Notes under the pieces: model-generated | Told to the model about the DNA's origin: nothing | The model's database searches: none | The model's input: the letters and a program-made list of their open reading frames with translations, nothing else | Assembly: GCF_020091405.1 (NCBI RefSeq) | Contig: NZ_CP081903.1 | Location: forward strand, 3,038,501 to 3,102,500 | DNA: 64,000 nucleotides | Reading direction: 5' to 3' | Origin: Bacteroides cellulosilyticus | Lineage (GTDB): Bacteria; Bacteroidota; Bacteroidia; Bacteroidales; Bacteroidaceae | Made by a program: the position numbers and the translations under genes | Shown: positions 1-64,000 of the stretch, in pieces | Layout: every line of letters begins with the position of its first letter | Position numbering within the stretch: the first letter of the stretch is position 1

Positions 1-246
1 TATAAATTGTCTGTATTGAAGAGATGGATGGGAAGTCATGCCCATCTAAGTACGTATACTATTCGTCATACGTGGGCAACAATGGCTTATCATTGTGAAA
101 TACATCCGGGTATCATATCAGAAGCAATGGGACATTCATCTATCAAGGTTACGGAAACTTATTTGAAGCCTTTTCAAAATCAAAGGATAGATCAAGCCAA
201 TCAAGAAGTTATCTCTTTTGTGAAAGGGCATGCTGCTGTCTGCTAA
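1..246 (+). CDS. Tyrosine recombinase, C-terminal end (partial)
   Basis: This is the 3' end of a phage-integrase-family site-specific recombinase; the reading frame is open from base 1, so the gene begins outside the window. The visible catalytic core carries the late tyrosine-recombinase signature: TIRHTWAT (the Arg of the HxxR box; His is replaced by Thr-Ile context here), then GHSSIKVTETYLK, with the conserved His in GHSS and the nucleophilic Tyr in ETYLK. The family cuts and rejoins DNA through a 3'-phosphotyrosine link. In Bacteroides, recombinases of this size class either move conjugative elements or invert promoters of surface genes. The next gene is a surface lipoprotein, which makes the second role possible, but the N-terminal arm-binding region cannot be seen. 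Confidence 0.88.
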   Translation, partial: YKLSVLKRWMGSHAHLSTYTIRHTWATMAYHCEIHPGIISEAMGHSSIKVTETYLKPFQNQRIDQANQEVISFVKGHAAVC

Positions 247-690
247 AGATTGGGGCGGATTTTATAGAGTTTCATTATAAAACGCTGATATTTGACTGTT
301 CTAGAAATACAAATAATCAGCTAATTTCCTGGGATATTTTCTCCGGTTGTTTTTCCTATTTCCTTTCTTATAGCTTATGTGTCGCGTGTATGTTATTGTA
401 TATCAGTAAAATATTGTATTTTTCTTTAGTGGGTTTTATCAAATATTCCTCTTTCTCACTCTATTCTATGTACTCTTTTCTTACAAATTAGTTTGATAGG
501 TAATCTCTCCCATGTTTCGACATATTATTTGACTAATAAAAGACTTTTCCTGGAGTTTTTTCATACTTTTTTCTTTTTATTCAACAATTCCGTTACCTAT
601 AAAGTAACGGTATATAATGAGATGAGGATTATTGATTAGACTATTATTATTCTTTATTTTTTTAAATTTATAAATTTAAAGTTTTTTATT
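247..690. other. AT-rich spacer, recombinase to lipoprotein
   Basis: This is a 444-base gene-free spacer rich in T tracts. It holds a 7+7 bp dyad at 590-610 and a perfect 20-bp all-AT palindrome at 661-680 just before the lipoprotein start. I found no clean TAnnTTTG -7 box reading towards the lipoprotein, so its promoter is not evident in the orientation present here. Confidence 0.6.
590..610. repeat. Perfect inverted repeat, possible recombination or operator site
   Basis: CCGTTAC and GTAACGG are perfect inverted arms separated by seven bases (CTATAAA). The site lies 80 bases before the start of a surface lipoprotein and about 340 bases after a tyrosine recombinase. Short dyads with a 6-8 base core are the usual form of tyrosine recombinase crossover sites, and also of operators. 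No second copy was found in the window, so inversion is only a hypothesis. Confidence 0.45.
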
Positions 691-3360
691 ATGAACAAAA
701 AATTTCTAAGTGCAATCCTGTTCGGGGCTTTAATGGTTGGCTCTGCGGGGACATTTACGTCTTGTAAAGACTACGATGACGACATTGACAGTTTAGATCA
801 GCGAGTAACTGCTGTTGAGAAGCTTGTTAGTGATCTTCAAGCACAGATTAAGGATGGTGCTGTTATAACAGATGTATCATCTACTGCAACCGGAGTTACT
901 GTAACTTTAAGTAACGGAAAGACATTTAATTTGACTAATGGTACTAATGGCACTAATGGTACTAATGGTGCAGATGGTGCACCTGGTTCTGTTGTGACAA
1001 TCGGTGATAATGGTAATTGGTATATTGATGGTGCCGATACAGGAAAACCTGCTCGTGGTGAGAAGGGTGATAAAGGCGACCAAGGCGATAAGGGTGACCA
1101 GGGTGATAAAGGCGACCAAGGTGATAAGGGTGACCAAGGTGATAAGGGTGACCAAGGTGATAAAGGTGACCAAGGTGATCCGGGGGTATCAGCGCCTACT
1201 ATCTACTATTATCCTGGAACTGAAGGTGCAGAGGCTGGCTATTGGGTAAAAGTAACTATTACTCCTGATGGTACAGAAAGTAAATCTGTCACTTCAGAAA
1301 CATGTTTGCCAAAGGGGACGGTTACTGCTATATGGGATACAGAAAACGGCTATTTGATTCTTAATAATGTAGCTGGTACTGACGAGCCGGTTAAAATAAA
1401 GTTAGTTGATACCTTGCGTTCTCTAGCTTTTGTGCCACAAGTCATAGATAAAGGTTTAGGTATGGGCGTTATTGATTTTTATTCAATATTAGTTCCCGAT
1501 AAAACAGTTGCTGGTAAAATGAATTTTGTTGCTACCAATACTCCGATTGTTACTTACCGCCTGAATCCTCATAATGCAGATGTGAAAAATGTAGAATGGT
1601 CTTTCATTAATCGTGTAGTAACGACTCGTGTTGCTGGTGATAATACTAATTTACTTTCTATTGTGAGCAAAGAAGCTGGTGATAAAGGTGGCTGGAATTT
1701 TGTGGTGAAGGCTAACAATAACTTGGCAAGCTTGGCCGCTAATCAAGAAGCTATTGTTGCTTTACAGGCATACAATAAGGATAATATGTCTGAAATTGTT
1801 TCAGACTATGCAGTAGCTAATATTAAGGATTTGAAAGATTTTAGTATTGCAAAGAAACATTTACTGGGAACAGGGGTTTCTTATTATACTACAATAAAGA
1901 GTTCTGCAATAGTAGACTATAAATTAGTATATAACAAATCTGTTAAATTGAAAGATTTGGTAGAAGCTTGGGAAACTAAAGAGGTGATGAAGAGTCTTGT
2001 AAGTCTTGGTTTTGAACCGACTTATGAATTTACCAAGGTTAGTAAGATGGGATCTGATGGAGTTACTGATCAATCGAAGTTTGTGACATTGACTGACCCC
2101 AAAAATGAAGGTGTTGTAGCCGTTGATAAGGAATGGTTGACTAATGGTGGTAGAGCTGCTATCGGCAAAACTCCATTGTTCCATGCCGTAGCTAAAGTGA
2201 ATGGTACTGAAATTGCTTCTGGTTATTTTATGATTGAAATTGTTGAAAAAGAAAGTGTAGAGACTACGCCTTTAGAAGTAACTATACCTTTGGGTGATGT
2301 GGAGTATTCTAAACTTCCTGTAACAGAGCAGATTGATTGGGCAGAAGCTACAACTAAGATTTATGAAGAATTAGGACTATCTAAGGCTCAATTTGAAACA
2401 CTCTATCAAAACTGGAACTGGCAATATCCTATAACTGGGGTTGAAGTTGCTGGTTATAGCTTTGGTGATGCAACAGCAACCGCAATAGCATATATCAATA
2501 TTTCGAATGCTGTTGCTTTGAGTGAGAATACAGTTACGGCTACATTGCGTTATCCTTCAAAGGATGTATATAAGAATCGTGATGTCTTGATTCACTTTAC
2601 ATATAAGATTGTTGATAATTGCAAGAAGCCTGTATTGTCAGATATCTATTCTCCGAATGGTATTACAACTGTTAAGGGTAAGATGGTAAATAATAAATGG
2701 AAACTGGAAGCTAATTTGAGAGAGTCCTTTGAGAATTATCTGAGTGATTATGAACTGGCGCCGAAACCCAATAATCATACTCGCATATATTTCCGTCTTG
2801 AACCTACAACTCCTGTACAAACTGGTGCAACGATTTCTTCTGGCAATTATCTTACTCAAGCGATTTCTTTGGATGGAAAATTGACTGGTGAAAGTAAATC
2901 ATACTCAGTTCAGATGGTTGCTGATCGTGCAAATGGTTCATCAGAGATTCTTTCAACCTTCACAGTACGTTTCGTAACTCCATTTACGGTAACGATTGAT
3001 CCGGTTACATTGCAAACATTGCCTGCAGAACCTGATACCAAAGACCTCTCTAAGCTGGTTACTATTAAAGAAAATGGCGGAGAGAGCAAAGTACTCTATC
3101 AGAATGGTGCAATCAATGCTGTAAATGCAGGTAAATATGGTTTGACTAGTGCTGATTTTAAATTCTCTTACGGTGTGAATGCTGGTAGTGAATTTGGTGG
3201 TAACTTGACGATTAACCCTACTACAGGTATGATTACCTGGGATAATGAAGGTAGTATCTTGCATGAAAATCTGACAGCTGAATCTGTTGTGAAGTTTACA
3301 GTTGAAAGTCTTGTAGAGCTTACAAAGAAAGGTCAGATTACCGTAAATAAGAGTAAATAG
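691..3360 (+). CDS. Surface lipoprotein with collagen-like repeat tract
   Basis: This 889-residue lipoprotein has a lipobox (TFTSC, Cys25). The acidic stretch KDYDDD follows the cysteine directly, as in Bacteroides lipoproteins sent to the cell surface. Residues 32-54 look like a short coiled coil, the arrangement of DUF4988-type N-termini often annotated as PL29-like. NGT repeats follow at 83-93, then an uninterrupted Gly-X-Y tract at about 123-171 made mostly of GDKGDQ units. The remaining roughly 700 residues look like beta-rich, Ig-like extracellular domains with no catalytic motif that I recognise. Collagen-like tracts trimerise in other bacterial surface proteins, so a trimeric stalk is inferred. 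A rho-independent terminator follows. The ligand is unknown. Confidence 0.8.
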   Translation: MNKKFLSAILFGALMVGSAGTFTSCKDYDDDIDSLDQRVTAVEKLVSDLQAQIKDGAVITDVSSTATGVTVTLSNGKTFNLTNGTNGTNGTNGADGAPGSVVTIGDNGNWYIDGADTGKPARGEKGDKGDQGDKGDQGDKGDQGDKGDQGDKGDQGDKGDQGDPGVSAPTIYYYPGTEGAEAGYWVKVTITPDGTESKSVTSETCLPKGTVTAIWDTENGYLILNNVAGTDEPVKIKLVDTLRSLAFVPQVIDKGLGMGVIDFYSILVPDKTVAGKMNFVATNTPIVTYRLNPHNADVKNVEWSFINRVVTTRVAGDNTNLLSIVSKEAGDKGGWNFVVKANNNLASLAANQEAIVALQAYNKDNMSEIVSDYAVANIKDLKDFSIAKKHLLGTGVSYYTTIKSSAIVDYKLVYNKSVKLKDLVEAWETKEVMKSLVSLGFEPTYEFTKVSKMGSDGVTDQSKFVTLTDPKNEGVVAVDKEWLTNGGRAAIGKTPLFHAVAKVNGTEIASGYFMIEIVEKESVETTPLEVTIPLGDVEYSKLPVTEQIDWAEATTKIYEELGLSKAQFETLYQNWNWQYPITGVEVAGYSFGDATATAIAYINISNAVALSENTVTATLRYPSKDVYKNRDVLIHFTYKIVDNCKKPVLSDIYSPNGITTVKGKMVNNKWKLEANLRESFENYLSDYELAPKPNNHTRIYFRLEPTTPVQTGATISSGNYLTQAISLDGKLTGESKSYSVQMVADRANGSSEILSTFTVRFVTPFTVTIDPVTLQTLPAEPDTKDLSKLVTIKENGGESKVLYQNGAINAVNAGKYGLTSADFKFSYGVNAGSEFGGNLTINPTTGMITWDNEGSILHENLTAESVVKFTVESLVELTKKGQITVNKSK
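1057..1200 (+). repeat. 18-bp tandem repeat coding for GDKGDQ
   Basis: About seven to eight near-identical 18-base units, differing mainly at third positions (ggt/ggc, aaa/aag), encode the collagen-like tract of the lipoprotein. Units in frame with this period can expand or contract by slippage without breaking the gene, so tract length probably varies among strains. Confidence 0.9.
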
Positions 3361-3442
3361 TTAAAGCTAATAGAATTGATACAACTACTCTGTGAAGACT
3401 AGTCCTTTTTTTCACCATCGTGAAAAGTAAAATGTTGTTGTG

Positions 3443-3485
3443 TGAGGCTGTTTCCAGTGGGAAACGGCCTCACTCTTTTTCTGCC
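3443..3485 (+). terminator. Rho-independent terminator after the lipoprotein
   Basis: GTGAGGC pairs with GCCTCAC, and inside it GTTTCC pairs with GGAAAC around a four-base loop; the stem is followed by a T-rich run. It ends the lipoprotein transcript. Confidence 0.85.
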
Positions 3486-3637
3486 ATTTTGTCTCCTGCC
3501 TTGTCATTCGTTTCATTTCCTGCCATTCTTGCTTGTTTTCTCCTTGTCTAATCTTCTTATTTTTGATGTAGATCAAGAAATATGTTATAAAACATACTTT
3601 TCTATAATATATCGCTCGAAGTTTCGAACAAAGGTCT

Positions 3638-3645
3638 TATTTTTG
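3638..3645 (+). promoter_or_regulatory. Bacteroides-type promoter for the twin-peptide unit
   Basis: TATTTTTG matches the TAnnTTTG -7 consensus. It lies about 55 bases before the first peptide start. A TGTTATAAAACAT motif occurs on both sides, at about 3581-3593 and 3647-3659, and could be a regulator site. No good -33 TTTG was found. Confidence 0.55.
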
Positions 3646-3699
3646 TGTTATAAAACATGATTTTAATAGGATAACAAGATTTTTAAGGAGGATAACAAA

Positions 3700-3777
3700 A
3701 TGAAAATGTTAAAGAAAATTTTTAAGCACATCAGCGAAGCTGATAAGCACGTTTGGGGTTACTCTACAATTTATTAA
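3700..3777 (+). CDS. Small cationic peptide 1 (25 residues)
   Basis: The 25-codon frame starts at an ATG preceded at eight bases by a strong Shine-Dalgarno (AAGGAGG, 3685-3691), rare in this window. The product begins MKMLKKIFKH and ends WGYSTIY: a basic, probably amphipathic N-terminal half and an aromatic tail. It has no signal peptide or leader motif that I recognise. The second peptide 56 bases downstream shares the KKIFK start and a GY(S/T) motif near the end, so the two look like diverged copies. Promoter, peptides and terminator form one compact unit. The function is unknown: a membrane-active or signalling peptide, a toxin, or a regulatory leader are all possible. Confidence 0.6.
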   Translation: MKMLKKIFKHISEADKHVWGYSTIY

Positions 3778-3833
3778 ACCCCTTTTTATGAGTGTGTATT
3801 TGATTTTTAGGTATTAGTTTAATTTTTAAGGTT

Positions 3834-3926
3834 ATGAAAAAAAAGATTTTTAAAACATGGAGAAACATTCTCGCCGAAGTAGGTCGGAATGAGATGTTGA
3901 TGATGGGTTATACCCTGAAGAAGTAA
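3834..3926 (+). CDS. Small cationic peptide 2 (30 residues)
   Basis: The 30-codon frame reads MKKKIFKTWR at its start and MLMMGYTLKK at its end. It resembles peptide 1 in the KKIFK start and the Gly-Tyr motif near the C-terminus, with a helix-prone middle (NILAEVGRNE). The ribosome site is weaker (AAGG 5-8 bases upstream). It is followed within 27 bases by a very strong terminator, which supports it as the last gene of a dedicated transcript rather than a chance frame. It matches no family that I recognise. Confidence 0.5.
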   Translation: MKKKIFKTWRNILAEVGRNEMLMMGYTLKK

Positions 3927-3952
3927 AAAAGCATTTGAACTAGACTTTATGA

Positions 3953-3993
3953 AGCGAGAAGTACGTCCTGAAAACGTATTTCTCGCTTTTTTT
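3953..3993 (+). terminator. Strong rho-independent terminator of the twin-peptide unit
   Basis: A 14-base-pair stem (AGCGAGAA...TTCTCGCT, one G-T pair) closes a seven-base loop and runs directly into seven T residues. It separates the small-peptide unit from the macroglobulin gene. Confidence 0.93.
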
Positions 3994-4090
3994 ATATCCC
4001 TTTGAAAGCTTTTTTATATAAAAAACAGCTTTTGTTTAAACTTTATTCCCTTTCTTTGTTGTTAGTACAAAGACTAACAGAATAGTATCC

Positions 4091-7000
4091 ATGGAAAGAA
4101 TTCAAAGAATTTGTAGTTTGGTGCTGCTGGCAGCGTTTTGGGGCTGTGTGCCTGTGCTGCATGCGCAGTCGTTTGATAAGTTGTGGAAGCAAGTGGAGCA
4201 AGCACAGGAAAAGAGTTTGCCGCAAACTGTGATTAAACTGACGGATGAGATATTCCGGAAGGGGGAACGCGAAAAGAATACCCCGCAGATGCTTAAAGCC
4301 TATATGTGCCGGAATACATATCAGAATATACTGACGCCCGATAGTTTCTATGTCAATCTGAAAGGATTGGAACAATGGGCGTTGCGTGAGCAAAATCCGG
4401 TCAGCCGTGCAGTGCTGAATTCACTGGTGGCGAGTATCTATGCCGATTATGCCGATAATAACCGGTGGGAATTGCAACAACGCACTTCGCTTAATCTGGG
4501 AGAGACGGCTCTACCGGCGGATATTCGCGAGTGGAGTGCCAATTTGTTTGTGAACCAGGTAATGAAATATACCGGTGAAGCCCTGAAAGATTCTACCGAG
4601 TTATTGAAGACATCTTCGCGTACTTATATTCCTTTTGTGATTTTAGGAGATGCAAGTGAATACTACCATCATGAAATGTATCATTTGCTGGCATCACGTG
4701 CTATCGATGCTTTACAGAAAGTCTCGTGGTTTGATACGGATTCTTTGGTAAAGAAAGACATTATGGGTATTTATGGGCAGATGATAAATACCTATCGGAA
4801 GATGCCTGATCGGGAAGATGCTGCCGTACTGACTATGCTGGATTATATGGCTTGGCGTAACCGTGAAGGGGATGTCTTGCTTCGTCCCCGTGCTGTAAAA
4901 GAAGGTGAGAGCGAAGCACCGAACCAATATCTACGTGCATTAGACCGTATCATTAAAGACTATGGTAAACGTGATGTATGTGCAGAGGCGTATCTGGCTA
5001 AAGCCCGTTATTACCGCAACATACGTAAATATCCGGAAGCATTGCACGCCTGTGACGAGGCTATTACTCTTTACCCTGACTACAAACGCATATCCGCATT
5101 GCGTGAACTGAAAGAAAGCATATTGCAACCTCAACTTAACCTGACTGCAAGTAAGGCTACTTACCCCGGTGACTCTTTGAAATTGAGAGTGACCCATTGT
5201 AATCTGGATGGATTTACAGTGAACCTGTTTCATACTACTTTATTGAAAGAGGAAACTGATATGCCACAGATCAATTCCTCTTTTTATAAGAAATATGCCC
5301 GTAAAGTGAAGACAGAACACTTCTCTTTGTTGCGTCCGGATAATTACCAGTCAGCAGACAGTACATATAGCATGCTGATGCCCCGCGAACCGGGTGTTTA
5401 TGTTATGCAGATTGTGCCTGATGACAAGAAAGGTAAAACTTCTGAAAACTATCTCTATCTTACCCGCTTCAAGGTGCTGACTTTGCCTTTGTCGAATAAG
5501 GATTTTGAGATTGTAGCTTTGGATGCTGAGACAGGAAAGCCTATTGCAGATGCTCAGATTACTTTCTATTCCAGTTACGGAACAAAGAATAATGAGGTGC
5601 TGGAGCAGAAAACTACAGATGCTTCGGGCAAGGTGGTAATGCCGTGGGGTAAGCAATTCCGTGCATTGAGTGCTACGAAAGGTACTGATACGGCAATGCC
5701 ATTGCAGCGTATTTATAATAACTCTAATGGAGCTTGGAATGACACAAATGAAGAGTTCGATGAAGTGAAGATTTTGACGGACCGTTTCATATATCGTCCG
5801 GGACAGACTATCTATATAAAAGGTATAGCTTATTCCCAAGAGGGAGATAACGCCAAGGTTCTTCCCAATGCAACTTATACGGTGGAACTGTCGGATGTGA
5901 ATGGCAATGATATTGGAGAGAGAAAAGTCCGTACCAATGAATTTGGTTCGTTTACCACAGAGTTTGTACTGCCTGCTGCCTGTCTGAATGGATCTTACAC
6001 GATTGAAGTTGATGAAACTGATGGCCGGGCATTTGTACAAGTGGAAGAATACAAGCGTCCTACATTCGATATAGTTTTTGATCCTCAGAAGGATTCCTAT
6101 CAGGTGGGAGACAGCGTACAGGTGAAAGGTACGGCGAGTTCCTTTAATGGTGTGCCTTTGCAAGGATTGGAACTGAGCTATACTGTAACCCGTAGTCTGT
6201 TTTCGTGGTGGAGATCTTATGGGCAGAGTTCCACTTCACTGGCTTCCGGTACTGTGATGATAGGAGATGACGGAATGTTCTCTATTCCTGTCCGCCTGCA
6301 AGGTGTGAAAGGGGAGAATTCCGGTTTTTATACCTATCAGATAGAAGCCTTTGTAACCAATCAGGCTGGTGAAACGCAAAGTAGTGTGACCACATTATCA
6401 GCAGGCAACCGCTCACTTGTTTTGTCTGTCGAAACGGAAGAGCATATCTGCAAGGATGACAGTATCCGTCTGACATTCGTAGCGCGAAACCTGAATATGC
6501 AACCTGTTGCAGTGAAGGGTGAGTACCGCCTGGTACAGACTGTAGACGGAAAACCGGAAGTCCGTTTCAGCGGACAGTTTACTTCTAATGTGGAAGTATT
6601 GTTGCCGGAATGGAAGAATTTACCTTCAGGCGCTTACGAACTACAATTAGCAGCCAAGGATGATCAGGGCAGGGATGTTGATTACAAGCAAAATATTGTA
6701 CTCTTCTCTTATAATGACAATCGCCCTCCTGTAGAATCGCCTGTCTGGTTCTATGCACGTAATACAGAGTTTAATGCCGGACACCCTGCCCAATTCTGTT
6801 TGGGGACTTCTTATAAGGATGCTTATGTTATGCTGGATGTATTCAGCGGTAAAAAGCGTTTGAGTAGTACGGTGCTTCAATTATCCGACTCTATTGTTCG
6901 TTTTGATGTTCCTTATAAAGAGGAGTATGGAGACGGGATAGAGTACCTGTTTGCTTTTGTCAAGGGTGGTGAATTCTATTCTGAAAAGGTCGACTTGCAA

Positions 7001-9883
7001 AAGCGTATGCCGGATAAAACATTGACGATGAAGTGGGATGTGTTCCGTGATAAGTTGCGTCCCGGACAAGAAGAAGAGTGGCGTCTGACGATAAAAACAC
7101 CACAAGGTACACCGGCTGATGCTGAGATGCTTGCTACCATGTATGATGCTTCTTTGGATAAGCTGTATCCCAATCGTCAGAATTTTAATGTGAACTATCC
7201 CCGTTTTAATTCTCAGATATATTGGTCTTATGGATATGTAGGTGGAGCCTTTTATTCTTGCTATTTCCCAATGAAGGTATGGAAAGTTCCAGCATTTATT
7301 TACGATACTTTTTATTCGGGAGAAGGTATGAATGAAGCAATGATAATTGGATATCGTTCCGAGAAAAAATCTACTTTAACAGGAAGCGTACAGATACGGG
7401 GAATGGCAAGTCCGCGAACTAAATCGATGGCTATGGCAGACAATGCCTCTGCTGATCTGGCAGATGCATTGGTTGAAAAAGAGGCAGGTCTGATCTTTGA
7501 AAAAAATATATCGCAGGAAACCGGACAGACAGCTGACGATGCGGAACTTGGCAATACCCCCGAACTTCGTACAAACTTTGCCGAAACGGCGTTCTTCTAT
7601 CCGCAACTGCGCACCAATGAACAAGGTGAGATTTCCTTCTCCTTTACGATGCCACAAAGTCTGACGCGTTGGAATTTCCGCGGATATTCCCATACAAAGG
7701 GAATGTTGACCGGTCAGTTGGATGCTTCTGCTGTTACAGCGAAGGACTTCATGCTGTCTCCCAATATGCCGCGCTTTGTACGGGTAGGGGATAAGACCAG
7801 CATTGCTGCAACCATTACCAATCTGACAGGTAAATCTTTGAAGGGAACTACGAAATTTATTCTCTTTGATCCGATGACGGATAAAGTGATTTCCACTCAA
7901 CGCCAAGCTTTCACGGTAGAAGCCGGGAAGACGGTTCCTGTAAGCTTCCGTTTCACAGTGACGGATAAACAGGATATGTTGGGTGTACGTATGATTGCTG
8001 ACGGTGGCACATTCAGTGATGGCGAACAGCACTTGTTGCCTGTATTGAGCAATAAGGAATACATTACTGAAACCCTTGCCATGCCGATACGTGGTGAAGA
8101 AACCCGTACGTTCTCTTTGGACAGTCTGTTCAATTACAACAGCCGCATGGCCACTGACCGCCGACTAACGGTAGAATTTACAGGTAATCCCGCCTGGTAT
8201 GCAGTACAAGCATTGCCCGTATTGAGTCAGCCCCGTACAGATAATGCTACAGCATGGGCAGCCGCTTATTATGCCAATTCCCTTGCTTCTTACATTGCCA
8301 ACAGTCAGCCGCGCATCAAAGCCGTGTTCGACAGTTGGCGCATGCAAGGCGGTAAGAAAGAAAACTTCTTCAGCCAGTTACAGAAAAACCAGGAGGTGAA
8401 AAATATCCTTCTCGAAGAGAGCCCGTGGTTGCTGGAAGCTACTACAGAAGCCGAACAGCAAGCGCGTATTGCTACTTTGTTCGATCTCAATAATCTGTCG
8501 AACAATAATATGACCGCTCTTACTAAACTACAGGAATTACAAAATGCCGATGGCGCCTGGAGTTGGTACAAAGGTATGCCGGGTAGCCGCAGTATGACGG
8601 GATACATCACCGAACTTCTTGTCCGTTTGCCGTTGCTCACCGGACAAAAGAACTCTGCTGGTGCTCTTTCCATGCAGCAAAGTGCTTTTAACTATTTGCA
8701 TAGCCAGGCATTGCAGGAATATCAGAATATCCGTAAAGCGGAGAAAAACGGGGCGAAGATCAATAGCCTTTCATATCCGGCAATGACGTATCTCTATCTG
8801 ATAGCTATTTCCGGTGAGAAAGTGCCTTTTCTCAATGAAGACGCTTATCGCTATTTCCTCTCCATGGTCGGCAAGAACCTAAGTTCGAATGCAATGGGAG
8901 TTAAGGCGCAGTCAGCTATCATTCTGCAAAAGGCGGGTCGCACGGCTGAGGCTAACGAATTTATCGCTTCCATTAAAGAGCATCTGGTGCAAACTGATGA
9001 ACGGGGTGCATACTTTGCTTTCTATGAAAGACCTTTCCTTTGGGGAGCACAACCTATTTCCGTTCATGTGGAGGTAATGGAAGCCCTGAGGATGGCAGGA
9101 GGCAATGATGCATTGGTGGAAGAAATGAAACTCTGGTTACTGAAGCAGAAACAAACTACAAGCTGGAACTCACCTGTTGCAACGGCAGACGCTATTTATG
9201 CATTGCTTTGCCAGGGGAGTGACTTGTTGGCATCACGTGGTGATGTACGCATTGTTCTTGGTAATAAAGTGCTGGAAACATTCTCACCTGCCAAGACCAC
9301 AGTTCCCGGATTGGGATATATCAAGGAAAGCTTTGCAGAAGGTAGTCCTGAATTGCGCGCCAAGTCCATTACTGTGGAAAAGAGGGATGCAGGCATTGCC
9401 TGGGGGGCAGTCTATGCACAATATCTGTCACCTATTTCCGATGTAAAACAGCAAGGTGGTGAGCTGGCTGTAGAAAAGAAACTCTATGTAGAGCGTACTT
9501 TGACAGGTGGAAAGAAAGAATTGCAACCCATCACCGCTTCCACGCAACTGGCGGTAGGTGATAAAGTGGTTTCCCGTCTGACGATACGTCTGGACCGTGC
9601 CATGGATTTCGTTCAACTGAAAGATCAGCGTGGTGCCTGCTTTGAGCCGATGAATTCACTTTCCGGTTATCGCTGGAACGGTGGAATAGGTTATTATGTG
9701 GAGATAGAAGATGCTTCCACTAATTTCTTTTTCGATAGTCTGAGCAAGGGTGTATATGTGTTGGAATACAGTTACCGCGTTGCCCGTAGCGGGCAGTATG
9801 AAGCCGGGCTGGCAACTATTCAATGTGCCTACGCTCCCGAGTATGCAGCTCATTCAGCATCAGTGAAGGTCGAGGTGGAGTAG
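4091..9883 (+). CDS. Alpha-2-macroglobulin family protein without thioester motif
   Basis: This 1,930-residue exported protein has a signal peptide ending near VLHAQS. The N-terminal 350 residues are helical and TPR-like. A macroglobulin MG2 domain with the typical TDRFIYRPGQT box follows at about residue 560. The A2M signature domain is near residue 1165 (FFYPQLRTNEQGE, then SLTRWNFRG). The helical thioester-domain region begins near residue 1375, but its usual GCxEQ thioester is absent; the equivalent stretch reads PVLSQPRTDN. Family members trap or shield against proteases in the periplasm or at the envelope, and forms without the thioester act without covalent capture. The usual partner PBP1C is not adjacent. 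Function beyond the family is inferred. Confidence 0.88.
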   Translation: MERIQRICSLVLLAAFWGCVPVLHAQSFDKLWKQVEQAQEKSLPQTVIKLTDEIFRKGEREKNTPQMLKAYMCRNTYQNILTPDSFYVNLKGLEQWALREQNPVSRAVLNSLVASIYADYADNNRWELQQRTSLNLGETALPADIREWSANLFVNQVMKYTGEALKDSTELLKTSSRTYIPFVILGDASEYYHHEMYHLLASRAIDALQKVSWFDTDSLVKKDIMGIYGQMINTYRKMPDREDAAVLTMLDYMAWRNREGDVLLRPRAVKEGESEAPNQYLRALDRIIKDYGKRDVCAEAYLAKARYYRNIRKYPEALHACDEAITLYPDYKRISALRELKESILQPQLNLTASKATYPGDSLKLRVTHCNLDGFTVNLFHTTLLKEETDMPQINSSFYKKYARKVKTEHFSLLRPDNYQSADSTYSMLMPREPGVYVMQIVPDDKKGKTSENYLYLTRFKVLTLPLSNKDFEIVALDAETGKPIADAQITFYSSYGTKNNEVLEQKTTDASGKVVMPWGKQFRALSATKGTDTAMPLQRIYNNSNGAWNDTNEEFDEVKILTDRFIYRPGQTIYIKGIAYSQEGDNAKVLPNATYTVELSDVNGNDIGERKVRTNEFGSFTTEFVLPAACLNGSYTIEVDETDGRAFVQVEEYKRPTFDIVFDPQKDSYQVGDSVQVKGTASSFNGVPLQGLELSYTVTRSLFSWWRSYGQSSTSLASGTVMIGDDGMFSIPVRLQGVKGENSGFYTYQIEAFVTNQAGETQSSVTTLSAGNRSLVLSVETEEHICKDDSIRLTFVARNLNMQPVAVKGEYRLVQTVDGKPEVRFSGQFTSNVEVLLPEWKNLPSGAYELQLAAKDDQGRDVDYKQNIVLFSYNDNRPPVESPVWFYARNTEFNAGHPAQFCLGTSYKDAYVMLDVFSGKKRLSSTVLQLSDSIVRFDVPYKEEYGDGIEYLFAFVKGGEFYSEKVDLQKRMPDKTLTMKWDVFRDKLRPGQEEEWRLTIKTPQGTPADAEMLATMYDASLDKLYPNRQNFNVNYPRFNSQIYWSYGYVGGAFYSCYFPMKVWKVPAFIYDTFYSGEGMNEAMIIGYRSEKKSTLTGSVQIRGMASPRTKSMAMADNASADLADALVEKEAGLIFEKNISQETGQTADDAELGNTPELRTNFAETAFFYPQLRTNEQGEISFSFTMPQSLTRWNFRGYSHTKGMLTGQLDASAVTAKDFMLSPNMPRFVRVGDKTSIAATITNLTGKSLKGTTKFILFDPMTDKVISTQRQAFTVEAGKTVPVSFRFTVTDKQDMLGVRMIADGGTFSDGEQHLLPVLSNKEYITETLAMPIRGEETRTFSLDSLFNYNSRMATDRRLTVEFTGNPAWYAVQALPVLSQPRTDNATAWAAAYYANSLASYIANSQPRIKAVFDSWRMQGGKKENFFSQLQKNQEVKNILLEESPWLLEATTEAEQQARIATLFDLNNLSNNNMTALTKLQELQNADGAWSWYKGMPGSRSMTGYITELLVRLPLLTGQKNSAGALSMQQSAFNYLHSQALQEYQNIRKAEKNGAKINSLSYPAMTYLYLIAISGEKVPFLNEDAYRYFLSMVGKNLSSNAMGVKAQSAIILQKAGRTAEANEFIASIKEHLVQTDERGAYFAFYERPFLWGAQPISVHVEVMEALRMAGGNDALVEEMKLWLLKQKQTTSWNSPVATADAIYALLCQGSDLLASRGDVRIVLGNKVLETFSPAKTTVPGLGYIKESFAEGSPELRAKSITVEKRDAGIAWGAVYAQYLSPISDVKQQGGELAVEKKLYVERTLTGGKKELQPITASTQLAVGDKVVSRLTIRLDRAMDFVQLKDQRGACFEPMNSLSGYRWNGGIGYYVEIEDASTNFFFDSLSKGVYVLEYSYRVARSGQYEAGLATIQCAYAPEYAAHSASVKVEVE

Positions 9884-9925
9884 AAATTTTAAAACTTGCT
9901 TTTAGGAACTCTCATTTAAAACACC

Positions 9926-9933
9926 TACTTTTG
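9926..9933 (+). promoter_or_regulatory. -7 box upstream of the DUF1573 gene
   Basis: TACTTTTG fits TAnnTTTG and lies 21 bases before the start codon at 9955. It gives the gene its own promoter although it follows the macroglobulin closely. Confidence 0.6.
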
Positions 9934-9954
9934 TGCATCCTAAAATGAAAACGA

Positions 9955-11025
9955 ATGAAACGAACCTTGATATGTATATATGCGCTTGCCGCCGTAGCAC
10001 TGACTGCTACGGCGCAACCGCGTTTTTCATCCAATAAAGAAACTCACAACTTCGGACAGATCGAATGGAAACACCCCGTTAGCGTGCAGTATGTCATTAC
10101 CAATACGGGTGATAAACCTCTGGTGCTTACTGATGTAGACCCTTCCTGTGCCTGTTCCGTAGCCCAGTGGACACAAACTCCCATTGCTCCCGGTGAAAAG
10201 GGGAAGATCGTTGTCGATTTTGATGCTAAGGCATTGGGGCATTTTGATAAGTCCATAGCTGTTTATTCCAATGCGCAGCCCAATCTGGCTTACCTGCACT
10301 TTACAGGTGAGGTGGTGCGCGAGATAAAAGACTTTACGAAAACCTATCCTTATCTTATCGGACAGATACGTATTGACAAAAATGAGATTGATTTCCCTGA
10401 TACTCACCGTGGCGAAAAGCCTGTCATACGGATAGGTGTAGTGAATCTGTCGGACCGTTCGTATGAACCGGTGTTGATGCACCTGCCTTCCTATCTGGAT
10501 ATGAAAGTGGAGCCGAACGTGCTTCAGAAAGGTGAGAAAGGGCTTATCACATTAACTCTCAACACAGAGAAACTGACAGACCTGGGACTGACACAGGCAT
10601 CAGTTTACTTGTCACGCTTCACAGGTGACAAGGTGAGTGATGAAAACGAGATACCTCTTTCGGCTATTCTCCTGCCTGATTTCTCCGGTATGACCGATAC
10701 AGACAAGGCGAATGCTCCGGTAATCCGTCTTTCGGAGACAGATATAGACCTGAGCACACAACTGGCTAAGAAGAATAAGGTGAAACATGATATACAGATC
10801 ACCAATACCGGACGCTCTCCGTTGCAAATCAGTAAGCTGCAAGTGTTCAATCCTGCTTTGGGAGTAAGTCTGAAGAAGAGCGTGTTGCAGCCGGGCGAAA
10901 CCACCCGCTTGCGTGTGACGATAGATAAGAGGAATATCGCCAAGAAGAAACGCCACCTGCGCATTCTGATGATTACGAATGATCCGATGCAGCCTAAGGT
11001 TGAGATGAATATCAAAGCGAGTTAA
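9955..11025 (+). CDS. DUF1573 domain secreted protein
   Basis: This 356-residue protein has a signal peptide (cleavage after TATAQ). The N-terminal DUF1573 domain shows the typical start (ETHNFGQI) and the PSCACS cysteine motif near residue 62; DUF1573 adopts an immunoglobulin-like ASPM/SPD-2/Hydin fold. A second Ig-like module covers about 230-356. DUF1573 proteins are abundant in Bacteroidetes and are exported, but have no established reaction. An ATG at 9945 is in another frame, so the start at 9955 was kept. It follows the macroglobulin by 71 bases; its own -7 box suggests independent expression. Confidence 0.85.
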   Translation: MKRTLICIYALAAVALTATAQPRFSSNKETHNFGQIEWKHPVSVQYVITNTGDKPLVLTDVDPSCACSVAQWTQTPIAPGEKGKIVVDFDAKALGHFDKSIAVYSNAQPNLAYLHFTGEVVREIKDFTKTYPYLIGQIRIDKNEIDFPDTHRGEKPVIRIGVVNLSDRSYEPVLMHLPSYLDMKVEPNVLQKGEKGLITLTLNTEKLTDLGLTQASVYLSRFTGDKVSDENEIPLSAILLPDFSGMTDTDKANAPVIRLSETDIDLSTQLAKKNKVKHDIQITNTGRSPLQISKLQVFNPALGVSLKKSVLQPGETTRLRVTIDKRNIAKKKRHLRILMITNDPMQPKVEMNIKAS

Positions 11026-11091
11026 AGATTTATGATTTCATAAATCATAAATCTTATCATAAATCATAAATTAGAAATCATAAATCTTATC
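11026..11091. repeat. Stuttered ATAAATC spacer repeats
   Basis: The spacer before meaB consists almost entirely of variants of CATAAATCATAAATCTTAT, several copies and one inverted start (ATTTATGATTTCATAAAT can pair). This is the same style of short stuttered spacer as found at 29812-29872 and 34496-34560. Confidence 0.75.
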
Positions 11092-12192
11092 ATGGAACAT
11101 CCTGAAAACGATGAATCCTATAAAGGATTGGTTGTCAATGCAGGCATTGAGCAACCTTCGTCTGTCAATCCCTATCTCCGCCCGAAACCTAAAAAGCGTC
11201 AGCGTTCCGTAGCGGAGTTTGTAGAAGGCATTGTGAAAGGAGACGTCACAGTGCTGAGCCAGGCGGTTACTTTAGTGGAAAGTGTGAAGCCCGAACACCA
11301 GGCATTAGCACAGGAAGTTATTGAGAGATGCCTGCCTTACTCAGGGAACTCTATCCGTGTGGGTATCAGTGGTGTGCCTGGAGCCGGAAAAAGTACCTCT
11401 ATTGATGTCTTCGGCTTGCATGTGTTGGAAAAATACGAAGGTAAGCTGGCAGTGCTTGCCATCGACCCCAGTAGCGAGCGCAGTAAGGGCAGTATCCTGG
11501 GTGATAAGACGCGTATGGAGCAACTCTCCGTTCATCCAAAATCCTTCATCCGCCCCAGTCCGTCGGCAGGTTCTTTGGGTGGGGTAGCGCGTAAGACGCG
11601 TGAAACGATTATTCTTTGTGAAGCTGCCGGTTTCGATAAAATCTTTGTAGAGACGGTAGGTGTGGGACAAAGTGAGACAGCTGTACACTCTATGGTCGAC
11701 TTCTTCCTGCTTATCCAGTTGGCCGGAACAGGTGACGAACTGCAAGGCATCAAACGTGGTATCATGGAAATGGCGGACGGTATTGTTATCAATAAGGCAG
11801 ATGGTGATAACCTGGAGCGTGCTAAACTGGCCGCATCGCAATTCCGCAATGCTCTGCATCTGTTTCCTGCTCCCGAGTCAGGATGGACGCCACAGGTGAT
11901 GACTTATTCCGGTTTCTATAACCTGGGTGTGAAAGAAATCTGGAAGATGATTTACGACTATATTGCTTTTGTGAAAGATAACGGTTACTTTGAATATCGA
12001 CGTAACGAGCAAAGCAAATACTGGATGTACGAAAGCATCAATGAGCGTCTGCGCGATAGTTTCTACCACAATCCGGCCATAGAAGCCATGTTAAGTGATA
12101 AAGAACAGCAGGTACTTCAAGGCAAACTCACTTCCTTTGTTGCGGCAAAGAGCTTGCTCGATACCTATTTCGGAGAAATGAGGAAGAGTTAG
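11092..12192 (+). CDS. meaB: Methylmalonyl-CoA mutase-associated GTPase MeaB
   Basis: MeaB (ArgK family) is the G3E-type GTPase that loads and protects the adenosylcobalamin cofactor of methylmalonyl-CoA mutase, the enzyme of the succinate-propionate route in Bacteroides. The 366-residue protein carries the P-loop GVPGAGKST, the AIDPSS switch region, the ETVGVGQSE motif and the base-specifying NKAD. The length and order match the family. The mutase subunits are not in the window, so MeaB is encoded apart from its client here. The TAG stop lies inside a palindromic repeat that fills the gap to the convergent transporter gene. Confidence 0.95.
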   Translation: MEHPENDESYKGLVVNAGIEQPSSVNPYLRPKPKKRQRSVAEFVEGIVKGDVTVLSQAVTLVESVKPEHQALAQEVIERCLPYSGNSIRVGISGVPGAGKSTSIDVFGLHVLEKYEGKLAVLAIDPSSERSKGSILGDKTRMEQLSVHPKSFIRPSPSAGSLGGVARKTRETIILCEAAGFDKIFVETVGVGQSETAVHSMVDFFLLIQLAGTGDELQGIKRGIMEMADGIVINKADGDNLERAKLAASQFRNALHLFPAPESGWTPQVMTYSGFYNLGVKEIWKMIYDYIAFVKDNGYFEYRRNEQSKYWMYESINERLRDSFYHNPAIEAMLSDKEQQVLQGKLTSFVAAKSLLDTYFGEMRKS

Positions 12193-12273
12193 TTACAAAG
12201 CTACGAGCTACAAGCTACAAGTAGCTGCGCTATCATGCCGCAAGGCACTTGTAGCTTTGTAGCTCGTAGCTAA
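12189..12273. repeat. Palindromic repeat family A, copy 1
   Basis: The arms are built from CTACAAG/CTACGAG-type heptamers and their complements; the centre reads AGCTGCGCTATCATGCCGC then AAGGCAC. It spans the whole gap between the convergent genes meaB and the EamA transporter and could act as a two-way terminator. Copies 2 and 3 are at 26724-26840 and 48665-48771. Confidence 0.9.
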
Positions 12274-12274
12274 T

Positions 12275-13186
12275 TCACGCTTTTTTCCCTTCCTTCTCAA
12301 AGTCCGCCTTCGATTTACTCTTCGTTACGATATATACGCCAAGGAATACCAGGGCGATAGCTACACCTTTTTCCCAACCGAATATACCCAGCCCCATGAT
12401 AATGGCAGCAATAGAAGCTACGATGGGTTGCATATAGTTGTACATACTCACTACTGTGGGACGCAACAACCTTTGTGCGGTCATAATGAAGATATAGGCA
12501 AGGAAGCTACCACCTATTACTACGTAGCCCACTTGTACGTATGCTGCGGTAGAAATTTCCGCCCACTGAATACCTGCCACATCATGATAAGAGAATGGAA
12601 TATAGCACATGGAGGCATAGATAAACATCCACTTATTCAATGTGATGGGAGAATATTTCTGCGATAAGCCCTTGAACACAGTCAGATAAATAGAGAAGCT
12701 GATTTGCGCTACCAGACAAAGCAAGTCCCCGATAATACTGCTGTTGCCGTTGCTTGTGGCCTGACTGCTTAATATAAGCGTCAGCGCTCCCATGGCTCCT
12801 ACAAAAATACCCAGTACTTTCAGGTTCGTGATAGGTTCCTTCAGATAAATGGCAGCGATAATCATGGTTACGATAGGAAGTGTGGTTGTTACGATGGAGG
12901 CATCGATGGGTGAAGTCATTGAAAGCCCGAAGATATACACTCCTTGATTGAACACCAGTGCAAAAAGTGAAGCAAAGAAAATCTTCAGCATATCGCGGTG
13001 ATCCACGTGTTCGTGCTTACAGAATGCAGACAGTAGCCAGAAACAGGCGGCTGCACCTACCATGCGGAACGTAGTTACCGATAAGGCTGAAAACTCCATA
13101 AGTGCGGATTTGCCGATGGGAGCCATTAGTCCCCATAAAATATTGGCAGTCAGGGCGAATATATGCCCTTGTACATTCTTATTCAT
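12275..13186 (-). CDS. EamA/DMT-family transporter
   Basis: This inner-membrane transporter of the drug/metabolite superfamily has two EamA halves of about five transmembrane segments each. The first half starts IFALTANILWGLMAPIGK and the second starts near GDLLCLVAQISFSIY. The start was set at the ATG at 13186 (product begins MNKNVQGH), because the upstream 11 codons are Lys/Arg-rich, give no signal and lie in the promoter-side spacer. DMT carriers export or take up small metabolites or amino acids; the substrate cannot be told. The gene is convergent with meaB and separated from it only by a palindromic repeat. Confidence 0.88.
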   Translation of the reverse strand: MNKNVQGHIFALTANILWGLMAPIGKSALMEFSALSVTTFRMVGAAACFWLLSAFCKHEHVDHRDMLKIFFASLFALVFNQGVYIFGLSMTSPIDASIVTTTLPIVTMIIAAIYLKEPITNLKVLGIFVGAMGALTLILSSQATSNGNSSIIGDLLCLVAQISFSIYLTVFKGLSQKYSPITLNKWMFIYASMCYIPFSYHDVAGIQWAEISTAAYVQVGYVVIGGSFLAYIFIMTAQRLLRPTVVSMYNYMQPIVASIAAIIMGLGIFGWEKGVAIALVFLGVYIVTKSKSKADFEKEGKKA

Positions 13187-13278
13187 ACTCTTTTTTCTTT
13201 TGAGGCTGCAAAAGAACAACTATTTTTTGAAACTAAAAAGTCTTTTCTCTTTTTATATACTTGTAGTCTGTTGGAAGT

Positions 13279-13344
13279 ATATATCGGACGTGTTGCATCT
13301 ATATATCGGACGTGTTGCATCTATATGTCGGATGTGTCGCATCT
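13279..13344. repeat. 22-bp tandem repeat, three units
   Basis: Three direct copies of an ATATATCGGACGTGTTGCATCT unit (the third with four changes) are followed by a partial, diverged fourth unit to about 13373. The period is not a multiple of three and no gene covers it. Each unit has a TATATCGG core that could bind a protein. Confidence 0.88.
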
Positions 13345-13487
13345 ATATATCCAACGCCACCGATATATAGACGCTAAAGGAACAGGATGAAAGAAGGGCG
13401 TTTAGCCTTCTAATACGATTCGTCCTACCAATCATGCGGTTCATGCAGTGTAAGGAAACCGGAAGATTTACTATTTCTCCTTTTTAC

Positions 13488-13560
13488 AGGAAGTTAGGAG
13501 TTTGTTGGCAAGAAGTTAACTTCCTGTCGACAAACTCTTAACTTCTTGTCGACAAGAAAT
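13488..13560. repeat. Palindromic repeat family C, copy 1
   Basis: The element repeats AAGTTAACTTC-like and CTTGTCGACAAG-like palindromes (AAGAAGTTAACTTCCTGTCG, then CTTAACTTCTTGTCGACAAG). A second, longer copy lies at 57506-57613. Confidence 0.85.
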
Positions 13561-13810
13561 TGATACTTTGTAGCATCTTGATAATCAGAGATGAAAATCA
13601 CTTGTACAAAAAGGGGACTTGTACATGTATATTACTTTATTTTTACATACCTCTTACCTATTCAGCCTGCCTGAATCGGACTTGCCTGAAATTACATAGC
13701 TTGTTGTGGATGAGAATAAGCAATGTAATCATTCATAACATTGCTTATTCCGGATCATAACACTGCTTGTTTTCAGATGTTATTCAATGCATTTGAGTGT
13801 TTTTTCTTCT

Positions 13811-13946
13811 TGCAGTCTTTCAGCTTTTCCCAAACTCCCTGTTCATCGGTATTTCAGCTGAAAGATACCTGAAACAACTATAATACTGGAAGTTTCAGCC
13901 GTAACGCCGATGGACAGGGGATTTCGTGAGGTCTGAAAGAACGGAA
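13811..13946. repeat. Long imperfect palindrome
   Basis: A left arm with TCTTTCAGC, CCCTGTTCATCGG and TTTCAGCTGAAA faces a right arm with TTTCAGCCGT, CCGATGGACAGGGG and GTCTGAAAGA. The arms pair over about 50 bases with mismatches. No open frame covers it. It looks like a dispersed extragenic element present once in this window. Confidence 0.75.
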
Positions 13947-13997
13947 AGAGCTTTTTTCTCAAAAATAGCGGATGCGGAGTGATACTTCATTTATAGT

Positions 13998-14140
13998 TCA
14001 TAACGGAAAAGATATGAGTTTTCACCACAGAGTAACACAGGGTATCACGGAGTTCTATTCTTTTGATTTCAAACTGATTAAACTCTGTGATACCCTGTGT
14101 TACTCTGTGGTGAATTAATTCATAACCGCTCAGAAACGAA
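13998..14140. repeat. Palindromic repeat family B, copy 1
   Basis: The arms at 14021-14054 and 14081-14114 pair at 33 of 34 positions with one wobble (TTCACCACAGAGTAACACAG in the left arm). The palindrome is flanked by CATAACCGCTCAGAAA on the right and a shorter form on the left. Copy 2 is at 43546-43685 with the same flank. Confidence 0.93.
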
Positions 14141-14211
14141 TCAATTTCGCCAACGCCTACTTGTAGTGAAATCATAGAAAGACTTCTCATGACAGTTAAA
14201 ATACAAATATA

Positions 14212-14243
14212 TTTGCTCTAACCTCCAATTTATTCTATATTTG
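14212..14243 (+). promoter_or_regulatory. Promoter of sensor kinase 1
   Basis: A -33 TTTG (14212-14215) and a -7 TATATTTG (14236-14243) are separated by 20 bases, the textbook Bacteroides arrangement. Transcription should start near 14250, which argues against the in-frame GTG at 14252 and for the ATG at 14279. Confidence 0.82.
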
Positions 14244-14278
14244 CAACATAAGTGACAAGTTCTTCAAATTGTCCGAAT

Positions 14279-16363
14279 ATGATAAACTACTTGATGAAAA
14301 TTGTAATGATATTCTGGTTTATTATCTTCTGTCTGCAAGTTAGTGTTGCTCAGGAGATTGATATTAATCAGACCAGAAAACACCTGCTGCAAACACTACA
14401 AGACAATTCCGTCGACAAACAGCAGAGGATGGAGCTGTATATTGACTTGTACGACTTGTCCGATGATGTGACAAGCAAACGTACCTATATTAACGAATCG
14501 CTGCAACTGGCTATTCAGTTGAAAAATCAGATATATATTTTTGAGACACTGGATATTCTTTGTCGCAGTTATAAAGATGAACCGGACTCTTTGCACTACT
14601 ATCAGCAGATAGGAGAAGAGTGTCTGGAAGGGGCTTATAAGAACTTTTATATGGCATGGCTCAAAGCTTTTCCTTCTGTTTGCAAGATGGATGAGGCGGA
14701 GAAACCTGATGAAGCCAATGAAGAAATTTCACGGTATAAACGCCACAAGGTAAATCTCTCCGATAAATCGCAGGAAGTGCAATGGGAGATGATTCTTTGT
14801 TCGGCAATGGAGTGCATCAATTACTTTTCACCGTCTGTTACGAATTTGGGAGACCGCATCATCCATTTGAAGAATATTCAACAGTTGGTCAGAGATTTAC
14901 CTTTTGAGGTAAGTTATAAGTTCAATTGGTATTATCTGACTCGTATCGAGTTCATTTATCGTGCTGAAGGAAAAGCTGAAGAAGCAGCGAAGGCTGTTGA
15001 GGCTTTGGAACAAATGGAGCAACTATACGATAGCCAGTTTGAACTGCCTTTCTACAAGAGGCGTGCTTATATCCGTAACCGTAGCCGTGAAGCCTTACGT
15101 ATGGGTGTTTATAGCGAAATGCTTTATTTCGTAGATGCTATAGGCAGGAAAAGAGCTGATGATATTTATTCCCGGATGAAAGCGTACTATCAGGATAAGA
15201 CTTCAGAGACAGATGAAAGATCGTTCTTGGCTGCCGCTTTCCGCTATTATCTTTATACAGCACAATACGATCTTGCTATGCGGACGGTGGATGACTTGCT
15301 GGAACGGACAGATTCCACCGACACAAATGAGCGGACTGAGTTGCTGGCGAAGAAGATTAACCTGGTTACCCAATGGAAACAGCATTACAAAGAAGGATTT
15401 GACGCCTTTTGGGAATATACCAGCTTGATGGAAGATAATCATGTGGAGGAGACGAATGAACAGTTGGCTGAGATGAGGTCATTGTTTGAAGTGGACAAAC
15501 TAAAGATAGAACAGGCCGAACTTCAGGCACGTTATCATCGTATCGCTCTTGCTGTGCTCATAGTCCTGCTTCTGGTTTTCTTTATCTGGGGACTTTATCA
15601 GTACTTGTTGACGAAACGGCTGAAAGCAACGAAGCGGGCACTGATTCTGTCGAATGAGAAAGTTGCTAAGGAAAGCGAACGAGCCAAAGCAAGCGACCGT
15701 ATGAAGACGGAATTCCTACAGTCAATGTGTCATGAGATACGTACTCCACTCAATGCTATCTGTGGTTTCAGTACCCTGTTGCTGAATGAAGATTTGTCCC
15801 AGGAAGATAAAAAAGATTTTCCGGTTATCATTGAAAAGAACTCCAATCAATTGACTGAATTGTTCGAGGACATCCTGCAAGTATCGGACTTAAGCAGTTC
15901 GTTAGAGTTGCTTCCTATGGAACAGGTGGATATATTGTCGATTTGTGCCGGGCTTCTGGATATATGTAAGAGAAGAGCAGGAAATCCCGAAATCACCTGG
16001 TTATTTGAATCGGGATCGGACGAATGTCTTGTAAAAACGAATGCCCAATATCTGCAACGTGTTGTGGAACACCTCCTGAACAATGCTGCAAAGTTCACGG
16101 TTGCCGGTACTATTCGTATGAGCTTGGTGCATACCGAAGGAAAAGTACGTATTATGGTGAGCGATACGGGAATCGGTGTTCCGGCTGATAAGGCCGAATA
16201 TATATTCGACCGTTTCACTAAATTGGATGAATTTATGCCCGGCACCGGATTGGGGCTTTATTCCTGTCGCCTCATTGTCACTCGTCTGGGTGGTTCCATT
16301 TATCTCGATACATCTTATCGGGATGGCGCATGTTTCTGCATTGATTTGTCGGATGAGAAGTGA
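14279..16363 (+). CDS. Membrane sensor histidine kinase with periplasmic helical sensor
   Basis: This is a classical histidine kinase of 694 residues from the ATG at 14279. A signal or anchor segment comes first, then a periplasmic helical region of about 380 residues with TPR-like character (AEEAAKAVEALEQME). One transmembrane segment lies near residues 420-443. The dimerisation box [12 protein letters not shown] carries the phospho-acceptor His at about 485. The ATPase domain shows the N box LNNAAKFTV, a DTGIGVP G1 box and GTGLGLYS. No receiver domain is attached and no response regulator gene is adjacent, so it is an orphan here. The stop is followed closely by the promoter of the AAA ATPase. 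The signal is unknown. Confidence 0.9.
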   Translation: MINYLMKIVMIFWFIIFCLQVSVAQEIDINQTRKHLLQTLQDNSVDKQQRMELYIDLYDLSDDVTSKRTYINESLQLAIQLKNQIYIFETLDILCRSYKDEPDSLHYYQQIGEECLEGAYKNFYMAWLKAFPSVCKMDEAEKPDEANEEISRYKRHKVNLSDKSQEVQWEMILCSAMECINYFSPSVTNLGDRIIHLKNIQQLVRDLPFEVSYKFNWYYLTRIEFIYRAEGKAEEAAKAVEALEQMEQLYDSQFELPFYKRRAYIRNRSREALRMGVYSEMLYFVDAIGRKRADDIYSRMKAYYQDKTSETDERSFLAAAFRYYLYTAQYDLAMRTVDDLLERTDSTDTNERTELLAKKINLVTQWKQHYKEGFDAFWEYTSLMEDNHVEETNEQLAEMRSLFEVDKLKIEQAELQARYHRIALAVLIVLLLVFFIWGLYQYLLTKRLKATKRALILSNEKVAKESERAKASDRMKTEFLQSMCHEIRTPLNAICGFSTLLLNEDLSQEDKKDFPVIIEKNSNQLTELFEDILQVSDLSSSLELLPMEQVDILSICAGLLDICKRRAGNPEITWLFESGSDECLVKTNAQYLQRVVEHLLNNAAKFTVAGTIRMSLVHTEGKVRIMVSDTGIGVPADKAEYIFDRFTKLDEFMPGTGLGLYSCRLIVTRLGGSIYLDTSYRDGACFCIDLSDEK

Positions 16364-16402
16364 TTTTTCTATTTCCGGGCGTGGAAATAAAAGATAATCA
16401 CG

Positions 16403-16410
16403 TATATTTG
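16403..16410 (+). promoter_or_regulatory. -7 box of the AAA ATPase / DUF4435 unit
   Basis: TATATTTG matches the -7 consensus 21 bases before the ATG at 16432. It shows that the pair has its own promoter and that the longer upstream frame from 16360 is not translated. Confidence 0.68.
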
Positions 16411-16431
16411 CTTTCATTAAAAGCAAAAACT

Positions 16432-17259
16432 ATGGAAGAACAAGCCAATTACATCAAACGTATAGAGATACACAGGTTGTGGGATCGCTTTGACATAGCT
16501 TGGGACTTACGTCCCGACGTGAATATCCTTTCCGGTATCAACGGAGTGGGGAAAACCACGATCCTCAACCGTTCCGTCCACTATCTGGAAGAACTTTCGG
16601 GGGAGATAAAGAACGGCGAGATAGAAGGCGTACGTGTTACCTTCGACCGTCCGGATGCGACGTATATCCCTTACGACGTAATTCGTAGTTACGACCGCCC
16701 CTTGATTATGGGCGACTTTACCGCCCGCATGGCCGATCCGAACGTCAAATCCGAACTAGACTGGCAACTTTATCTCTTGCAACGCCGATACCTCGATTAC
16801 CAGGTGAATATTGGCAACAAGATGATCGAACTCCTTTCCGGTGATGAGGAACAACGTTCACAAGCCGCTTCCTTATCCCTTCCCAAGCGGAAGTTCCAGG
16901 ATCTGATGGATCAGTTATTCAGCTATACCCGCAAAACCATAGATCGCCGCAGCAATGAAATCATCTTCTATCAGGACGGTGAACGCCTGTTGCCCTATAA
17001 ACTATCTTCCGGTGAAAAACAGATGCTGATTATCCTGCTCACCGTGCTGGTGCGCGACAATGCTCATTGTGTCCTCTTTATGGATGAACCCGAAGCCTCT
17101 CTTCACATCGAGTGGCAGCAAAAACTTATCGGTATGATACGTGAATTGAATCCCAATGTGCAACTGATACTTACCACCCATTCTCCCGCCGTCATCATGG
17201 AAGGCTGGCTGGATGCGGTGACGGAAGTGAGCGATATATCGGTGGAAATTAGGAATTAA
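16432..17259 (+). CDS. Compact AAA/ABC-type ATPase, partner of DUF4435 protein
   Basis: This 275-residue ABC-fold ATPase belongs to the AAA_15/AAA_21 (OLD-like) group. Walker A GINGVGKTT is at 35-43, an ABC signature-like LSSGEKQ near 191, Walker B CVLFMDEPEASLH near 214-226, and a switch histidine in LTTHSPAVI near 247. It lacks the long coiled-coil arms of SMC/Rad50, which makes it short for the group. The next gene, 13 bases on, encodes a DUF4435 protein. The pair ATPase + DUF4435 is the composition of the anti-phage PARIS system (AriA/AriB), where the ATPase senses a phage trigger and releases a TOPRIM nuclease. Family and architecture are seen; the defence role is inferred. Confidence 0.85.
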   Translation: MEEQANYIKRIEIHRLWDRFDIAWDLRPDVNILSGINGVGKTTILNRSVHYLEELSGEIKNGEIEGVRVTFDRPDATYIPYDVIRSYDRPLIMGDFTARMADPNVKSELDWQLYLLQRRYLDYQVNIGNKMIELLSGDEEQRSQAASLSLPKRKFQDLMDQLFSYTRKTIDRRSNEIIFYQDGERLLPYKLSSGEKQMLIILLTVLVRDNAHCVLFMDEPEASLHIEWQQKLIGMIRELNPNVQLILTTHSPAVIMEGWLDAVTEVSDISVEIRN

Positions 17260-17272
17260 TAATTATCTCCCC

Positions 17273-18274
17273 ATGGCTACTTCTTTAAAACATAATCTTA
17301 CATCCGCCTATTTCAATGCCGCCAACAAGCTTTATCCCAAGAAGGCGCGGCGTCGCATTGTGGCGTATGTGGAAAGTTACGATGATGTAGCTTTCTGGCG
17401 CACATTGTTGGCTGAGTTCGAGACAGATGAATATTATTTCCAGGTGATGCTGCCTTCGGCTACCTCTCTTGCCAAGGGTAAGAAGATGGTGCTGATGAAT
17501 ACGCTGAACACTACTGAATTGGGCAAGAGCCTGATAGCCTGTGTGGACAGTGACTACGACTTTCTGTTACAAGGCAAAACGAGTGTTTCACATAAGATAA
17601 ACAGTAGTCCCTACATATTCCAGACGTACGCATATGCTATCGAGAATTTCCATTGTTATGCTGAAAGCTTGCATGAAGTTTGCGTGCAGGCTACATTGAA
17701 CGACCGTATGCTGATTGACTTTCCTGCTTTCCTGAAGCGTTATTCGCAAATTGTCTATCCGCTCTTTCTCTGGAACGTCTGGTTCTATTGCCAACGAGAT
17801 ACTTATACTTTTCCGATGTATGACTTCAATGCATGCACCCGTTTGCAGGAAGTCAATGTACATCATCCCGAACGAACACTGGAGCCCGTGCAGCGTGCCG
17901 TTGCCAAGAAACTTTCCGAGATGCGCAGACGTTTTCCGCGAAATATCAAGTCGGTGGAGGCTTTGGGTGTGGAACTGGAGAAGCTGGGACTGAATCCTGA
18001 TACTACTTATCTCTACATACAGGGGCATCACCTCATGGATGGTGTTGTGATGAAACTTCTTATCCCCGTATGCACCGTGCTGCGTCGCGAGCGCGAACAG
18101 GAAATCAAGCGTCTGGCGGCCCACAACGAGCAATTCCATAACGAACTGACCAGCTATGAGAATAGCCAGACCAACGTCAGCTTGATGTTGAAAAAGAACA
18201 GCGGATACAAGAACCTTTACTTGTATCAGTGGTTAAAAGAAGATATAGGAGACTTCCTGAACAGGGAGCGATAA
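17273..18274 (+). CDS. DUF4435 (TOPRIM-like) protein, AriB-like
   Basis: This 333-residue DUF4435 protein retains the acidic residues expected of a TOPRIM metal site: Glu34 in AYVESYDD, and an Asp-x-Asp-x-Asp run at 92-96 in ACVDSDYDF. The C-terminal half is mixed helical, with a charged helix near 270-300. In PARIS defence systems AriB is a DUF4435 protein that is released from the ATPase AriA and cuts host tRNA. The same gene order, tight spacing (13 bases) and intact acidic residues make this a candidate for that kind of unit. A housekeeping use with the same fold cannot be excluded. The mechanosensitive channel gene starts 37 bases downstream. Confidence 0.82.
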   Translation: MATSLKHNLTSAYFNAANKLYPKKARRRIVAYVESYDDVAFWRTLLAEFETDEYYFQVMLPSATSLAKGKKMVLMNTLNTTELGKSLIACVDSDYDFLLQGKTSVSHKINSSPYIFQTYAYAIENFHCYAESLHEVCVQATLNDRMLIDFPAFLKRYSQIVYPLFLWNVWFYCQRDTYTFPMYDFNACTRLQEVNVHHPERTLEPVQRAVAKKLSEMRRRFPRNIKSVEALGVELEKLGLNPDTTYLYIQGHHLMDGVVMKLLIPVCTVLRREREQEIKRLAAHNEQFHNELTSYENSQTNVSLMLKKNSGYKNLYLYQWLKEDIGDFLNRER

Positions 18275-18311
18275 TTACTAACCATTAACACCAAAATTAA
18301 TTCTTAGTATC

Positions 18312-19565
18312 ATGAGCATTGTACAACAAATTAACGAAGGACTTCAGGCTTTAGGTTTCAGCCAGTCATTGGCTGGCCAGTTAGATCAATTTATAGCATT
18401 CCTGGGAGTTCTCCTGGTAGCTTATCTGGCGGATACTGTTTGCCGGAAGATCTTGCTGAAAGTCGTTTCGCGTTTGGTAAAGCAAACAAAAGCCACTTGG
18501 GATGACATTGTTTTCGACCGCAAAGTGATGGTGCATCTTAGCCGTATGGTGGCACCTATTCTTATTTACATCCTGCTTCCTCTGGCATTTTCCGACGCGG
18601 AGTCGGCAACGTTGGCGCTTATCCTGCGCTTCTGCCTCATCTTTATCATTATTATGTTTCTTAGCTTCATCAGTTCGCTGCTTGCAGCTGTCTATACTGT
18701 TTATAGCGAGAAGGAACAGTTCCGTGACCGCCCTTTGAAGGGACTCTTGCAGACAGTGCAGGTCATCCTTTATTTTGTCGGTGGCATCATCGTTGTCAGC
18801 ATACTCATAGACCGTTCACCCGGTGTATTGCTCACCGGTCTGGGAGCTTCGGCTGCCGTGCTGATGTTAGTATTCAAAGACAGTATCATGGGCTTTGTTT
18901 CCGGTGTGCAGCTTTCTGCCAACAATATGCTGAAAGTAGGCGACTGGATTACCATGCCTAAGTATGGAGCGGACGGTGATGTAATAGAAGTGTCATTGAA
19001 TACAGTGAAGGTTCGTAATTTCGACAAAACCATCACTACCATTCCGCCTTACTTGCTCGTAAGCGACTCTTTCCAGAACTGGCGTGGTATGCAGGAGAGT
19101 GGCGGACGACGTATCAAACGTTCTATCAATATCGATATGAACAGTGTGCGGTTCTGTACGCCTGAAATGTTGGCGAAGTATCGCAAGATACAGCTGTTGG
19201 CAAACTATGTTGAACAGACGGAACAAGTGATTAAGGAGTATAATGAAGAGCATCATATTGATAACTCCATCCTTGTGAACGGTCGCCGCCAGACGAATCT
19301 CGGTGTCTTCCGTGCTTATCTGAATTGTTACCTGAAGAGCCATCCGGGTGTAAATCATGATATGACCTGTATGGTGCGTCAGCTTCAGCCTACCGATCAC
19401 GGTATACCATTGGAACTGTATTTTTTCTCCGCTACCACATCCTGGATACCTTACGAGGATTTGCAGTCTGATGTCTTCGACCATCTGTTGGCTATTATTT
19501 CTGAGTTTGATCTTCACGTATTCCAGTCACCATCCGGTGAAGATTTCCGCGAAAGGCTTAATTGA
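18312..19565 (+). CDS. Miniconductance mechanosensitive channel (MscS superfamily, YbdG-like)
   Basis: This inner-membrane channel has 417 residues. Its N-terminal transmembrane helices are followed by a pore-lining TM3 with the Gly/Ala-rich LLTGLGASAAVLML, then the MscS beta domain with GDWITMP and DVIEVSLNTVKVRNFDKT. The box NWRGMQESGGRRIKRSI is diagnostic of the YbdG/MscM subgroup. It opens on membrane stretch to release osmolytes. It follows the DUF4435 gene by 37 bases with no promoter that I can see, so it may be transcribed with the ATPase/DUF4435 pair. A two-way terminator ends it. Confidence 0.93.
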   Translation: MSIVQQINEGLQALGFSQSLAGQLDQFIAFLGVLLVAYLADTVCRKILLKVVSRLVKQTKATWDDIVFDRKVMVHLSRMVAPILIYILLPLAFSDAESATLALILRFCLIFIIIMFLSFISSLLAAVYTVYSEKEQFRDRPLKGLLQTVQVILYFVGGIIVVSILIDRSPGVLLTGLGASAAVLMLVFKDSIMGFVSGVQLSANNMLKVGDWITMPKYGADGDVIEVSLNTVKVRNFDKTITTIPPYLLVSDSFQNWRGMQESGGRRIKRSINIDMNSVRFCTPEMLAKYRKIQLLANYVEQTEQVIKEYNEEHHIDNSILVNGRRQTNLGVFRAYLNCYLKSHPGVNHDMTCMVRQLQPTDHGIPLELYFFSATTSWIPYEDLQSDVFDHLLAIISEFDLHVFQSPSGEDFRERLN

Positions 19566-19620
19566 GATAATCGGCACTGGTTCTCGATATTTTCTCATCA
19601 AGGATGGGAACAGATCAACA

Positions 19621-19666
19621 AAAGCAAACGCCGGACAGTTCCTCTGAACTTGTCCGGCGTTGCCTT
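19621..19666. terminator. Two-way terminator between convergent genes
   Basis: AACGCCGGACA pairs with TGTCCGGCGTT around a short GTTC/GAAC inner stem, with an A-rich 5' flank and a T-rich 3' flank. It can stop both the channel gene (+) and the beta-helix lipoprotein gene (-). Confidence 0.88.
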
Positions 19667-19707
19667 TGTAGAAGCTATTGCTTCGTGAATTATGTGTGTT
19701 TCTCGTT

Positions 19708-20940
19708 TTATTGTTTGATCCAGTTGCCGCTTGTCCAGTTGTCTCCTGTCTTTACAGCTCCCTTATATTCGGCTTTGGTGAAGAAACTGTCGGCACTGAG
19801 GTCTTTGCCACCATCGACGGTGCCTTCGTAGAGATTCTCCCAAGTGAAGTTCTGTGCAGTGAGGTTGCCCGTTGCTGCTGCGAACATATCGTTGGTGTAA
19901 ATGCCTTCTTTAGAAGATAATGTTTTGCTGATAGCTACATACTCCAGTTTAGACACACCCTCTTTCAGGGCTGTTTCAGTTTCTGTGGTTTCTACGGTCA
20001 GAGGTTGACCTTTGCCGGTGATGAGCGTATTGTAAAGTTCCACTTGTGTTCCGGCACGCAGGCGTACGCCCTGTTTGCTGCCACCGTTGCCAATCAGTGT
20101 GAGGTTGGCGAGGATGGGGTGGGCAACGGGCGTTGCACCGAAGCTCTTGCCGTTGTTGTCGCACTCCATCAGGCAGTCGCAGTCGTATCCCAGTTCGTCT
20201 TTGGGGCTTTGGTAAGCTACGAGGAACTGTGCTTTGCCGTTCCAGCCTTCGGTCCAGTCGAAAGAGTCGTCGCTACAGTCGGTAGATACCAGATACTTCA
20301 CATTGACGGAACCGCCGAACCATTCGAAACCATCGTCAGAACCCATGTATGCCTGGCAATACTCTACCGTTGTTCCGTTTCCTACACCGTAGAAGGTGAT
20401 ACCGTTGGCTTCGTGCTCTTCGTCGAAGGCAAATCCGGTGTACTCTACACGAACATACCGCAATGTACCGGAATTGTCGGCGTCATTATTGCCACCATAG
20501 GGTGCGCCGCCTATTTCCGAACTACCCGTTCCGCCTTCGGCATTGGTGTGTGCGTATCCGCAGATGTGGATACCGCCCCATGCGCCCGGTTCTTTCTTTT
20601 CGGAAGTCATCACGATAGGGTTGCTGGCAGTGCCTTGTGCATCTATCTTGGCTCCTTGTTCTATGAGGATGTAGTCTACCACATCGTCATGTTTGGCAAT
20701 AATGGTGACGCCTGCGGGAATCTTCAGTGTGGCACCGTTCTTTACGTGTATGCCGCCACTTAGCGTGTAAGTCTTTCCGGCTTCCAGTTCCGTATAGCTT
20801 TCGATGTCTTTCGTCAGTTCATACTTGTCGTCTTCACCGCCGTCCCCGTTTCCAGGTTCGTTGTTGTCGGTACATGCAGTGAATAAGGTCATACTTGCCG
20901 CGAGGGCCATAGTCATGAATTTCCAATTTGATGTTCTCAT
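19708..20940 (-). CDS. Beta-helix surface lipoprotein paired with TonB receptor
   Basis: This 410-residue lipoprotein has signal and lipobox LFTAC, followed by an acidic linker (EPGNGDGGEDD). Its body is a right-handed parallel beta-helix, suggested by regular short strands with turns such as IHVKNGATLKIPAGVTIIA and GAWGGIHICGYA. It lies 67 bases downstream of a TonB-dependent receptor gene in the same direction, so it probably forms the surface ligand-binding partner of that receptor, in the way SusD partners SusC; it is not itself a SusD. The aspartate-rich stretches (DDGFEWFGG, DDSFDW) could bind metal or a cationic ligand. Homologues are sometimes mislabelled as multidrug transporters; nothing here supports transport. 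The ligand is unknown. Confidence 0.78.
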   Translation of the reverse strand: MRTSNWKFMTMALAASMTLFTACTDNNEPGNGDGGEDDKYELTKDIESYTELEAGKTYTLSGGIHVKNGATLKIPAGVTIIAKHDDVVDYILIEQGAKIDAQGTASNPIVMTSEKKEPGAWGGIHICGYAHTNAEGGTGSSEIGGAPYGGNNDADNSGTLRYVRVEYTGFAFDEEHEANGITFYGVGNGTTVEYCQAYMGSDDGFEWFGGSVNVKYLVSTDCSDDSFDWTEGWNGKAQFLVAYQSPKDELGYDCDCLMECDNNGKSFGATPVAHPILANLTLIGNGGSKQGVRLRAGTQVELYNTLITGKGQPLTVETTETETALKEGVSKLEYVAISKTLSSKEGIYTNDMFAAATGNLTAQNFTWENLYEGTVDGGKDLSADSFFTKAEYKGAVKTGDNWTSGNWIKQ

Positions 20941-21007
20941 ACTAATAATTGTTTAGTTGATAAAATGAGTTCCTATTGTTTGTCTCTCTCAAAGTTTTTC
21001 TTTTCTC

Positions 21008-23698
21008 TTACAGGTCATAGCTGAAGCCAACTTCAAAGCCTGTACCCTTTCTGAAGCGTTCCACTTCTACTTTATCTCCGGTGGTAGGCACTTCTTGCTT
21101 GAAAAGGATGTCTTGGTTCAGCAGGTCGTTGACTTGCAACTTCACCGCGAAACGCCGGTTGAAGCGGTAACTGCCTGTAAAGTTCAGCGTGTGTACCGGC
21201 TGCTGCTTGATGTCTCCCAGACCGGAGATGCCTACGGAGTGGATGCGGGGACCTTGCAGATTGTAGAGCAGGGCAACGCTGAGTTGGCGGTCGTTGCTGA
21301 AAGCGGGTGAATAGGTGAGGTCTGCATTTGCCAGGTAGGGCGATGCTCCCTGCAAGGCACGCTGGCTGTTGGTGTAGGCACCGCCTTCGGGCAGTTTCAC
21401 GTTAGTGTACATATACGAGCCGTTCACGCCGAAACGCAGGTCTTTCACTATCTCTTTGCGGAATTCTATCTCCACCCCCGTTGCCATACCGTTGTCCGCA
21501 TTGCGGAAAGAATGCACGGCGGAACCGCCTGACAGAGTCTGTACACGCTCTATCGGTGCTTTCAGGTGCTTGTAGTAGGCGGTGATGGAGAGCATATCCC
21601 CATTCTTTTCAAAGAGTTCGTAGCGCAGATCGATGTTATAGTTGTAGCCGTTTTGCAAATCAGCGTTACCGCGTATCTGTGCCGAACCGTAGGATTCCTG
21701 ATAGAGGAAGGGGGCCATTTCGATAAACGAAGGACGCGTCACTGTGCGTGAGAAGGCAAAACGCAGACTGTTCTTTTCGTTCATCTGGTATTTCATGTTC
21801 AGTGAGGGGAAAAGGTCGTTTTTGTTCAGTTCACTGCGTTCGGCTTTTCCGCCATCGGTATAGTAGTCTACCCATTGCTTGCTGATTTCGTAGCGTACTC
21901 CCAGGTTCACCAATAACGGGGCTATGGGGTAGTATTCAGTGGCAATGTATCCTGCATAAATGCTGTTACCGGCTGTATAGCTATCTTTGGGCTGCTTCTT
22001 CCGGTCTATGGTGATGGAACCGTTTTCTACATTTTCCATGTTGAGGAAGGAGTCGGTATCGTAGATGTCGGTGATGGTAGGGTTCAGTTTGTTCAGGTTG
22101 TAGTAGAAGCGTGTACCCATATAGTCACGATTCTTGTCTTTATAGGTGAAACCGGCCTGCAACTTGTTGTTGTCGCCAAAGCGGTAGCTGACGGTGAGGT
22201 CGCCCACCCACTCATCTTCATTCAGTGAGCCGAAGTAACGCATGGTTTCTTGGCGGTTCAGTTTGAAGAGTTTTATCTGGTCATCTTCACGGATGAACAT
22301 TACTTGGCGGCGGTCGGGTTCGTTGCTGGAGGTCTTGCTGTACGAGCCGCTCCAGTTGAGGTCCCACTGTTTGCCGAAGTGGTGCTTGCCGTTTACTTGA
22401 TGGTTTTGCAGACTGTAGATGTGTGTCACGTTGTTGCTGCCTATCAGATGGTGGTCTTCGTAGTCCACACCTTCACGCCTCATATAAGTGTCGATGGCAT
22501 TGCGGGCGTAGAAGAAGGTATATCCGATGTGGTCGGAAGTGCGGAAACTGTAGCCGAGATTACCCAGCGCGGCAATCTTTAACTCGTTGCTGTAGCTGTC
22601 GTAGTTGAATTCATTCAGGGTATTTCCTGTAGCTTCTAGGGTACGTATGGAGGCATTGTCCATGGTTTGCAGGTCGTTGCTTACTCCTATGGAGCCCAGA
22701 ACGCTGACTTCATTTCCACCCAGGGTGAAACGTTTGCCGAAGCCGATATTTCCGCCGAATTCGGGTAGGGCAGTCTTTTTACTAACCTGAAAACTGGTGT
22801 TGAAGAGGCGGTTGTGGCGTGCATACTCTTCAAAGTCTGTTAATGACATGTCTATCAGTTTCTGATCCAGAGAAGGAGTGTTGAACAGAGAGCCGTCGCG
22901 GTCCATCCGGTAGAAATCTTTGCCTAGCGTATTGAACTTGCCACCTGCATTGAAGCTGATGGACAGAAAATCACTGCCTACATTCTCTTTGGTACTGATG
23001 TCGATGTGTGCTCCTGAGTAGTCGGCGAATGCACTGGCGTCATATACTTTGCTCACGGTAATATTCTGTACGGTAGATGCAGGGAAGATATCCAGAGGAA
23101 TCAGTTTATTGTCCGGATTAGGAGAGGCGATGGGAAGTCCGTTCAGAGTGGTGGTGCTGTACCGGTCGCCCAGACCGCGCACAATTAACTGTCCGGCACT
23201 GGCGATGGAGATACCGGTTATCTTTTTTACACCTTCTTCCACATTGCTGATTCCTTTGATACTCATTTCTTTGGCACCGAGATTTTCGATTGCAAGGGTA
23301 GCTTTCTGCCGTTCCATCTGCAGGGCTCGTTCACCTTCCAGATTCTTTTTGGCCACTACGGAGACTTCGCCTAACGCTTGTGCATCACTCTCCATCTCAA
23401 AGTTCAGCAAAGTTTCGGCCTTGACTTTTATGCTATTGAGCAGGATGTCTTTGTATCCTATATATCTCACGGTTATGGTATATGTACCGTCATTTACATT
23501 CAGTGTATAATTGCCGTCAATATCGGCTACCACACCCTGGGCTGTCCCGGTTATCTGTATGGTAGCTCCGGTCAGTGGCTCTTTCGTCTGCTTGTCGAGG
23601 ACGGTTCCTTTGATGTTTCCAGCTAGGGCGGTCATGGTGGAAAGCACCAGTAATAAAATGAGGAAAAATACTTTTCCAAAATCCAGTTTCATGCTCAT
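21008..23698 (-). CDS. TonB-dependent outer-membrane receptor (non-SusC type)
   Basis: This 896-residue outer-membrane receptor has a signal peptide (ending TALAG). An N-terminal carboxypeptidase-like regulatory domain (GNIKGTVLDKQTKEPLTGAT) spans about 28-110. The plug domain contains GQLIVRGLGDRYSTTTLNG, and a 22-strand-type barrel ends in an aromatic-terminal strand (GFEVGFSYDL). It lacks the SusC-specific long plug insertion and is shorter than SusC proteins. It uses TonB energy to import a ligand captured by its lipoprotein partner downstream. The start ATG at 23698 is followed by another in-frame ATG two codons later; either could be used. A near-consensus promoter lies at 23724-23731. 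Confidence 0.9.
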   Translation of the reverse strand: MSMKLDFGKVFFLILLLVLSTMTALAGNIKGTVLDKQTKEPLTGATIQITGTAQGVVADIDGNYTLNVNDGTYTITVRYIGYKDILLNSIKVKAETLLNFEMESDAQALGEVSVVAKKNLEGERALQMERQKATLAIENLGAKEMSIKGISNVEEGVKKITGISIASAGQLIVRGLGDRYSTTTLNGLPIASPNPDNKLIPLDIFPASTVQNITVSKVYDASAFADYSGAHIDISTKENVGSDFLSISFNAGGKFNTLGKDFYRMDRDGSLFNTPSLDQKLIDMSLTDFEEYARHNRLFNTSFQVSKKTALPEFGGNIGFGKRFTLGGNEVSVLGSIGVSNDLQTMDNASIRTLEATGNTLNEFNYDSYSNELKIAALGNLGYSFRTSDHIGYTFFYARNAIDTYMRREGVDYEDHHLIGSNNVTHIYSLQNHQVNGKHHFGKQWDLNWSGSYSKTSSNEPDRRQVMFIREDDQIKLFKLNRQETMRYFGSLNEDEWVGDLTVSYRFGDNNKLQAGFTYKDKNRDYMGTRFYYNLNKLNPTITDIYDTDSFLNMENVENGSITIDRKKQPKDSYTAGNSIYAGYIATEYYPIAPLLVNLGVRYEISKQWVDYYTDGGKAERSELNKNDLFPSLNMKYQMNEKNSLRFAFSRTVTRPSFIEMAPFLYQESYGSAQIRGNADLQNGYNYNIDLRYELFEKNGDMLSITAYYKHLKAPIERVQTLSGGSAVHSFRNADNGMATGVEIEFRKEIVKDLRFGVNGSYMYTNVKLPEGGAYTNSQRALQGASPYLANADLTYSPAFSNDRQLSVALLYNLQGPRIHSVGISGLGDIKQQPVHTLNFTGSYRFNRRFAVKLQVNDLLNQDILFKQEVPTTGDKVEVERFRKGTGFEVGFSYDL

Positions 23699-23723
23699 CT
23701 TTTATCGTTTCTTGTTTCCGGTG

Positions 23724-23731
23724 CAAAGATG
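23724..23731 (-). promoter_or_regulatory. Near-consensus -7 box of the TonB receptor operon
   Basis: On the minus strand the sequence reads CATCTTTG, one change from TAnnTTTG, with a TTG-containing stretch about 20 bases upstream. It lies 26 bases before the receptor start. Confidence 0.45.
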
Positions 23732-23890
23732 CGGCAACGGAATTACAACCGTAATACACATGTCATACAATTGATTCTCAATATGATTACATTTGGGTGA
23801 CAGAATGCGTTTGATAATGGCGGATGCCTATTTAAATATGCTTTAGTTTTTTTGTTGATGGGAATAGGAACAAATTCAAGAAGTAAACGT

Positions 23891-23898
23891 TATCTTTG
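23891..23898 (+). promoter_or_regulatory. -7 box of sensor kinase 2
   Basis: TATCTTTG fits TAnnTTTG and sits 29 bases before the ATG at 23928. No convincing -33 TTTG was seen at the usual distance. Confidence 0.62.
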
Positions 23899-23927
23899 CG
23901 CTATTTAGAATCTTAATAGACATTGAT

Positions 23928-26720
23928 ATGAGTGCTGTCTCTTCACATTCACAAGAATCGGAACGCTTTCGTCGACTCTCTGCTATCGGACAGATAGGGT
24001 GGTGGGAAGCTGACTTTACTACCCGGGATTATCTTTGTTCTGAGTATGTATGTAATTTACTGGGTATGAAAGGAGATACTCTGACCTTTCGTGAATTCGG
24101 ATTGTATATCCGTGAAGATTACCGTGAACGTATCAGTCGTGAGTTCGTCTCAATAGAAGAAGTTGAGGTGTACGAACAAACGTTTCCTATCCTTGCCATG
24201 CATGGTGTGGTTTGGGTTCGCTCCCGCCTGGGAGAGAAGTGGATGACGGAAGACGGGCACTTAAAAGCTTTTGGCATTCTCCAGGTGGTTGATGCCCCGG
24301 AGCATATGGGGGCTACAGATATTCTGAAACAGTTCAATGCTTTGTTGTTCCGGCAACACTCCGTATCGAACTCCCTGCGCAATTTTCTGAAAGATAAATG
24401 TCTGGACGAGGTCATTCCTAAAGTCCTGAAAGATGTACTGGAGCTTTTCCACGGCGGACGTGTGTATATTATTGAGTATGATGAGGGATATCATACCCAG
24501 AGTTGCACATACGAGGTTGTGGCAAAAGGGGTAGAGCCGGAGATAGACATGTTGCAGTCCACTGATACTCAGGGGATGGAGTGGTGGCACAATCACATAC
24601 TGGCGGATAAACCTATTTTGTTAAGCTCTTTATCAGAACTGCCGGAAGAAGCCGAACTGGAATATAAGATATTGTCCGTACAAGATATTAAATCATTGAT
24701 GGTGATTCCATTGCGGAATACCGAGCGCATCTGGGGATATATAGGTATTGACCTGGTGGAGAAGGAGCACAGGTGGAATAATGAGGATTATCAGTGGTTC
24801 TCTTCCCTTGCCAATATCATCAGTATCTGTATCAATCTGCGCCGTGCCAGAGATGAGGCGGAACGGGAACGTTCTTTCTTGCGCAATCTATATAAGTATA
24901 TGCCAATGGGGTATGTACGTCTCTCTGTTATTTTCGGTGAGGGAGGCAAACCGGTTGATTATCTCATCACCGATGCCAACCAGTTCAGTGCCGACTTATG
25001 CGGTGCACCGCTGGATAGTTACCGGGGGCATCTGGCTTCGGAGATCTATTCGGAGGAAAAGTTGGCTGAGAAAATGATAGTTCTTGCCGAAATACACAAC
25101 AGGAATACGTACAGGGAGCTGGATGAGTATTTTGAACTTACAGGTAAGACTTGCCACTGCGTCATTTATTCGCCCGACCCGGAAGAGCTGGTTTGTCTTT
25201 ATATGGATGTCACGGAAATGCGGCAGACGTATACGGCGCTGGACCGCAGTGAAAAACTGTTGCGTAATCTCTTCTCCAACATTCCGGTAGGTATTGAAAT
25301 CTACGATAAGGACGGATACTTGATTGACCTTAACAATAGAGACCTGGAAATATTCGGTGTCAAGAACAAGGCGAACACCATCGGTGTGAACTTCTACGAG
25401 AACCCCAATGTGCCGATGGATATACGCGAAAGAATGCAGGTTGAAGATGAACTCGACTTTTCTCAGGATTATGAGTTTACCAAGATAAGCGAATATTATG
25501 AATCGGGGAAAAAGGGGGGGATAGAACTCTATACCAAAGTAAACAAGATATATGACAGTAAAGGTGATTGCAGTGGTTTTGTACTCATCAACATCGACAA
25601 TACGGAAAGGATAACTTCCATCAACCGCATCCGTGACTTTGAAAACTTCTTCCTGTTGATTTCTGATTATGCCAAGGTTGGTTATGCCAAATTGAACCTG
25701 CTCACTCGTGAGGGGTATGCCATCAAACAATGGTATAAGAATATGGGTGAGGATGAAGATACGCCATTGGCAGATGTGGTAGGCATTTATGATAAGATGC
25801 ATCCGGAAGACAGGGTGCGTATATTGGACTTCTTCGATAAAGCCAAGAAAGGGGAAGCGACCAGTTTCAAGAGTGAAATGCGTGTGCTAAGAGCCGGAAC
25901 ACTGAATAAATGGAACTGGGTGCGTGTGAATGTAGTGCTCAACCGCTACGACCCAGCGAATGGACTGATTGAATTAATCGGTGTTAACTACGATATCACC
26001 GAGTTGAAGGAAACGGAACAAAAGCTGATTGAAGCCAAAGAGAAAGCTGAAGAGGCAGACCGCTTGAAGAGTGCTTTCCTGGCAAATATGAGTCATGAGA
26101 TACGTACGCCACTGAATGCCATTGTCGGCTTCTCAAGCTTATTGGTGGAGACGGAAGATCCGGAAGAAAAGCAGGAATACGCCAAAATGGTGGAAGAGAA
26201 TAATGAACTGTTGCTTCAACTGATTTCAGATATTCTGGACCTGTCTAAGATAGAGGCAGGAACTTTTGACTTTAAGTTCAGAGATTTCGACATTAATACT
26301 TTGTGCGGAGATCTTGCACGCTCCATGCAGTTGAGAGTGAAGCCGGGAGTGGAACTTGTTTTTGAGCCGACCTTACCGCAATGCGTCATCGTCAGCGATC
26401 CTAACCGCTTGCATCAGGTGGTTTCCAACTTTATAAATAATGCCATTAAGTTCACCACCACGGGCAGCATTCGGATTGGATACGATAAGCCGGACGACAA
26501 GCATTTGCGGGTATATGTGACAGATACTGGCATTGGTATTGCTCCCGAAGCTTGTCGTAAGGTATTCGACCGCTTCATTAAGCTGAACTCTTTTGTGCAG
26601 GGTACAGGACTGGGACTTTCCATCAGCAAGAGTATCATCGAGCAGTTGGGGGGCAAGATTGGAGTAAACAGTGAGTTAGGTAAAGGTTCGACATTCTGGT
26701 TTATTTTGCCGCTGGAATAA
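23928..26720 (+). CDS. Cytoplasmic multi-PAS/GAF sensor histidine kinase
   Basis: This soluble histidine kinase of 930 residues has no transmembrane segment. The order is an N-terminal PAS-like domain (about 10-125, [17 protein letters not shown]), a GAF domain (about 145-310, with [17 protein letters not shown]) and further PAS domains near 315-430, 440-560 and 570-695. The dimerisation box [19 protein letters not shown] has its His near 723. The ATPase domain shows [17 protein letters not shown] and [12 protein letters not shown]. There is no receiver domain and no adjacent response regulator. Multi-PAS/GAF sensors of this kind read redox state or small ligands; the ligand is not evident. 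It ends at a family A palindrome shared with the convergent nuo operon. Confidence 0.9.
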
Positions 26721-26723
26721 TTC

Positions 26724-26840
26724 AGTTACAAGCTACAAGAGTTACAAGCTACGAGCTACAAGCTACGAGTGCCTTGCGGTGTGATAGCGCAGCCACTCGT
26801 AGCTTATAGCTTGTAGCTCGTAGCTTGTAACTCTTGTAGC
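26724..26840. repeat. Palindromic repeat family A, copy 2
   Basis: Arms of CTACAAG/CTACGAG-type units face each other around a centre that, read on the minus strand, is GGCTGCGCTATCACACCGC, close to copies 1 and 3. It fills the entire gap between sensor kinase 2 (+) and nuoN (-), whose stop codons lie just outside it. Confidence 0.92.
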
Positions 26841-26841
26841 A

Positions 26842-28284
26842 CTAATTCAGTCCGAACGAGAACTTGTCGATGGATTGATAAACCACGCTCGCAAGGCTCA
26901 ATACAATAATACTGAGCGTACAGATGACAAGGCTGGCACGCGTGTAGTTATCGCTACGGAAAGTGGCGATAGGCTCATCACTCTTGTTGATATACATGGA
27001 CTTCACAATCTTCAGATAGTAATAGAGTGAAATAATCGTATTCACCAATGCGATGAACACCAGCAGATGGAAACCGCTCTGGAAAGCTGCCGCGAAGATA
27101 AAGAACTTCGAGAAGAAGCCTGCGAACGGAGGAATACCTGCCAATGAAAACAAAGCAAGCGTCATGAGGAATGCCAGTTTCGGATTGGTACTGTATAATC
27201 CGTTATATTCTTCGAGCGTGAAACGCTGGGCGCGAAGGGCGATAATCGTAATCACTGCAAATACAGAGAGGTTGGCGAACATGTAAATAAGTACATAATA
27301 CACCAATGATGCCATACCCTGCCCGGTTCCGGCAATCACACCCAACATGATGTAGCCTGCCTGCGAGATACTGGAAAATGCCATCAATCGTTTCAGGTTT
27401 TCCTGGCGCAGGGCGAAAAGGTTGGCAAGGGTAATAGAAGCTATGATAACCCAATAAAGAACTTCCTGCCATTGATCCACCATCGGAGCGAATGTCTTGA
27501 TAAGGATAGTCATCAATACGAAAGCTGCCGATCCTTTAGAAATAACACTCAAATAAGCAGTTACTACGCTCGGGGCACCTTCGTACACGTCTGCCGTCCA
27601 GAGGTGGAAAGGAACAAGAGAAAGCTTGAACCCCATGCCGGAGAAGAAAAAGACAAATGCCATTATTTGCAGGGCGTTGCCGTCCAGGTGGGCCGGGATA
27701 TCATCGAAATAGAGAGTGCCTACTGTTCCGTAAATAAGCGAGATGCCATAAAGCAACAGTCCGCTGGAGAAAAGTGCGGTGAGGATGTATTTGGCACCGG
27801 CTTCGGCGGAGTGATGGCGGTACTTGTCGAAAGCAACCAATGCAGCCATCGGGATACTTGCTGTTTCCAGTCCGATGAAGAACATCAGGAAGTGTCCTGC
27901 GGAAATCATGAAGTACATACCCAGCAACGTGCAGAGTGTCAGCATATAGAATTCACCTTGTTTGATGATGGTGTCCGGCAGCTTCAGCCACTCGTGTGCC
28001 ATCAGGAAAACAATCAGCGTACCTACGCTGAGGATGGACTTCACGATGCTTTGTATCGGGGCGTTATGGTACATGCCACCGAAAGCATCGGCAGCCGGAC
28101 CGGGGATGATGGTAATCAACGTGTGTATCGTGAGTAGCACGACGGGCAACATGGTATTGAGTCGTGGGTTACCGTCCTTCTTATGAGCGTCAGGGCTCAT
28201 GAATAGGTCGGCCACGAAGAGGATCACGATGACAGCTATCAGCGAAAGCTCTTCTTTGAGAATAAGGAATTGGGAATAATCCAT
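26842..28284 (-). CDS. nuoN: NADH-quinone oxidoreductase subunit N
   Basis: NuoN is one of three antiporter-like proton-pumping subunits of the complex I membrane arm. The 480-residue protein has about 14 transmembrane helices and the antiporter core motifs: a lysine-bearing [17 protein letters not shown] stretch and [13 protein letters not shown]. It is the last gene of the nuo operon, 45 bases after nuoM, and ends at a family A palindrome. Confidence 0.96.
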
Positions 28285-28329
28285 ATCTATTGAATGATAA
28301 GTTATTAGTTATAAGTTATTAGCATACCA

Positions 28330-29811
28330 TTATTGAAATATACTCACCAGAGGCAATACGCTGTCTCCAATCATATTGCTGATCCACAACGGAGCAAGAC
28401 CGAGACCTGCAACGCAGACGATGAGAATAATCACGGCAGTGCGTTCATCCCAGGTAGCATCAGTCAGTGCCAGATGGTGCTTGTTGGTGCAAGTGCCATA
28501 TAGTATCTTACCGACGAGCCGAAGGATATAGACTGCGGTAATCACAATCGAGGTACAGGCGATAATCGTCCATGTGCGGTGGAAAACATCTGCATGCTGA
28601 AAAGCACCGTTGAAGATAGTCATTTCGGCAACGAAACCGCTGAGGCCCGGAAGTCCGAGGTTGGCAAGTCCGGCAATGACATAGCACACGGCGAGGAAAG
28701 GCATGATTTTCATCAATCCCGAAAGCTCGCGTACGTCACGTGTGTGGGTACGGCCGTATATCATACCGATAAGGGCGAAGAACAAGGCAGTCATCAATCC
28801 GTGGCTGAGCATTTGTAGGACAGCACCGGTACAAGCCGTTTGGTTCATCATCAGGATGGCGAAGAGCACGAGGCCGCAGTGAGATACGGAAGAGTAGGCA
28901 TTAATATACTTCAAGTCTGTCTGTACACAAGCCGAGAAGGCACCGTAGACAACGGAGATACCCGTCAGTATCAGGAATATCCAGCCGAGTTCCTGAGCTG
29001 CTTCAGGCATCAGATACATGGCAATACGGAAACAACCGTAACCACCAAGTTTCATCAGTACACCTGCATGGAGCATACTTACGGCAGTAGGCGCCGAGGC
29101 GTGACCGTCGGGGCTCCATGTGTGGAACGGGAACAATGCACCGAGTACACCGAAACCGAGGAAGGTAAGCGGGAACCAAATACGTTGCTGTTCGATAGGA
29201 ATATTATGCAATTGGGCAATTTCCAGCAGATTCATACTGGTAGCACCGGAACCGAAATAGATACCCAGAATACCAATAAGCAGGAATGCGGAACCACCCA
29301 TCAACATCAGTGTCAGTTTCATGGCAGAGTATTCCTTACGTCCCGATCCCCATACACCGATAAGCAGGTACATCGGAATCAGCGCTACTTCATAGAACAT
29401 GAACATGGTGAACAGGTCCGTGGAAATGAAGAAGCCGAATACTCCGAGGGAGAGCAGGGTGAACCAAAGGAAATATTCTTTCGTCAACGGTTGCAGGCGC
29501 CAGGAGGCGAAAGTACCGGTGAAGACTATGATGGCAGAGAGCAGCAGCATGGCTACTGAAATGCCGTCTACTCCCACGGAGTAGTGTATGTTGAGTGCCG
29601 GATACCAGGGTACATCCGCACGGAAGAGCATTTCGGCTGTGTCTCCGGCAGCACGCGCTTGCAGATAAGCAATGGTCAGGCCTACGGCGGCCAACACTAA
29701 TGCCGATGCACCTGTCACCATCACCGTGCGTATCTGCTTGATGTTGCGACTCAGCCAGAGACCAAGTAGCATCAGCAGGGGGATGAGAACAAAAATACTT
29801 AATATGTTCAT
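28330..29811 (-). CDS. nuoM: NADH-quinone oxidoreductase subunit M
   Basis: NuoM is an antiporter-like proton-pumping subunit of the complex I membrane arm. The 493-residue protein carries the conserved helix-5 glutamate region (TMFMFYEVALIPMYLLIG) and the FPFHTWSPDGHASAPTAVSM signature containing the channel lysine/histidine positions, plus YSSVSHCGLV. It lies 61 bases after nuoL, the spacer being made of stuttered TATTTAC units. Confidence 0.97.
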   Translation of the reverse strand: MNILSIFVLIPLLMLLGLWLSRNIKQIRTVMVTGASALVLAAVGLTIAYLQARAAGDTAEMLFRADVPWYPALNIHYSVGVDGISVAMLLLSAIIVFTGTFASWRLQPLTKEYFLWFTLLSLGVFGFFISTDLFTMFMFYEVALIPMYLLIGVWGSGRKEYSAMKLTLMLMGGSAFLLIGILGIYFGSGATSMNLLEIAQLHNIPIEQQRIWFPLTFLGFGVLGALFPFHTWSPDGHASAPTAVSMLHAGVLMKLGGYGCFRIAMYLMPEAAQELGWIFLILTGISVVYGAFSACVQTDLKYINAYSSVSHCGLVLFAILMMNQTACTGAVLQMLSHGLMTALFFALIGMIYGRTHTRDVRELSGLMKIMPFLAVCYVIAGLANLGLPGLSGFVAEMTIFNGAFQHADVFHRTWTIIACTSIVITAVYILRLVGKILYGTCTNKHHLALTDATWDERTAVIILIVCVAGLGLAPLWISNMIGDSVLPLVSIFQ

Positions 29812-29872
29812 CTTTATAATTACTAATTACTATTTACTATTTACTATTTACGAATTACATTTCTATACTATA
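29812..29872. repeat. Stuttered TTACTATTTAC spacer inside nuo operon
   Basis: The nuoL-nuoM gap is composed of repeated TACTATT/TTACTAATT heptamers. It encodes nothing and resembles the short stuttered spacers at 11026-11091 and 34496-34560. Confidence 0.7.
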
Positions 29873-31762
29873 CTATAACAGCAGCAACAGTATCAACGCC
29901 AGCGTACCCAACAGGAATACGTAAGTGTACTGTTGAATTTGTCCACTTTGCAGACCGCGTATCTCATCACTGGTGGCATTGGCACTCCAGGCAAGGAAGT
30001 TGAAGAAACCGTCTACTACGTGGCGGTCGAACCAGGCGATGGGGCGGGAGATGCAACCAAAGATTATTTTGTGAGTTACGAACTGGTACACTTCATCGAT
30101 ATAGAAGCGATGATAGGCAGCTGTCCATAATCCGCGGAAACGACGGGCAAGAGCATTGGCAACGGGTTGCTTTGCCCGTGCGTACATGGCTGTGGCAATT
30201 GCGATGGAGATGACAGCTATAGCAATACTGGTACCTGCCACCGCCCAGTCGAGATGAATCTCGTAAGCCGTACCGTTGGAAGAGATGAATTTACCGAAGG
30301 GGATGAAACCGGCTCCGATAGTAACAACAGCAAGGAACATCAGCGGGAAAGTCATAGTTAACGGACTTTCGTGGGGAGTATGTTCAGCATGAAGCTCTTT
30401 ATTCTCTTTGCCCCAGAAGATACCATAGTAAAGACGGAACATATAGAACGCCGTCATTGCAGCAATCACTGTCATAATCCAGCCCATTACAGGACTGAAC
30501 TGGAAGCATGCTGTCAGTATCTCATCTTTAGAGAAGAAACCGGAGAACGGAGGAATGCCTGCAATGGCAAGACAAGCAATCAGGAACGTAATATGCGTCA
30601 CAGGCATGTACTTGCGCAGCCCACCCATAGCGGACATTTCATTGCTGTGTACCGCATGGATAATGCTACCTGCGCCGAGGAAGAGCAATGCCTTGAACAT
30701 AGCGTGCGTGAACAGGTGGAACATGCCGGCCATATAGCCCAGACCGCCATGATGCGGATCAGCAGAAGTACAAACTCCCAGTGCCACCATCATAAAGCCG
30801 ATCTGTGAAATAGTAGAGAATGCCAGCACACGCTTGATGTCACTTTGCACACAAGCTACCGAAGCGGCATAGAATGCAGTGAACGCTCCGACGTAAGCTA
30901 CCAGGTGCAGCACATCGGGTGCATAACCGATGAACAACGGGAACATCCGCGCCACCAGGTAAACTCCGGCTACCACCATGGTCGCTGCATGGATCAATGC
31001 GCTGACGGGTGTCGGGCCTTCCATTGCATCCGGCAGCCAGATGTGCAACGGGAACATGGCGCTCTTTCCGGCACCACCGATGAACATCAGTCCCAAGGCC
31101 AGAGGAATCATTGCCGCACCACCTTTCAGCAATGCCATTTCACTGGGCTGGAAGGTGTAAGTTCCGGCATAATAACCGTAAATAAGGATACCGATCAGGA
31201 AACCCAGGTCGGCAAAGCGGGTGACGATGAACGCCTTCTTGCTTGCAGCCACAGCCGATGGCTTCGTATAGTAGAAACCGATGAGCAGATAAGACGAAAC
31301 ACCCACCAATTCCCAGAACAGATACATCTGGAAGATATTGGTAGCCACCACCAGTCCCAACATGGACATGGTAAAGAGGCTGAGAAATGCATAATAACGT
31401 TGGAATCCGTGCTCACCTTTCATGTAGCCAAAAGAGTACACATGTACCATCAGCGACACGGTGGAGATGACGATAAGCATCATCACGGAAATAGGGTCGA
31501 GCAGGATACCCAGGTCAATGCTCAGCGTCTCGGTGAAAGGCAACCACGTCACATTATAAGGCATTAGTGTGGCGAAAGTGCCGTCCGCCAGGCGCGGAGC
31601 GGAGAAATACTGCCAGGCAGTGGCGTAGCTCAGCAGGGCCACCACAGCCAGTACTGTGGTACCGATGATGCCTGCTGTTCGGTGCGTCATCCATTTGCCG
31701 CCGATTCCCAACGTGAGGAAGGAGAGCAAGGGGAGGAGCAGGATTAGAATTGTATATTCCAT
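29873..31762 (-). CDS. nuoL: NADH-quinone oxidoreductase subunit L
   Basis: NuoL is the distal antiporter-like subunit of the complex I membrane arm. It has 629 residues, the extra length over NuoM/N being the C-terminal lateral helix and anchor typical of this subunit. Recognisable motifs are FLFWELVGVSSYLLIGFYY, the channel stretch KSAMFPLHIWLPDAMEGPTP and FSTISQIGFMMVALG. It is separated from nuoK by a 23-bp tandem repeat array. Confidence 0.97.
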   Translation of the reverse strand: MEYTILILLLPLLSFLTLGIGGKWMTHRTAGIIGTTVLAVVALLSYATAWQYFSAPRLADGTFATLMPYNVTWLPFTETLSIDLGILLDPISVMMLIVISTVSLMVHVYSFGYMKGEHGFQRYYAFLSLFTMSMLGLVVATNIFQMYLFWELVGVSSYLLIGFYYTKPSAVAASKKAFIVTRFADLGFLIGILIYGYYAGTYTFQPSEMALLKGGAAMIPLALGLMFIGGAGKSAMFPLHIWLPDAMEGPTPVSALIHAATMVVAGVYLVARMFPLFIGYAPDVLHLVAYVGAFTAFYAASVACVQSDIKRVLAFSTISQIGFMMVALGVCTSADPHHGGLGYMAGMFHLFTHAMFKALLFLGAGSIIHAVHSNEMSAMGGLRKYMPVTHITFLIACLAIAGIPPFSGFFSKDEILTACFQFSPVMGWIMTVIAAMTAFYMFRLYYGIFWGKENKELHAEHTPHESPLTMTFPLMFLAVVTIGAGFIPFGKFISSNGTAYEIHLDWAVAGTSIAIAVISIAIATAMYARAKQPVANALARRFRGLWTAAYHRFYIDEVYQFVTHKIIFGCISRPIAWFDRHVVDGFFNFLAWSANATSDEIRGLQSGQIQQYTYVFLLGTLALILLLLL

Positions 31763-31797
31763 ATATACTTTATTTTATCAGTTATTATTCTTGTTGT

Positions 31798-31912
31798 CTG
31801 ACGGCCATCGCGTCAGGAGGCTGACGGTTATCGCTACAGGAGGCTGACGGTCATCGCTACAGGAGGCTGTAGTCCGTCGCTACAGGAAGCTGTAGTCCGT
31901 CGCTCACAAACT
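31798..31912. repeat. 23-bp tandem repeat array in the nuoK-nuoL gap
   Basis: Five head-to-tail 23-base units begin CTGACGGYYATCGC... (units 1-3) or CTGTAGTCCGTCGC... (units 4-5), each carrying CGCTACAGGAGG-like sequence. The array fills most of a 148-base gap between two co-transcribed nuo genes and does not code. The last unit touches the nuoK stop. Confidence 0.88.
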
Positions 31913-32219
31913 ACCACTTCAACTCGTCCAGCTTGCCTACCTGGATGCTTCGTATATTGCGGTAGATGTTGATCATAATCGCGATTGCTACTGCCGTTTC
32001 AGCGGCCGAGATGGCAATGGAGAACAGGGCAAAGAAGTACCCTTCCATTCCGTCGGGGAAAAGGAAACGGTTGAACACTGCGAAGTTGATATCCGTAGCA
32101 TTCAGTATCAACTCGATGCTGATAAGTATCGCCAGTGTGTTGCGGCGGGTGAAGAACCCGTAGATACCGGCGAAAAACATGATAGCCGAAACTATCAGAT
32201 AATATTCCATGTGAATCAT
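31911..32219 (-). CDS. nuoK: NADH-quinone oxidoreductase subunit K
   Basis: NuoK is a three-helix subunit (102 residues, usual about 100) lining the quinone-to-antiporter proton path of complex I. The membrane glutamates are present in ILISIELILNATDINF and AISAAETAVAIAI. The longer frame begins with a TTG; the ATG at 32219 (MIHMEYY) fits the family start, with a second ATG at 32210 also possible. It starts 12 bases after nuoJ ends. Confidence 0.96.
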   Translation of the reverse strand: MIHMEYYLIVSAIMFFAGIYGFFTRRNTLAILISIELILNATDINFAVFNRFLFPDGMEGYFFALFSIAISAAETAVAIAIMINIYRNIRSIQVGKLDELKW

Positions 32220-32231
32220 AATCAATTGTTT

Positions 32232-32747
32232 TTAGCGTTTACGTGCAATCACCAACCCACCTACGATACACGCCAGCAACAGAATGCTGACTGCCTCGAA
32301 GGGAAGCAGATAACCGAATTTGTCACTACTCAGCATAGAGTGTCCGATGGTCTTGATGTTGATTTCCAGCGGTACAAGATCGGTAGTAACGAGGAATTTA
32401 TGTTTCAACGTAATGAATACTACGATGATGGCGCCGCCTACGGTTGCGCCCAGACCGGCCAACAGTTTGCTACGTTTCAACTTGTCGGTAGTACGGTCTC
32501 CTTCGCCACTGGTCAGCAGGATGGAGAAGACGTAGAGCACAACAATACCGCCGGCATAAACCATGATTTGTACCGAGCCCAGAAATGTGTAGCCCAGCAG
32601 GAAGTAGATGCCTGCCGTGCCGAAAAGCGTGAACAGCAGATACGTTGCCGAGCGTACCATGTGGCGTGTAGTCACAGTGAGAATGGAACACACGCTGATG
32701 AACACTGCCAGAAAGTAGAATACTACGGTTTCAAGGGTTATTTCCAT
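32232..32747 (-). CDS. nuoJ: NADH-quinone oxidoreductase subunit J
   Basis: NuoJ is a five-helix membrane subunit of complex I that contains the pi-bulge helix of the proton path. The 171-residue protein shows the conserved SATYLLFTLFGTAGIYFLLG and VMVYAGGIVVLYVF-like segment (QIMVYAGGIVVLYVFSILLT). It is preceded by a 101-base gap that holds a GC-rich hairpin. Confidence 0.96.
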   Translation of the reverse strand: MEITLETVVFYFLAVFISVCSILTVTTRHMVRSATYLLFTLFGTAGIYFLLGYTFLGSVQIMVYAGGIVVLYVFSILLTSGEGDRTTDKLKRSKLLAGLGATVGGAIIVVFITLKHKFLVTTDLVPLEINIKTIGHSMLSSDKFGYLLPFEAVSILLLACIVGGLVIARKR

Positions 32748-32781
32748 ATTCTTTTTACTTTATTATTCTTGATTCTATCTT

Positions 32782-32846
32782 AATTCTCCTCCTCCCGGGA
32801 GGTTGCTCTCCCCCGATAACGGGGGAGTCGGAGGGGGTGGGAATTG
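32782..32846. repeat. GC-rich hairpin between nuoI and nuoJ
   Basis: A perfect inner stem (CTCCCCCG / CGGGGGAG, 32808-32827, loop ATAA) sits inside a longer imperfect stem closed by AATTC/GAATT. On the nuo transcript it follows the nuoI stop by a few bases. It could slow polymerase, protect the upstream mRNA end or be a dispersed repeat; it has no T run for simple termination. Confidence 0.8.
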
Positions 32847-32848
32847 AG

Positions 32849-33337
32849 TTACTCCGGTTTCTTTTTCTCTTCTACATGACTGCCCGGATGGTTCAACGTC
32901 TTCACCAGCTTTGTACGGTCGAACACCGCATGCTCAAAGTCTGTGGCAAACGTAATCGCATCGTGCGGACAAGCAGTGACACAAAGTTGGCAGAACATGC
33001 ACGAACCGAGATCGTATTCATACTTTGCCAATATCTTCTTTTTCTTGCCGTCCCCAGTCTCTATCATTTCACTTGTCACCTTGATGGTATCGTTGGGACA
33101 TGCTATCTGGCACAGTCCGCACGCTATACAATGGTGTTCATTCCGGTCATTGTGCGGCATGGTCAGCGTACCGCGGAAACGGTCGAACATCTCCAGCGTC
33201 GCACGGTTCTCCGGGTATTGCTCCGTCACCTTCCGGCGGCAGAAGACGGTCATGGTAGTTTTCATACCCGTCAGCAAGGAGCCGATGCCATGCACAAGTC
33301 CGCCCAAATAGCTGTATGTTTCGTTCTTATCTTTCAT
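32849..33337 (-). CDS. nuoI: NADH-quinone oxidoreductase subunit I
   Basis: NuoI is the peripheral-arm iron-sulfur subunit holding clusters N6a and N6b, which pass electrons to NuoB. The 162-residue protein has both 4Fe-4S motifs intact: CIACGLCQIACP and CMFCQLCVTACP. With NuoE, F and G missing from the operon, NuoI is the likely electron entry face of this complex, perhaps docking ferredoxin or flavodoxin (inference). Confidence 0.97.
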   Translation of the reverse strand: MKDKNETYSYLGGLVHGIGSLLTGMKTTMTVFCRRKVTEQYPENRATLEMFDRFRGTLTMPHNDRNEHHCIACGLCQIACPNDTIKVTSEMIETGDGKKKKILAKYEYDLGSCMFCQLCVTACPHDAITFATDFEHAVFDRTKLVKTLNHPGSHVEEKKKPE

Positions 33338-33394
33338 TATCTCTTTATATTTAATATTTATCCGAAGGGAAACCCTGCTCCGGCGCTACGCCGG

Positions 33395-34471
33395 CTAAAA
33401 GTGCAGTTTAAATACAACAATCAGTACCATCAGGATGAGGTTTACCATCGAGATGGGTACCAGATACTTCCATTCCAATGCCAGGATCTGGTCGATACGC
33501 AAGCGGGGGAATGTCCATTTGATCCACATCAGCAGGAATACTACGAAGAATGCCTTGCCGAAGAACCAGATGAAGCCGGGAATATAATCCATCACAGCGT
33601 TGAAGCCATCCAGCCCTACAATATGAAACGGCATCCAGCCGCCCAGGAAGATGGTGGCAGCCACGCTGGCTACAATAAACAGGTTCAGATATTCGGCCAG
33701 GTAGAAGAAACCGAAGTGCATACCGCTATATTCGGTGTGGTATCCTGCCGTCAGTTCGCTTTCTGCTTCCGGCAAGTCGAACGGACCACGGTTACACTCT
33801 GCATTTCCGGCTATCAGATAGATAACGAAAGCGATCACTGCCGGAATGTGTCCTTTGAAGATGAACCATCCGTCAGCCTGTCCTTCTACAATTTCAGAGA
33901 ACTGCATCGTACCCATCAGCACTACCATAGTCAATATACTCAGTCCTACAGACAACTCGTACGAGATAATCTGTGCTCCGCTTCGCATGGCTCCGATCAA
34001 TGAAAACTTATTGTTGGATCCCCAGCCGGCCAGCAGAATACCCAGTACACCTATACTGGATGCTGCCAGCAGGAAGAATACACCTACATTGAAATTCAGC
34101 ACTTCCATACCTTTATTAATAGGGAGGCAGGCAAATGTCAGGAATGAAGCTATGATCACCATGAACGGTGCCAGGTTGTAGAGGAAACGGTCGGCAGCTT
34201 TCGGAGTGAAGATTTCTTTGGTCAGCATCTTCAACACGTCGCAGATGACCTGAATGCTACCCCATTTACCTACACGGTTCGGACCGAGACGGCACTGGAA
34301 GAAAGCACATATCTTGCGCTCCATGTAAATCAGAATGATGGCGAGTACGGCATACATCAAAATGATGCACACGCCTATCACTACACATTCGAGGAATATC
34401 GCCAGACCTTCCGGCATCAGGGAAGTCAGCGTCTGGTGTATCCAGTTGGTTACTATACTAAAGTCAAACAC
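33395..34471 (-). CDS. nuoH: NADH-quinone oxidoreductase subunit H
   Basis: NuoH anchors the peripheral arm and forms part of the quinone chamber. The 358-residue protein has eight or more transmembrane helices and the conserved [20 protein letters not shown] and [20 protein letters not shown] stretches. The latter contains the acidic residues of the quinone-linked channel. It starts 100 bases after nuoCD, across a stuttered AT-rich spacer. Confidence 0.97.
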
Positions 34472-34495
34472 GTTATTCTAGTTATTAGGTTTTAA

Positions 34496-34560
34496 GTATT
34501 AAATATTAATTGGCTGCGTCTTCATTCTGCATAGAATTAATACTTAATACTTAATAGTTA
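34496..34560. repeat. Stuttered TTAATACT spacer with inverted arms
   Basis: AAGTATTAAATATTAATT on one side pairs with AATTAATACTTAATACTT on the other; several TTAATACT octamers are repeated head to tail. It lies in the nuoCD-nuoH gap and codes for nothing. Confidence 0.75.
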
Positions 34561-34571
34561 ATACTTAATAC

Positions 34572-36164
34572 TTACCTATCAATATCTGGCACTACGTAAT
34601 CCAGCGTTCCCCCGATTGCAATCAGGTCGGCAATCTTTGCTCCGCGGCAAATGGTATCTACGGTGCTTACCAGCGGTAATCCCGTGGAACGGAAATGCAG
34701 ACGGTACGGAGTCTTGTCGCCGTGGCTTTCCAGGAAGACGCCGAACTCACCACGGCTACCTTCTACGGCAGTATAATACTGTCCTTCGGGTACACGGATG
34801 ATGGGTTTCATCTTTTCCTGATACGGGCCTTCGGGGATGTTATCAATGAGTTGCTCAAGGATATTCATACTTTCCATGATTTCGTCCATACGAACCATGT
34901 AGCGTGCCCAGGAGTCGCCTTCGGTATAAACGATTTCTTTGAAGTCCACTTTGTCGTATACTCCGTAGGGATGGCGTTTACGGACATCGCAAGCCCAGCC
35001 GCTGGCACGTCCTGTGCCACCTGTAGCTCCGAAAGCGATGGCATCTTCACGGCTCAGTACTCCTACGCCTTTCAGACGTTGCCGGGCAATGATATTGCCG
35101 GTGAACACCTCATGATATTCGTGGATGATGCCACGCAGGTAGGGGATAAACTCTTTCACTCGTTTCTGGAAGTTGGGATGCAGGTCGGCCTGCACACCAC
35201 CGATAGTGTTGTAGTTCATAATAAGGCGTCCACCGCAGGTTTCCTCGAAGATGTCGAGTATCTTCTCGCGGTCGCGGAAACCATAGAAGAACGCGGTCAA
35301 GGCACCAAGGTCCATTGCGAGACAAGAGTAGAACAGCAAGTGAGAGTCTATACGCTGCAATTCGTCCATGATGGTACGGATATACTTCACGCGGTCGCTC
35401 ACTTCAATGCCCATAGCCTGCTCGATGCATGCACAAAGGGCGTGGCGGTTCTGATGTGCGCCCAGATAATCCAGACGGTCGGTCAGTGCCAATGTCTGCG
35501 GGTAGGTGAGGCTTTCGCACATCTTCTCGATGCCCCGGTGGATGTAGCCGCAGTTGGCGTCTATCTTCTCGATGGTTTCACCTTCCAGTGATACACGGAA
35601 ACGCATTACACCGTGCGTGGCAGGGTGTTGCGGACCGATGTTCACAACATATTCTTCGTCTCCGAAGAGTATCAGTTCTTTATTCTTTATTGTACCATCC
35701 GGGTTAAGTTCCAGTTCGGTAGTGGTATCAATGGTTTCTTCATTGTCCATACGTAGCGGATTGTCCTTTTCCGGATCATTGTCCTTACGCATAGGGTATC
35801 CTACCCAGTCGTTACGCAGGTAGAGGCGGCGCATGTCGGGATGTCCAATGAAGACGATACCGTAGAAATCGTATACTTCACGCTCTAGGAAATCAGCTGC
35901 TTTCCAGATGTCACTGACACTGGGTAACTCGGCATTCTCGCGGTCCAAGGTAGCGGTGCGTACGACTAAACATTCTCCGGTAGTGGTGGATTCCAGATGA
36001 TAAACCACTCCTAAACCACGCGGCGTATCCGGCGTGTCCTTGTCGGTTGTTTCTCCCCAGTCCATACCGGTCAGGCATTTCAGAAAGTCCATCTGCTGCT
36101 CTTGGCGCAGGCGGAGCATTTCGGCATGCAAGTCCGTAGGTTCTATAAATCGTATATTATCCAT
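34572..36164 (-). CDS. nuoCD: NADH-quinone oxidoreductase fused subunit C/D
   Basis: NuoC and NuoD are fused in one 530-residue chain. The N-terminal 150 residues are NuoC-like (AADFLEREVYDFYGIVFIGHP with the conserved YDFYG box). From about residue 170 the NuoD quinone-site subunit follows (NIGPQHPATHGVMRF, with the conserved HPATHG, and ANCGYIHRGIEKM). The NuoC part is short. The fusion is known in several bacterial groups, including Bacteroidetes. It lies 30 bases after nuoB. Confidence 0.97.
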   Translation of the reverse strand: MDNIRFIEPTDLHAEMLRLRQEQQMDFLKCLTGMDWGETTDKDTPDTPRGLGVVYHLESTTTGECLVVRTATLDRENAELPSVSDIWKAADFLEREVYDFYGIVFIGHPDMRRLYLRNDWVGYPMRKDNDPEKDNPLRMDNEETIDTTTELELNPDGTIKNKELILFGDEEYVVNIGPQHPATHGVMRFRVSLEGETIEKIDANCGYIHRGIEKMCESLTYPQTLALTDRLDYLGAHQNRHALCACIEQAMGIEVSDRVKYIRTIMDELQRIDSHLLFYSCLAMDLGALTAFFYGFRDREKILDIFEETCGGRLIMNYNTIGGVQADLHPNFQKRVKEFIPYLRGIIHEYHEVFTGNIIARQRLKGVGVLSREDAIAFGATGGTGRASGWACDVRKRHPYGVYDKVDFKEIVYTEGDSWARYMVRMDEIMESMNILEQLIDNIPEGPYQEKMKPIIRVPEGQYYTAVEGSRGEFGVFLESHGDKTPYRLHFRSTGLPLVSTVDTICRGAKIADLIAIGGTLDYVVPDIDR

Positions 36165-36194
36165 ATTTTGATTATGTTTCGTTATTGTAGCTCA

Positions 36195-36788
36195 TCACTC
36201 GTCACTATCCGGTTTCGGTTCCTTCCGGTTTACTCCGCCGAAGAATTTCTCTATCTTCACTTTGCGTTGCAACTGCATCATGCCGTAGTAGAACGCTTCC
36301 GGACGGGGGGGGCACCCCGGGATGTACACATCCACCGGTAGAATCTTATCTACTCCATTCACTACGTGATAGGATTTCTTGAACGGTCCGCCGCTAACGG
36401 CGCATCCACCCACGGCAACCACGTATTTCGGGTCCGGCATCTGATCGTATAGGCGTTTCAATACAGGCGCCATCTTATTTGTAATAGTTCCGCACACCAT
36501 AATCATATCTGCCTGGCGCGGACTGGCACGGGCTACTTCAAATCCGAAACGCGCCATGTCATAGCGCGCGGCACCCAGTGCCATGAACTCGATACCGCAA
36601 CAGCTTGTTGCAAACGTAAGCGGCCACAGCGAATTGCTGCGTCCCCAGTTGATGAAATCGTCCAGTACGCCGAGGGCGACATTGGCACCTCCGGCATTAA
36701 GTTCGCGAACGAGTTTCTCCAACGTTTCATTATCCGTAAATTCTTCATACGGGATAGACTTTATTTTGGGCTTTTTTATTCTTTCCAT
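36195..36788 (-). CDS. nuoB: NADH-quinone oxidoreductase subunit B
   Basis: NuoB carries cluster N2, the last iron-sulfur centre before quinone. Its ligands appear as ATSCCGIE, a single Cys in MVCGTITNK, and Cys in [11 protein letters not shown]. The start was placed at the ATG at 36788 (MERIKKPK) because a clear ribosome site, AAAGGAG (36796-36802), lies seven bases upstream. A longer frame to 36809 would put that site inside the gene. With this start the gene overlaps the end of nuoA by 13 bases, suggesting translational coupling. Confidence 0.96.
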
Positions 36789-37129
36789 TCCAATGCTCCT
36801 TTCCGCCATGCATAGGCAAGTCCTAATACCAGGATAAGTAAGAAAAATAAGATACTAAGCAATCCTGCTATTCCCAGGTCGCGGGCTATGACTGCCCATG
36901 GAAACAGAAATACCGTCTCCACGTCGAACATCAGAAACAGGATGGCAAACAGATAGTAACCCACCCGGAACTGCATCCATGATTTACCACGGGTAGGAAT
37001 ACCGCACTCGTACGCTTCCATCTTCTGTGGATTGTACGAACGGGGTGATATCGCCTTGGACAACGCGATAACAATACCCACGAAAGCAATTGCCGTCAGC
37101 AAGACGACTACTAACAAAGTAAAGTTCAT
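36776..37129 (-). CDS. nuoA: NADH-quinone oxidoreductase subunit A
   Basis: NuoA is a three-helix subunit (117 residues) at the joint between the peripheral and membrane arms. The conserved loop [11 protein letters not shown] contains the functionally exposed cysteine, and [16 protein letters not shown] is the acidic membrane motif. It is the first nuo gene. The 114-base gap upstream to the small secreted-protein gene holds a hairpin (37170-37204) and no TAnnTTTG box, so the operon is probably read from the promoter at 37648-37655. Confidence 0.97.
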
Positions 37130-37169
37130 AAATCTAATTAACTTTTAGATGTATATAATAGGATAGTTG

Positions 37170-37204
37170 GTCGAAAGGAGCAATCCCTCTGGATCGCTTT
37201 CGAC
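37170..37204 (-). other. Hairpin between the secreted-protein gene and nuoA
   Basis: GTCGAAAG pairs with CTTTCGAC, with inner CAATCC/GGATCG pairing around CTCT. There is no T run on the minus strand after it, so it may be an mRNA processing or stability element rather than a terminator. Confidence 0.55.
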
Positions 37205-37243
37205 GGACTTTGGCAAACTTTGCAGTCTGCCCGACTTATTTTA

Positions 37244-37624
37244 TCAAATGATTATCTTTCTCAGCCCGAAGATATAGTAAGAGAGCGGGTCGGGCACAGG
37301 ATAGAAAGAGGCATGCAACAATGAATCGCAGGCTGGAGACTCGGCCAGCCAACGCATCCGGAAGTAATTCAGTAACAGCAGGACGCTCTTGTTGCCGGGC
37401 ACTTGCGTACTGTCCACATTATCTATATACAGAGGTGTGGAAAGGAAACGGTTATAGATGTTACGGATGTTCTGTTGATGTGAAGTAGGGGCTTGAGACA
37501 AGATACAGCGTTCGTCGTCATTGTTGCGTATGAAAGTGCATGATATACCCGCCGCCTGCGCTGCACCATCGTACAGCAATACGCCGAGTAAGAGGATCAT
37601 GAGGTATTTTATACACTGTTTCAT
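37244..37624 (-). CDS. Small secreted protein of unknown function upstream of nuoA
   Basis: This 126-residue protein has a clear signal peptide (LMILLLGVLLYDGAAQA) and a mature part of about 100 residues with three cysteines and no motif that I recognise. It ends in IFGLRKIII. It stands directly upstream of nuoA, in the same direction. It has a Bacteroides-type promoter overlapped by a perfect inverted repeat, and no other promoter was seen for nuo. Its location suggests co-expression with complex I, but it might merely be a neighbour. Confidence 0.75.
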   Translation of the reverse strand: MKQCIKYLMILLLGVLLYDGAAQAAGISCTFIRNNDDERCILSQAPTSHQQNIRNIYNRFLSTPLYIDNVDSTQVPGNKSVLLLLNYFRMRWLAESPACDSLLHASFYPVPDPLSYYIFGLRKIII

Positions 37625-37647
37625 ACAACTACTTTTTCATTCGGCTG

Positions 37648-37655
37648 CAAATGTA
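37648..37655 (-). promoter_or_regulatory. -7 box upstream of the secreted-protein / nuo operon
   Basis: Read on the minus strand the box is TACATTTG, a full TAnnTTTG match, 23 bases before the start codon at 37624. It is overlapped by one arm of the dyad at 37652-37683. Confidence 0.65.
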
Positions 37656-37683
37656 TAACAATTATTGGCTATTTTGTTATACA
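37652..37683. promoter_or_regulatory. Perfect dyad over the nuo-side promoter
   Basis: TGTATAACA (37652-37660) and TGTTATACA (37675-37683) are perfect inverted 9-mers 14 bases apart, covering the region between the -7 box and the -33 position. This is the shape of a repressor or activator site. Confidence 0.5.
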
Positions 37684-37726
37684 GAGATGTCAAAATGTTC
37701 GGTTTTTAGCACTTTTTGACCTTCTA

Positions 37727-39178
37727 TCAGCTTCTCTTCCAGAATTCAGGGGTGAAAAGCAGCAATACGGTGAACAGCTCGAGACGTCCCAGGAGCATAA
37801 GGAAAGCCAGTAGCCACTTCGCTATGTCGGGCAATGCATTCCATGAGAAAGCAGGACCCGTTTCTCCCAAGCCAGGACCCATATTGCCGATACTGGAAAC
37901 CACACAACCCACAGATTCCACAAATCCGATGCCCAGCCCCATCATAATCAATACGCTGATGATGATAATTACTGCATATATAAAGCAGAATGCCAGTACG
38001 GTGGATTGTACGGAAGGCGAAATCACTTGTTTATTGAGCCGCACCGGAAGTATTGCATTCGGGTGAAGAATATGTTTGAATTCATTGCGCGCCACCTTGC
38101 CGAGGATCACCATACGGATACATTTAAGACCACCTGTTGTACTCCCCGCACAGGCACCCATCAGCATGACGATGGTCAGCAGTCCCCACGTCACGGCAGG
38201 CCATAGCATATAGTCGGCAGTAGCAAAACCGGTGGAGGTGTGCAATGAAATCACCTGGAACAATGATTGGCGGAATGATTCTTCCATTCCCATCGGTTTG
38301 GAATAGTAAAGTATCACGGCGATAACTCCGGTGAATAGTACCACCGACCAGAAATACCATTTCAATTCAGCATCATTGATGACTTTCTTGAATTTCCGGT
38401 TGACGAAGAACAGCAGCAATGTGAAGTTGATGCCCGAGATAAACATGAAGATGGATATAACGTATTCGATATATGGAGAGCTATAATAGGCTACGCTGGC
38501 TTGCTTGGTTGAGAATCCGCCTGTACCTGTAGTGGCAAAGGCATGGCAGACACTGTCGAACCAGTCCATTCCCCCCAGCATCAGCAGGGCGACAAGGACA
38601 CAGGTGATACCTGCATAAATACTCCATATCCATTTGGCGGTGATGCCGATGCGCGGATGTACTTTGTCGTGTGTCGGTCCGCTGGCTTCGGCGGCAAACA
38701 CTTGCAAACCGCTGACACCGAATATCGGAAGGATGGCGATAGTGAACATGATAATACCCAAGCCGCCTATCCATTGTGTCATGCTGCGCCAAAAGAGCAG
38801 ACCGTGAGGGAGTGCTTCGATATCATCCAATATTGTAGCGCCCGTGCTGCTGAAGCCGGACATAGTTTCAAAGAAGGCGTTAGTGATGCTGGGTATATAT
38901 CCACTGATGTAGAACGGTAACATGCCGAAAAGCGAGAAGGCTACCCAGGCAAAGCTGACGAGTACATATCCGTCCCTGCGTGTCAGTTGGCGGTCACCGC
39001 CTTTGCCCATGGCTGCCAGGAGTAGTCCGGCGCCTGCCGTAATACCTGCTGATACCCAGAAATCTACCAACGCTTCATCCTGGTAATAGAATGAAACGCC
39101 CGAGCAAAGCAATAGCATCACCGTCTCCAGCAAAAGGAGGATACCGATAATCCGTATAACCGTCTTGAAATTAATCAT
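37727..39178 (-). CDS. trkH: TrkH-family potassium uptake channel subunit
   Basis: This inner-membrane K+ translocating subunit of the Trk/Ktr system has 483 residues and four M1-P-M2 repeats. The selectivity-loop glycines are visible as MSGFSSTGA, FATTGTGGFST, HTSTGFAT and VSSIGNMGPG. It works with the cytoplasmic gate TrkA encoded 36 bases upstream. It is the last gene of the dxs operon. Confidence 0.95.
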   Translation of the reverse strand: MINFKTVIRIIGILLLLETVMLLLCSGVSFYYQDEALVDFWVSAGITAGAGLLLAAMGKGGDRQLTRRDGYVLVSFAWVAFSLFGMLPFYISGYIPSITNAFFETMSGFSSTGATILDDIEALPHGLLFWRSMTQWIGGLGIIMFTIAILPIFGVSGLQVFAAEASGPTHDKVHPRIGITAKWIWSIYAGITCVLVALLMLGGMDWFDSVCHAFATTGTGGFSTKQASVAYYSSPYIEYVISIFMFISGINFTLLLFFVNRKFKKVINDAELKWYFWSVVLFTGVIAVILYYSKPMGMEESFRQSLFQVISLHTSTGFATADYMLWPAVTWGLLTIVMLMGACAGSTTGGLKCIRMVILGKVARNEFKHILHPNAILPVRLNKQVISPSVQSTVLAFCFIYAVIIIISVLIMMGLGIGFVESVGCVVSSIGNMGPGLGETGPAFSWNALPDIAKWLLAFLMLLGRLELFTVLLLFTPEFWKRS

Positions 39179-39214
39179 ATCATATGAATGAAGAATGTTT
39201 TTTTAGTTCTTCAT

Positions 39215-40555
39215 TTAATTAAAGTATTTCTCAATCTTTTTAATCATCATGTTCAGGCAGAATACCACAACATGATCGCCCGGCAGAATTTGTGTATTAC
39301 CTGTCACTACTACACCTTCACCTTGACGAATCAAGCCTCCGATAGTGGTTCCCTTCGGCAGCCCGAGATCTTTTACCTGGTGTTTGGTAATTTTAGAGTC
39401 GGCTTTCACGGTGAACTCTGCAACATCGGCATTGGCAAAGGTCAGGCATTTTACGTTGCTGACGTCAGCATCCAGCATCATCTGATAGATGTGGCTGGCG
39501 GTAATCATTTTCTTATTGATAACCGTACCGATATCAAGGCTCTCCGCCATACCTATATAATCTATGTTTTCTACTTCCGCCACCGTCTTGCTGACGCCCA
39601 TACGTTTGGCGGCAAGGCAGGAAAGAATGTTTGTTTCCGAGTTTTCCGTCAAGGCTACGAAGGCTTCCGTATTCTTCAGACCTTCTTCAATGAGCAGGTC
39701 CATATCGCGTCCGTCTCCGTTGATAATCATGATTTTATCGTCAAGAAGTTCCGTCAGGCGGTTGCAACGGTTCAAGTCGTTGTCTATGATCTTCACCTGC
39801 ATATAGTCGGGTACATATTGGGCGGTTCGCACGGCAATGCGACTTCCACCCATGATCATTACGTTGCGTACATCGGCATAATCTTCCTTGCCGGCTATCT
39901 TACGTATATAAGGTACATACTTGCGGGTAGTGGTGAAGTAAACGATGTCATGCAGTTTGATTACATCGTCACCGCGCGGAATCAGTGTTTCGTTGCAACG
40001 TTTGATGGCTACCACGTGATAGGGTTTGTCTGTTTCGGCAAGTTGGTGCAGAGGAATATCCAGTATTTCCGCTTTTTCACGCATCTTGGTACCGATAAGT
40101 ATCAGCGATCCGCCACAGAATTCCCACCATTGGCGCACCCAACTCATACGTATGGAAGATACGATTTCTTTAGCGGCAAGCATTTCAGGGTAAATCAATG
40201 AGTCAACACCCAGTTTCTTGAAAAATTCCTTGTTCTTAGGCAGGAGATACTCGTAATTGTCAATACGGGCAACGGTCTTTTTGGCACCGAGGTTGGTGGC
40301 CAGCATACATGCGGTCATGTTACGGCTCTCATCGGGAGTGACGGCTATAAACAGGTCAGCATCTCTAGCCCCCACTTCTTTCAATCCCTGAATGGAAGTA
40401 GGCGATGCCGTGACCGTCATTAAATCGAAGTTGGAACTAAGCGTGCTCAACCTCTCTTCATTGTCGTCCATCAATATGATGTCCTGCTTCTCGCGCGACA
40501 ACAATTTTGCCAAGTGTGTGCCTACTGCGCCGGCACCGGCAATAATAATTTTCAT
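39215..40555 (-). CDS. trkA: TrkA, NAD-binding regulator of K+ uptake
   Basis: This cytoplasmic regulator has two tandem RCK modules, 446 residues in all. The first Rossmann domain begins KIIIAGAGAVGTHLAKLL and the second begins VMIMGGSRIAVRTAQYV. It binds NAD(H) or ATP/ADP and gates TrkH. The ATG overlaps the stop of the Bro-N gene by four bases (ATGA), so translation is coupled to that gene. Confidence 0.95.
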   Translation of the reverse strand: MKIIIAGAGAVGTHLAKLLSREKQDIILMDDNEERLSTLSSNFDLMTVTASPTSIQGLKEVGARDADLFIAVTPDESRNMTACMLATNLGAKKTVARIDNYEYLLPKNKEFFKKLGVDSLIYPEMLAAKEIVSSIRMSWVRQWWEFCGGSLILIGTKMREKAEILDIPLHQLAETDKPYHVVAIKRCNETLIPRGDDVIKLHDIVYFTTTRKYVPYIRKIAGKEDYADVRNVMIMGGSRIAVRTAQYVPDYMQVKIIDNDLNRCNRLTELLDDKIMIINGDGRDMDLLIEEGLKNTEAFVALTENSETNILSCLAAKRMGVSKTVAEVENIDYIGMAESLDIGTVINKKMITASHIYQMMLDADVSNVKCLTFANADVAEFTVKADSKITKHQVKDLGLPKGTTIGGLIRQGEGVVVTGNTQILPGDHVVVFCLNMMIKKIEKYFN

Positions 40556-41403
40556 TGCTCTTTATTACTCTTATTGTTTTGTTGTTCCAATCCCAGAACA
40601 GTCTTAGCGTTCAGAGGAGAGATGACAGCCTGTCCAGTCTCTTCTTCCAGTCTTATTCGGGCTTCACGGGCGATGCTTCCACCACGGCGGGCAATATCTT
40701 TATGTTCATCAAAATTCTCCGGGTTACTGACTTCAGAGATTTCTTTGGTTGAAAGTTCTGCCAACATGTTTAATACTAATTCCTTATTAGTCATGTTATC
40801 TCGTAGGTTCTCTTTCTTCAGTCCCTTGAAGCGTTTGTACTCTTTGGTGGTTTTATCAGCCCAGGTCTGATAAAGGATATCTGTCAATGTAGCAAACTGC
40901 GTGCCTTCCTCCAGTCCACAACGTTTCCACTCGTCGGTTAGTTCTTTGTGTATCTCGATACTTTTCAATCGCTGGTTTATCCAGCTATCAGAATACCCCA
41001 AGGTTTTGTACTCCATCATGGAACGCTTGATAGTCAGTTCTGGATCTTGCATTTCGTCCAGACGTTCTTTGGCTATCTGAGCCATCCAGAGCTTAAACGG
41101 TTCGGCTTTGGGAGAAGGTATGGATTGGATGAGGCGGAATAATTGTTCGGTAGTAGCTACGTCCGTCAGGCGCATCTTTCCATCGGTTGACAACATTTTT
41201 AACTGGTGACAATTTGTCACCGTTTGATTTCCTTCTTCTTTTAATCGCTGTTTAAGCTTGTTCCAGTACTTCCTACCGTCTACACTTTCGGTAAGAACAC
41301 TTACTACATCCACTACTGAAAAGTACCACTCCTCCGTCTCGTCATCCCAAACCGTGCGTACTTTCTTTTCTTCAAAAACCTTGATGGCTTCTTTCTTTGT
41401 CAT
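40552..41403 (-). CDS. Bro-N / DinD-like protein in the dxs-trk operon
   Basis: The N-terminal part of this 283-residue protein is a Bro-N domain (VRTVWDDETEEWYFSVVDVVSVLTES), a DNA-binding fold common in phage antirepressors. The C-terminal half resembles E. coli DinD (RFKGLKKENLRDNMTNKELVLNMLAELST, then RRGGSIAREARIRLEEETG). DinD inhibits RecA-driven strand exchange after DNA damage. The gene sits between dxs (4 bases upstream) and trkA (4-base overlap), an unusual home for a phage-type domain. No prophage genes flank it. It is either a domesticated regulator or a cargo insert kept in frame with the operon. Confidence 0.85.
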   Translation of the reverse strand: MTKKEAIKVFEEKKVRTVWDDETEEWYFSVVDVVSVLTESVDGRKYWNKLKQRLKEEGNQTVTNCHQLKMLSTDGKMRLTDVATTEQLFRLIQSIPSPKAEPFKLWMAQIAKERLDEMQDPELTIKRSMMEYKTLGYSDSWINQRLKSIEIHKELTDEWKRCGLEEGTQFATLTDILYQTWADKTTKEYKRFKGLKKENLRDNMTNKELVLNMLAELSTKEISEVSNPENFDEHKDIARRGGSIAREARIRLEEETGQAVISPLNAKTVLGLEQQNNKSNKEQ

Positions 41404-41407
41404 AATA

Positions 41408-43309
41408 TTATATTTGTTCTATCGTATTCATTATTCCTTCCTCATCCATGCCACACAGATGATACAACTCCTGTATCGTGCCATGTTCTACGAATTTGTC
41501 CGGTACTCCTATGCGGTGCACGTGCGGTGTATATTCGTTGTCCGACATAAATTCCAGGATGGCAGTCCCCATGCCGCCTTTCCGTATGCCGTCTTCAATG
41601 GTGATGATGCGGGAAAATGAGCGTCCTATTTCGTGGAGCATCTCCTCGTCCAGTGGTTTGAGGAAACGCAGGTCGTAATGTGCTATTGAGATGTTTTTTT
41701 CTTTTTCCGCCCGTTCGATGGCCTTTGCGGCAATGTTCCCTATCGGGCCGAGGGTAACGACTGCCATATCTTTACCGTCCTTCAGCTTGCGTCCTTTGCC
41801 AACCGGGATTTCTTCCAACGGGCATTTCCAGTCCTTCAGCACACCGCGCCCACGGGGGTAGCGGATAACGAACGGACCTTTGTCCGGCAGCTGTGCCGTG
41901 TACATGAGGTGGCGCAGTTCGTGCTCGTTCATGGGCGAGGAAATCGTCAGGTTGGGGATGGGGCGGAAGTAGGCCAGGTCGAACACGCCGTGGTGGGTCG
42001 GTCCGTCTTCTCCTACCAGCCCGGCACGATCCAGGCAGAGCACGACGGGAAGTTTGAGTATGGCGATGTCATGAATGACATTGTCGTAAGCACGTTGCAT
42101 GAATGACGAATAGATGTTGCAGAAAGGTTGCATCCCTTCTTTGGCCATACCACCTGAGAAAGTGGCTGCATGTCCTTCGGCAATGCCTACGTCAAAAGCA
42201 CGGTCGGGCATTGCCTGCATCAGCATATTCATGGAGCATCCTGTAGGCATGGCGGGAGTGACGCCGACGATGCGTGGATTCTTTTCGGCAAGTTCCACCA
42301 AGGTTTCGCCGAAAACGTCCTGATACAGCGGTGGCAGGTTGTGTGTATCCGCTGTAAAGCGTTCACCCGTTTCGGGATCGAACTTTCCCGGTGCGTGCCA
42401 GATGCCCGGAGCTTTTTCGGCAGGTTCGAAGCCTTTCCCTTTAATGGTGTGCAGGTGCAGGATTTTCGGTCCCTTCATATCTTTGATGTCCCGCAGGATA
42501 CGTGCGATGTTCTTCACATCGTGTCCGTTGATGGGGCCGAAATAGCGGATATTCATTCCTTCGAAGATATTCTGTTGTTGGGCAGCTATCGATTTCAGGC
42601 TATTTCCAAAGCGGATAAGTGCTTTACGGCGATCTTCGTTGAGGATGCCCACTTTGAACAGCATCTTGGATACTCTGAAGCGGAGCTGGTTGTATCGGTT
42701 TGAGGTGGTCAGGTTGAAGAGATATTGCTTCATGCCGCCTACACTGCGGTCTATGGCCATCTCGTTATCGTTCAGAATGATAAGCAGGTTGTTGGAGCTT
42801 GCTGAGGCATTGTTCAATCCTTCGAATGCCAGTCCGCCGCTCATGCTGCCATCGCCAATTACGGCAACCACATGGCGGTCTTTTTCTCCTTTTTCTTCTG
42901 CCGCTACCGCCATGCCGAGAGCCGCCGAAATGGAGTTCGAAGCGTGTCCGCAAGTGAAAGTGTCATAATCGCTTTCATCGGGAGAGGGGAAAGGGCGGAT
43001 ACCTTTGAATTTCCGGTTTGTGGAGAATGTTTCCCGACGTCCGGTCAGTATCTTATGGCCATACGCCTGATGGCCTACGTCCCACACGATGCGGTCGTAA
43101 GGAGTATTGAACACGTAATGCAGGGCGACGGTCAGTTCTACCGTCCCCAAACTGGCTGCAAAGTGTCCCGGGTTGCACGAAACTTCTTTAATAATGTCCT
43201 GCCGCAATTCTTTGCAAATTTCCGGAAGCTGATCAACGCTCAGTTTACGCAGATCTTCGGGATCAGAAATAGAATTTAGCAAGTTATATGTTGTTGGTTC
43301 TGTCTTCAT
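41408..43309 (-). CDS. dxs: 1-deoxy-D-xylulose-5-phosphate synthase
   Basis: DXS condenses pyruvate and glyceraldehyde 3-phosphate with thiamine diphosphate, the first step of the MEP isoprenoid route. The chain of 633 residues has the TPP-binding [18 protein letters not shown], the early [14 protein letters not shown] [16 protein letters not shown], and the transketolase middle [15 protein letters not shown]. The start at 43309 (MKTEPTTY) was preferred over the frame start at 43336, because a -7 box on the minus strand occupies 43334-43341 and would lie inside the longer frame. It heads the dxs / Bro-N / trkA / trkH operon. Confidence 0.96.
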
Positions 43310-43333
43310 CTCTGTTCTGAGGATTACAAATTG

Positions 43334-43341
43334 CAAAATTA
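43334..43341 (-). promoter_or_regulatory. -7 box of the dxs operon
   Basis: The minus strand reads TAATTTTG, a full TAnnTTTG match, 24 bases before the dxs ATG at 43309. This decides the start codon of dxs. Confidence 0.65.
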
Positions 43342-43399
43342 GTAAAAGAAAACGGAAGGTATTCCCTTTTTATAGAAAAAAATATTAATCCAACCTTTG

Positions 43400-43438
43400 C
43401 TCCGTACGTTCTTCACTTGGATGTACCTTTGTACGGAG
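43400..43438. repeat. CTCCGTAC/GTACGGAG dyad
   Basis: Perfect 8-base inverted arms lie 23 bases apart, and a further GTACGGAG follows within 20 bases. This is a possible regulatory site about 60-130 bases upstream of the dxs promoter. Confidence 0.55.
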
Positions 43439-43545
43439 AAACACTGGAGTCTGTACGGAGATAAGTAAGGTCCGGATACGGTACATGTAGAGTGAAGGCA
43501 ACCTACTTTTTCATAATTCTTATCAGGGCAACTGCAACAACAGTC

Positions 43546-43685
43546 TCATAACCGCTCAGAAAGGAATTATTTCACCACAGAGGACACAGAGAGCACAGAG
43601 GTTATAATTATCTCTGAATTAGAAGTCTAAAAACTCTGCGTTCTCTGTGTCCTCTGTGGTGAAAAGATTCATAACCGAAAAGAAA
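43546..43685. repeat. Palindromic repeat family B, copy 2
   Basis: The arms TTTCACCACAGAGGACACAG (from 43571) and CTGTGTCCTCTGTGGTGAAA (to 43665) pair almost perfectly over about 33 bases. The outside flank CATAACCGCTCAGAAA is the same as in copy 1 at 13998-14140, here on the other side. Confidence 0.92.
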
Positions 43686-43794
43686 GGAGGCAAAGGATAA
43701 TTGAGATTTTAGACACGGATTCATAACTTATCCGCAATGCAAAGTTATCGTCTATAGCTTCTAAAATCATCGTCCTTGCAACAAAGACTTAGAA

Positions 43795-43871
43795 TGAAGG
43801 CTTCGTTTCTATAAATATAATCTCCGTTTTTATAAATGAAGCTTTCGTTTTTAGAAACGAAGCTTTCATTT
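43795..43871. repeat. GAAGCTTTCGTTT inverted/direct repeat cluster
   Basis: Three related stretches (GAAGGCTTCGTTTCTATAAA, TGAAGCTTTCGTTTTTAGAA, AACGAAGCTTTCATTT) form overlapping direct and inverted repeats. They code for nothing and differ from families A to C. Confidence 0.7.
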
Positions 43872-44026
43872 CAAGTATTCATAGTAAGAAAGGAAAGTCT
43901 TATCAAGGGAGGGCGTTAGTTTTGATAGCATCCGTATCTAAAATAGAATCATATCGGAAAAGATTCATACCCTGTCAAATACGAATCAGAATTTTGATGC
44001 GGTTGCCCTGAACTTTTATGCTTTTG

Positions 44027-44059
44027 TTTGCTTGTTTAGAAACAAATTGATTAGTTTTG
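44027..44059 (+). promoter_or_regulatory. Promoter of the S24 regulator operon
   Basis: A -33 TTTG (44027-44030) and a -7 TAGTTTTG (44052-44059) are separated by 21 bases, a good match to Bacteroides promoters. Two dyads overlap it. Confidence 0.72.
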
Positions 44060-44074
44060 TTGCATCAAACAAAA
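44032..44074. promoter_or_regulatory. Two operator-like dyads in the regulator's own promoter
   Basis: TTGTTTAGAAACAA (44032-44045) lies between the -33 and -7 boxes. TTTTGTT/AACAAAA arms (44055-44074, six bases apart) cover the -7 box and the start of transcription. Both share a TTGTTT/AAACAA half-site pattern. The position fits autorepression by the HTH protein encoded next. Confidence 0.6.
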
Positions 44075-44114
44075 TTGGGTTTTCGTATAGAAAACAAATA
44101 GCTTTAGGACTTGA

Positions 44115-44843
44115 ATGAAAATGGAAAAAGAAAAAAATCTTTTATTTAGTGTAGCAGACATTGTGAAGCGTTCCAAACGCATACTGAGTTTCAAAACTGA
44201 TGCTGAATTGGCAGCTTATTTTGGTGTATCGCGCTCTACACTTAGTAACTGGATTGCACGAAACAGCATTGACTTTCCGTTGTTGCTGAGCAAGATGAAA
44301 GATGTGGATTATACCTGGTTGATATTAGGTAAGGGAACTCCTGGAACTCAACCAAAGAGTAGTAATAGTGAACAGGCGGCGGGTGACGTTGGAGTAATAC
44401 ACAATCCCAAAACGCCGGATGCGATGAAAGACCGCAGTGTAGCGTTGTACGACATTACTGCCGCCGCTAATCTGCGTACATTGCTTGCCAATAAGCACCA
44501 GTTTGTGGTGGGAAGAATACAAATACCCAGTATTCCCGTATGCGACGGTGCCCTTTATATTAGTGGGGACAGTATGTATCCCATCCTGAAATCGGGAGAT
44601 ATTGTAGGTTTCAAGGAAATGAACAGCTTCAGCAATGTCATTTATGGTGAAATGTATCTAGTTTCATTCGATATTGATGGCGATGAGTATCTGGCAGTGA
44701 AGTATGTGAACCGTTCGGAGCAGGAGGGTTGCATTAAACTTGTGAGTTATAACCCGCACCATGAACCGATGGATGTTCCCTTTACTTCCATTCAGGCAAT
44801 GGCTATCGTGAAATTCTCTATCCGGAAGAATCTGATGATGTAA
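44115..44843 (+). CDS. HTH-S24 (CI/LexA-like) transcriptional regulator
   Basis: This 242-residue regulator has an N-terminal helix-turn-helix (TDAELAAYFGVSRSTLSNWI, about 32-51) and a C-terminal S24 peptidase fold. The nucleophile Ser is in SGDSMYPILKSGD and the general-base Lys in LAVKYVN. Phage CI and LexA use this dyad for self-cleavage on RecA activation; both residues are kept here, so cleavage is possible. No phage genes are near. The gene heads an operon with GSCFA (4 bases on) and murF-alr. Two dyads in its promoter suggest that it controls itself and so this cell-wall operon. Confidence 0.9.
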   Translation: MKMEKEKNLLFSVADIVKRSKRILSFKTDAELAAYFGVSRSTLSNWIARNSIDFPLLLSKMKDVDYTWLILGKGTPGTQPKSSNSEQAAGDVGVIHNPKTPDAMKDRSVALYDITAAANLRTLLANKHQFVVGRIQIPSIPVCDGALYISGDSMYPILKSGDIVGFKEMNSFSNVIYGEMYLVSFDIDGDEYLAVKYVNRSEQEGCIKLVSYNPHHEPMDVPFTSIQAMAIVKFSIRKNLMM

Positions 44844-44847
44844 ACGT

Positions 44848-45837
44848 ATGAACTTTTCTACCCCTGTTGAATTACCTTCCGATCTGCCCCGTTTTACTCA
44901 GGCGGACGAACTTCTGTTGATGGGTTCCTGCTTTGCCACCAACATCGGGGCGCTGCTTGCGGATGCCAGATTTCGTCTGGATGTCAATCCTTTCGGGGTT
45001 CTTTATAACCCTTTGTCCGTTTCGGCTGCCTTGCGCGAGCTGGTAACGGGCAGGCTGTATAAAGAAGAAGACCTGTTCTTCTTCCGTGAGTGCTGGCATA
45101 GCCCGATGCATCATGGTGATTTTTCTTCTCCCTCGGCAGAAGAAGTGTTGCAGCGCATCAATGCCCGTCTGCAAACGGCGCACGAACGTATCCACCACTT
45201 GAACTGCCTGATGTTGACTTTTGGTACAGCGTGGGTGTACGAACAGAAATCCACGGGACATGTGGTTGCTAATTGCCATAAACAACCGGAGTCTGTCTTT
45301 ACCCGTCGCCGGCTCAGCGTGCAGGAGATTGTATCGGATTACACCTCTCTCTTTTCCGGTCTGATTGCCCGGAATCCAAAGTTGAAAGTGATTCTTACGG
45401 TCAGCCCCATCCGTCATGTACGCGACGGAATGCATGCTAACCAATTGAGTAAAGCTACACTTTTGCTTGCCATCGATCAGTTACAGGCTTCATTTCCTGA
45501 ACATGTCTTTTATTTTCCGGCTTATGAACTCTTACTCGACGAGCTTCGTGACTATCGTTTTTATGCTGACGACATGGTGCATCCATCCCCCCTGGCGGTG
45601 CGTCATGTATGGGAGAAGTTTGTGCAGACCTGCCTCTCTGAGGACGCGTTAGAGATTATGCAGGAAAGTGAAAATATCAATAAAGCGCTATCCCATAAGC
45701 CCTTCCATCCGGAGTCAGACGAGTATAAGCGTTTTTTAGGACAAATTGTGTTAAAAATAGACCGACTTAACAAAAAATACCCGTACTTAGATTTCAAAAA
45801 AGAGAAAGATATATGCCGTATACGATTGAAACAATAG
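44848..45837 (+). CDS. GSCFA domain protein
   Basis: This 329-residue protein carries the family's name motif, MGSCFATNIG, near residue 26. Later SGNH-like features include NPFGVLYNP, TFGTAWVY and VSPIRHVRDG, and DDMVHPS near the end. The family is thought to be a GDSL/SGNH-type hydrolase but has no proven reaction. It overlaps the start of the MurF-Alr fusion by 25 bases, so it is translated with peptidoglycan precursor synthesis. A role in cell-wall or glycan ester handling is inferred from that context only. Confidence 0.92.
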   Translation: MNFSTPVELPSDLPRFTQADELLLMGSCFATNIGALLADARFRLDVNPFGVLYNPLSVSAALRELVTGRLYKEEDLFFFRECWHSPMHHGDFSSPSAEEVLQRINARLQTAHERIHHLNCLMLTFGTAWVYEQKSTGHVVANCHKQPESVFTRRRLSVQEIVSDYTSLFSGLIARNPKLKVILTVSPIRHVRDGMHANQLSKATLLLAIDQLQASFPEHVFYFPAYELLLDELRDYRFYADDMVHPSPLAVRHVWEKFVQTCLSEDALEIMQESENINKALSHKPFHPESDEYKRFLGQIVLKIDRLNKKYPYLDFKKEKDICRIRLKQ

Positions 45838-48314
45838 CCGAACGCATCAGTGCACGACGTGTGGGGGACACGCCGGCAACTATAGATTGGTTACTTACCG
45901 ATAGCCGTTCCTTGAGTTTCCCCGAAGAAACCTTGTTTTTTGCCTTAACTACCAAGCGCAATGATGGCGCACGCTATATACCTGACTTGTATTCACGCGG
46001 TGTTCGCAATTTTGTGGTCAGCAAAGAAGCCTATAAATGGGTGGAAAGCGGACAACTGGCAATGAGTAATTCGGATATGTTGGCTGTCAATTTCCTGGTG
46101 GTCGCCAATCCGTTGAAAGCTTTGCAGAAGTTGGCGGAACAACATCGCGAACAGTTTCAGATACCGGTTATCGGCATAACAGGCAGTAACGGAAAGACGA
46201 TTGTAAAGGAATGGCTGCATCAATTGCTCAGCCCTGAGCGGGCGATTGTCCGTTCGCCGCGCAGCTATAATTCACAGATCGGTGTACCTTTGTCCGTCTG
46301 GCAGATGAACGGGCAGTCCGAACTCGCTATTTTCGAAGCTGGAATTTCGGAGATGGGAGAGATGCGTGCCTTGCAGAATATTATCAAACCTACCATCGGC
46401 ATACTGACCAACATCGGCGGAGCTCATCAGGAGAACTTCTTCTCTCTGCAAGAGAAGACCATGGAAAAACTGTCGCTCTTCAAGAACTGCGATGTGGTGA
46501 TCTATAATGGCGATGATGAGTTTATCAATAATTGTGTGGCGAAGTCTATGCTCAGTGCCCGCGAAATCGCGTGGAGCCGGAAAGATATGGAGCGTCCCCT
46601 GTTTATAAGTAAGGTGGAGAAAAAGGAGGATTGTACCGTGATCTCTTATCGTTATCTGGAGATGGACAACACCTTTATATTGCCTTTCATTGACGATGCT
46701 TCTATCGAGAACTCGCTGAACTGTCTGGCTGCCTGTCTTTATCTGATGCTTCCTGCCGGGAAGATTACGGAACGTATGGCGGCACTGGAACCGGTAGCTA
46801 TGCGCCTGGAAGTGAAGGAAGGCAAAAACGGTTGCCTGCTGATAAATGATAGTTATAACAGTGATCTTGCTTCACTGGACATTGCACTCGATTTCCTTTA
46901 CCGTCGTTCGCAGAGTAACGGACTGAAGCGGACTCTCATCCTCTCGGATATACTGGAAACCGGACAGAATGCGCCGACACTTTACCGGAAAGTATCGCAG
47001 TTTGTCGGTAGCCGTGGTATTGAGCGTATCATCGGAGTGGGTAGTGAGATCTCTTCGTGTGCCGCACGCTTTGACATCGAGAAGGCTTTCTATCCTAATA
47101 CAGAGGCCCTGTTGCGTGCCATTTCCCGTGGAGAACTGCGGTTGGAGAATGAAATTATATTGATAAAAGGTGCCCGTCAGTTCGGCTTTGACGCCTTGAC
47201 GGAAGAATTGGAGAAAAAGGTACACGAAACCATTCTTGAGGTGAATCTTGGAGCCATGATAGCCAATCTGAACTATTATCGCAGTAAATTGCGTCCGGAT
47301 ACGAAGATGGTGTGTATGGTGAAAGCATCAGCCTATGGGGCCGGTTCGTATGAGATTGCCAAGACCTTGCAGGAACATCATGTTGATTTCCTGGCTGTGG
47401 CTGTGGCTGATGAAGGTTCCGAACTCCGCAAAGCGGGTATCACGGCAAGCATCATTATCATGAACCCGGAGATGACCGCGTTCAAGACCATGTTCGACTA
47501 TAAGCTGGAGCCGGAAGTGTATAGCTTCCACCTGCTGGATGCACTGATTAAAGAGGCGGAGAAGGAAGGAATCACTAACTTCCCGATTCATATAAAACTG
47601 GATACGGGTATGCATCGCCTGGGCTTTGCTGCCGAAGATATGCCGCGGCTGATTGAACGGCTGAAGGGACAGAATGCAGTGATTGCCCGTTCGGTATTCT
47701 CGCACTTTGTGGGTAGTGATGCGGCACAGTTCGATGCGTTTACACGTGGACAGATTGAAACGTTTGAGGCGGCATCCATGCAGTTGCAGGAAGCATTTCC
47801 GCATAAGATACTCCGGCATATCTGCAATTCGGCCGGTATCGAGCGTTTCCCGGGTGCACAGTTCGATATGGTACGCTTGGGTATCGGTTTGTATGGCATC
47901 AGTCCTATTGATAACAGCATTATCAATAATGTGAGTACATTGAAAACCACCATTCTGCAAATACGTGATGTACCCCAGGAAGACACGGTAGGCTATAGCC
48001 GCAAGGGACACCTGACGCGCAATTCACGGATTGCCGCATTGCCTATCGGATATGCCGACGGATTGAACCGTCATCTGGGCAACGGGCACGCCTATTGCCT
48101 GGTGAATGGCCAGCGTGCGCCCTATGTGGGTAACATCTGTATGGACGTTTGCATGATTGATGTTACGGACATTGACTGCAAGGAAGGGGATACTGTGGAG
48201 ATTTTTGGTGATCATCTGCCTATTACGGTACTTTCCGACATTCTTGAAACCATTCCTTACGAAGTGCTGACAAGTGTTTCTACGCGGGTGAAAAGAATCT
48301 ATTATCAGGATTAA
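45813..48314 (+). CDS. murF-alr: MurF-alanine racemase fusion
   Basis: This 833-residue bifunctional enzyme joins two peptidoglycan steps. Residues 1 to about 460 form MurF, which adds D-Ala-D-Ala to UDP-MurNAc-tripeptide, with the ATP loop GITGSNGKTIVKEW near 121-134 and the NDSYNS box. Residues about 470-833 are alanine racemase, supplying D-alanine, with the PLP lysine in MVKASAYGAG near 503, the VGYSRKG tyrosine stretch and YVGNICMDVCMIDVT. This fusion is a recognised Bacteroidetes arrangement. The ATG lies inside the end of the GSCFA gene (25-base overlap). Confidence 0.96.
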   Translation: MPYTIETIAERISARRVGDTPATIDWLLTDSRSLSFPEETLFFALTTKRNDGARYIPDLYSRGVRNFVVSKEAYKWVESGQLAMSNSDMLAVNFLVVANPLKALQKLAEQHREQFQIPVIGITGSNGKTIVKEWLHQLLSPERAIVRSPRSYNSQIGVPLSVWQMNGQSELAIFEAGISEMGEMRALQNIIKPTIGILTNIGGAHQENFFSLQEKTMEKLSLFKNCDVVIYNGDDEFINNCVAKSMLSAREIAWSRKDMERPLFISKVEKKEDCTVISYRYLEMDNTFILPFIDDASIENSLNCLAACLYLMLPAGKITERMAALEPVAMRLEVKEGKNGCLLINDSYNSDLASLDIALDFLYRRSQSNGLKRTLILSDILETGQNAPTLYRKVSQFVGSRGIERIIGVGSEISSCAARFDIEKAFYPNTEALLRAISRGELRLENEIILIKGARQFGFDALTEELEKKVHETILEVNLGAMIANLNYYRSKLRPDTKMVCMVKASAYGAGSYEIAKTLQEHHVDFLAVAVADEGSELRKAGITASIIIMNPEMTAFKTMFDYKLEPEVYSFHLLDALIKEAEKEGITNFPIHIKLDTGMHRLGFAAEDMPRLIERLKGQNAVIARSVFSHFVGSDAAQFDAFTRGQIETFEAASMQLQEAFPHKILRHICNSAGIERFPGAQFDMVRLGIGLYGISPIDNSIINNVSTLKTTILQIRDVPQEDTVGYSRKGHLTRNSRIAALPIGYADGLNRHLGNGHAYCLVNGQRAPYVGNICMDVCMIDVTDIDCKEGDTVEIFGDHLPITVLSDILETIPYEVLTSVSTRVKRIYYQD

Positions 48315-48374
48315 CCGTCTGTTCGTGAGTTGTATATGCTTCCCGATTATTCGGCTTGACGCAGAAAGTTTTCG

Positions 48375-48410
48375 TTTTAATCTGTGTAAATCTGTGTAAT
48401 CTGTGGTGAA
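48375..48410 (+). repeat. Single-arm remnant resembling family B
   Basis: TCTGTGTAAATCTGTGTAAT followed by CTGTGGTGAAAC resembles one arm of the family B palindrome without its partner. It lies just upstream of the tatA -7 box. Confidence 0.45.
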
Positions 48411-48415
48411 ACTAT

Positions 48416-48423
48416 TATATTTG
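48416..48423 (+). promoter_or_regulatory. -7 box of tatA
   Basis: TATATTTG is a full TAnnTTTG match, 24 bases before the tatA ATG. Confidence 0.68.
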
Positions 48424-48447
48424 CAACAAATTTAAAAGACTACGGAT

Positions 48448-48666
48448 ATGACAAATTTACTTTTATTAGGCTTTCTGCCCAGCGGTTCCGAATGGGTTAT
48501 CATCGCCCTGTTAATACTGTTGTTGTTTGGTGGCAAGAAAATCCCCGAACTGATGAAAGGACTCGGTAAAGGTGTGAAGAGCTTCAAAGATGGTGTGAAT
48601 GAAGCAAAAGAAGAAATAAACAAGGCAAAGGATGATATAGAAGAGCCGGCTTCAAAAAATAAATAA
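48448..48666 (+). CDS. tatA: Twin-arginine translocase subunit TatA/E
   Basis: This 72-residue single-span component of the Tat pathway exports folded proteins across the inner membrane. A short N-terminal periplasmic stretch is followed by the transmembrane helix [21 protein letters not shown] with the conserved FGGKKIPEL hinge. A charged amphipathic helix ([20 protein letters not shown]) follows. No separate TatB is present, so this protein probably serves both roles with TatC. Its stop codon lies in the edge of a family A palindrome. Confidence 0.94.
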
Positions 48667-48771
48667 GCTACAAGCTACATAAGCTACGAGCTACAAGCTA
48701 CACAAGCTACAAGTGGCTGCGCAATCATGCCGCATGGTACTCGTAGCTTGTAGCTCGTAACTTGTAGCTAA
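48665..48771. repeat. Palindromic repeat family A, copy 3
   Basis: CTACAAG/CTACGAG-type arms surround the centre GGCTGCGCAATCATGCCGC. Unlike copies 1 and 2 it lies between two genes read in the same direction (tatA and tatC) and may lower read-through into tatC. Confidence 0.92.
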
Positions 48772-48780
48772 CTTACTACT

Positions 48781-49602
48781 ATGGCAGATAAGGAATTAAC
48801 CTTTTGGGATCATTTGGACGAACTGCGCCGTGTATTGTTTCGGGTACTCGGTGTATGGTTTGTATTGGCTGTCGGTTATTTTATTGCGATGCCGTGGCTG
48901 TTTGACAATGTAGTGTTAGCTCCCTGCCACAATGACTTTGTCTTCTACGACGTGCTGCGCTATGTGGGAAAGGTCTTCGACCTCCATGATGATTTCTTCA
49001 CACAGGATTTCCACGTTAAACTAATCAATATTAATCTGGCTGCCCCGTTCTTTATTCACATGTCCACTGCATTCTGGATGTCGGTGGTGACGGCTACGCC
49101 TTATATCTTTTTCGAAATCTGGCGGTTTATCAGTCCTGCGCTCTATGCTAACGAGCGGCGTGGCGTGAAGAAAGCCCTGTGCATTGGTACGGTGATGTTC
49201 TTCCTCGGTGTACTTCTGGGCTATTTTATGGTCTATCCGCTGACGCTACGTTTCCTTTCCACCTATCAACTGAGCGCGGCTATTGAGAACCAGATTTCTT
49301 TGAATTCCTACATAGATAACTTCATGATGCTGGTGCTCTGCATGGGGCTGGCTTTCGAATTGCCGTTAGTGACGTGGCTGCTTTCGCTCTTGGGACTGGT
49401 ACATAAATCTTTTCTGCGCAAATACCGCCGTCATGCCCTGGTGCTTATCGTGATTATTTCAGCTATCATTACGCCGACTGGCGACCCCTTCACCCTGACT
49501 GTGGTTTCCGTCCCGCTTTATCTGCTCTATGAGTTGAGTATCCTGATGATTAAGGATAAAAAGACCGACGTGGACGAGACTGATGAAGAGAAGGAGGAAT
49601 AA
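48781..49602 (+). CDS. tatC: Twin-arginine translocase subunit TatC
   Basis: TatC is the six-helix receptor of the Tat pathway that binds twin-arginine signal peptides. The 273-residue protein starts with the conserved FWDHLDELRRVLFR and contains ATPYIFFEIWRFISPALYANER and GLAFELPLVTWLL, all standard. The cytoplasmic tail ends in acidic residues. Its TAA stop overlaps the ATG of the next gene (TAATG), coupling translation to the helicase-nuclease. Confidence 0.96.
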   Translation: MADKELTFWDHLDELRRVLFRVLGVWFVLAVGYFIAMPWLFDNVVLAPCHNDFVFYDVLRYVGKVFDLHDDFFTQDFHVKLININLAAPFFIHMSTAFWMSVVTATPYIFFEIWRFISPALYANERRGVKKALCIGTVMFFLGVLLGYFMVYPLTLRFLSTYQLSAAIENQISLNSYIDNFMMLVLCMGLAFELPLVTWLLSLLGLVHKSFLRKYRRHALVLIVIISAIITPTGDPFTLTVVSVPLYLLYELSILMIKDKKTDVDETDEEKEE

Positions 49603-52600
49603 TGAAAGAAGAAGCACGGGAATACTATCATTTCTTGCTCACTGTCTGCCGGGATGAAGATATTCCGCTGGTAACAGCTTATCGTCAGCTTCGTGAATTC
49701 CTGGAACGCCTTTGCCGTACGCAGATGCCGGACGGTAGCCTGCAAATGACGGACCTTTCCGCTCGCGTCAGTTTTGTGGCCTCAAAAGTGGGGCTCTCCG
49801 TAGTGGAACAAAACCGCCTGCACACCTTCCGACTGACTTCCAATGCCGTACTGAATCGGCAATCCGAACCTTCACGTGAGAATCTGTTGCGTGACATCAA
49901 GACATTGACCTTCTTTGTGAAACGGTTGACGGGTGAGGATATCCCTGCTGAACTATATCATCTGCTTCCCCGTGCGGATGCCACTTATATTGTTGCTCCG
50001 CCCGCAAAAGAACGGATACGCCGGATGCGTGTCTGCTTCCAGTATGCTGACGACACTTTTCTATATGTATTGCCGGTAGACACCGTTGCCGATGAACCGC
50101 TGAGGGTACGCTACAATGTATCTCAGGTGAATGAGGAATTTGCCGAGACCTGCAAACTGCTGTGGCGTCATGCGCAGGTTAATCTGCTGGATGTAGCTGT
50201 AGATGAGGCTGGTATACTGACGCCTTCCTTTATTATACTGGAACCGGACTATCTGCTGGATATCAGCTCGTTGGCAGAGTGCTTTAAAGATTACGGGCAT
50301 CATCCGGCCAATTACTTGCTGGCACGCCTGCAATCTCCTGACAATACACGTCCACTGTTGCTTGGAAACATTGCCAATCTTTTTCTGGATGAGTGGATCT
50401 ATGCCAAGGAGGAACCGGACTATCTGGCCTGTATGAAGAAAGCGTTCCGTACCTATTCTATTGATTTGGCCGCTTGTGCCGATTTGTTGGATAAAGAAAA
50501 AGAAAAGGAATTCTTCGCTGATTGTAAACGGCATTTCGACCATATCCGGCAAACGGTGACGGAGACTTTCCGTGCTCCCGGTTATGAACTGGATAAGACG
50601 GATGCCGTACTGGAACCTACTTATATCTGTGAAGCCCTGGGATTACAAGGCCGCCTGGACTATATGCAGCGCGACATGTCTTCCTTCATAGAAATGAAGT
50701 CGGGCAAAGCTGACGAGTATTCTATCCGGGGCAAGGTGGAGCCGAAGGAGAATAACAAGGTACAGATGCTGTTGTATCAGGCGGTATTGGAATACTCCAT
50801 GGGGATGGACCACCGCAAAGTAAAAGCTTATCTGCTCTATACCCGCTATCCGTTGTTATATCCAGCTCGTCCGTCGTGGGCGATGGTGCGCCGTGTAATG
50901 GATGTGCGCAACCGGATTGTGGCGAATGAATACGGTATGCAATTACGTAATAGTCCGCACTATACGGCGGAGCGATTGAAGGATATTCATCCGGATACAC
51001 TGAATGAGCGCCACCTGAACAATACATTGTGGAAACGCTATCTTTACCCTGCCATTGATGCCGTGACGCAACGCCTTCGGACGCTTACACCGTTGGAACA
51101 ATGCTATTTCTATACACTCTATAATTTTATTACGAAGGAACTGTACACTTCAAAATCGGGAGATATTGATTATGAAGGGCGTACAGGTGCTGCCGCCTTG
51201 TGGCTTTCTACGCTTGAAGAAAAGTGTGAAGCGGGAGAGATATTATACGATCTGACGATCACAGAGAATCATGCGGCGGATCTGCATAAGGCATACCTTG
51301 TGTTGGCACGGGCCAACCAGCGGTCAGCGCAGACATTGCCGAATTTCCGTGAAGGTGACTCTATCGTTCTCTATCAACGTAATAATGATACGGACAACGT
51401 AACCAATAAAATGGTATTCAAAGGAAATATTGAGCGAATCACTGACCGGGATATCCGTATCCGCCTTCGTGCTTCGCAACAAAATACTTCCGTGCTTCCT
51501 CCCGACAGTCGTTATGCCATCGAGCATGATTATATGGATACTTCTTTTCGCAGCATGTATCTGGGACTTTCTGCCTTTCTTTCTGCCAATAAGGATCGCC
51601 GGGACCTGTTGCTATCTCAGCGACAGCCGGAGTTTGATGTTTCTTTCGATCCTCGCATTGCAATTGCTCCGGATGATTTCTCCCGTATCACCCTGAAAGC
51701 CCAGGCTGCTAAAGATTATTTTCTCTTGGTAGGTCCTCCGGGCACCGGAAAGACTTCCCGTGCTCTACGCGGTATGGTGGAAGCTTTCTATCATGAAGGA
51801 AAGCAGATATTATTGCTCTCGTACACCAATCGTGCAGTGGATGAAATCTGTAAAACCCTCTCTGCCATTGCGCCTGAGATTGATTTCATCCGTATAGGGA
51901 GTGAACTTTCCTGCGATATACCTTTCCGTTCCCATCTGATAGAGAATGTGCTGGAATCCTGCTCTTCACGTCGTGAGGTGCATGCCTGCATAGAGCGTTG
52001 CCGTGTTTTTGTGGGCACTGTCTCCACATTCTCCTCCAAAACGGAATTGTTCCGTCTGAAAACTTTCGATGTGGCTATTGTGGATGAGGCTACTCAGATA
52101 TTGGAACCACAACTGCTGGGGCTTCTTTGTGCGCGTAATGTGGCGGGTGGAAATGCTATTGGTAAGTTTATCCTCATTGGTGATCATAAACAATTACCTG
52201 CCGTTGTGCTTCAATCCGAATCCCAATCTGAAGTCTGTGAGGACTGCCTGCACAGCATCGGTTTGCATAATTTGAAAGATTCCCTTTTTGAACGCCTCTA
52301 CCGGAATTCTGCCGATACCACTCATCATTTACCACTCATCGCTAACCGCTCCTACGACATGCTTTGTCGTCAGGGACGTATGAATGTGGAAGTGGCTCGT
52401 TTTCCTAATCATGCCTTTTATGGCGGACTACTGGAACCTGTCGGTTTGCAACACCAGCAAGGGGAACTGACACTTGCTCCGGGGTTGGAAAATGATGAAT
52501 TTGCAGATATACTGGTGCGTCGTGTGGTTTTTCTTGCCTCAGTGCCGGAGGTTGCTTCGCAATCGGCAAAGATTAATCATTCCGAAGCGCAGCTCGTAGC

Positions 52601-52994
52601 CAGACTGGCAGCTGCTATCTATCGGCAGTATGACGGTAGTTCCGGTTTTCATCCTGCCTTGACTTTGGGGATTATCACTCCCTATCGTAGTCAGATAGCT
52701 CTTATTAAAAGTGAAATAGCTGCTTTGGGCATTCCGTGTTTAAACGATATCCTGGTAGATACCGTAGAACGCTTCCAGGGGAGTGAGCGCGATGTGATTA
52801 TTTATTCCTTCTGTGTGAACCGTACTTATCAGTTGAAATTCCTTGCCAATCTTACGGAAGAGGGTGGGGTGTGGATTGACCGGAAACTGAACGTGGCTCT
52901 CACCCGTGCCCGTAAGCAATTGTTTATGACAGGTGTACCCCATCTGCTACGGCAAAATCCTATCTATGCGGACTTGTTGGATAGTATTTTCTAA
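49602..52994 (+). CDS. Dna2-like nuclease-helicase fusion
   Basis: This 1,130-residue protein combines a RecB/Cas4-like PD-(D/E)xK nuclease with an SF1 helicase of the DNA2/UPF1 group. The nuclease core is seen at about 348-390: Asp in GLQGRLDYM, ExK in EMKSGK, and a Gln-Tyr helix (QMLLYQAVLEYS). The helicase has Walker A LLVGPPGTGKTSRA near 707, Walker B DVAIVDEATQ near 825, GDHKQLP, TVERFQGSERD and LNVALTRARKQL. I see no Fe-S cysteine set around the nuclease. The N-terminal 330 residues are not recognised. It begins on the last base of the tatC stop. DNA end processing or replication repair is the likely role. Confidence 0.88.
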   Translation: MKEEAREYYHFLLTVCRDEDIPLVTAYRQLREFLERLCRTQMPDGSLQMTDLSARVSFVASKVGLSVVEQNRLHTFRLTSNAVLNRQSEPSRENLLRDIKTLTFFVKRLTGEDIPAELYHLLPRADATYIVAPPAKERIRRMRVCFQYADDTFLYVLPVDTVADEPLRVRYNVSQVNEEFAETCKLLWRHAQVNLLDVAVDEAGILTPSFIILEPDYLLDISSLAECFKDYGHHPANYLLARLQSPDNTRPLLLGNIANLFLDEWIYAKEEPDYLACMKKAFRTYSIDLAACADLLDKEKEKEFFADCKRHFDHIRQTVTETFRAPGYELDKTDAVLEPTYICEALGLQGRLDYMQRDMSSFIEMKSGKADEYSIRGKVEPKENNKVQMLLYQAVLEYSMGMDHRKVKAYLLYTRYPLLYPARPSWAMVRRVMDVRNRIVANEYGMQLRNSPHYTAERLKDIHPDTLNERHLNNTLWKRYLYPAIDAVTQRLRTLTPLEQCYFYTLYNFITKELYTSKSGDIDYEGRTGAAALWLSTLEEKCEAGEILYDLTITENHAADLHKAYLVLARANQRSAQTLPNFREGDSIVLYQRNNDTDNVTNKMVFKGNIERITDRDIRIRLRASQQNTSVLPPDSRYAIEHDYMDTSFRSMYLGLSAFLSANKDRRDLLLSQRQPEFDVSFDPRIAIAPDDFSRITLKAQAAKDYFLLVGPPGTGKTSRALRGMVEAFYHEGKQILLLSYTNRAVDEICKTLSAIAPEIDFIRIGSELSCDIPFRSHLIENVLESCSSRREVHACIERCRVFVGTVSTFSSKTELFRLKTFDVAIVDEATQILEPQLLGLLCARNVAGGNAIGKFILIGDHKQLPAVVLQSESQSEVCEDCLHSIGLHNLKDSLFERLYRNSADTTHHLPLIANRSYDMLCRQGRMNVEVARFPNHAFYGGLLEPVGLQHQQGELTLAPGLENDEFADILVRRVVFLASVPEVASQSAKINHSEAQLVARLAAAIYRQYDGSSGFHPALTLGIITPYRSQIALIKSEIAALGIPCLNDILVDTVERFQGSERDVIIYSFCVNRTYQLKFLANLTEEGGVWIDRKLNVALTRARKQLFMTGVPHLLRQNPIYADLLDSIF

Positions 52995-53160
52995 AACAGA
53001 AAGAATTGTAGCTTTCAGGAGGAGACCTGTTTTTCCCCTATTGGCAATATATATTTTCCCAATAGGGTAGTAATTCCTAATTCGAGTGGCATTTAGCAAA
53101 TCTTAAACGTTCCTCTTTTCTTTATATCTTTTATTAGTATTTCTGAATGTAATAAACCCT
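52995..53160. other. Spacer with CCCTATTGG dyad
   Basis: No gene is visible. A perfect dyad (CCCTATTGG 53036-53044, CCAATAGGG 53059-53067) follows a small CAGG/CCTG stem with five T residues (53016-53034), a weak terminator for the helicase gene. Confidence 0.55.
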
Positions 53161-53168
53161 TATCTTTG
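53161..53168 (+). promoter_or_regulatory. -7 box in front of the structured RNA region
   Basis: TATCTTTG is a full TAnnTTTG match in a gene-free region. Transcription would start near 53175, with no coding frame following. Confidence 0.58.
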
Positions 53169-53174
53169 CCGAAC

Positions 53175-53373
53175 GTTTTTTTCATAGAGATTTAGATTTA
53201 AGGTTAGAAGAATTGTGGAAGTCGTGAGACTTCCCTTTTTTTCATCTTAAAGTTTTGCGCTCCTGTATCTCTCTTGAGACCGCTTGTAGGTGTAATATGC
53301 TAAAGTCACCGAGGTCTTGGGTTTTCACAGGAGAGTGCAGAAGAGAGTCGCTTCGTGAGAAGGGGCTTTTTTT
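53175..53373 (+). ncRNA. Candidate structured small RNA or RNA pair
   Basis: A promoter, but no gene, precedes this stretch. It contains a perfect hairpin GGAAGTC-GTGA-GACTTCC followed by seven T (53217-53242), either an end or an internal stem. It then holds a long interrupted hairpin: GCGCTCCTGT (53257-53266) with ACAGGAG..GTGC (53327-53338), inner GAGACC/GGTCTT and GGTG/CACC. A final terminator stem follows (53347-53373). Either one RNA of about 200 bases or two tandem RNAs result. The length and long broken hairpin recall 6S-type RNA or the Bacteroidales-1 motif, but I cannot match either with certainty. Confidence 0.5.
53347..53373 (+). terminator. Terminator of the structured RNA region
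   Basis: GTCGCTTC-GTGA-GAAGGGGC forms a stem with one G-G mismatch and is followed by seven T residues. Confidence 0.7.
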
Positions 53374-53405
53374 GTGCCTATACGTTTCTGTCTTTTATAT
53401 ATACC

Positions 53406-53440
53406 CAAAAAAAGGTGCCCATTTGGAGCACCTTTTTATT
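53406..53440. terminator. Two-way terminator upstream of exuT 3' end
   Basis: AAAAAGGTGC pairs with GCACCTTTTT around a CCATTTGGA loop region. The A and T runs on either side serve both strands, stopping the convergent transporter gene and anything read from the left. Confidence 0.88.
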
Positions 53441-53461
53441 ATCTTATATACTATTCCAGTA

Positions 53462-55006
53462 TTATTCCAATACGATAGGTTTGTATTTCGGAACCAAAGC
53501 CTTCATTACAACCCAACCAATCAAATATGCTACTGCACAGATGCAGAAGATGATGAAGTATCCGGCCGGTTTGCCGGAGAAACCCATGAATTCCATGGCG
53601 GGACGCACATACTGCGCACCTTGTTTCAGCAGGTCTTTTGTCATTTCCACTTCCGTTCCGTCTGCCATTGTAGTTCCGGCGGCATAGGTAAACAACATAC
53701 CGGATCCTTTATTAATAAGGAATGAACCAATACCACCAGCCATACCACCAATACCTGTTACAGTTGCAATAGCTGTTTTAGGGAACATATCACTTACGGT
53801 TGAGAAGATGTTAGCTGACCAAGACTGGTGAGCTGCACCGGCGATACCGATAATGATAACCGGGAACCAATAAGAGTAAGAACCCAATGGCTGTGCGAAC
53901 AGCGCCAACAGAGGGAAGAATGCGAAAATCAACATGGCTCGCATACGTGCTGCATAAGGGTTCATGCCTGTCTTGTTCATAATAATGGTAGGTAGTTTAC
54001 CACCATAAATAGACAACATAGTAATTGCATAAAGAACAAAAATCAGCAGCATGGCCGTAGAACTATCTGATGAGAAGCCGTAAACGTCGCTGATATATGC
54101 AGGAGTCCAGAAAAGGAAGAACCACCAGACACCGTCGGTCATGAACTTGCCGAATGCGAAAGCCCAGGTTTGTTTGTAACAGAAAGACTGCAGGAAGCTC
54201 ATTTTCTTTTCTTCTTTTCCTGCTTCTACAGGGGCAACACCTTCTTCGTGCTTATCTTGTTCAATGTATTCCAGCTCAGCCTTATTCACATGTTTGCTCT
54301 TGGCGGGTTCTGTATACATGAACACCCACATACCCATCCAGATGAACCCGAGGGCACCGATCACGATGAAAGCCATTTCCCAACCGTTTCCTATACCGAT
54401 CTCTTTAAAATATTTGGCTAATAGTGGAATCGTGACAGGTGCTGCAAGTGCACCTACCGTAGCACCGGCATTAAAAATACTGGTTGCGTATGCACGGTCC
54501 TTCTTTGGAAAATATTCAGCGGTAACTTTGATGGCTGCCGGGAAGTTACCCGCTTCACCAAGTGCCAAAACAAAACGGGCAGCAATAAAGAAGTAAACGC
54601 TGACTGTTGCAATGGTGAGTGCCATTGCAGAACCGGTTTCTACAGCAATCAGTGCATCCGAACTTTCCAATCCTACCCACAATTCGGTAGCATAACCGCA
54701 AACAGCGTGAAGACAAGCACCAAATGACCATACGCCGATAGCCCACAAATAACCTTTTTTAGTTCCCATCCAGTCGATGAAGCGACCGGCAAATAGCATA
54801 CTGAAAGCGTAAATAAGAGAGAAGATAGAGGTAATGGTACCGTAATCGTTGTCGGTCCAATGGAACTCGGGAGCGATAAAGTCTTTCCACGTCAATGACA
54901 GCACCTGGCGGTCAAGGTAGTTTACTGTTGTCGCAAAAAATAACATGGCACAGATGGTCCACCTGTAGTTGGTCATCTTTCCCATTGCATTTTGATTTAA
55001 ACTCAT
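53462..55006 (-). CDS. exuT: ExuT-like hexuronate MFS transporter
   Basis: This 12-helix major facilitator of the anion:cation symporter group has 514 residues. The early segment ATTVNYLDRQVLSL is typical of ExuT/GudP-type uronate carriers, as is ARFVLALGEAGNFPAAIKVTAEYFP and the WWFFLFWTPAYI stretch. It contains a charged central loop of about 40 residues (KAELEYIEQDKHEEG). It imports galacturonate or other uronates with protons. It is divergent from the GH105 gene, sharing a promoter region with it, which links it to pectin breakdown. Confidence 0.92.
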   Translation of the reverse strand: MSLNQNAMGKMTNYRWTICAMLFFATTVNYLDRQVLSLTWKDFIAPEFHWTDNDYGTITSIFSLIYAFSMLFAGRFIDWMGTKKGYLWAIGVWSFGACLHAVCGYATELWVGLESSDALIAVETGSAMALTIATVSVYFFIAARFVLALGEAGNFPAAIKVTAEYFPKKDRAYATSIFNAGATVGALAAPVTIPLLAKYFKEIGIGNGWEMAFIVIGALGFIWMGMWVFMYTEPAKSKHVNKAELEYIEQDKHEEGVAPVEAGKEEKKMSFLQSFCYKQTWAFAFGKFMTDGVWWFFLFWTPAYISDVYGFSSDSSTAMLLIFVLYAITMLSIYGGKLPTIIMNKTGMNPYAARMRAMLIFAFFPLLALFAQPLGSYSYWFPVIIIGIAGAAHQSWSANIFSTVSDMFPKTAIATVTGIGGMAGGIGSFLINKGSGMLFTYAAGTTMADGTEVEMTKDLLKQGAQYVRPAMEFMGFSGKPAGYFIIFCICAVAYLIGWVVMKALVPKYKPIVLE

Positions 55007-55046
55007 GATACGTTGATTTAAAATTATTAATTCTTATTTCTGGGGC

Positions 55047-55054
55047 CAAAAATA
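55047..55054 (-). promoter_or_regulatory. -7 box of exuT
   Basis: The minus strand reads TATTTTTG, 41 bases before the exuT ATG at 55006. Confidence 0.6.
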
Positions 55055-55136
55055 CACATTATTTGATGTAAATCAATACATTTTTCGTCTAATTTCCTGC
55101 AATTTTTGTTTCAAGTGCAAATAAATGGCAAAAAAA

Positions 55137-55179
55137 CTCGTTATCGTGCACGAAAACGCTCGTTCTCGTACACGAAAAA
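55137..55179. promoter_or_regulatory. 21-bp direct repeat, likely pectin regulator site
   Basis: CTCGTTATCGTGCACGAAAAC (55137-55157) is repeated as CTCGTTCTCGTACACGAAAAA (55159-55179) with three changes. The first copy contains the perfect palindrome TCGTGCACGA. The pair lies midway between the divergent exuT and GH105 promoters. Confidence 0.62.
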
Positions 55180-55255
55180 CTAAGTTTATAGAAGGCGAAA
55201 ATAAATAATGCACCTTTTCAGTCGAAAAATACACAACGTTTTAGGTGAGAACCGC

Positions 55256-55263
55256 TATCTTTG
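55256..55263 (+). promoter_or_regulatory. -7 box of the GH105-CE8 operon
   Basis: TATCTTTG lies 44 bases before the ATG at 55308. It also shows that the frame start at 55245 lies upstream of transcription and is not used. Confidence 0.68.
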
Positions 55264-55307
55264 TCACATTACTTAATATAATCTATATACCTAAAAACAA
55301 GAACAGA

Positions 55308-56528
55308 ATGATGAACAATCTGCTTTGTAAAACTTTTGTGATGGGAGCACTGATTTGCTCCACTCAGTTGTCTGCTCAGAAAGTAAGTGATAAGCAACCG
55401 TGGTCGGTACGTATGGTAGAGTCGGAGATGATCCGTTGCCCGGAATCATGGCAGTTGGATTTCCAACCGAAACTGAAATGGGATTATTGTCATGGGCTGG
55501 AATTACAAGCCATGCTGGATGTGTATGATACGTATGGAGATCAGAAGATGTTTGACTATGCGCTGGCTTATGCGGACACCATGATACACAAGGACGGAAG
55601 TATCGAAACCTATAAACTGCATGAATATAATATCGACCGCTTGAATTCAGGTAAATTCCTGTTCCGCATCTACGAACAGACGAAAGATGAAAAGTATAAG
55701 AAGGCTATTGATTTATTGCGTAGTCAGCTTGACACCCATCCGCGTAATGAGGACGGCGGTTTCTGGCATAAGAAAGTATATCCGAACCAGATGTGGTTGG
55801 ATGGTCTTTATATGGGAGCACCTTTCTATGCTGAATATGCTTTCCGCAATAATCGTGTGCAGGATTATAAAGATATTGTGAACCAGTTCATAACAGTGGC
55901 ACGCCACACGTATGATCCGAAGAACGGGCTTTATCGTCATGCCTGTGATGTAAGTCGCAAGGAACGTTGGGCAGATCCCGTTACCGGACAGTCGCAACAT
56001 AGCTGGGGACGTGCTATGGGATGGTATGCAATGGCATTTGTAGATGCACTGGACTTTATTCCGAAACATGAGGCAGGACGTGATTCCATGCTCGTTATCC
56101 TTAATAATATTGCCGCACAGGTGAAGCGCATACAAGATCCGAAGACCGGATTATGGTATCAGGTATTGGATAAGAGTGGTGAGAAAGGAAACTATGTAGA
56201 GTCTTCCTGTTCTACTATGTTTGTTTATGCCCTGTTCAAAGCTGTTCGTAAAGGATATATTGATAAATCGTATCTGAAAGTGGCTCTCAAGGGATACCAA
56301 GGTATTCTTGATAACTTCATAGAAGTAGATAAAGACGGTGTGGTGACTATTACCAGAGCCTGTGCGGTTGCCGGTCTGGGTGGCAAAAACTACCGTATGG
56401 GAGATTACACCTATTATATTAATGAAACAATCCGCAGCAACGATCCCAAGGCGGTAGGTCCGTTTATCATGGCAAGTCTGGAGTGGGAGCGTCTGCAACA
56501 AGTAAAGGAAATCGTTAATCAGAAATAA
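55308..56528 (+). CDS. GH105 unsaturated rhamnogalacturonyl/galacturonyl hydrolase
   Basis: This glycoside hydrolase of family 105 (YteR/RhiN type) removes the 4,5-unsaturated uronic acid left by pectate or rhamnogalacturonan lyases. The 406-residue chain from the ATG at 55308 has a signal peptide (CSTQLSAQ). The (alpha/alpha)6 barrel motifs are WDYCHGLELQAMLDVYD, the catalytic-Asp region MWLDGLYMGAPFYAEYA near 160-176, and SWGRAMGWYAMAFVDAL. The signal peptide places it in the periplasm. It lies four bases before a pectinesterase gene. Confidence 0.93.
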   Translation: MMNNLLCKTFVMGALICSTQLSAQKVSDKQPWSVRMVESEMIRCPESWQLDFQPKLKWDYCHGLELQAMLDVYDTYGDQKMFDYALAYADTMIHKDGSIETYKLHEYNIDRLNSGKFLFRIYEQTKDEKYKKAIDLLRSQLDTHPRNEDGGFWHKKVYPNQMWLDGLYMGAPFYAEYAFRNNRVQDYKDIVNQFITVARHTYDPKNGLYRHACDVSRKERWADPVTGQSQHSWGRAMGWYAMAFVDALDFIPKHEAGRDSMLVILNNIAAQVKRIQDPKTGLWYQVLDKSGEKGNYVESSCSTMFVYALFKAVRKGYIDKSYLKVALKGYQGILDNFIEVDKDGVVTITRACAVAGLGGKNYRMGDYTYYINETIRSNDPKAVGPFIMASLEWERLQQVKEIVNQK

Positions 56529-56532
56529 GACA

Positions 56533-57501
56533 ATGAAACGGCTAACTTATTATTTATGCGGCATACTTCTTCTCCTGGTGGGGATCATGCCGTTATCGGC
56601 ACAGTCCCAATATAAAGATACGATTGTGGTTGCCCGTGATGGTTCGGGAGACTATCGCACGTTGACGGAAGCTATGGAAGGCATTCGTGCTTTTATGGAT
56701 TACAAGGTTACAGTGCTGATAAAGAATGGAACGTATAAGGAGAAAGCGATAATTCCTTCTTGGGTGCAGAATGTAGATTTCATCGGTGAAAGTGTGGAGA
56801 ATACGATTATCACGTATGATGACCATGCCAACATTAATAAGATGGGTACTTTCCGTACCTATACTGTAAAAGTGCAGGGAAACAATATTACCTTCAAAAA
56901 CCTGACCATAGAAAACAATGCTGCCAGACTGGGGCAAGCGGTTGCCCTTCATACGGAGGGGGATAAGCTGGTATTTATCAACTGCCGTTTGCTGGGAAAT
57001 CAGGATACCATCTATACAGGTGCCGCACGTACACGCCTTTATTTCGTAGATTGCTACATTGAAGGAACCACCGATTTTATTTTCGGTCCTTCTACCGCTT
57101 TGTTTGAGAACTGCGAAATCCGTAGCAAAACAAATTCATACGTGACGGCAGCTTCTACGCCCGAAGACATTGCGGTGGGTTATGTCTTTAAGAATTGCAA
57201 ACTGACGGCCAATCCGGGTGTGGACAAGGTTTATCTGGGACGTCCCTGGCGTCCGTATGCTGCCACCGTATTTATCAATTGTGAAATGGGTAAGCATATC
57301 CGTCCCGAAGGATGGCATAATTGGGGAAAAGAGGAAAATGAGAAGACAGCTCGCTATGCTGAGTACAATAGTACGGGAGAAGGTGCTGCGGCAGCCGGTC
57401 GGGTAAAATGGGCGAAACAGCTGACCAAGAAAGAAGCAGCCCAATACGATGATCTGAATTACATCTATCGGATGTGTAGTGACTGGAAGCCTGAAAATTA
57501 A
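56533..57501 (+). CDS. Pectinesterase (CE8)
   Basis: This carbohydrate esterase family 8 enzyme removes methyl esters from homogalacturonan. The 322-residue protein has a signal peptide (LLLLVGIMPLSAQS) and the CE8 signatures in order: GSGDYRTLTEA, GQAVALH, NQDTIYTG (catalytic acid Asp), GTTDFIFGPSTALFENC (nucleophile Asp) and LGRPWRPYAATVF (Arg). No carbohydrate-binding module is attached. It is co-transcribed with GH105 (4-base gap). A family C palindrome separates it from convergent kdgF. Confidence 0.95.
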   Translation: MKRLTYYLCGILLLLVGIMPLSAQSQYKDTIVVARDGSGDYRTLTEAMEGIRAFMDYKVTVLIKNGTYKEKAIIPSWVQNVDFIGESVENTIITYDDHANINKMGTFRTYTVKVQGNNITFKNLTIENNAARLGQAVALHTEGDKLVFINCRLLGNQDTIYTGAARTRLYFVDCYIEGTTDFIFGPSTALFENCEIRSKTNSYVTAASTPEDIAVGYVFKNCKLTANPGVDKVYLGRPWRPYAATVFINCEMGKHIRPEGWHNWGKEENEKTARYAEYNSTGEGAAAAGRVKWAKQLTKKEAAQYDDLNYIYRMCSDWKPEN

Positions 57502-57505
57502 TAAC

Positions 57506-57613
57506 TTAGCTTCCTGCCTACAAAGAGCCAACTTCCTGCTTACAAGGAGTTAACTCCTTGTCGACAGGAAGTTAACTTTTTGTTAACAAGAAGTTAACTT
57601 CTTGCAGACAAGG
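57506..57613. repeat. Palindromic repeat family C, copy 2
   Basis: Multiple AAGTTAACTTC, CTTGTCGACAGG and AACAAGAAGTTAACTTCTTG units form overlapping palindromes. The element fills the whole gap between the convergent CE8 gene and kdgF. Copy 1 is at 13488-13560. Confidence 0.9.
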
Positions 57614-57615
57614 TA

Positions 57616-57963
57616 TTAGCGCTTCAGGAAATCTGCTCTCATGGGGCTGAAACAATCTATCAGAATACCAGCTTCCAGGCATACGCACCCGTGTTCCGCA
57701 TCCGGTTCAATGTAGATGCCGTCTCCGGTTTCTACAATTTGTTTTTCACCGTTCACGGTAAACTCAAATTTACCGCTTGCCACATAGGTGGTTTGTGTAT
57801 GGTAGTGGGTGTGTGGTGTACCGATGGCACCTTGCTCGAATTTTACTTTAACCAGCATCACTTGCCCGTCGTAGCCCATTATTTGGCGTACTACTCCTTC
57901 GCCTGCCGGTTCCCATGCGATTTCTTTTTCAAGAATGAAAGTGTTACTTCTTGTCTTTTTCAT
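57616..57963 (-). CDS. kdgF: KdgF-like cupin for pectin-derived uronates
   Basis: This single cupin domain has 115 residues. KdgF opens the ring of 4,5-unsaturated galacturonate to the linear 4-deoxy-5-keto form, the step after GH105. Metal-binding histidines appear in TPHTHYHTQTTYVASGKFEF (cupin motif 1) and PDAEHGCVC (motif 2), and GYDGQVMLVKVKFEQGA is close to known KdgF sequences. It has no signal peptide, as expected for a cytoplasmic enzyme. It is convergent with the CE8 gene, with its own promoter at 57992-57999. Confidence 0.88.
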   Translation of the reverse strand: MKKTRSNTFILEKEIAWEPAGEGVVRQIMGYDGQVMLVKVKFEQGAIGTPHTHYHTQTTYVASGKFEFTVNGEKQIVETGDGIYIEPDAEHGCVCLEAGILIDCFSPMRADFLKR

Positions 57964-57991
57964 TTTGTTGCCAGATTAGTTGTTTTGCCGG

Positions 57992-57999
57992 CAAATATA
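57992..57999 (-). promoter_or_regulatory. -7 box of kdgF
   Basis: The minus strand reads TATATTTG, 28 bases before the kdgF ATG at 57963. Confidence 0.65.
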
Positions 58000-58094
58000 C
58001 GATTAATATTAATTTTTCTACCGATTGCGACTTTTTTTACACTTCGGATCCTTTGTTTTTGGGTAATATTGCACCGGAAAATAATAATACTATT

Positions 58095-58102
58095 TATATT
58101 TG
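58095..58102 (+). promoter_or_regulatory. -7 box close to the CE12-CE8 start
   Basis: TATATTTG is a full -7 match, but it ends only seven bases before the ATG at 58110, so a transcript from it would be almost leaderless. The next in-frame Met falls after the signal peptide, which supports the annotated start. Confidence 0.5.
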
Positions 58103-58109
58103 ATGAATT

Positions 58110-59876
58110 ATGAAACACAAGTTGACATTATTGCTGGGGTTGTTCTTCCTGCTCTCGGCTTTCAAGGCTGACAAGCCTTTGATTACGATTTTCATGATTG
58201 GAGACTCCACTATGGCGAATAAGCCATTGACGGGTGGAAACCCCGAACGTGGCTGGGGACAGATGTTGCCCGGCTATCTTTCCGAGGAAATCCGTGTAGA
58301 CAATCATGCTGTGAATGGACGTAGTTCCAAGAGTTTTATTGACGAGGGACGGTGGGAAAAGGTGATCTCACAGGTGAAGAAAGGGGACTATGTATTTATT
58401 CAGTTCGGACATAACGATGAGAAGTCCGATCCGAAGCGGTATACGGCTCCGGGAAGTACCTTTGATGAGAACCTGAAACGTTTTGTAAACGAAACCCGTG
58501 CCAAAGGTGGTATTCCCGTTTTGTTTAACTCCATTGTACGCCGTAACTTTGGTACGGCAAACGGAAATGCAGTGGCTCAGGCTATCAGTCAGGATGATAT
58601 ACAGAAAGGAGTGAATCCGGATGCAAAGCGGGAGGCTTCGGATCAGCCAGCTGCTACTGAAGGCGACAAACTGATTGATACACACGGTGCTTATCTGGAT
58701 TCTCCGCGGAATGTAGCGAAAGAATTGGGTGTGGCTTTTGTGGATATGAATAAGATTACGCATGACCTTGTAGAGGGCATGGGGCCGGTAGACTCCCGGA
58801 AATTATTTATGTGGGTACCTGCCAATCAGGTCGCCGCGTTGCCGAAGGGACGTGAAGATAACACTCATCTGAATGTTTATGGTGGGCGTGTTGTGGCTGG
58901 TTTGGCCATGGATGCCATTGCCAAGGAAGTGCCGGAACTGGCTAAGTATGTTCGGCATTATGATTTTGTAGTGGCACAGGATGGCAGCGGAGATTTCCTT
59001 ACCGTGCAGGAGGCTATTGATGCTGTTCCTGATTTCCGCAAGAATATCCGTACTACGATACTGGTACGTAAAGGTGTGTATAAGGAGAAGATTGTGATAC
59101 CGGAAAGTAAGATCAATATTTCTCTGATAGGTCAGGACGGGGCAGTGCTTTCGTATGATGATTATGCGCAGAAGAAAAACTGCTTTGGCGAAGAAAAAGG
59201 AACCTCCGGTTCATCTTCCTGCTATATTTATGCTCCTGATTTTTATGCTGAGAATATCACGTTTGAGAACTCTTCCGGTCCGGTAGGACAGGCGGTAGCC
59301 TGCTTCGTAAGTGCCGATCGTGCTTATTTCAAGAATTGCCGTTTCCTTGGCTCTCAGGATACGCTTTATACGTATGGGAAAAATTGCCGTCAGTACTATG
59401 AAGATTGCTACGTAGAAGGTACGGTAGACTTCATATTCGGCTGGTCTACGGCTGTCTTCAACCGTTGCCATATCCATAGTAAAAGAGGTGGTTATGTCAC
59501 TGCACCTTCTACGGATCAGGGACAGAAATATGGCTACGTATTTTATGAATGTCGCCTGACTGCGGATGATGGTGTACGGGATGTCGCTCTTTCACGCCCC
59601 TGGCGTCCGTATGCGCAGGCTGTGTTTATCCGTTGCAATCTGGGTAAACATATCTCTCCTGCCGGATGGAATAACTGGGGAAATAAAGAAGCTGAAAAGA
59701 CAGTTTTCTATGCAGAATATGAAAGCACGGGTGAGGGTGCCAACCCCAAAGCGCGTGTTCCTTATTCCCATCAGTTGAAGAACCTCAAAGGGTATGAGAT
59801 AGAAACCGTACTTGCCGGAGATGACGGGTGGAATCCGGTGAAAAATGGGGATGAACTGCTAAGTATAAAGCGCTGA
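58110..59876 (+). CDS. CE12-CE8 fused acetylesterase-pectinesterase
   Basis: Two esterases are joined in one 588-residue exported protein. Residues about 20-280 are an SGNH esterase of family CE12 (rhamnogalacturonan acetylesterase type), with GDSTMANK (Ser), GHNDEKSDP and DNTHLNVYGG (Asp/His pair). Residues about 290-575 are a CE8 pectin methylesterase: GSGDFLTVQEAID, GQAVACFVS, SQDTLYTYG, GTVDFIFGWSTAVF and LSRPWRPYAQAVF. One chain can therefore strip both acetyl and methyl groups. The signal peptide is LLGLFFLLSAFKADK. The second CE8 in the window suggests division of labour. Confidence 0.92.
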   Translation: MKHKLTLLLGLFFLLSAFKADKPLITIFMIGDSTMANKPLTGGNPERGWGQMLPGYLSEEIRVDNHAVNGRSSKSFIDEGRWEKVISQVKKGDYVFIQFGHNDEKSDPKRYTAPGSTFDENLKRFVNETRAKGGIPVLFNSIVRRNFGTANGNAVAQAISQDDIQKGVNPDAKREASDQPAATEGDKLIDTHGAYLDSPRNVAKELGVAFVDMNKITHDLVEGMGPVDSRKLFMWVPANQVAALPKGREDNTHLNVYGGRVVAGLAMDAIAKEVPELAKYVRHYDFVVAQDGSGDFLTVQEAIDAVPDFRKNIRTTILVRKGVYKEKIVIPESKINISLIGQDGAVLSYDDYAQKKNCFGEEKGTSGSSSCYIYAPDFYAENITFENSSGPVGQAVACFVSADRAYFKNCRFLGSQDTLYTYGKNCRQYYEDCYVEGTVDFIFGWSTAVFNRCHIHSKRGGYVTAPSTDQGQKYGYVFYECRLTADDGVRDVALSRPWRPYAQAVFIRCNLGKHISPAGWNNWGNKEAEKTVFYAEYESTGEGANPKARVPYSHQLKNLKGYEIETVLAGDDGWNPVKNGDELLSIKR

Positions 59877-59921
59877 TTGATATTTGGATTTGATAAAGAA
59901 ACTTATAACTATTAGAACACA

Positions 59922-61238
59922 ATGATGATAAAGAATTTATTTGTATTACTGTTCGCCCTGATACTGCCGCTATCGTTTGCATCTGCGGAGAATTATCCGT
60001 ACCGGAGCGATGTCCTTTGGGTGACCGTACCCAATCATGCCGACTGGATTTATAAGACCGGAGAAAAAGCTACGGTTGAAGTTCAGTTCTATAAATATGG
60101 TATTCCGCAGGATGGAGTAACCGTATCATACGAGATAGGCGGAGATATGATGCCTGCCGAAACTTCCGGCTCTGTCACCTTGAAGCAAGGTAAGGCTGTA
60201 ATTCTCATCGGAACCATGAAGGAACCGGGATTTCGCGATTGCCGGATGACGGCAACTGTGGATGGAAAGAGCTATAAGCACCACGTAAAAGTCGGTTTCT
60301 CACCGGAGAAGATTAAACCTTATACGCAGATGCCGAAGGACTTTAAAGAATTCTGGGATAAGAATAAAGCGGAAGCCGCCAAATATCCGTTGACTTACAC
60401 GAAGGAACTGGCAAAGGAATATTGTACCGACAAGGTGGATTGCTATCTTATTAAGCTGATGTTGAACAGTCGCGGACAGAGCATTTACGGCTACTTGTTC
60501 TATCCGAAGAATGCCACAAAAGGCTCTTGTCCGGTAGTGCTTTGTCCTCCGGGTGCGGGTATCAAGACCATCAAGGAACCTTTGCGCCATAAATATTATG
60601 CAGAAGAGGGATGTATTCGTTTTGAGATCGAGATACACGGGCTGAACCCAACGATGACCGCGGAAGAATTCAAGGAAATCAGTAACGCTTTCAACGGCAG
60701 AGAGAACGGCTATCTGAATAATGGACTTGAGAACCGTGACAACTATTATATGAAACGCGTGTATCTGGGGTGTGTGCGCAGCATCGACCTTCTGACTTCC
60801 TTGCCCGAATGGGATGGCAAGAATGTAATTGTCCAGGGTGGCAGCCAGGGCGGAGCTTTAGCTCTGATTACGACCGGTCTGGATCCTCGTGTAACAGCTT
60901 GTGTAGCCAATCACCCCGCTTTGAGTGATATGGCAGGGTATAAAGCAGGGCGTGCCGGAGGTTATCCCCACTTTTTCCGTACCGAAGGGATGGATACGCC
61001 GGAGAAGTTGAGAACGATGGCATATTATGATGTGGTGAACTTCGCCCGTCTGATAAAGGTTCCTACCTATATTACCTGGGGATACAATGACGATGTTTGT
61101 CCGCCGACCACCAGTTATGCCGTTTATAACACGCTGGATTGTCCGAAGGAAGCATTGATCACCCCGATTAATGAGCACTGGACTTCCAATGATACGGAAT
61201 ACGGGCAATTGCAGTGGATATTGAAGCATCTGAAATAA
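59922..61238 (+). CDS. CE7-type acetyl esterase (acetylxylan/cephalosporin-C esterase family)
   Basis: This exported alpha/beta hydrolase has 438 residues. After a signal peptide (LILPLSFASAEN) comes an Ig-like N-terminal domain (to about 125), then the CE7 esterase domain. Its active-site residues are the nucleophile Ser in VQGGSQGGALAL, Asp in WGYNDDVCPP and His in INEHWTSN. CE7 enzymes remove acetyl groups from oligosaccharides; within this locus acetylated pectin fragments are the probable substrate (inference). It follows the CE12-CE8 gene by 45 bases and ends at a strong terminator. Confidence 0.9.
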   Translation: MMIKNLFVLLFALILPLSFASAENYPYRSDVLWVTVPNHADWIYKTGEKATVEVQFYKYGIPQDGVTVSYEIGGDMMPAETSGSVTLKQGKAVILIGTMKEPGFRDCRMTATVDGKSYKHHVKVGFSPEKIKPYTQMPKDFKEFWDKNKAEAAKYPLTYTKELAKEYCTDKVDCYLIKLMLNSRGQSIYGYLFYPKNATKGSCPVVLCPPGAGIKTIKEPLRHKYYAEEGCIRFEIEIHGLNPTMTAEEFKEISNAFNGRENGYLNNGLENRDNYYMKRVYLGCVRSIDLLTSLPEWDGKNVIVQGGSQGGALALITTGLDPRVTACVANHPALSDMAGYKAGRAGGYPHFFRTEGMDTPEKLRTMAYYDVVNFARLIKVPTYITWGYNDDVCPPTTSYAVYNTLDCPKEALITPINEHWTSNDTEYGQLQWILKHLK

Positions 61239-61259
61239 GCAACATCCACCTTATTTCTT

Positions 61260-61310
61260 ATCCCCCCGGATCTCTCTTCAATGAAAAGAGTAAATCCGGG
61301 GGGATTTTTT
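61260..61310 (+). terminator. Strong rho-independent terminator of the esterase operon
   Basis: ATCCCCCCGGAT pairs with ATCCGGGGGGAT around a stem-loop with CTCTCTT/AAAGAG, followed by six T residues. It separates the esterases from the SusC gene. Confidence 0.95.
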
Positions 61311-61503
61311 GTGACTTTACCGTGAGAAAATCCCCCTATCCCTTTGTCTGCTGTGTTTTGAGTGGTATAGAGCGATTTTTCCACCGATTCAAGCATATTT
61401 TTCACCTGAGAGAGATAGATTATCCGCTACTTTGCAAGTGCAAGGCAGACATAAATGCTTTGCAGTGAACTCAGAATTTGTTTAATCAATAAATCATTTA
61501 CTT

Positions 61504-64000
61504 ATGAATTACAGGAAAAAGGTCGTGTTAATGCTCGGGGTTTTATCCTACCTCAATTTGGGAACTTTTTCTCAAGCTGCTCCCTCGACAGTGGATCATA
61601 CTTCAGTAGCCGGTGTGCAGCAAGCTTCCAATGACAAGAAGACAATTAAGATTTCCGGTTCGGTCAGAGACGCTGCCGGTGAATCTATTATTGGTGCTAC
61701 CATCCTGGAGAAAGGAACTTCAAACGGTGTCGTTTCCGATATGGATGGTAACTTTTCTATGACTGTGGCTGCTAATGGGATATTACACATCTCTTATATA
61801 GGTTATGTAGACCAGGATATAGCGGTTGCGGGTAAGAGTCTTTTCAATATTCAGTTGCTTGAAGATACGGAAATGCTGGATGAAGTGGTTGTTATCGGTT
61901 ACGGTACGGTGAAACGTCGTGACCTGACGGGAGCCATAGCTTCGGTAAAAGGAGATGAGGTTGCCGCCAACCCTGTATCCAACGTTGCGCAGGCCTTGCA
62001 GGGACGTCTGCCGGGAGTGAACGTGGTGTCGCAGGACGGTCGTCCGGGAGCTACGATCTCGGTTCGTGTCCGCGGAGGAGGGTCCATTACCCAGTCCAAT
62101 GATCCGCTTTACGTAGTCGATGGATTTCCGGTAAGCAATATTGGTGATATACCGGCTTCGGAAATAGAATCTATCGATGTGTTGAAAGATGCGTCATCTA
62201 CGGCAATTTACGGTGCACGCGGTGCAAACGGTGTAATCCTTGTTACTACTAAGAGTGCCAAAGAAGGTCAGATCAAGGTGAGCTACGATGGCTATGTACA
62301 GGTCAAGAATGTATCGAAGACACTTGAAACGCTTTCGGCTCAGGAATATATTCTTCATAACTGGAGCTATGCCGCATCCAGAGGAACGGCTAACCAGGAT
62401 GCTGTTGAGAAATACTTCGGTCTGGGAAGTAAGTATGGTAACCACTATGCCGACTATGCCAATGTGAAAGCTCATGATTATACGGATGACGTACTGCGCA
62501 CTGCATTGTCGCATAACCACAGTGTGAATGTTTCGGGTGGTACGGATAAAACGAAAGTGATATTTACACTGGGCTACATTAATGATGAAGGAATCAAGAT
62601 CAATTCGGATTACAACCGTCTGAACGCTTCTTTCAAGATTCGTCAGAAGCTCGCCAAGACGCTGGACCTGGATGTTGATTTCCGTTATACGGAGTCAAAT
62701 CTGAATGGACGTGAGAATGTAACGAACGGTAAAGGCTCTAATGTGTCGGGAGCTTATCGCTATCGTCCCATTGACAATCCGTTGGGTGGTGTCTCTTATT
62801 CGGAAGTTGCGTCAGGCTTCAGTTTCGGTGTGGCTAATATCGATGACAGGCACAATCCGGTAGAACTGATCGATGATATCACGAATAAATCCTATTCCCG
62901 TTCATTGAGAGGATCGGCTGCTTTGTCGTGGGAGATCATCAAAGGGCTTGTGGCCCGCAGTGAACTGTCACTTACCCGTAGTTCTTCGAAAAGTACTTAT
63001 TATGAGAACGGATATACAAACGGAGATAAGCGTGCCACCCTTAACCGGGGCATGGGAGATGGATTGCGTTCGGTGAGCACCTTAAATTATAACTTCAATA
63101 TCGGCAAGAACAATGTATTCTCGGCATTGCTGGGTAATGAAGTCCTGAAGTCGGATTCCGAATCGTCACAAATCACGGGCCGTGGTTATCCCTCTACATT
63201 TGATTATGACACCACGATGGGGTTGATCCATACGGCAACCACCTCTTTCTCTGCCACCAATTCTTATAGTGTGCCCGCCCGTACAGTGTCCTTTTTCGGA
63301 CGTTTGAGCTATACTTTCATGGACCGTTATCTGTTCACCGGTACGTTCCGTGCCGACGGCTCTTCTAAATTTGCGCCGGATAATCGTTGGGGATACTTTC
63401 CCGCAGGTGCTTTCGCATGGCGTCTTTCGGAAGAACCTTTCATGAACGGTACGAAAGATTGGCTTTCCAACCTGAAGCTTCGTTTGTCCTATGGCACTTC
63501 GGGCAGCGACAATATTAGTTCCAATCTGTGGCGTGAAACCTGGTCGAGCCTTGGTTCGGGCAGCAATCATACCCCTATCAACGGTGAACTCGGTTCATTC
63601 TATCGTCCGGACGGTTTGCTGGCCAACTCTAAACTGAAATGGGAAACTACCATTTCACGCAACTTCGGCATTGACTTCGGATTCCTGAACAACCGTGTGA
63701 ACGGTAGTCTGGAAGTATACTGGAATACTACGAAAGATTTGTTGATGGCCGTACCTGTGGATAACACTACCGGATACTCTTACCAGTTCCAGAACTTCGG
63801 TAAAACATCCAATCGTGGTATTGAGCTTTCGGTGAATGTAGATGTGATAAACAAAGGTGATTTCCGTTTCAACGTAGGCGCCATCTATAACTACAACCGC
63901 AATAAACTGGACGAACTGCCTAATGCCGACCAGTATCTCTACTCTTCATACTGGGGTTCTTCCTCTCTGGTTCCTACCAACGACTATATGTTTGTGGAAG
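61504..64000 (+). CDS. SusC/RagA-type TonB-linked receptor (partial, runs off the end)
   Basis: The frame is open from an ATG at 61504 to the end of the window (832 residues visible, usual about 1,000). After a signal peptide (LGTFSQAA) comes a carboxypeptidase-like domain (ISGSVRDAAGESIIGATI), then the TonB-box-like EVVVIGYGT. The SusC plug follows with LQGRLPGVNVVSQDG, RVRGGGSI and YVVDGFPVSN. Then barrel strands. Such receptors import oligosaccharides bound by a SusD lipoprotein, which should lie just beyond the window. Next to pectin esterases and GH105, pectic oligosaccharide is the likely cargo. No HTCS regulator gene is in the window. Confidence 0.95.
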   Translation, partial: MNYRKKVVLMLGVLSYLNLGTFSQAAPSTVDHTSVAGVQQASNDKKTIKISGSVRDAAGESIIGATILEKGTSNGVVSDMDGNFSMTVAANGILHISYIGYVDQDIAVAGKSLFNIQLLEDTEMLDEVVVIGYGTVKRRDLTGAIASVKGDEVAANPVSNVAQALQGRLPGVNVVSQDGRPGATISVRVRGGGSITQSNDPLYVVDGFPVSNIGDIPASEIESIDVLKDASSTAIYGARGANGVILVTTKSAKEGQIKVSYDGYVQVKNVSKTLETLSAQEYILHNWSYAASRGTANQDAVEKYFGLGSKYGNHYADYANVKAHDYTDDVLRTALSHNHSVNVSGGTDKTKVIFTLGYINDEGIKINSDYNRLNASFKIRQKLAKTLDLDVDFRYTESNLNGRENVTNGKGSNVSGAYRYRPIDNPLGGVSYSEVASGFSFGVANIDDRHNPVELIDDITNKSYSRSLRGSAALSWEIIKGLVARSELSLTRSSSKSTYYENGYTNGDKRATLNRGMGDGLRSVSTLNYNFNIGKNNVFSALLGNEVLKSDSESSQITGRGYPSTFDYDTTMGLIHTATTSFSATNSYSVPARTVSFFGRLSYTFMDRYLFTGTFRADGSSKFAPDNRWGYFPAGAFAWRLSEEPFMNGTKDWLSNLKLRLSYGTSGSDNISSNLWRETWSSLGSGSNHTPINGELGSFYRPDGLLANSKLKWETTISRNFGIDFGFLNNRVNGSLEVYWNTTKDLLMAVPVDNTTGYSYQFQNFGKTSNRGIELSVNVDVINKGDFRFNVGAIYNYNRNKLDELPNADQYLYSSYWGSSSLVPTNDYMFVE

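What the first reader, a model, noticed from the sequence alone, without database searches (positions are those of the whole stretch)
16432..19565. PARIS-like ATPase/DUF4435 pair followed by a mechanosensitive channel
A compact AAA ATPase with intact Walker motifs sits 13 bases from a DUF4435 protein with intact TOPRIM-like acidic residues (Glu34, Asp92/94/96). This is the AriA/AriB composition of the PARIS anti-phage system. The ATPase is much shorter than usual AriA. A YbdG-like channel gene follows after 37 bases without a visible promoter, so a three-gene unit with a membrane component is possible. It lies in what looks like ordinary chromosome, not in a prophage.
Basis: partly seen in the sequence, partly recalled or inferred. 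Interest (0 to 1): 0.75.

Follow-up and report, generated by a model that had tools for sequence, protein, structure and literature searches.

The report
Core PARIS-like nuclease pair in Bacteroidaceae
Two neighbouring genes that look like a known anti-virus system turn out to be a standard, inherited part of the chromosome in nearly all gut Bacteroides relatives, and the RNA-cutting half survives alone in Alistipes relatives, so it probably does everyday cell work rather than only fighting viruses.

Summary
In detail: a 275-aa AriA-like ABC ATPase, a 333-aa DUF4435/Toprim protein 13 bp downstream, then an MscS-type channel. Profiles and predicted folds place the first two nearest PARIS AriA and AriB. 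The genomics does not look like a mobile defence system. AriB and AriA are in 192 and 193 of 199 Bacteroidaceae genomes, 22 of 22 genera; they follow the rpoB tree (18 of 27 splits shared; label shuffles at most 2); Toprim residues are invariant in 130 sequences. In a second family, read as Rikenellaceae, AriB is in 78 of 80 genomes but AriA in only 11, unlinked in 5 of those; AriB without AriA keeps its Toprim residues. The channel is a neighbour within Bacteroides (67 of 87 genomes) but in 0 of 19 loci from other genera.

I read this as a core, regulated Toprim RNase that published defence-finding thresholds score as PARIS. A family-wide fixed immune system is the main rival. No function was tested. 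The short AriA is not exceptional: 14 of 15 accessory AriA ORFs read are of similar length.

The parts
16403..16410 (+). Bacteroides-type -7 promoter element TATATTTG (TAnnTTTG) before the ATPase
   Evidence: motif in 54 of 69 distinct 80-bp upstream regions, shuffle maximum 10; consensus quoted in PMC7366714 (passage)
16432..17259 (+). AriA-like ABC ATPase, 275 aa, short type
   Evidence: PADLOC AriA PDLC04164 E 2e-58; best PDB sequence match AriA 8ux9_B/8v45_A E 1e-14; model: AriA chains have the highest Z, 17.0
16534..16560 (+). Walker A GINGVGKTT
   Evidence: G35, N37, G38, G40, K41 in 130 of 130 distinct core sequences
17002..17019 (+). ABC signature LSSGEK
   Evidence: L191, G194, E195, K196 130 of 130; S192 129 of 130
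17083..17106 (+). Walker B and catalytic Glu, DEPEASLH
   Evidence: D218, E219, P220, E221, S223, L224, H225 130 of 130
17273..18274 (+). DUF4435/Toprim AriB-like nuclease, 333 aa
17273..17347 (+). AriB N-terminal segment (residues 1-25, NLTSxY type), inferred AriA-docking element
   Evidence: S11, Y13, A16 at least 97% conserved in core AriB; mean pLDDT 46 and 52 over residues 1-10 and 11-20; pattern absent from 16 of 16 AriA-less relatives read
17372..17374 (+). Toprim Glu (E34)
   Evidence: 130 of 130 Bacteroidaceae, 25 of 25 others
17546..17560 (+). Toprim DxDxD (D92, D94, D96)
   Evidence: 130 of 130, 25 of 25
18026..18028 (+). invariant His252, possible RNA or active-site residue (inference)
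   Evidence: 130 of 130, 25 of 25
18312..19565 (+). MscS-type (YnaI-like) channel; genus-level neighbour, probably not a functional part
   Evidence: MS_channel_2nd 2.3e-16; best PDB sequence match YnaI; within 500 bp in 67 of 87 Bacteroides genomes, next gene in 0 of 19 loci of other genera

Best explanation
This is a core, vertically inherited host module that shares ancestry with PARIS. It pairs a Toprim metal-dependent RNase (AriB/DUF4435), likely acting on tRNA or another structured RNA, with a small ABC ATPase (AriA) that docks on it through AriB's N-terminal segment and controls its activity with ATP. SHOWN: homology, intact motifs, family-wide presence, descent that follows rpoB, strong purifying selection, a conserved vegetative-type promoter element, and retention of AriB where AriA is no longer detectable in Rikenellaceae. 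INFERRED: RNA substrate, AriA as regulator, the docking role of the N-terminus, and a housekeeping or stress-response role rather than a dedicated anti-phage role. The mechanosensitive channel is a downstream neighbour in Bacteroides, probably co-transcribed there, and not an essential component.
For: Bacteroidaceae: AriB in 192 of 199 (E<=0.001), AriA in 193 of 199 (E<=1e-15), 22 of 22 genera; six genomes lack both and one lacks AriB only. Outside: 18 of 247 in the order sample, 4 of them Bacteroidaceae; 6 of 392 in the phylum sample, 5 of them Bacteroidaceae. AriA+AriB and rpoB trees share 18 of 27 splits against at most 2 in 1000 label shuffles; distance Mantel 0 of 999. dN/dS 0.03-0.06 in 10 of 15 comparisons with estimable dS. 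Catalytic residues conserved. Promoter element. In the second family AriB in 78 of 80, AriA in 11 of 80 at E<1e-30; linked in 6, unlinked in 5 (about 50 or 152 kb apart, or on different contigs); four single-contig genomes with AriB and no AriA at E<=1e-8 (G528, G555, G558, G573). The 16 AriA-less AriBs put in a tree form one clade (SH-aLRT 98). The AriB match starts at profile position 1-4 in 11 of 11 AriA-bearing genomes and at 16 or later in 66 of 67 AriA-less ones. No match in 50,697 phage records; one distant partial match (36%) in IMG/VR.
Against: No function was tested. E. coli AriB, the closest characterised relative, is a tRNase acting in defence (PMC12409363). Loss of both genes in 6 of 199 genomes, including single-contig G026, G087 and G435, shows that the pair is not essential everywhere. 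The AriA loss and the N-terminal change look like a single event, so their correlation is one data point, and a looser S-x-Y pattern is still found in 7 of 16 AriA-less sequences. 229 of 247 order genomes gave no AriB match, so a task universal to the order is unlikely. Five of nine unshared splits conflict with well-supported rpoB splits. AriA absence in Rikenellaceae rests on a profile search that could miss an extremely diverged copy.
Confidence: 0.6

Rival explanations
1. A PARIS-type abortive-infection system that became fixed as innate immunity in Bacteroidaceae: AriA senses a phage protein and releases AriB, which cleaves tRNA.
For: Nearest solved relatives by sequence (AriA) and by structural Z (both) are PARIS proteins; meets the published detection thresholds; DefenseFinder reports a PARIS in B. 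thetaiotaomicron jmh43 (PMC12135933, passage; whether it is this locus was not checked).
Against: Near-fixation and rpoB-like descent, and AriB without detectable AriA in 67 of 80 genomes of a second family; in E. coli both genes are needed for defence (PMC9122126, passage).
Confidence: 0.28
2. A three-gene unit in which the channel is a membrane effector or stress sensor for the nuclease pair.
For: Channel within 500 bp in 67 of 87 Bacteroides genomes, median gap 71 bp; promoter element in 54 of 69 regions before the ATPase but 1 of 23 before the channel.
Against: Next gene in 0 of 19 loci from other Bacteroidaceae genera; 13 pair-only and 6 channel-only Bacteroides genomes.
Confidence: 0.05
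3. A selfish toxin-antitoxin-like module kept by addiction.
For: AriB acts as the toxin in PARIS (PMC12409363 passages, PMC11455837).
Against: Deleting ariA in E. coli is not toxic (PMC9122126); AriB persists without detectable AriA in 67 of 80 genomes; no phage record match and one distant viral match.
Confidence: 0.04

Closest known systems
PARIS anti-phage system (AriA/AriB, E. coli B185)
   Same: ABC ATPase next to a DUF4435/Toprim nuclease; same catalytic motifs; highest structural Z for both predicted models
   Different: AriA is 275 aa, not 464; its middle section is 134 rather than 311 residues; a chromosomal core pair with rpoB-like descent instead of satellite or prophage cargo; AriB can persist without AriA
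Accessory short-AriA pairs (PADLOC PDLC04164/PDLC04165 type), e.g. L198, L047, L048, L050
   Same: Short ATPase, adjacent DUF4435
   Different: L198 scores 326/302 bits on those models against 196/133 for the window pair; group apart in the trees; second copies in a few genomes
Septu PtuA and retron Ec78/Ec83 ATPases (OLD-like ABC ATPases)
   Different: Weaker sequence match (1.9e-9 against 1e-14); not paired with DUF4435
RNase M5 (Toprim rRNA maturase)
   Same: PMC12409363 (passage) reports that the AriB active site resembles RNase M5, whose rRNA-maturing role I recall
   Different: Not compared here; only the AriB side is analogous

Membership tests
PARIS (bioinformatic definition, Rousset 2022) | AAA_15 >=32 or AAA_21 >=27 bits plus DUF4435 >=27 bits in one locus | tested here: met
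   64, 68.3 and 165.7 bits; thresholds from PMC9122126 (passage). MacSyFinder itself was not run
PARIS | ABC ATPase with intact Walker A, signature and Walker B | tested here: met
PARIS | AriB-type Toprim nuclease with catalytic Glu and Asp residues | tested here: met
PARIS | Long AriA (about 464 aa) with large central section, as in the E. coli system | tested here: not met
   275 aa; 134 against 311 residues between matched ends. Not part of the published detection rule
PARIS | ATPase and nuclease stay together as an adjacent or fused unit | tested here: inconclusive
   Adjacent in 85 of 87 Bacteroides genomes; in the second family unlinked in 5 of 11 and AriA not found in 69 of 80 at E<1e-30
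PARIS | AriA hexamer sequesters AriB and releases it on a phage trigger | not testable with these tools
   biochemistry needed
PARIS | AriB cleaves tRNA-Lys(UUU) | not testable with these tools
   described for E. coli AriB in PMC12409363 (passages)
PARIS | Anti-phage activity | not testable with these tools
   no assay
Typical accessory defence system | Scattered distribution and mobile-element or hotspot location | tested here: not met

The most novel reading that the evidence does not exclude
DUF4435/AriB is a core cellular RNase of two Bacteroidales families, with AriA a dispensable ATP-dependent regulator that docks on AriB's N-terminus. PARIS immunity and this core RNA enzyme share one ancestor, so either an immune tRNase was recruited to host physiology or the immune system arose from it, and PARIS calls in Bacteroides mostly report a core host locus.
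Probability: 0.4. Interest if true: 0.85.

Novelty: new variant of a known kind. Interest (0 to 1): 0.68.

Why it matters
PARIS is known as an accessory abortive-infection system. A near-fixed, vertically inherited relative with its catalytic residues intact across one of the dominant human gut families, and an AriB kept without detectable AriA across most of another, would link an anti-phage tRNase to a core host function. It would also mean that 'PARIS' calls by defence-annotation tools in Bacteroidaceae may be inflated, which affects gut defensome statistics. It is directly testable, since B. thetaiotaomicron is genetically tractable and the natural AriA-less lineages offer a comparison.

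Tried and rejected
Channel as a system component: linkage fails outside the genus. Prophage or plasmid origin: no phage match; of 9 plasmid hits the best (B. finegoldii 'plasmid 41') has the same gene order as this chromosome, so I read it as a chromosomal piece; the Phocaeicola hit was not opened; IMG/VR gave one distant hit. Rfam over 9000-27000: no match. Solved structures for AriB by sequence: no hit, so folds were compared. L196 (G283) lacks AriB in my greedy ORF lists although it is there: an overlapping spurious ORF displaced it.

Results that cut against a tidy story: Foldseek ranks retron Ec78 ATPases slightly above AriA by E-value and AriB only at E 1.4e-3, TM 0.44. AriB tree support for Bacteroidaceae plus Rikenellaceae alone is 65. 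Seven of 193 family AriA matches are weaker than 1e-80 (G346, G362, G367, G394, G400, G428, G510) and may be partial or divergent; G346's AriB (1.3e-60) may be an accessory copy. AriB is in two reading frames in G053 and G056: decay or sequencing error.

Literature: searches for AriA/AriB/PARIS/DUF4435, DUF4435 with Bacteroides (0 papers), PARIS with Bacteroides or defence-tool terms, DUF4435 alone (5 papers) and AriB with housekeeping listed no paper whose title or printed abstract start describes this core locus; main texts of the listed papers were not read through. I saw passages of PMC9122126, PMC12409363, PMC12135933, PMC9090908 and PMC7366714 and the whole of PMC11455837; all others as listings. 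The two 2024 Nature structure papers are not held.

Caveats on counts: the genome search scores a limited number of candidates per genome, so order and phylum counts are lower bounds. Core sequences were pre-selected by identity (AriA at least 50%: 160 of 185 hits; AriB at least 38%: 159 of 163), then made distinct (130 each). One search covers 75 of 80 named loci and 19 of 20 family stretches (the twentieth was a 100-base stretch that I asked for by mistake). Tree and rpoB tests use 30 chosen genomes of 19 genera. The Rikenellaceae tree uses 24 of 78 AriBs. How common pairs are within the eight other families hit in the order scan was not tested.
Full report
WHAT IS THERE. The ATPase carries Walker A, ABC signature, Walker B and H-loop; DUF4435 carries the Toprim Glu and DxDxD. 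PADLOC's best models are AriA (PDLC04164, 2e-58) and AriB (PDLC02983, 2e-65). By sequence the best solved relative of the ATPase is E. coli AriA (1e-14; retron and other ABC ATPases from 1.9e-9); DUF4435 has none by sequence. AlphaFold2 models have mean pLDDT 85 (AriA) and 89 (AriB). By structural Z the ATPase is nearest PARIS AriA (17.0, 242 residues aligned; Septu PtuA next at 14.2) and the nuclease nearest PARIS AriB (10.6 and 10.5, 242-245 residues; next chain 5.7). By Foldseek E-value retron Ec78 ATPases come just ahead of AriA, and AriB heads its list at only 1.4e-3. Taken together the pair belongs to the AriA/AriB protein families. It also meets the published PARIS detection thresholds.

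WHERE IT IS. In the genus sample 87 of 99 genomes have AriB, all 87 have at least part of AriA, and 85 of 87 have them adjacent. In the family sample (at least 90% complete) AriB is in 192 of 199 and AriA in 193 of 199, 22 of 22 genera. Six genomes lack both (G026, G087, G383, G426, G435, G473); one lacks AriB only (G496). Named loci include B. fragilis, B. finegoldii and several Phocaeicola species, so the family is read as Bacteroidaceae. Outside it the profile finds 18 of 247 genomes in the order sample (4 of them Bacteroidaceae) and 6 of 392 in the phylum sample (5 of them Bacteroidaceae).

VERTICAL DESCENT. For 30 genomes of 19 genera, AriA and AriB distances correlate with rpoB distances (Spearman 0.62 and 0.73, Mantel 0 of 999). 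The AriA+AriB tree shares 18 of 27 splits with the rpoB tree; 1000 label shuffles reach at most 2. Nine pair splits are not in the rpoB tree; five of these conflict with an rpoB split of support 90 or more, so some local transfer or tree error is possible. dN/dS between the window and relatives is 0.034-0.054 (AriA) and 0.048-0.062 (AriB), like the channel (0.030-0.040), in the 10 of 15 comparisons with estimable dS; dS is high (0.8-4), so these are rough. Catalytic residues are invariant in 130 distinct AriA (one signature Ser in 129) and 130 distinct AriB sequences.

CONTEXT. The pair is the unit; its neighbours change. AriA is immediately upstream of AriB in 71 of 75 named loci and 19 of 19 loci from other Bacteroidaceae genera; the channel immediately follows in 43 of 75 and 0 of 19. 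In Bacteroides the channel follows within 500 bp in 67 of 87. A Bacteroides -7 element precedes AriA in 54 of 69 distinct regions but AriB in 2 of 65 and the channel in 1 of 23 (consensus from PMC7366714). The channel is thus probably co-transcribed in Bacteroides but is not part of the conserved module.

THE SECOND FAMILY. The order scan showed two genomes of another family with strong AriB but no AriA. In 80 genomes of that family AriB is in 78 (16 of 16 genera), while AriA is found at E<1e-30 in only 11 (two further genomes have weak hits at 1e-9 and 1e-12, read as generic ATPases). Names of close homologues (Alistipes, Rikenellaceae) identify it as Rikenellaceae. AriA and AriB are adjacent in 6 of the 11 and apart in 5: about 152 kb (G541, G548), 50 kb (G531), or different contigs (G527, G554). 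In 67 genomes AriB stands without detectable AriA, including four single-contig genomes and a 1.3-Mb genome (G600). E34, D38, D92, D94, D96, E124, N125 and H252 are invariant in all 25 distinct sequences read (24 Rikenellaceae plus G882). The 16 AriA-less AriBs put in a tree form one clade (SH-aLRT 98), so AriA was most simply lost once. I saw no shared neighbour that replaces it in the loci opened.

A TRACE OF THE PARTNERSHIP. Bacteroidaceae AriB has a conserved N-terminal segment (S11, Y13, A16 at least 97%) that the model leaves at low confidence. In Rikenellaceae the profile match starts at position 1-4 in 11 of 11 AriA-bearing genomes, even where the genes are far apart, and at 16 or later in 66 of 67 AriA-less genomes (G585 starts at 7). 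A six-position pattern for the segment is in 127 of 130 core Bacteroidaceae sequences, 8 of 8 AriA-bearing and 0 of 16 AriA-less Rikenellaceae read; the looser S-x-Y is still in 7 of the 16. The pattern was drawn after seeing the sequences. This fits a docking segment that decays when its partner is gone. As the loss looks like one event, it is suggestive, not proof.

HOW IT PROBABLY WORKS. By analogy with E. coli PARIS (PMC12409363, PMC11455837: AriA holds AriB; AriB is a metal-dependent tRNase) I infer a Toprim RNase whose activity the ATPase gates. Near-fixation, a vegetative-type promoter element, purifying selection and survival of the nuclease without the ATPase argue for a host function, such as RNA processing or a stress brake on translation, over a dedicated phage alarm. 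PARIS in E. coli needs both genes for defence and tolerates ariA loss (PMC9122126), so AriB without AriA would be harmless but idle under the immune model; its strict conservation there is the strongest single argument for another role. Substrate and trigger are unknown.

RELATION TO ACCESSORY PAIRS. At least four of the 99 genus genomes carry a second, divergent pair (G014, G035, G054, G082; AriB 23-29% and AriA 35-52% identity in local matches). One such type matches PADLOC's short-AriA models far better (L198, from another family: 326 and 302 bits) than the core pair (196 and 133). In trees the accessory pairs group apart (support 98 for AriB, 73 for AriA); Bacteroidaceae, Rikenellaceae and G882 group together in AriA (support 90), and that grouping is not rejected for AriB (p-AU 0.59), where Bacteroidaceae plus Rikenellaceae alone has support 65. 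The core pair is therefore best described as a distinct subfamily within a known kind.

Noticed in passing
L245 (Klebsiella pneumoniae pK708696-4), 1-1948: A 4.4-kb ColRNAI plasmid carries an ATP-binding protein and DUF4435 pair (AriA/AriB by PADLOC) as two of its five annotated genes.
   Followed up: partly
L281 (Acinetobacter haemolyticus pAhaem11616c) and L280 (Psychrobacter cryohalolentis plasmid): Further plasmid-borne ATPase-DUF4435 pairs, one on a 6.95-kb mobilizable plasmid.
   Followed up: partly
L244 (NZ_OY725943.1, B. finegoldii 'plasmid 41'): A PLSDB plasmid record with the same gene order as this chromosome (alpha-2-macroglobulin, DUF1573, MeaB, DMT transporter, AAA ATPase, DUF4435, channel); probably a chromosomal piece labelled as plasmid.
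   Followed up: no
L194, L195, L212, L213: Four Bacteroides genomes without the pair have three genes that look like aconitase, isocitrate dehydrogenase and citrate synthase (names by eye, not from a call) between the EamA-like transporter and the channel, where the pair often sits.
   Followed up: no
window 14252-16363: A sensor histidine kinase sits between the EamA-like gene and the ATPase in the window and some close relatives, but was not matched in most other loci.
   Followed up: no
L033-L039: In seven divergent genus members MeaB lies close upstream of the ATPase (about 5 to 90 bp between aligned ends), with no channel match in the stretch.
   Followed up: no
L270, L272: Unlinked Rikenellaceae AriA genes; in L272 AriA follows genes that look like SppA, LpxK and a nucleoside phosphorylase (names by eye).
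   Followed up: no
L279 (G882): A genome of the same phylum but another class carries a core-like AriA-AriB pair (AriB E 2e-81), which hints at transfer or an older origin.
   Followed up: partly
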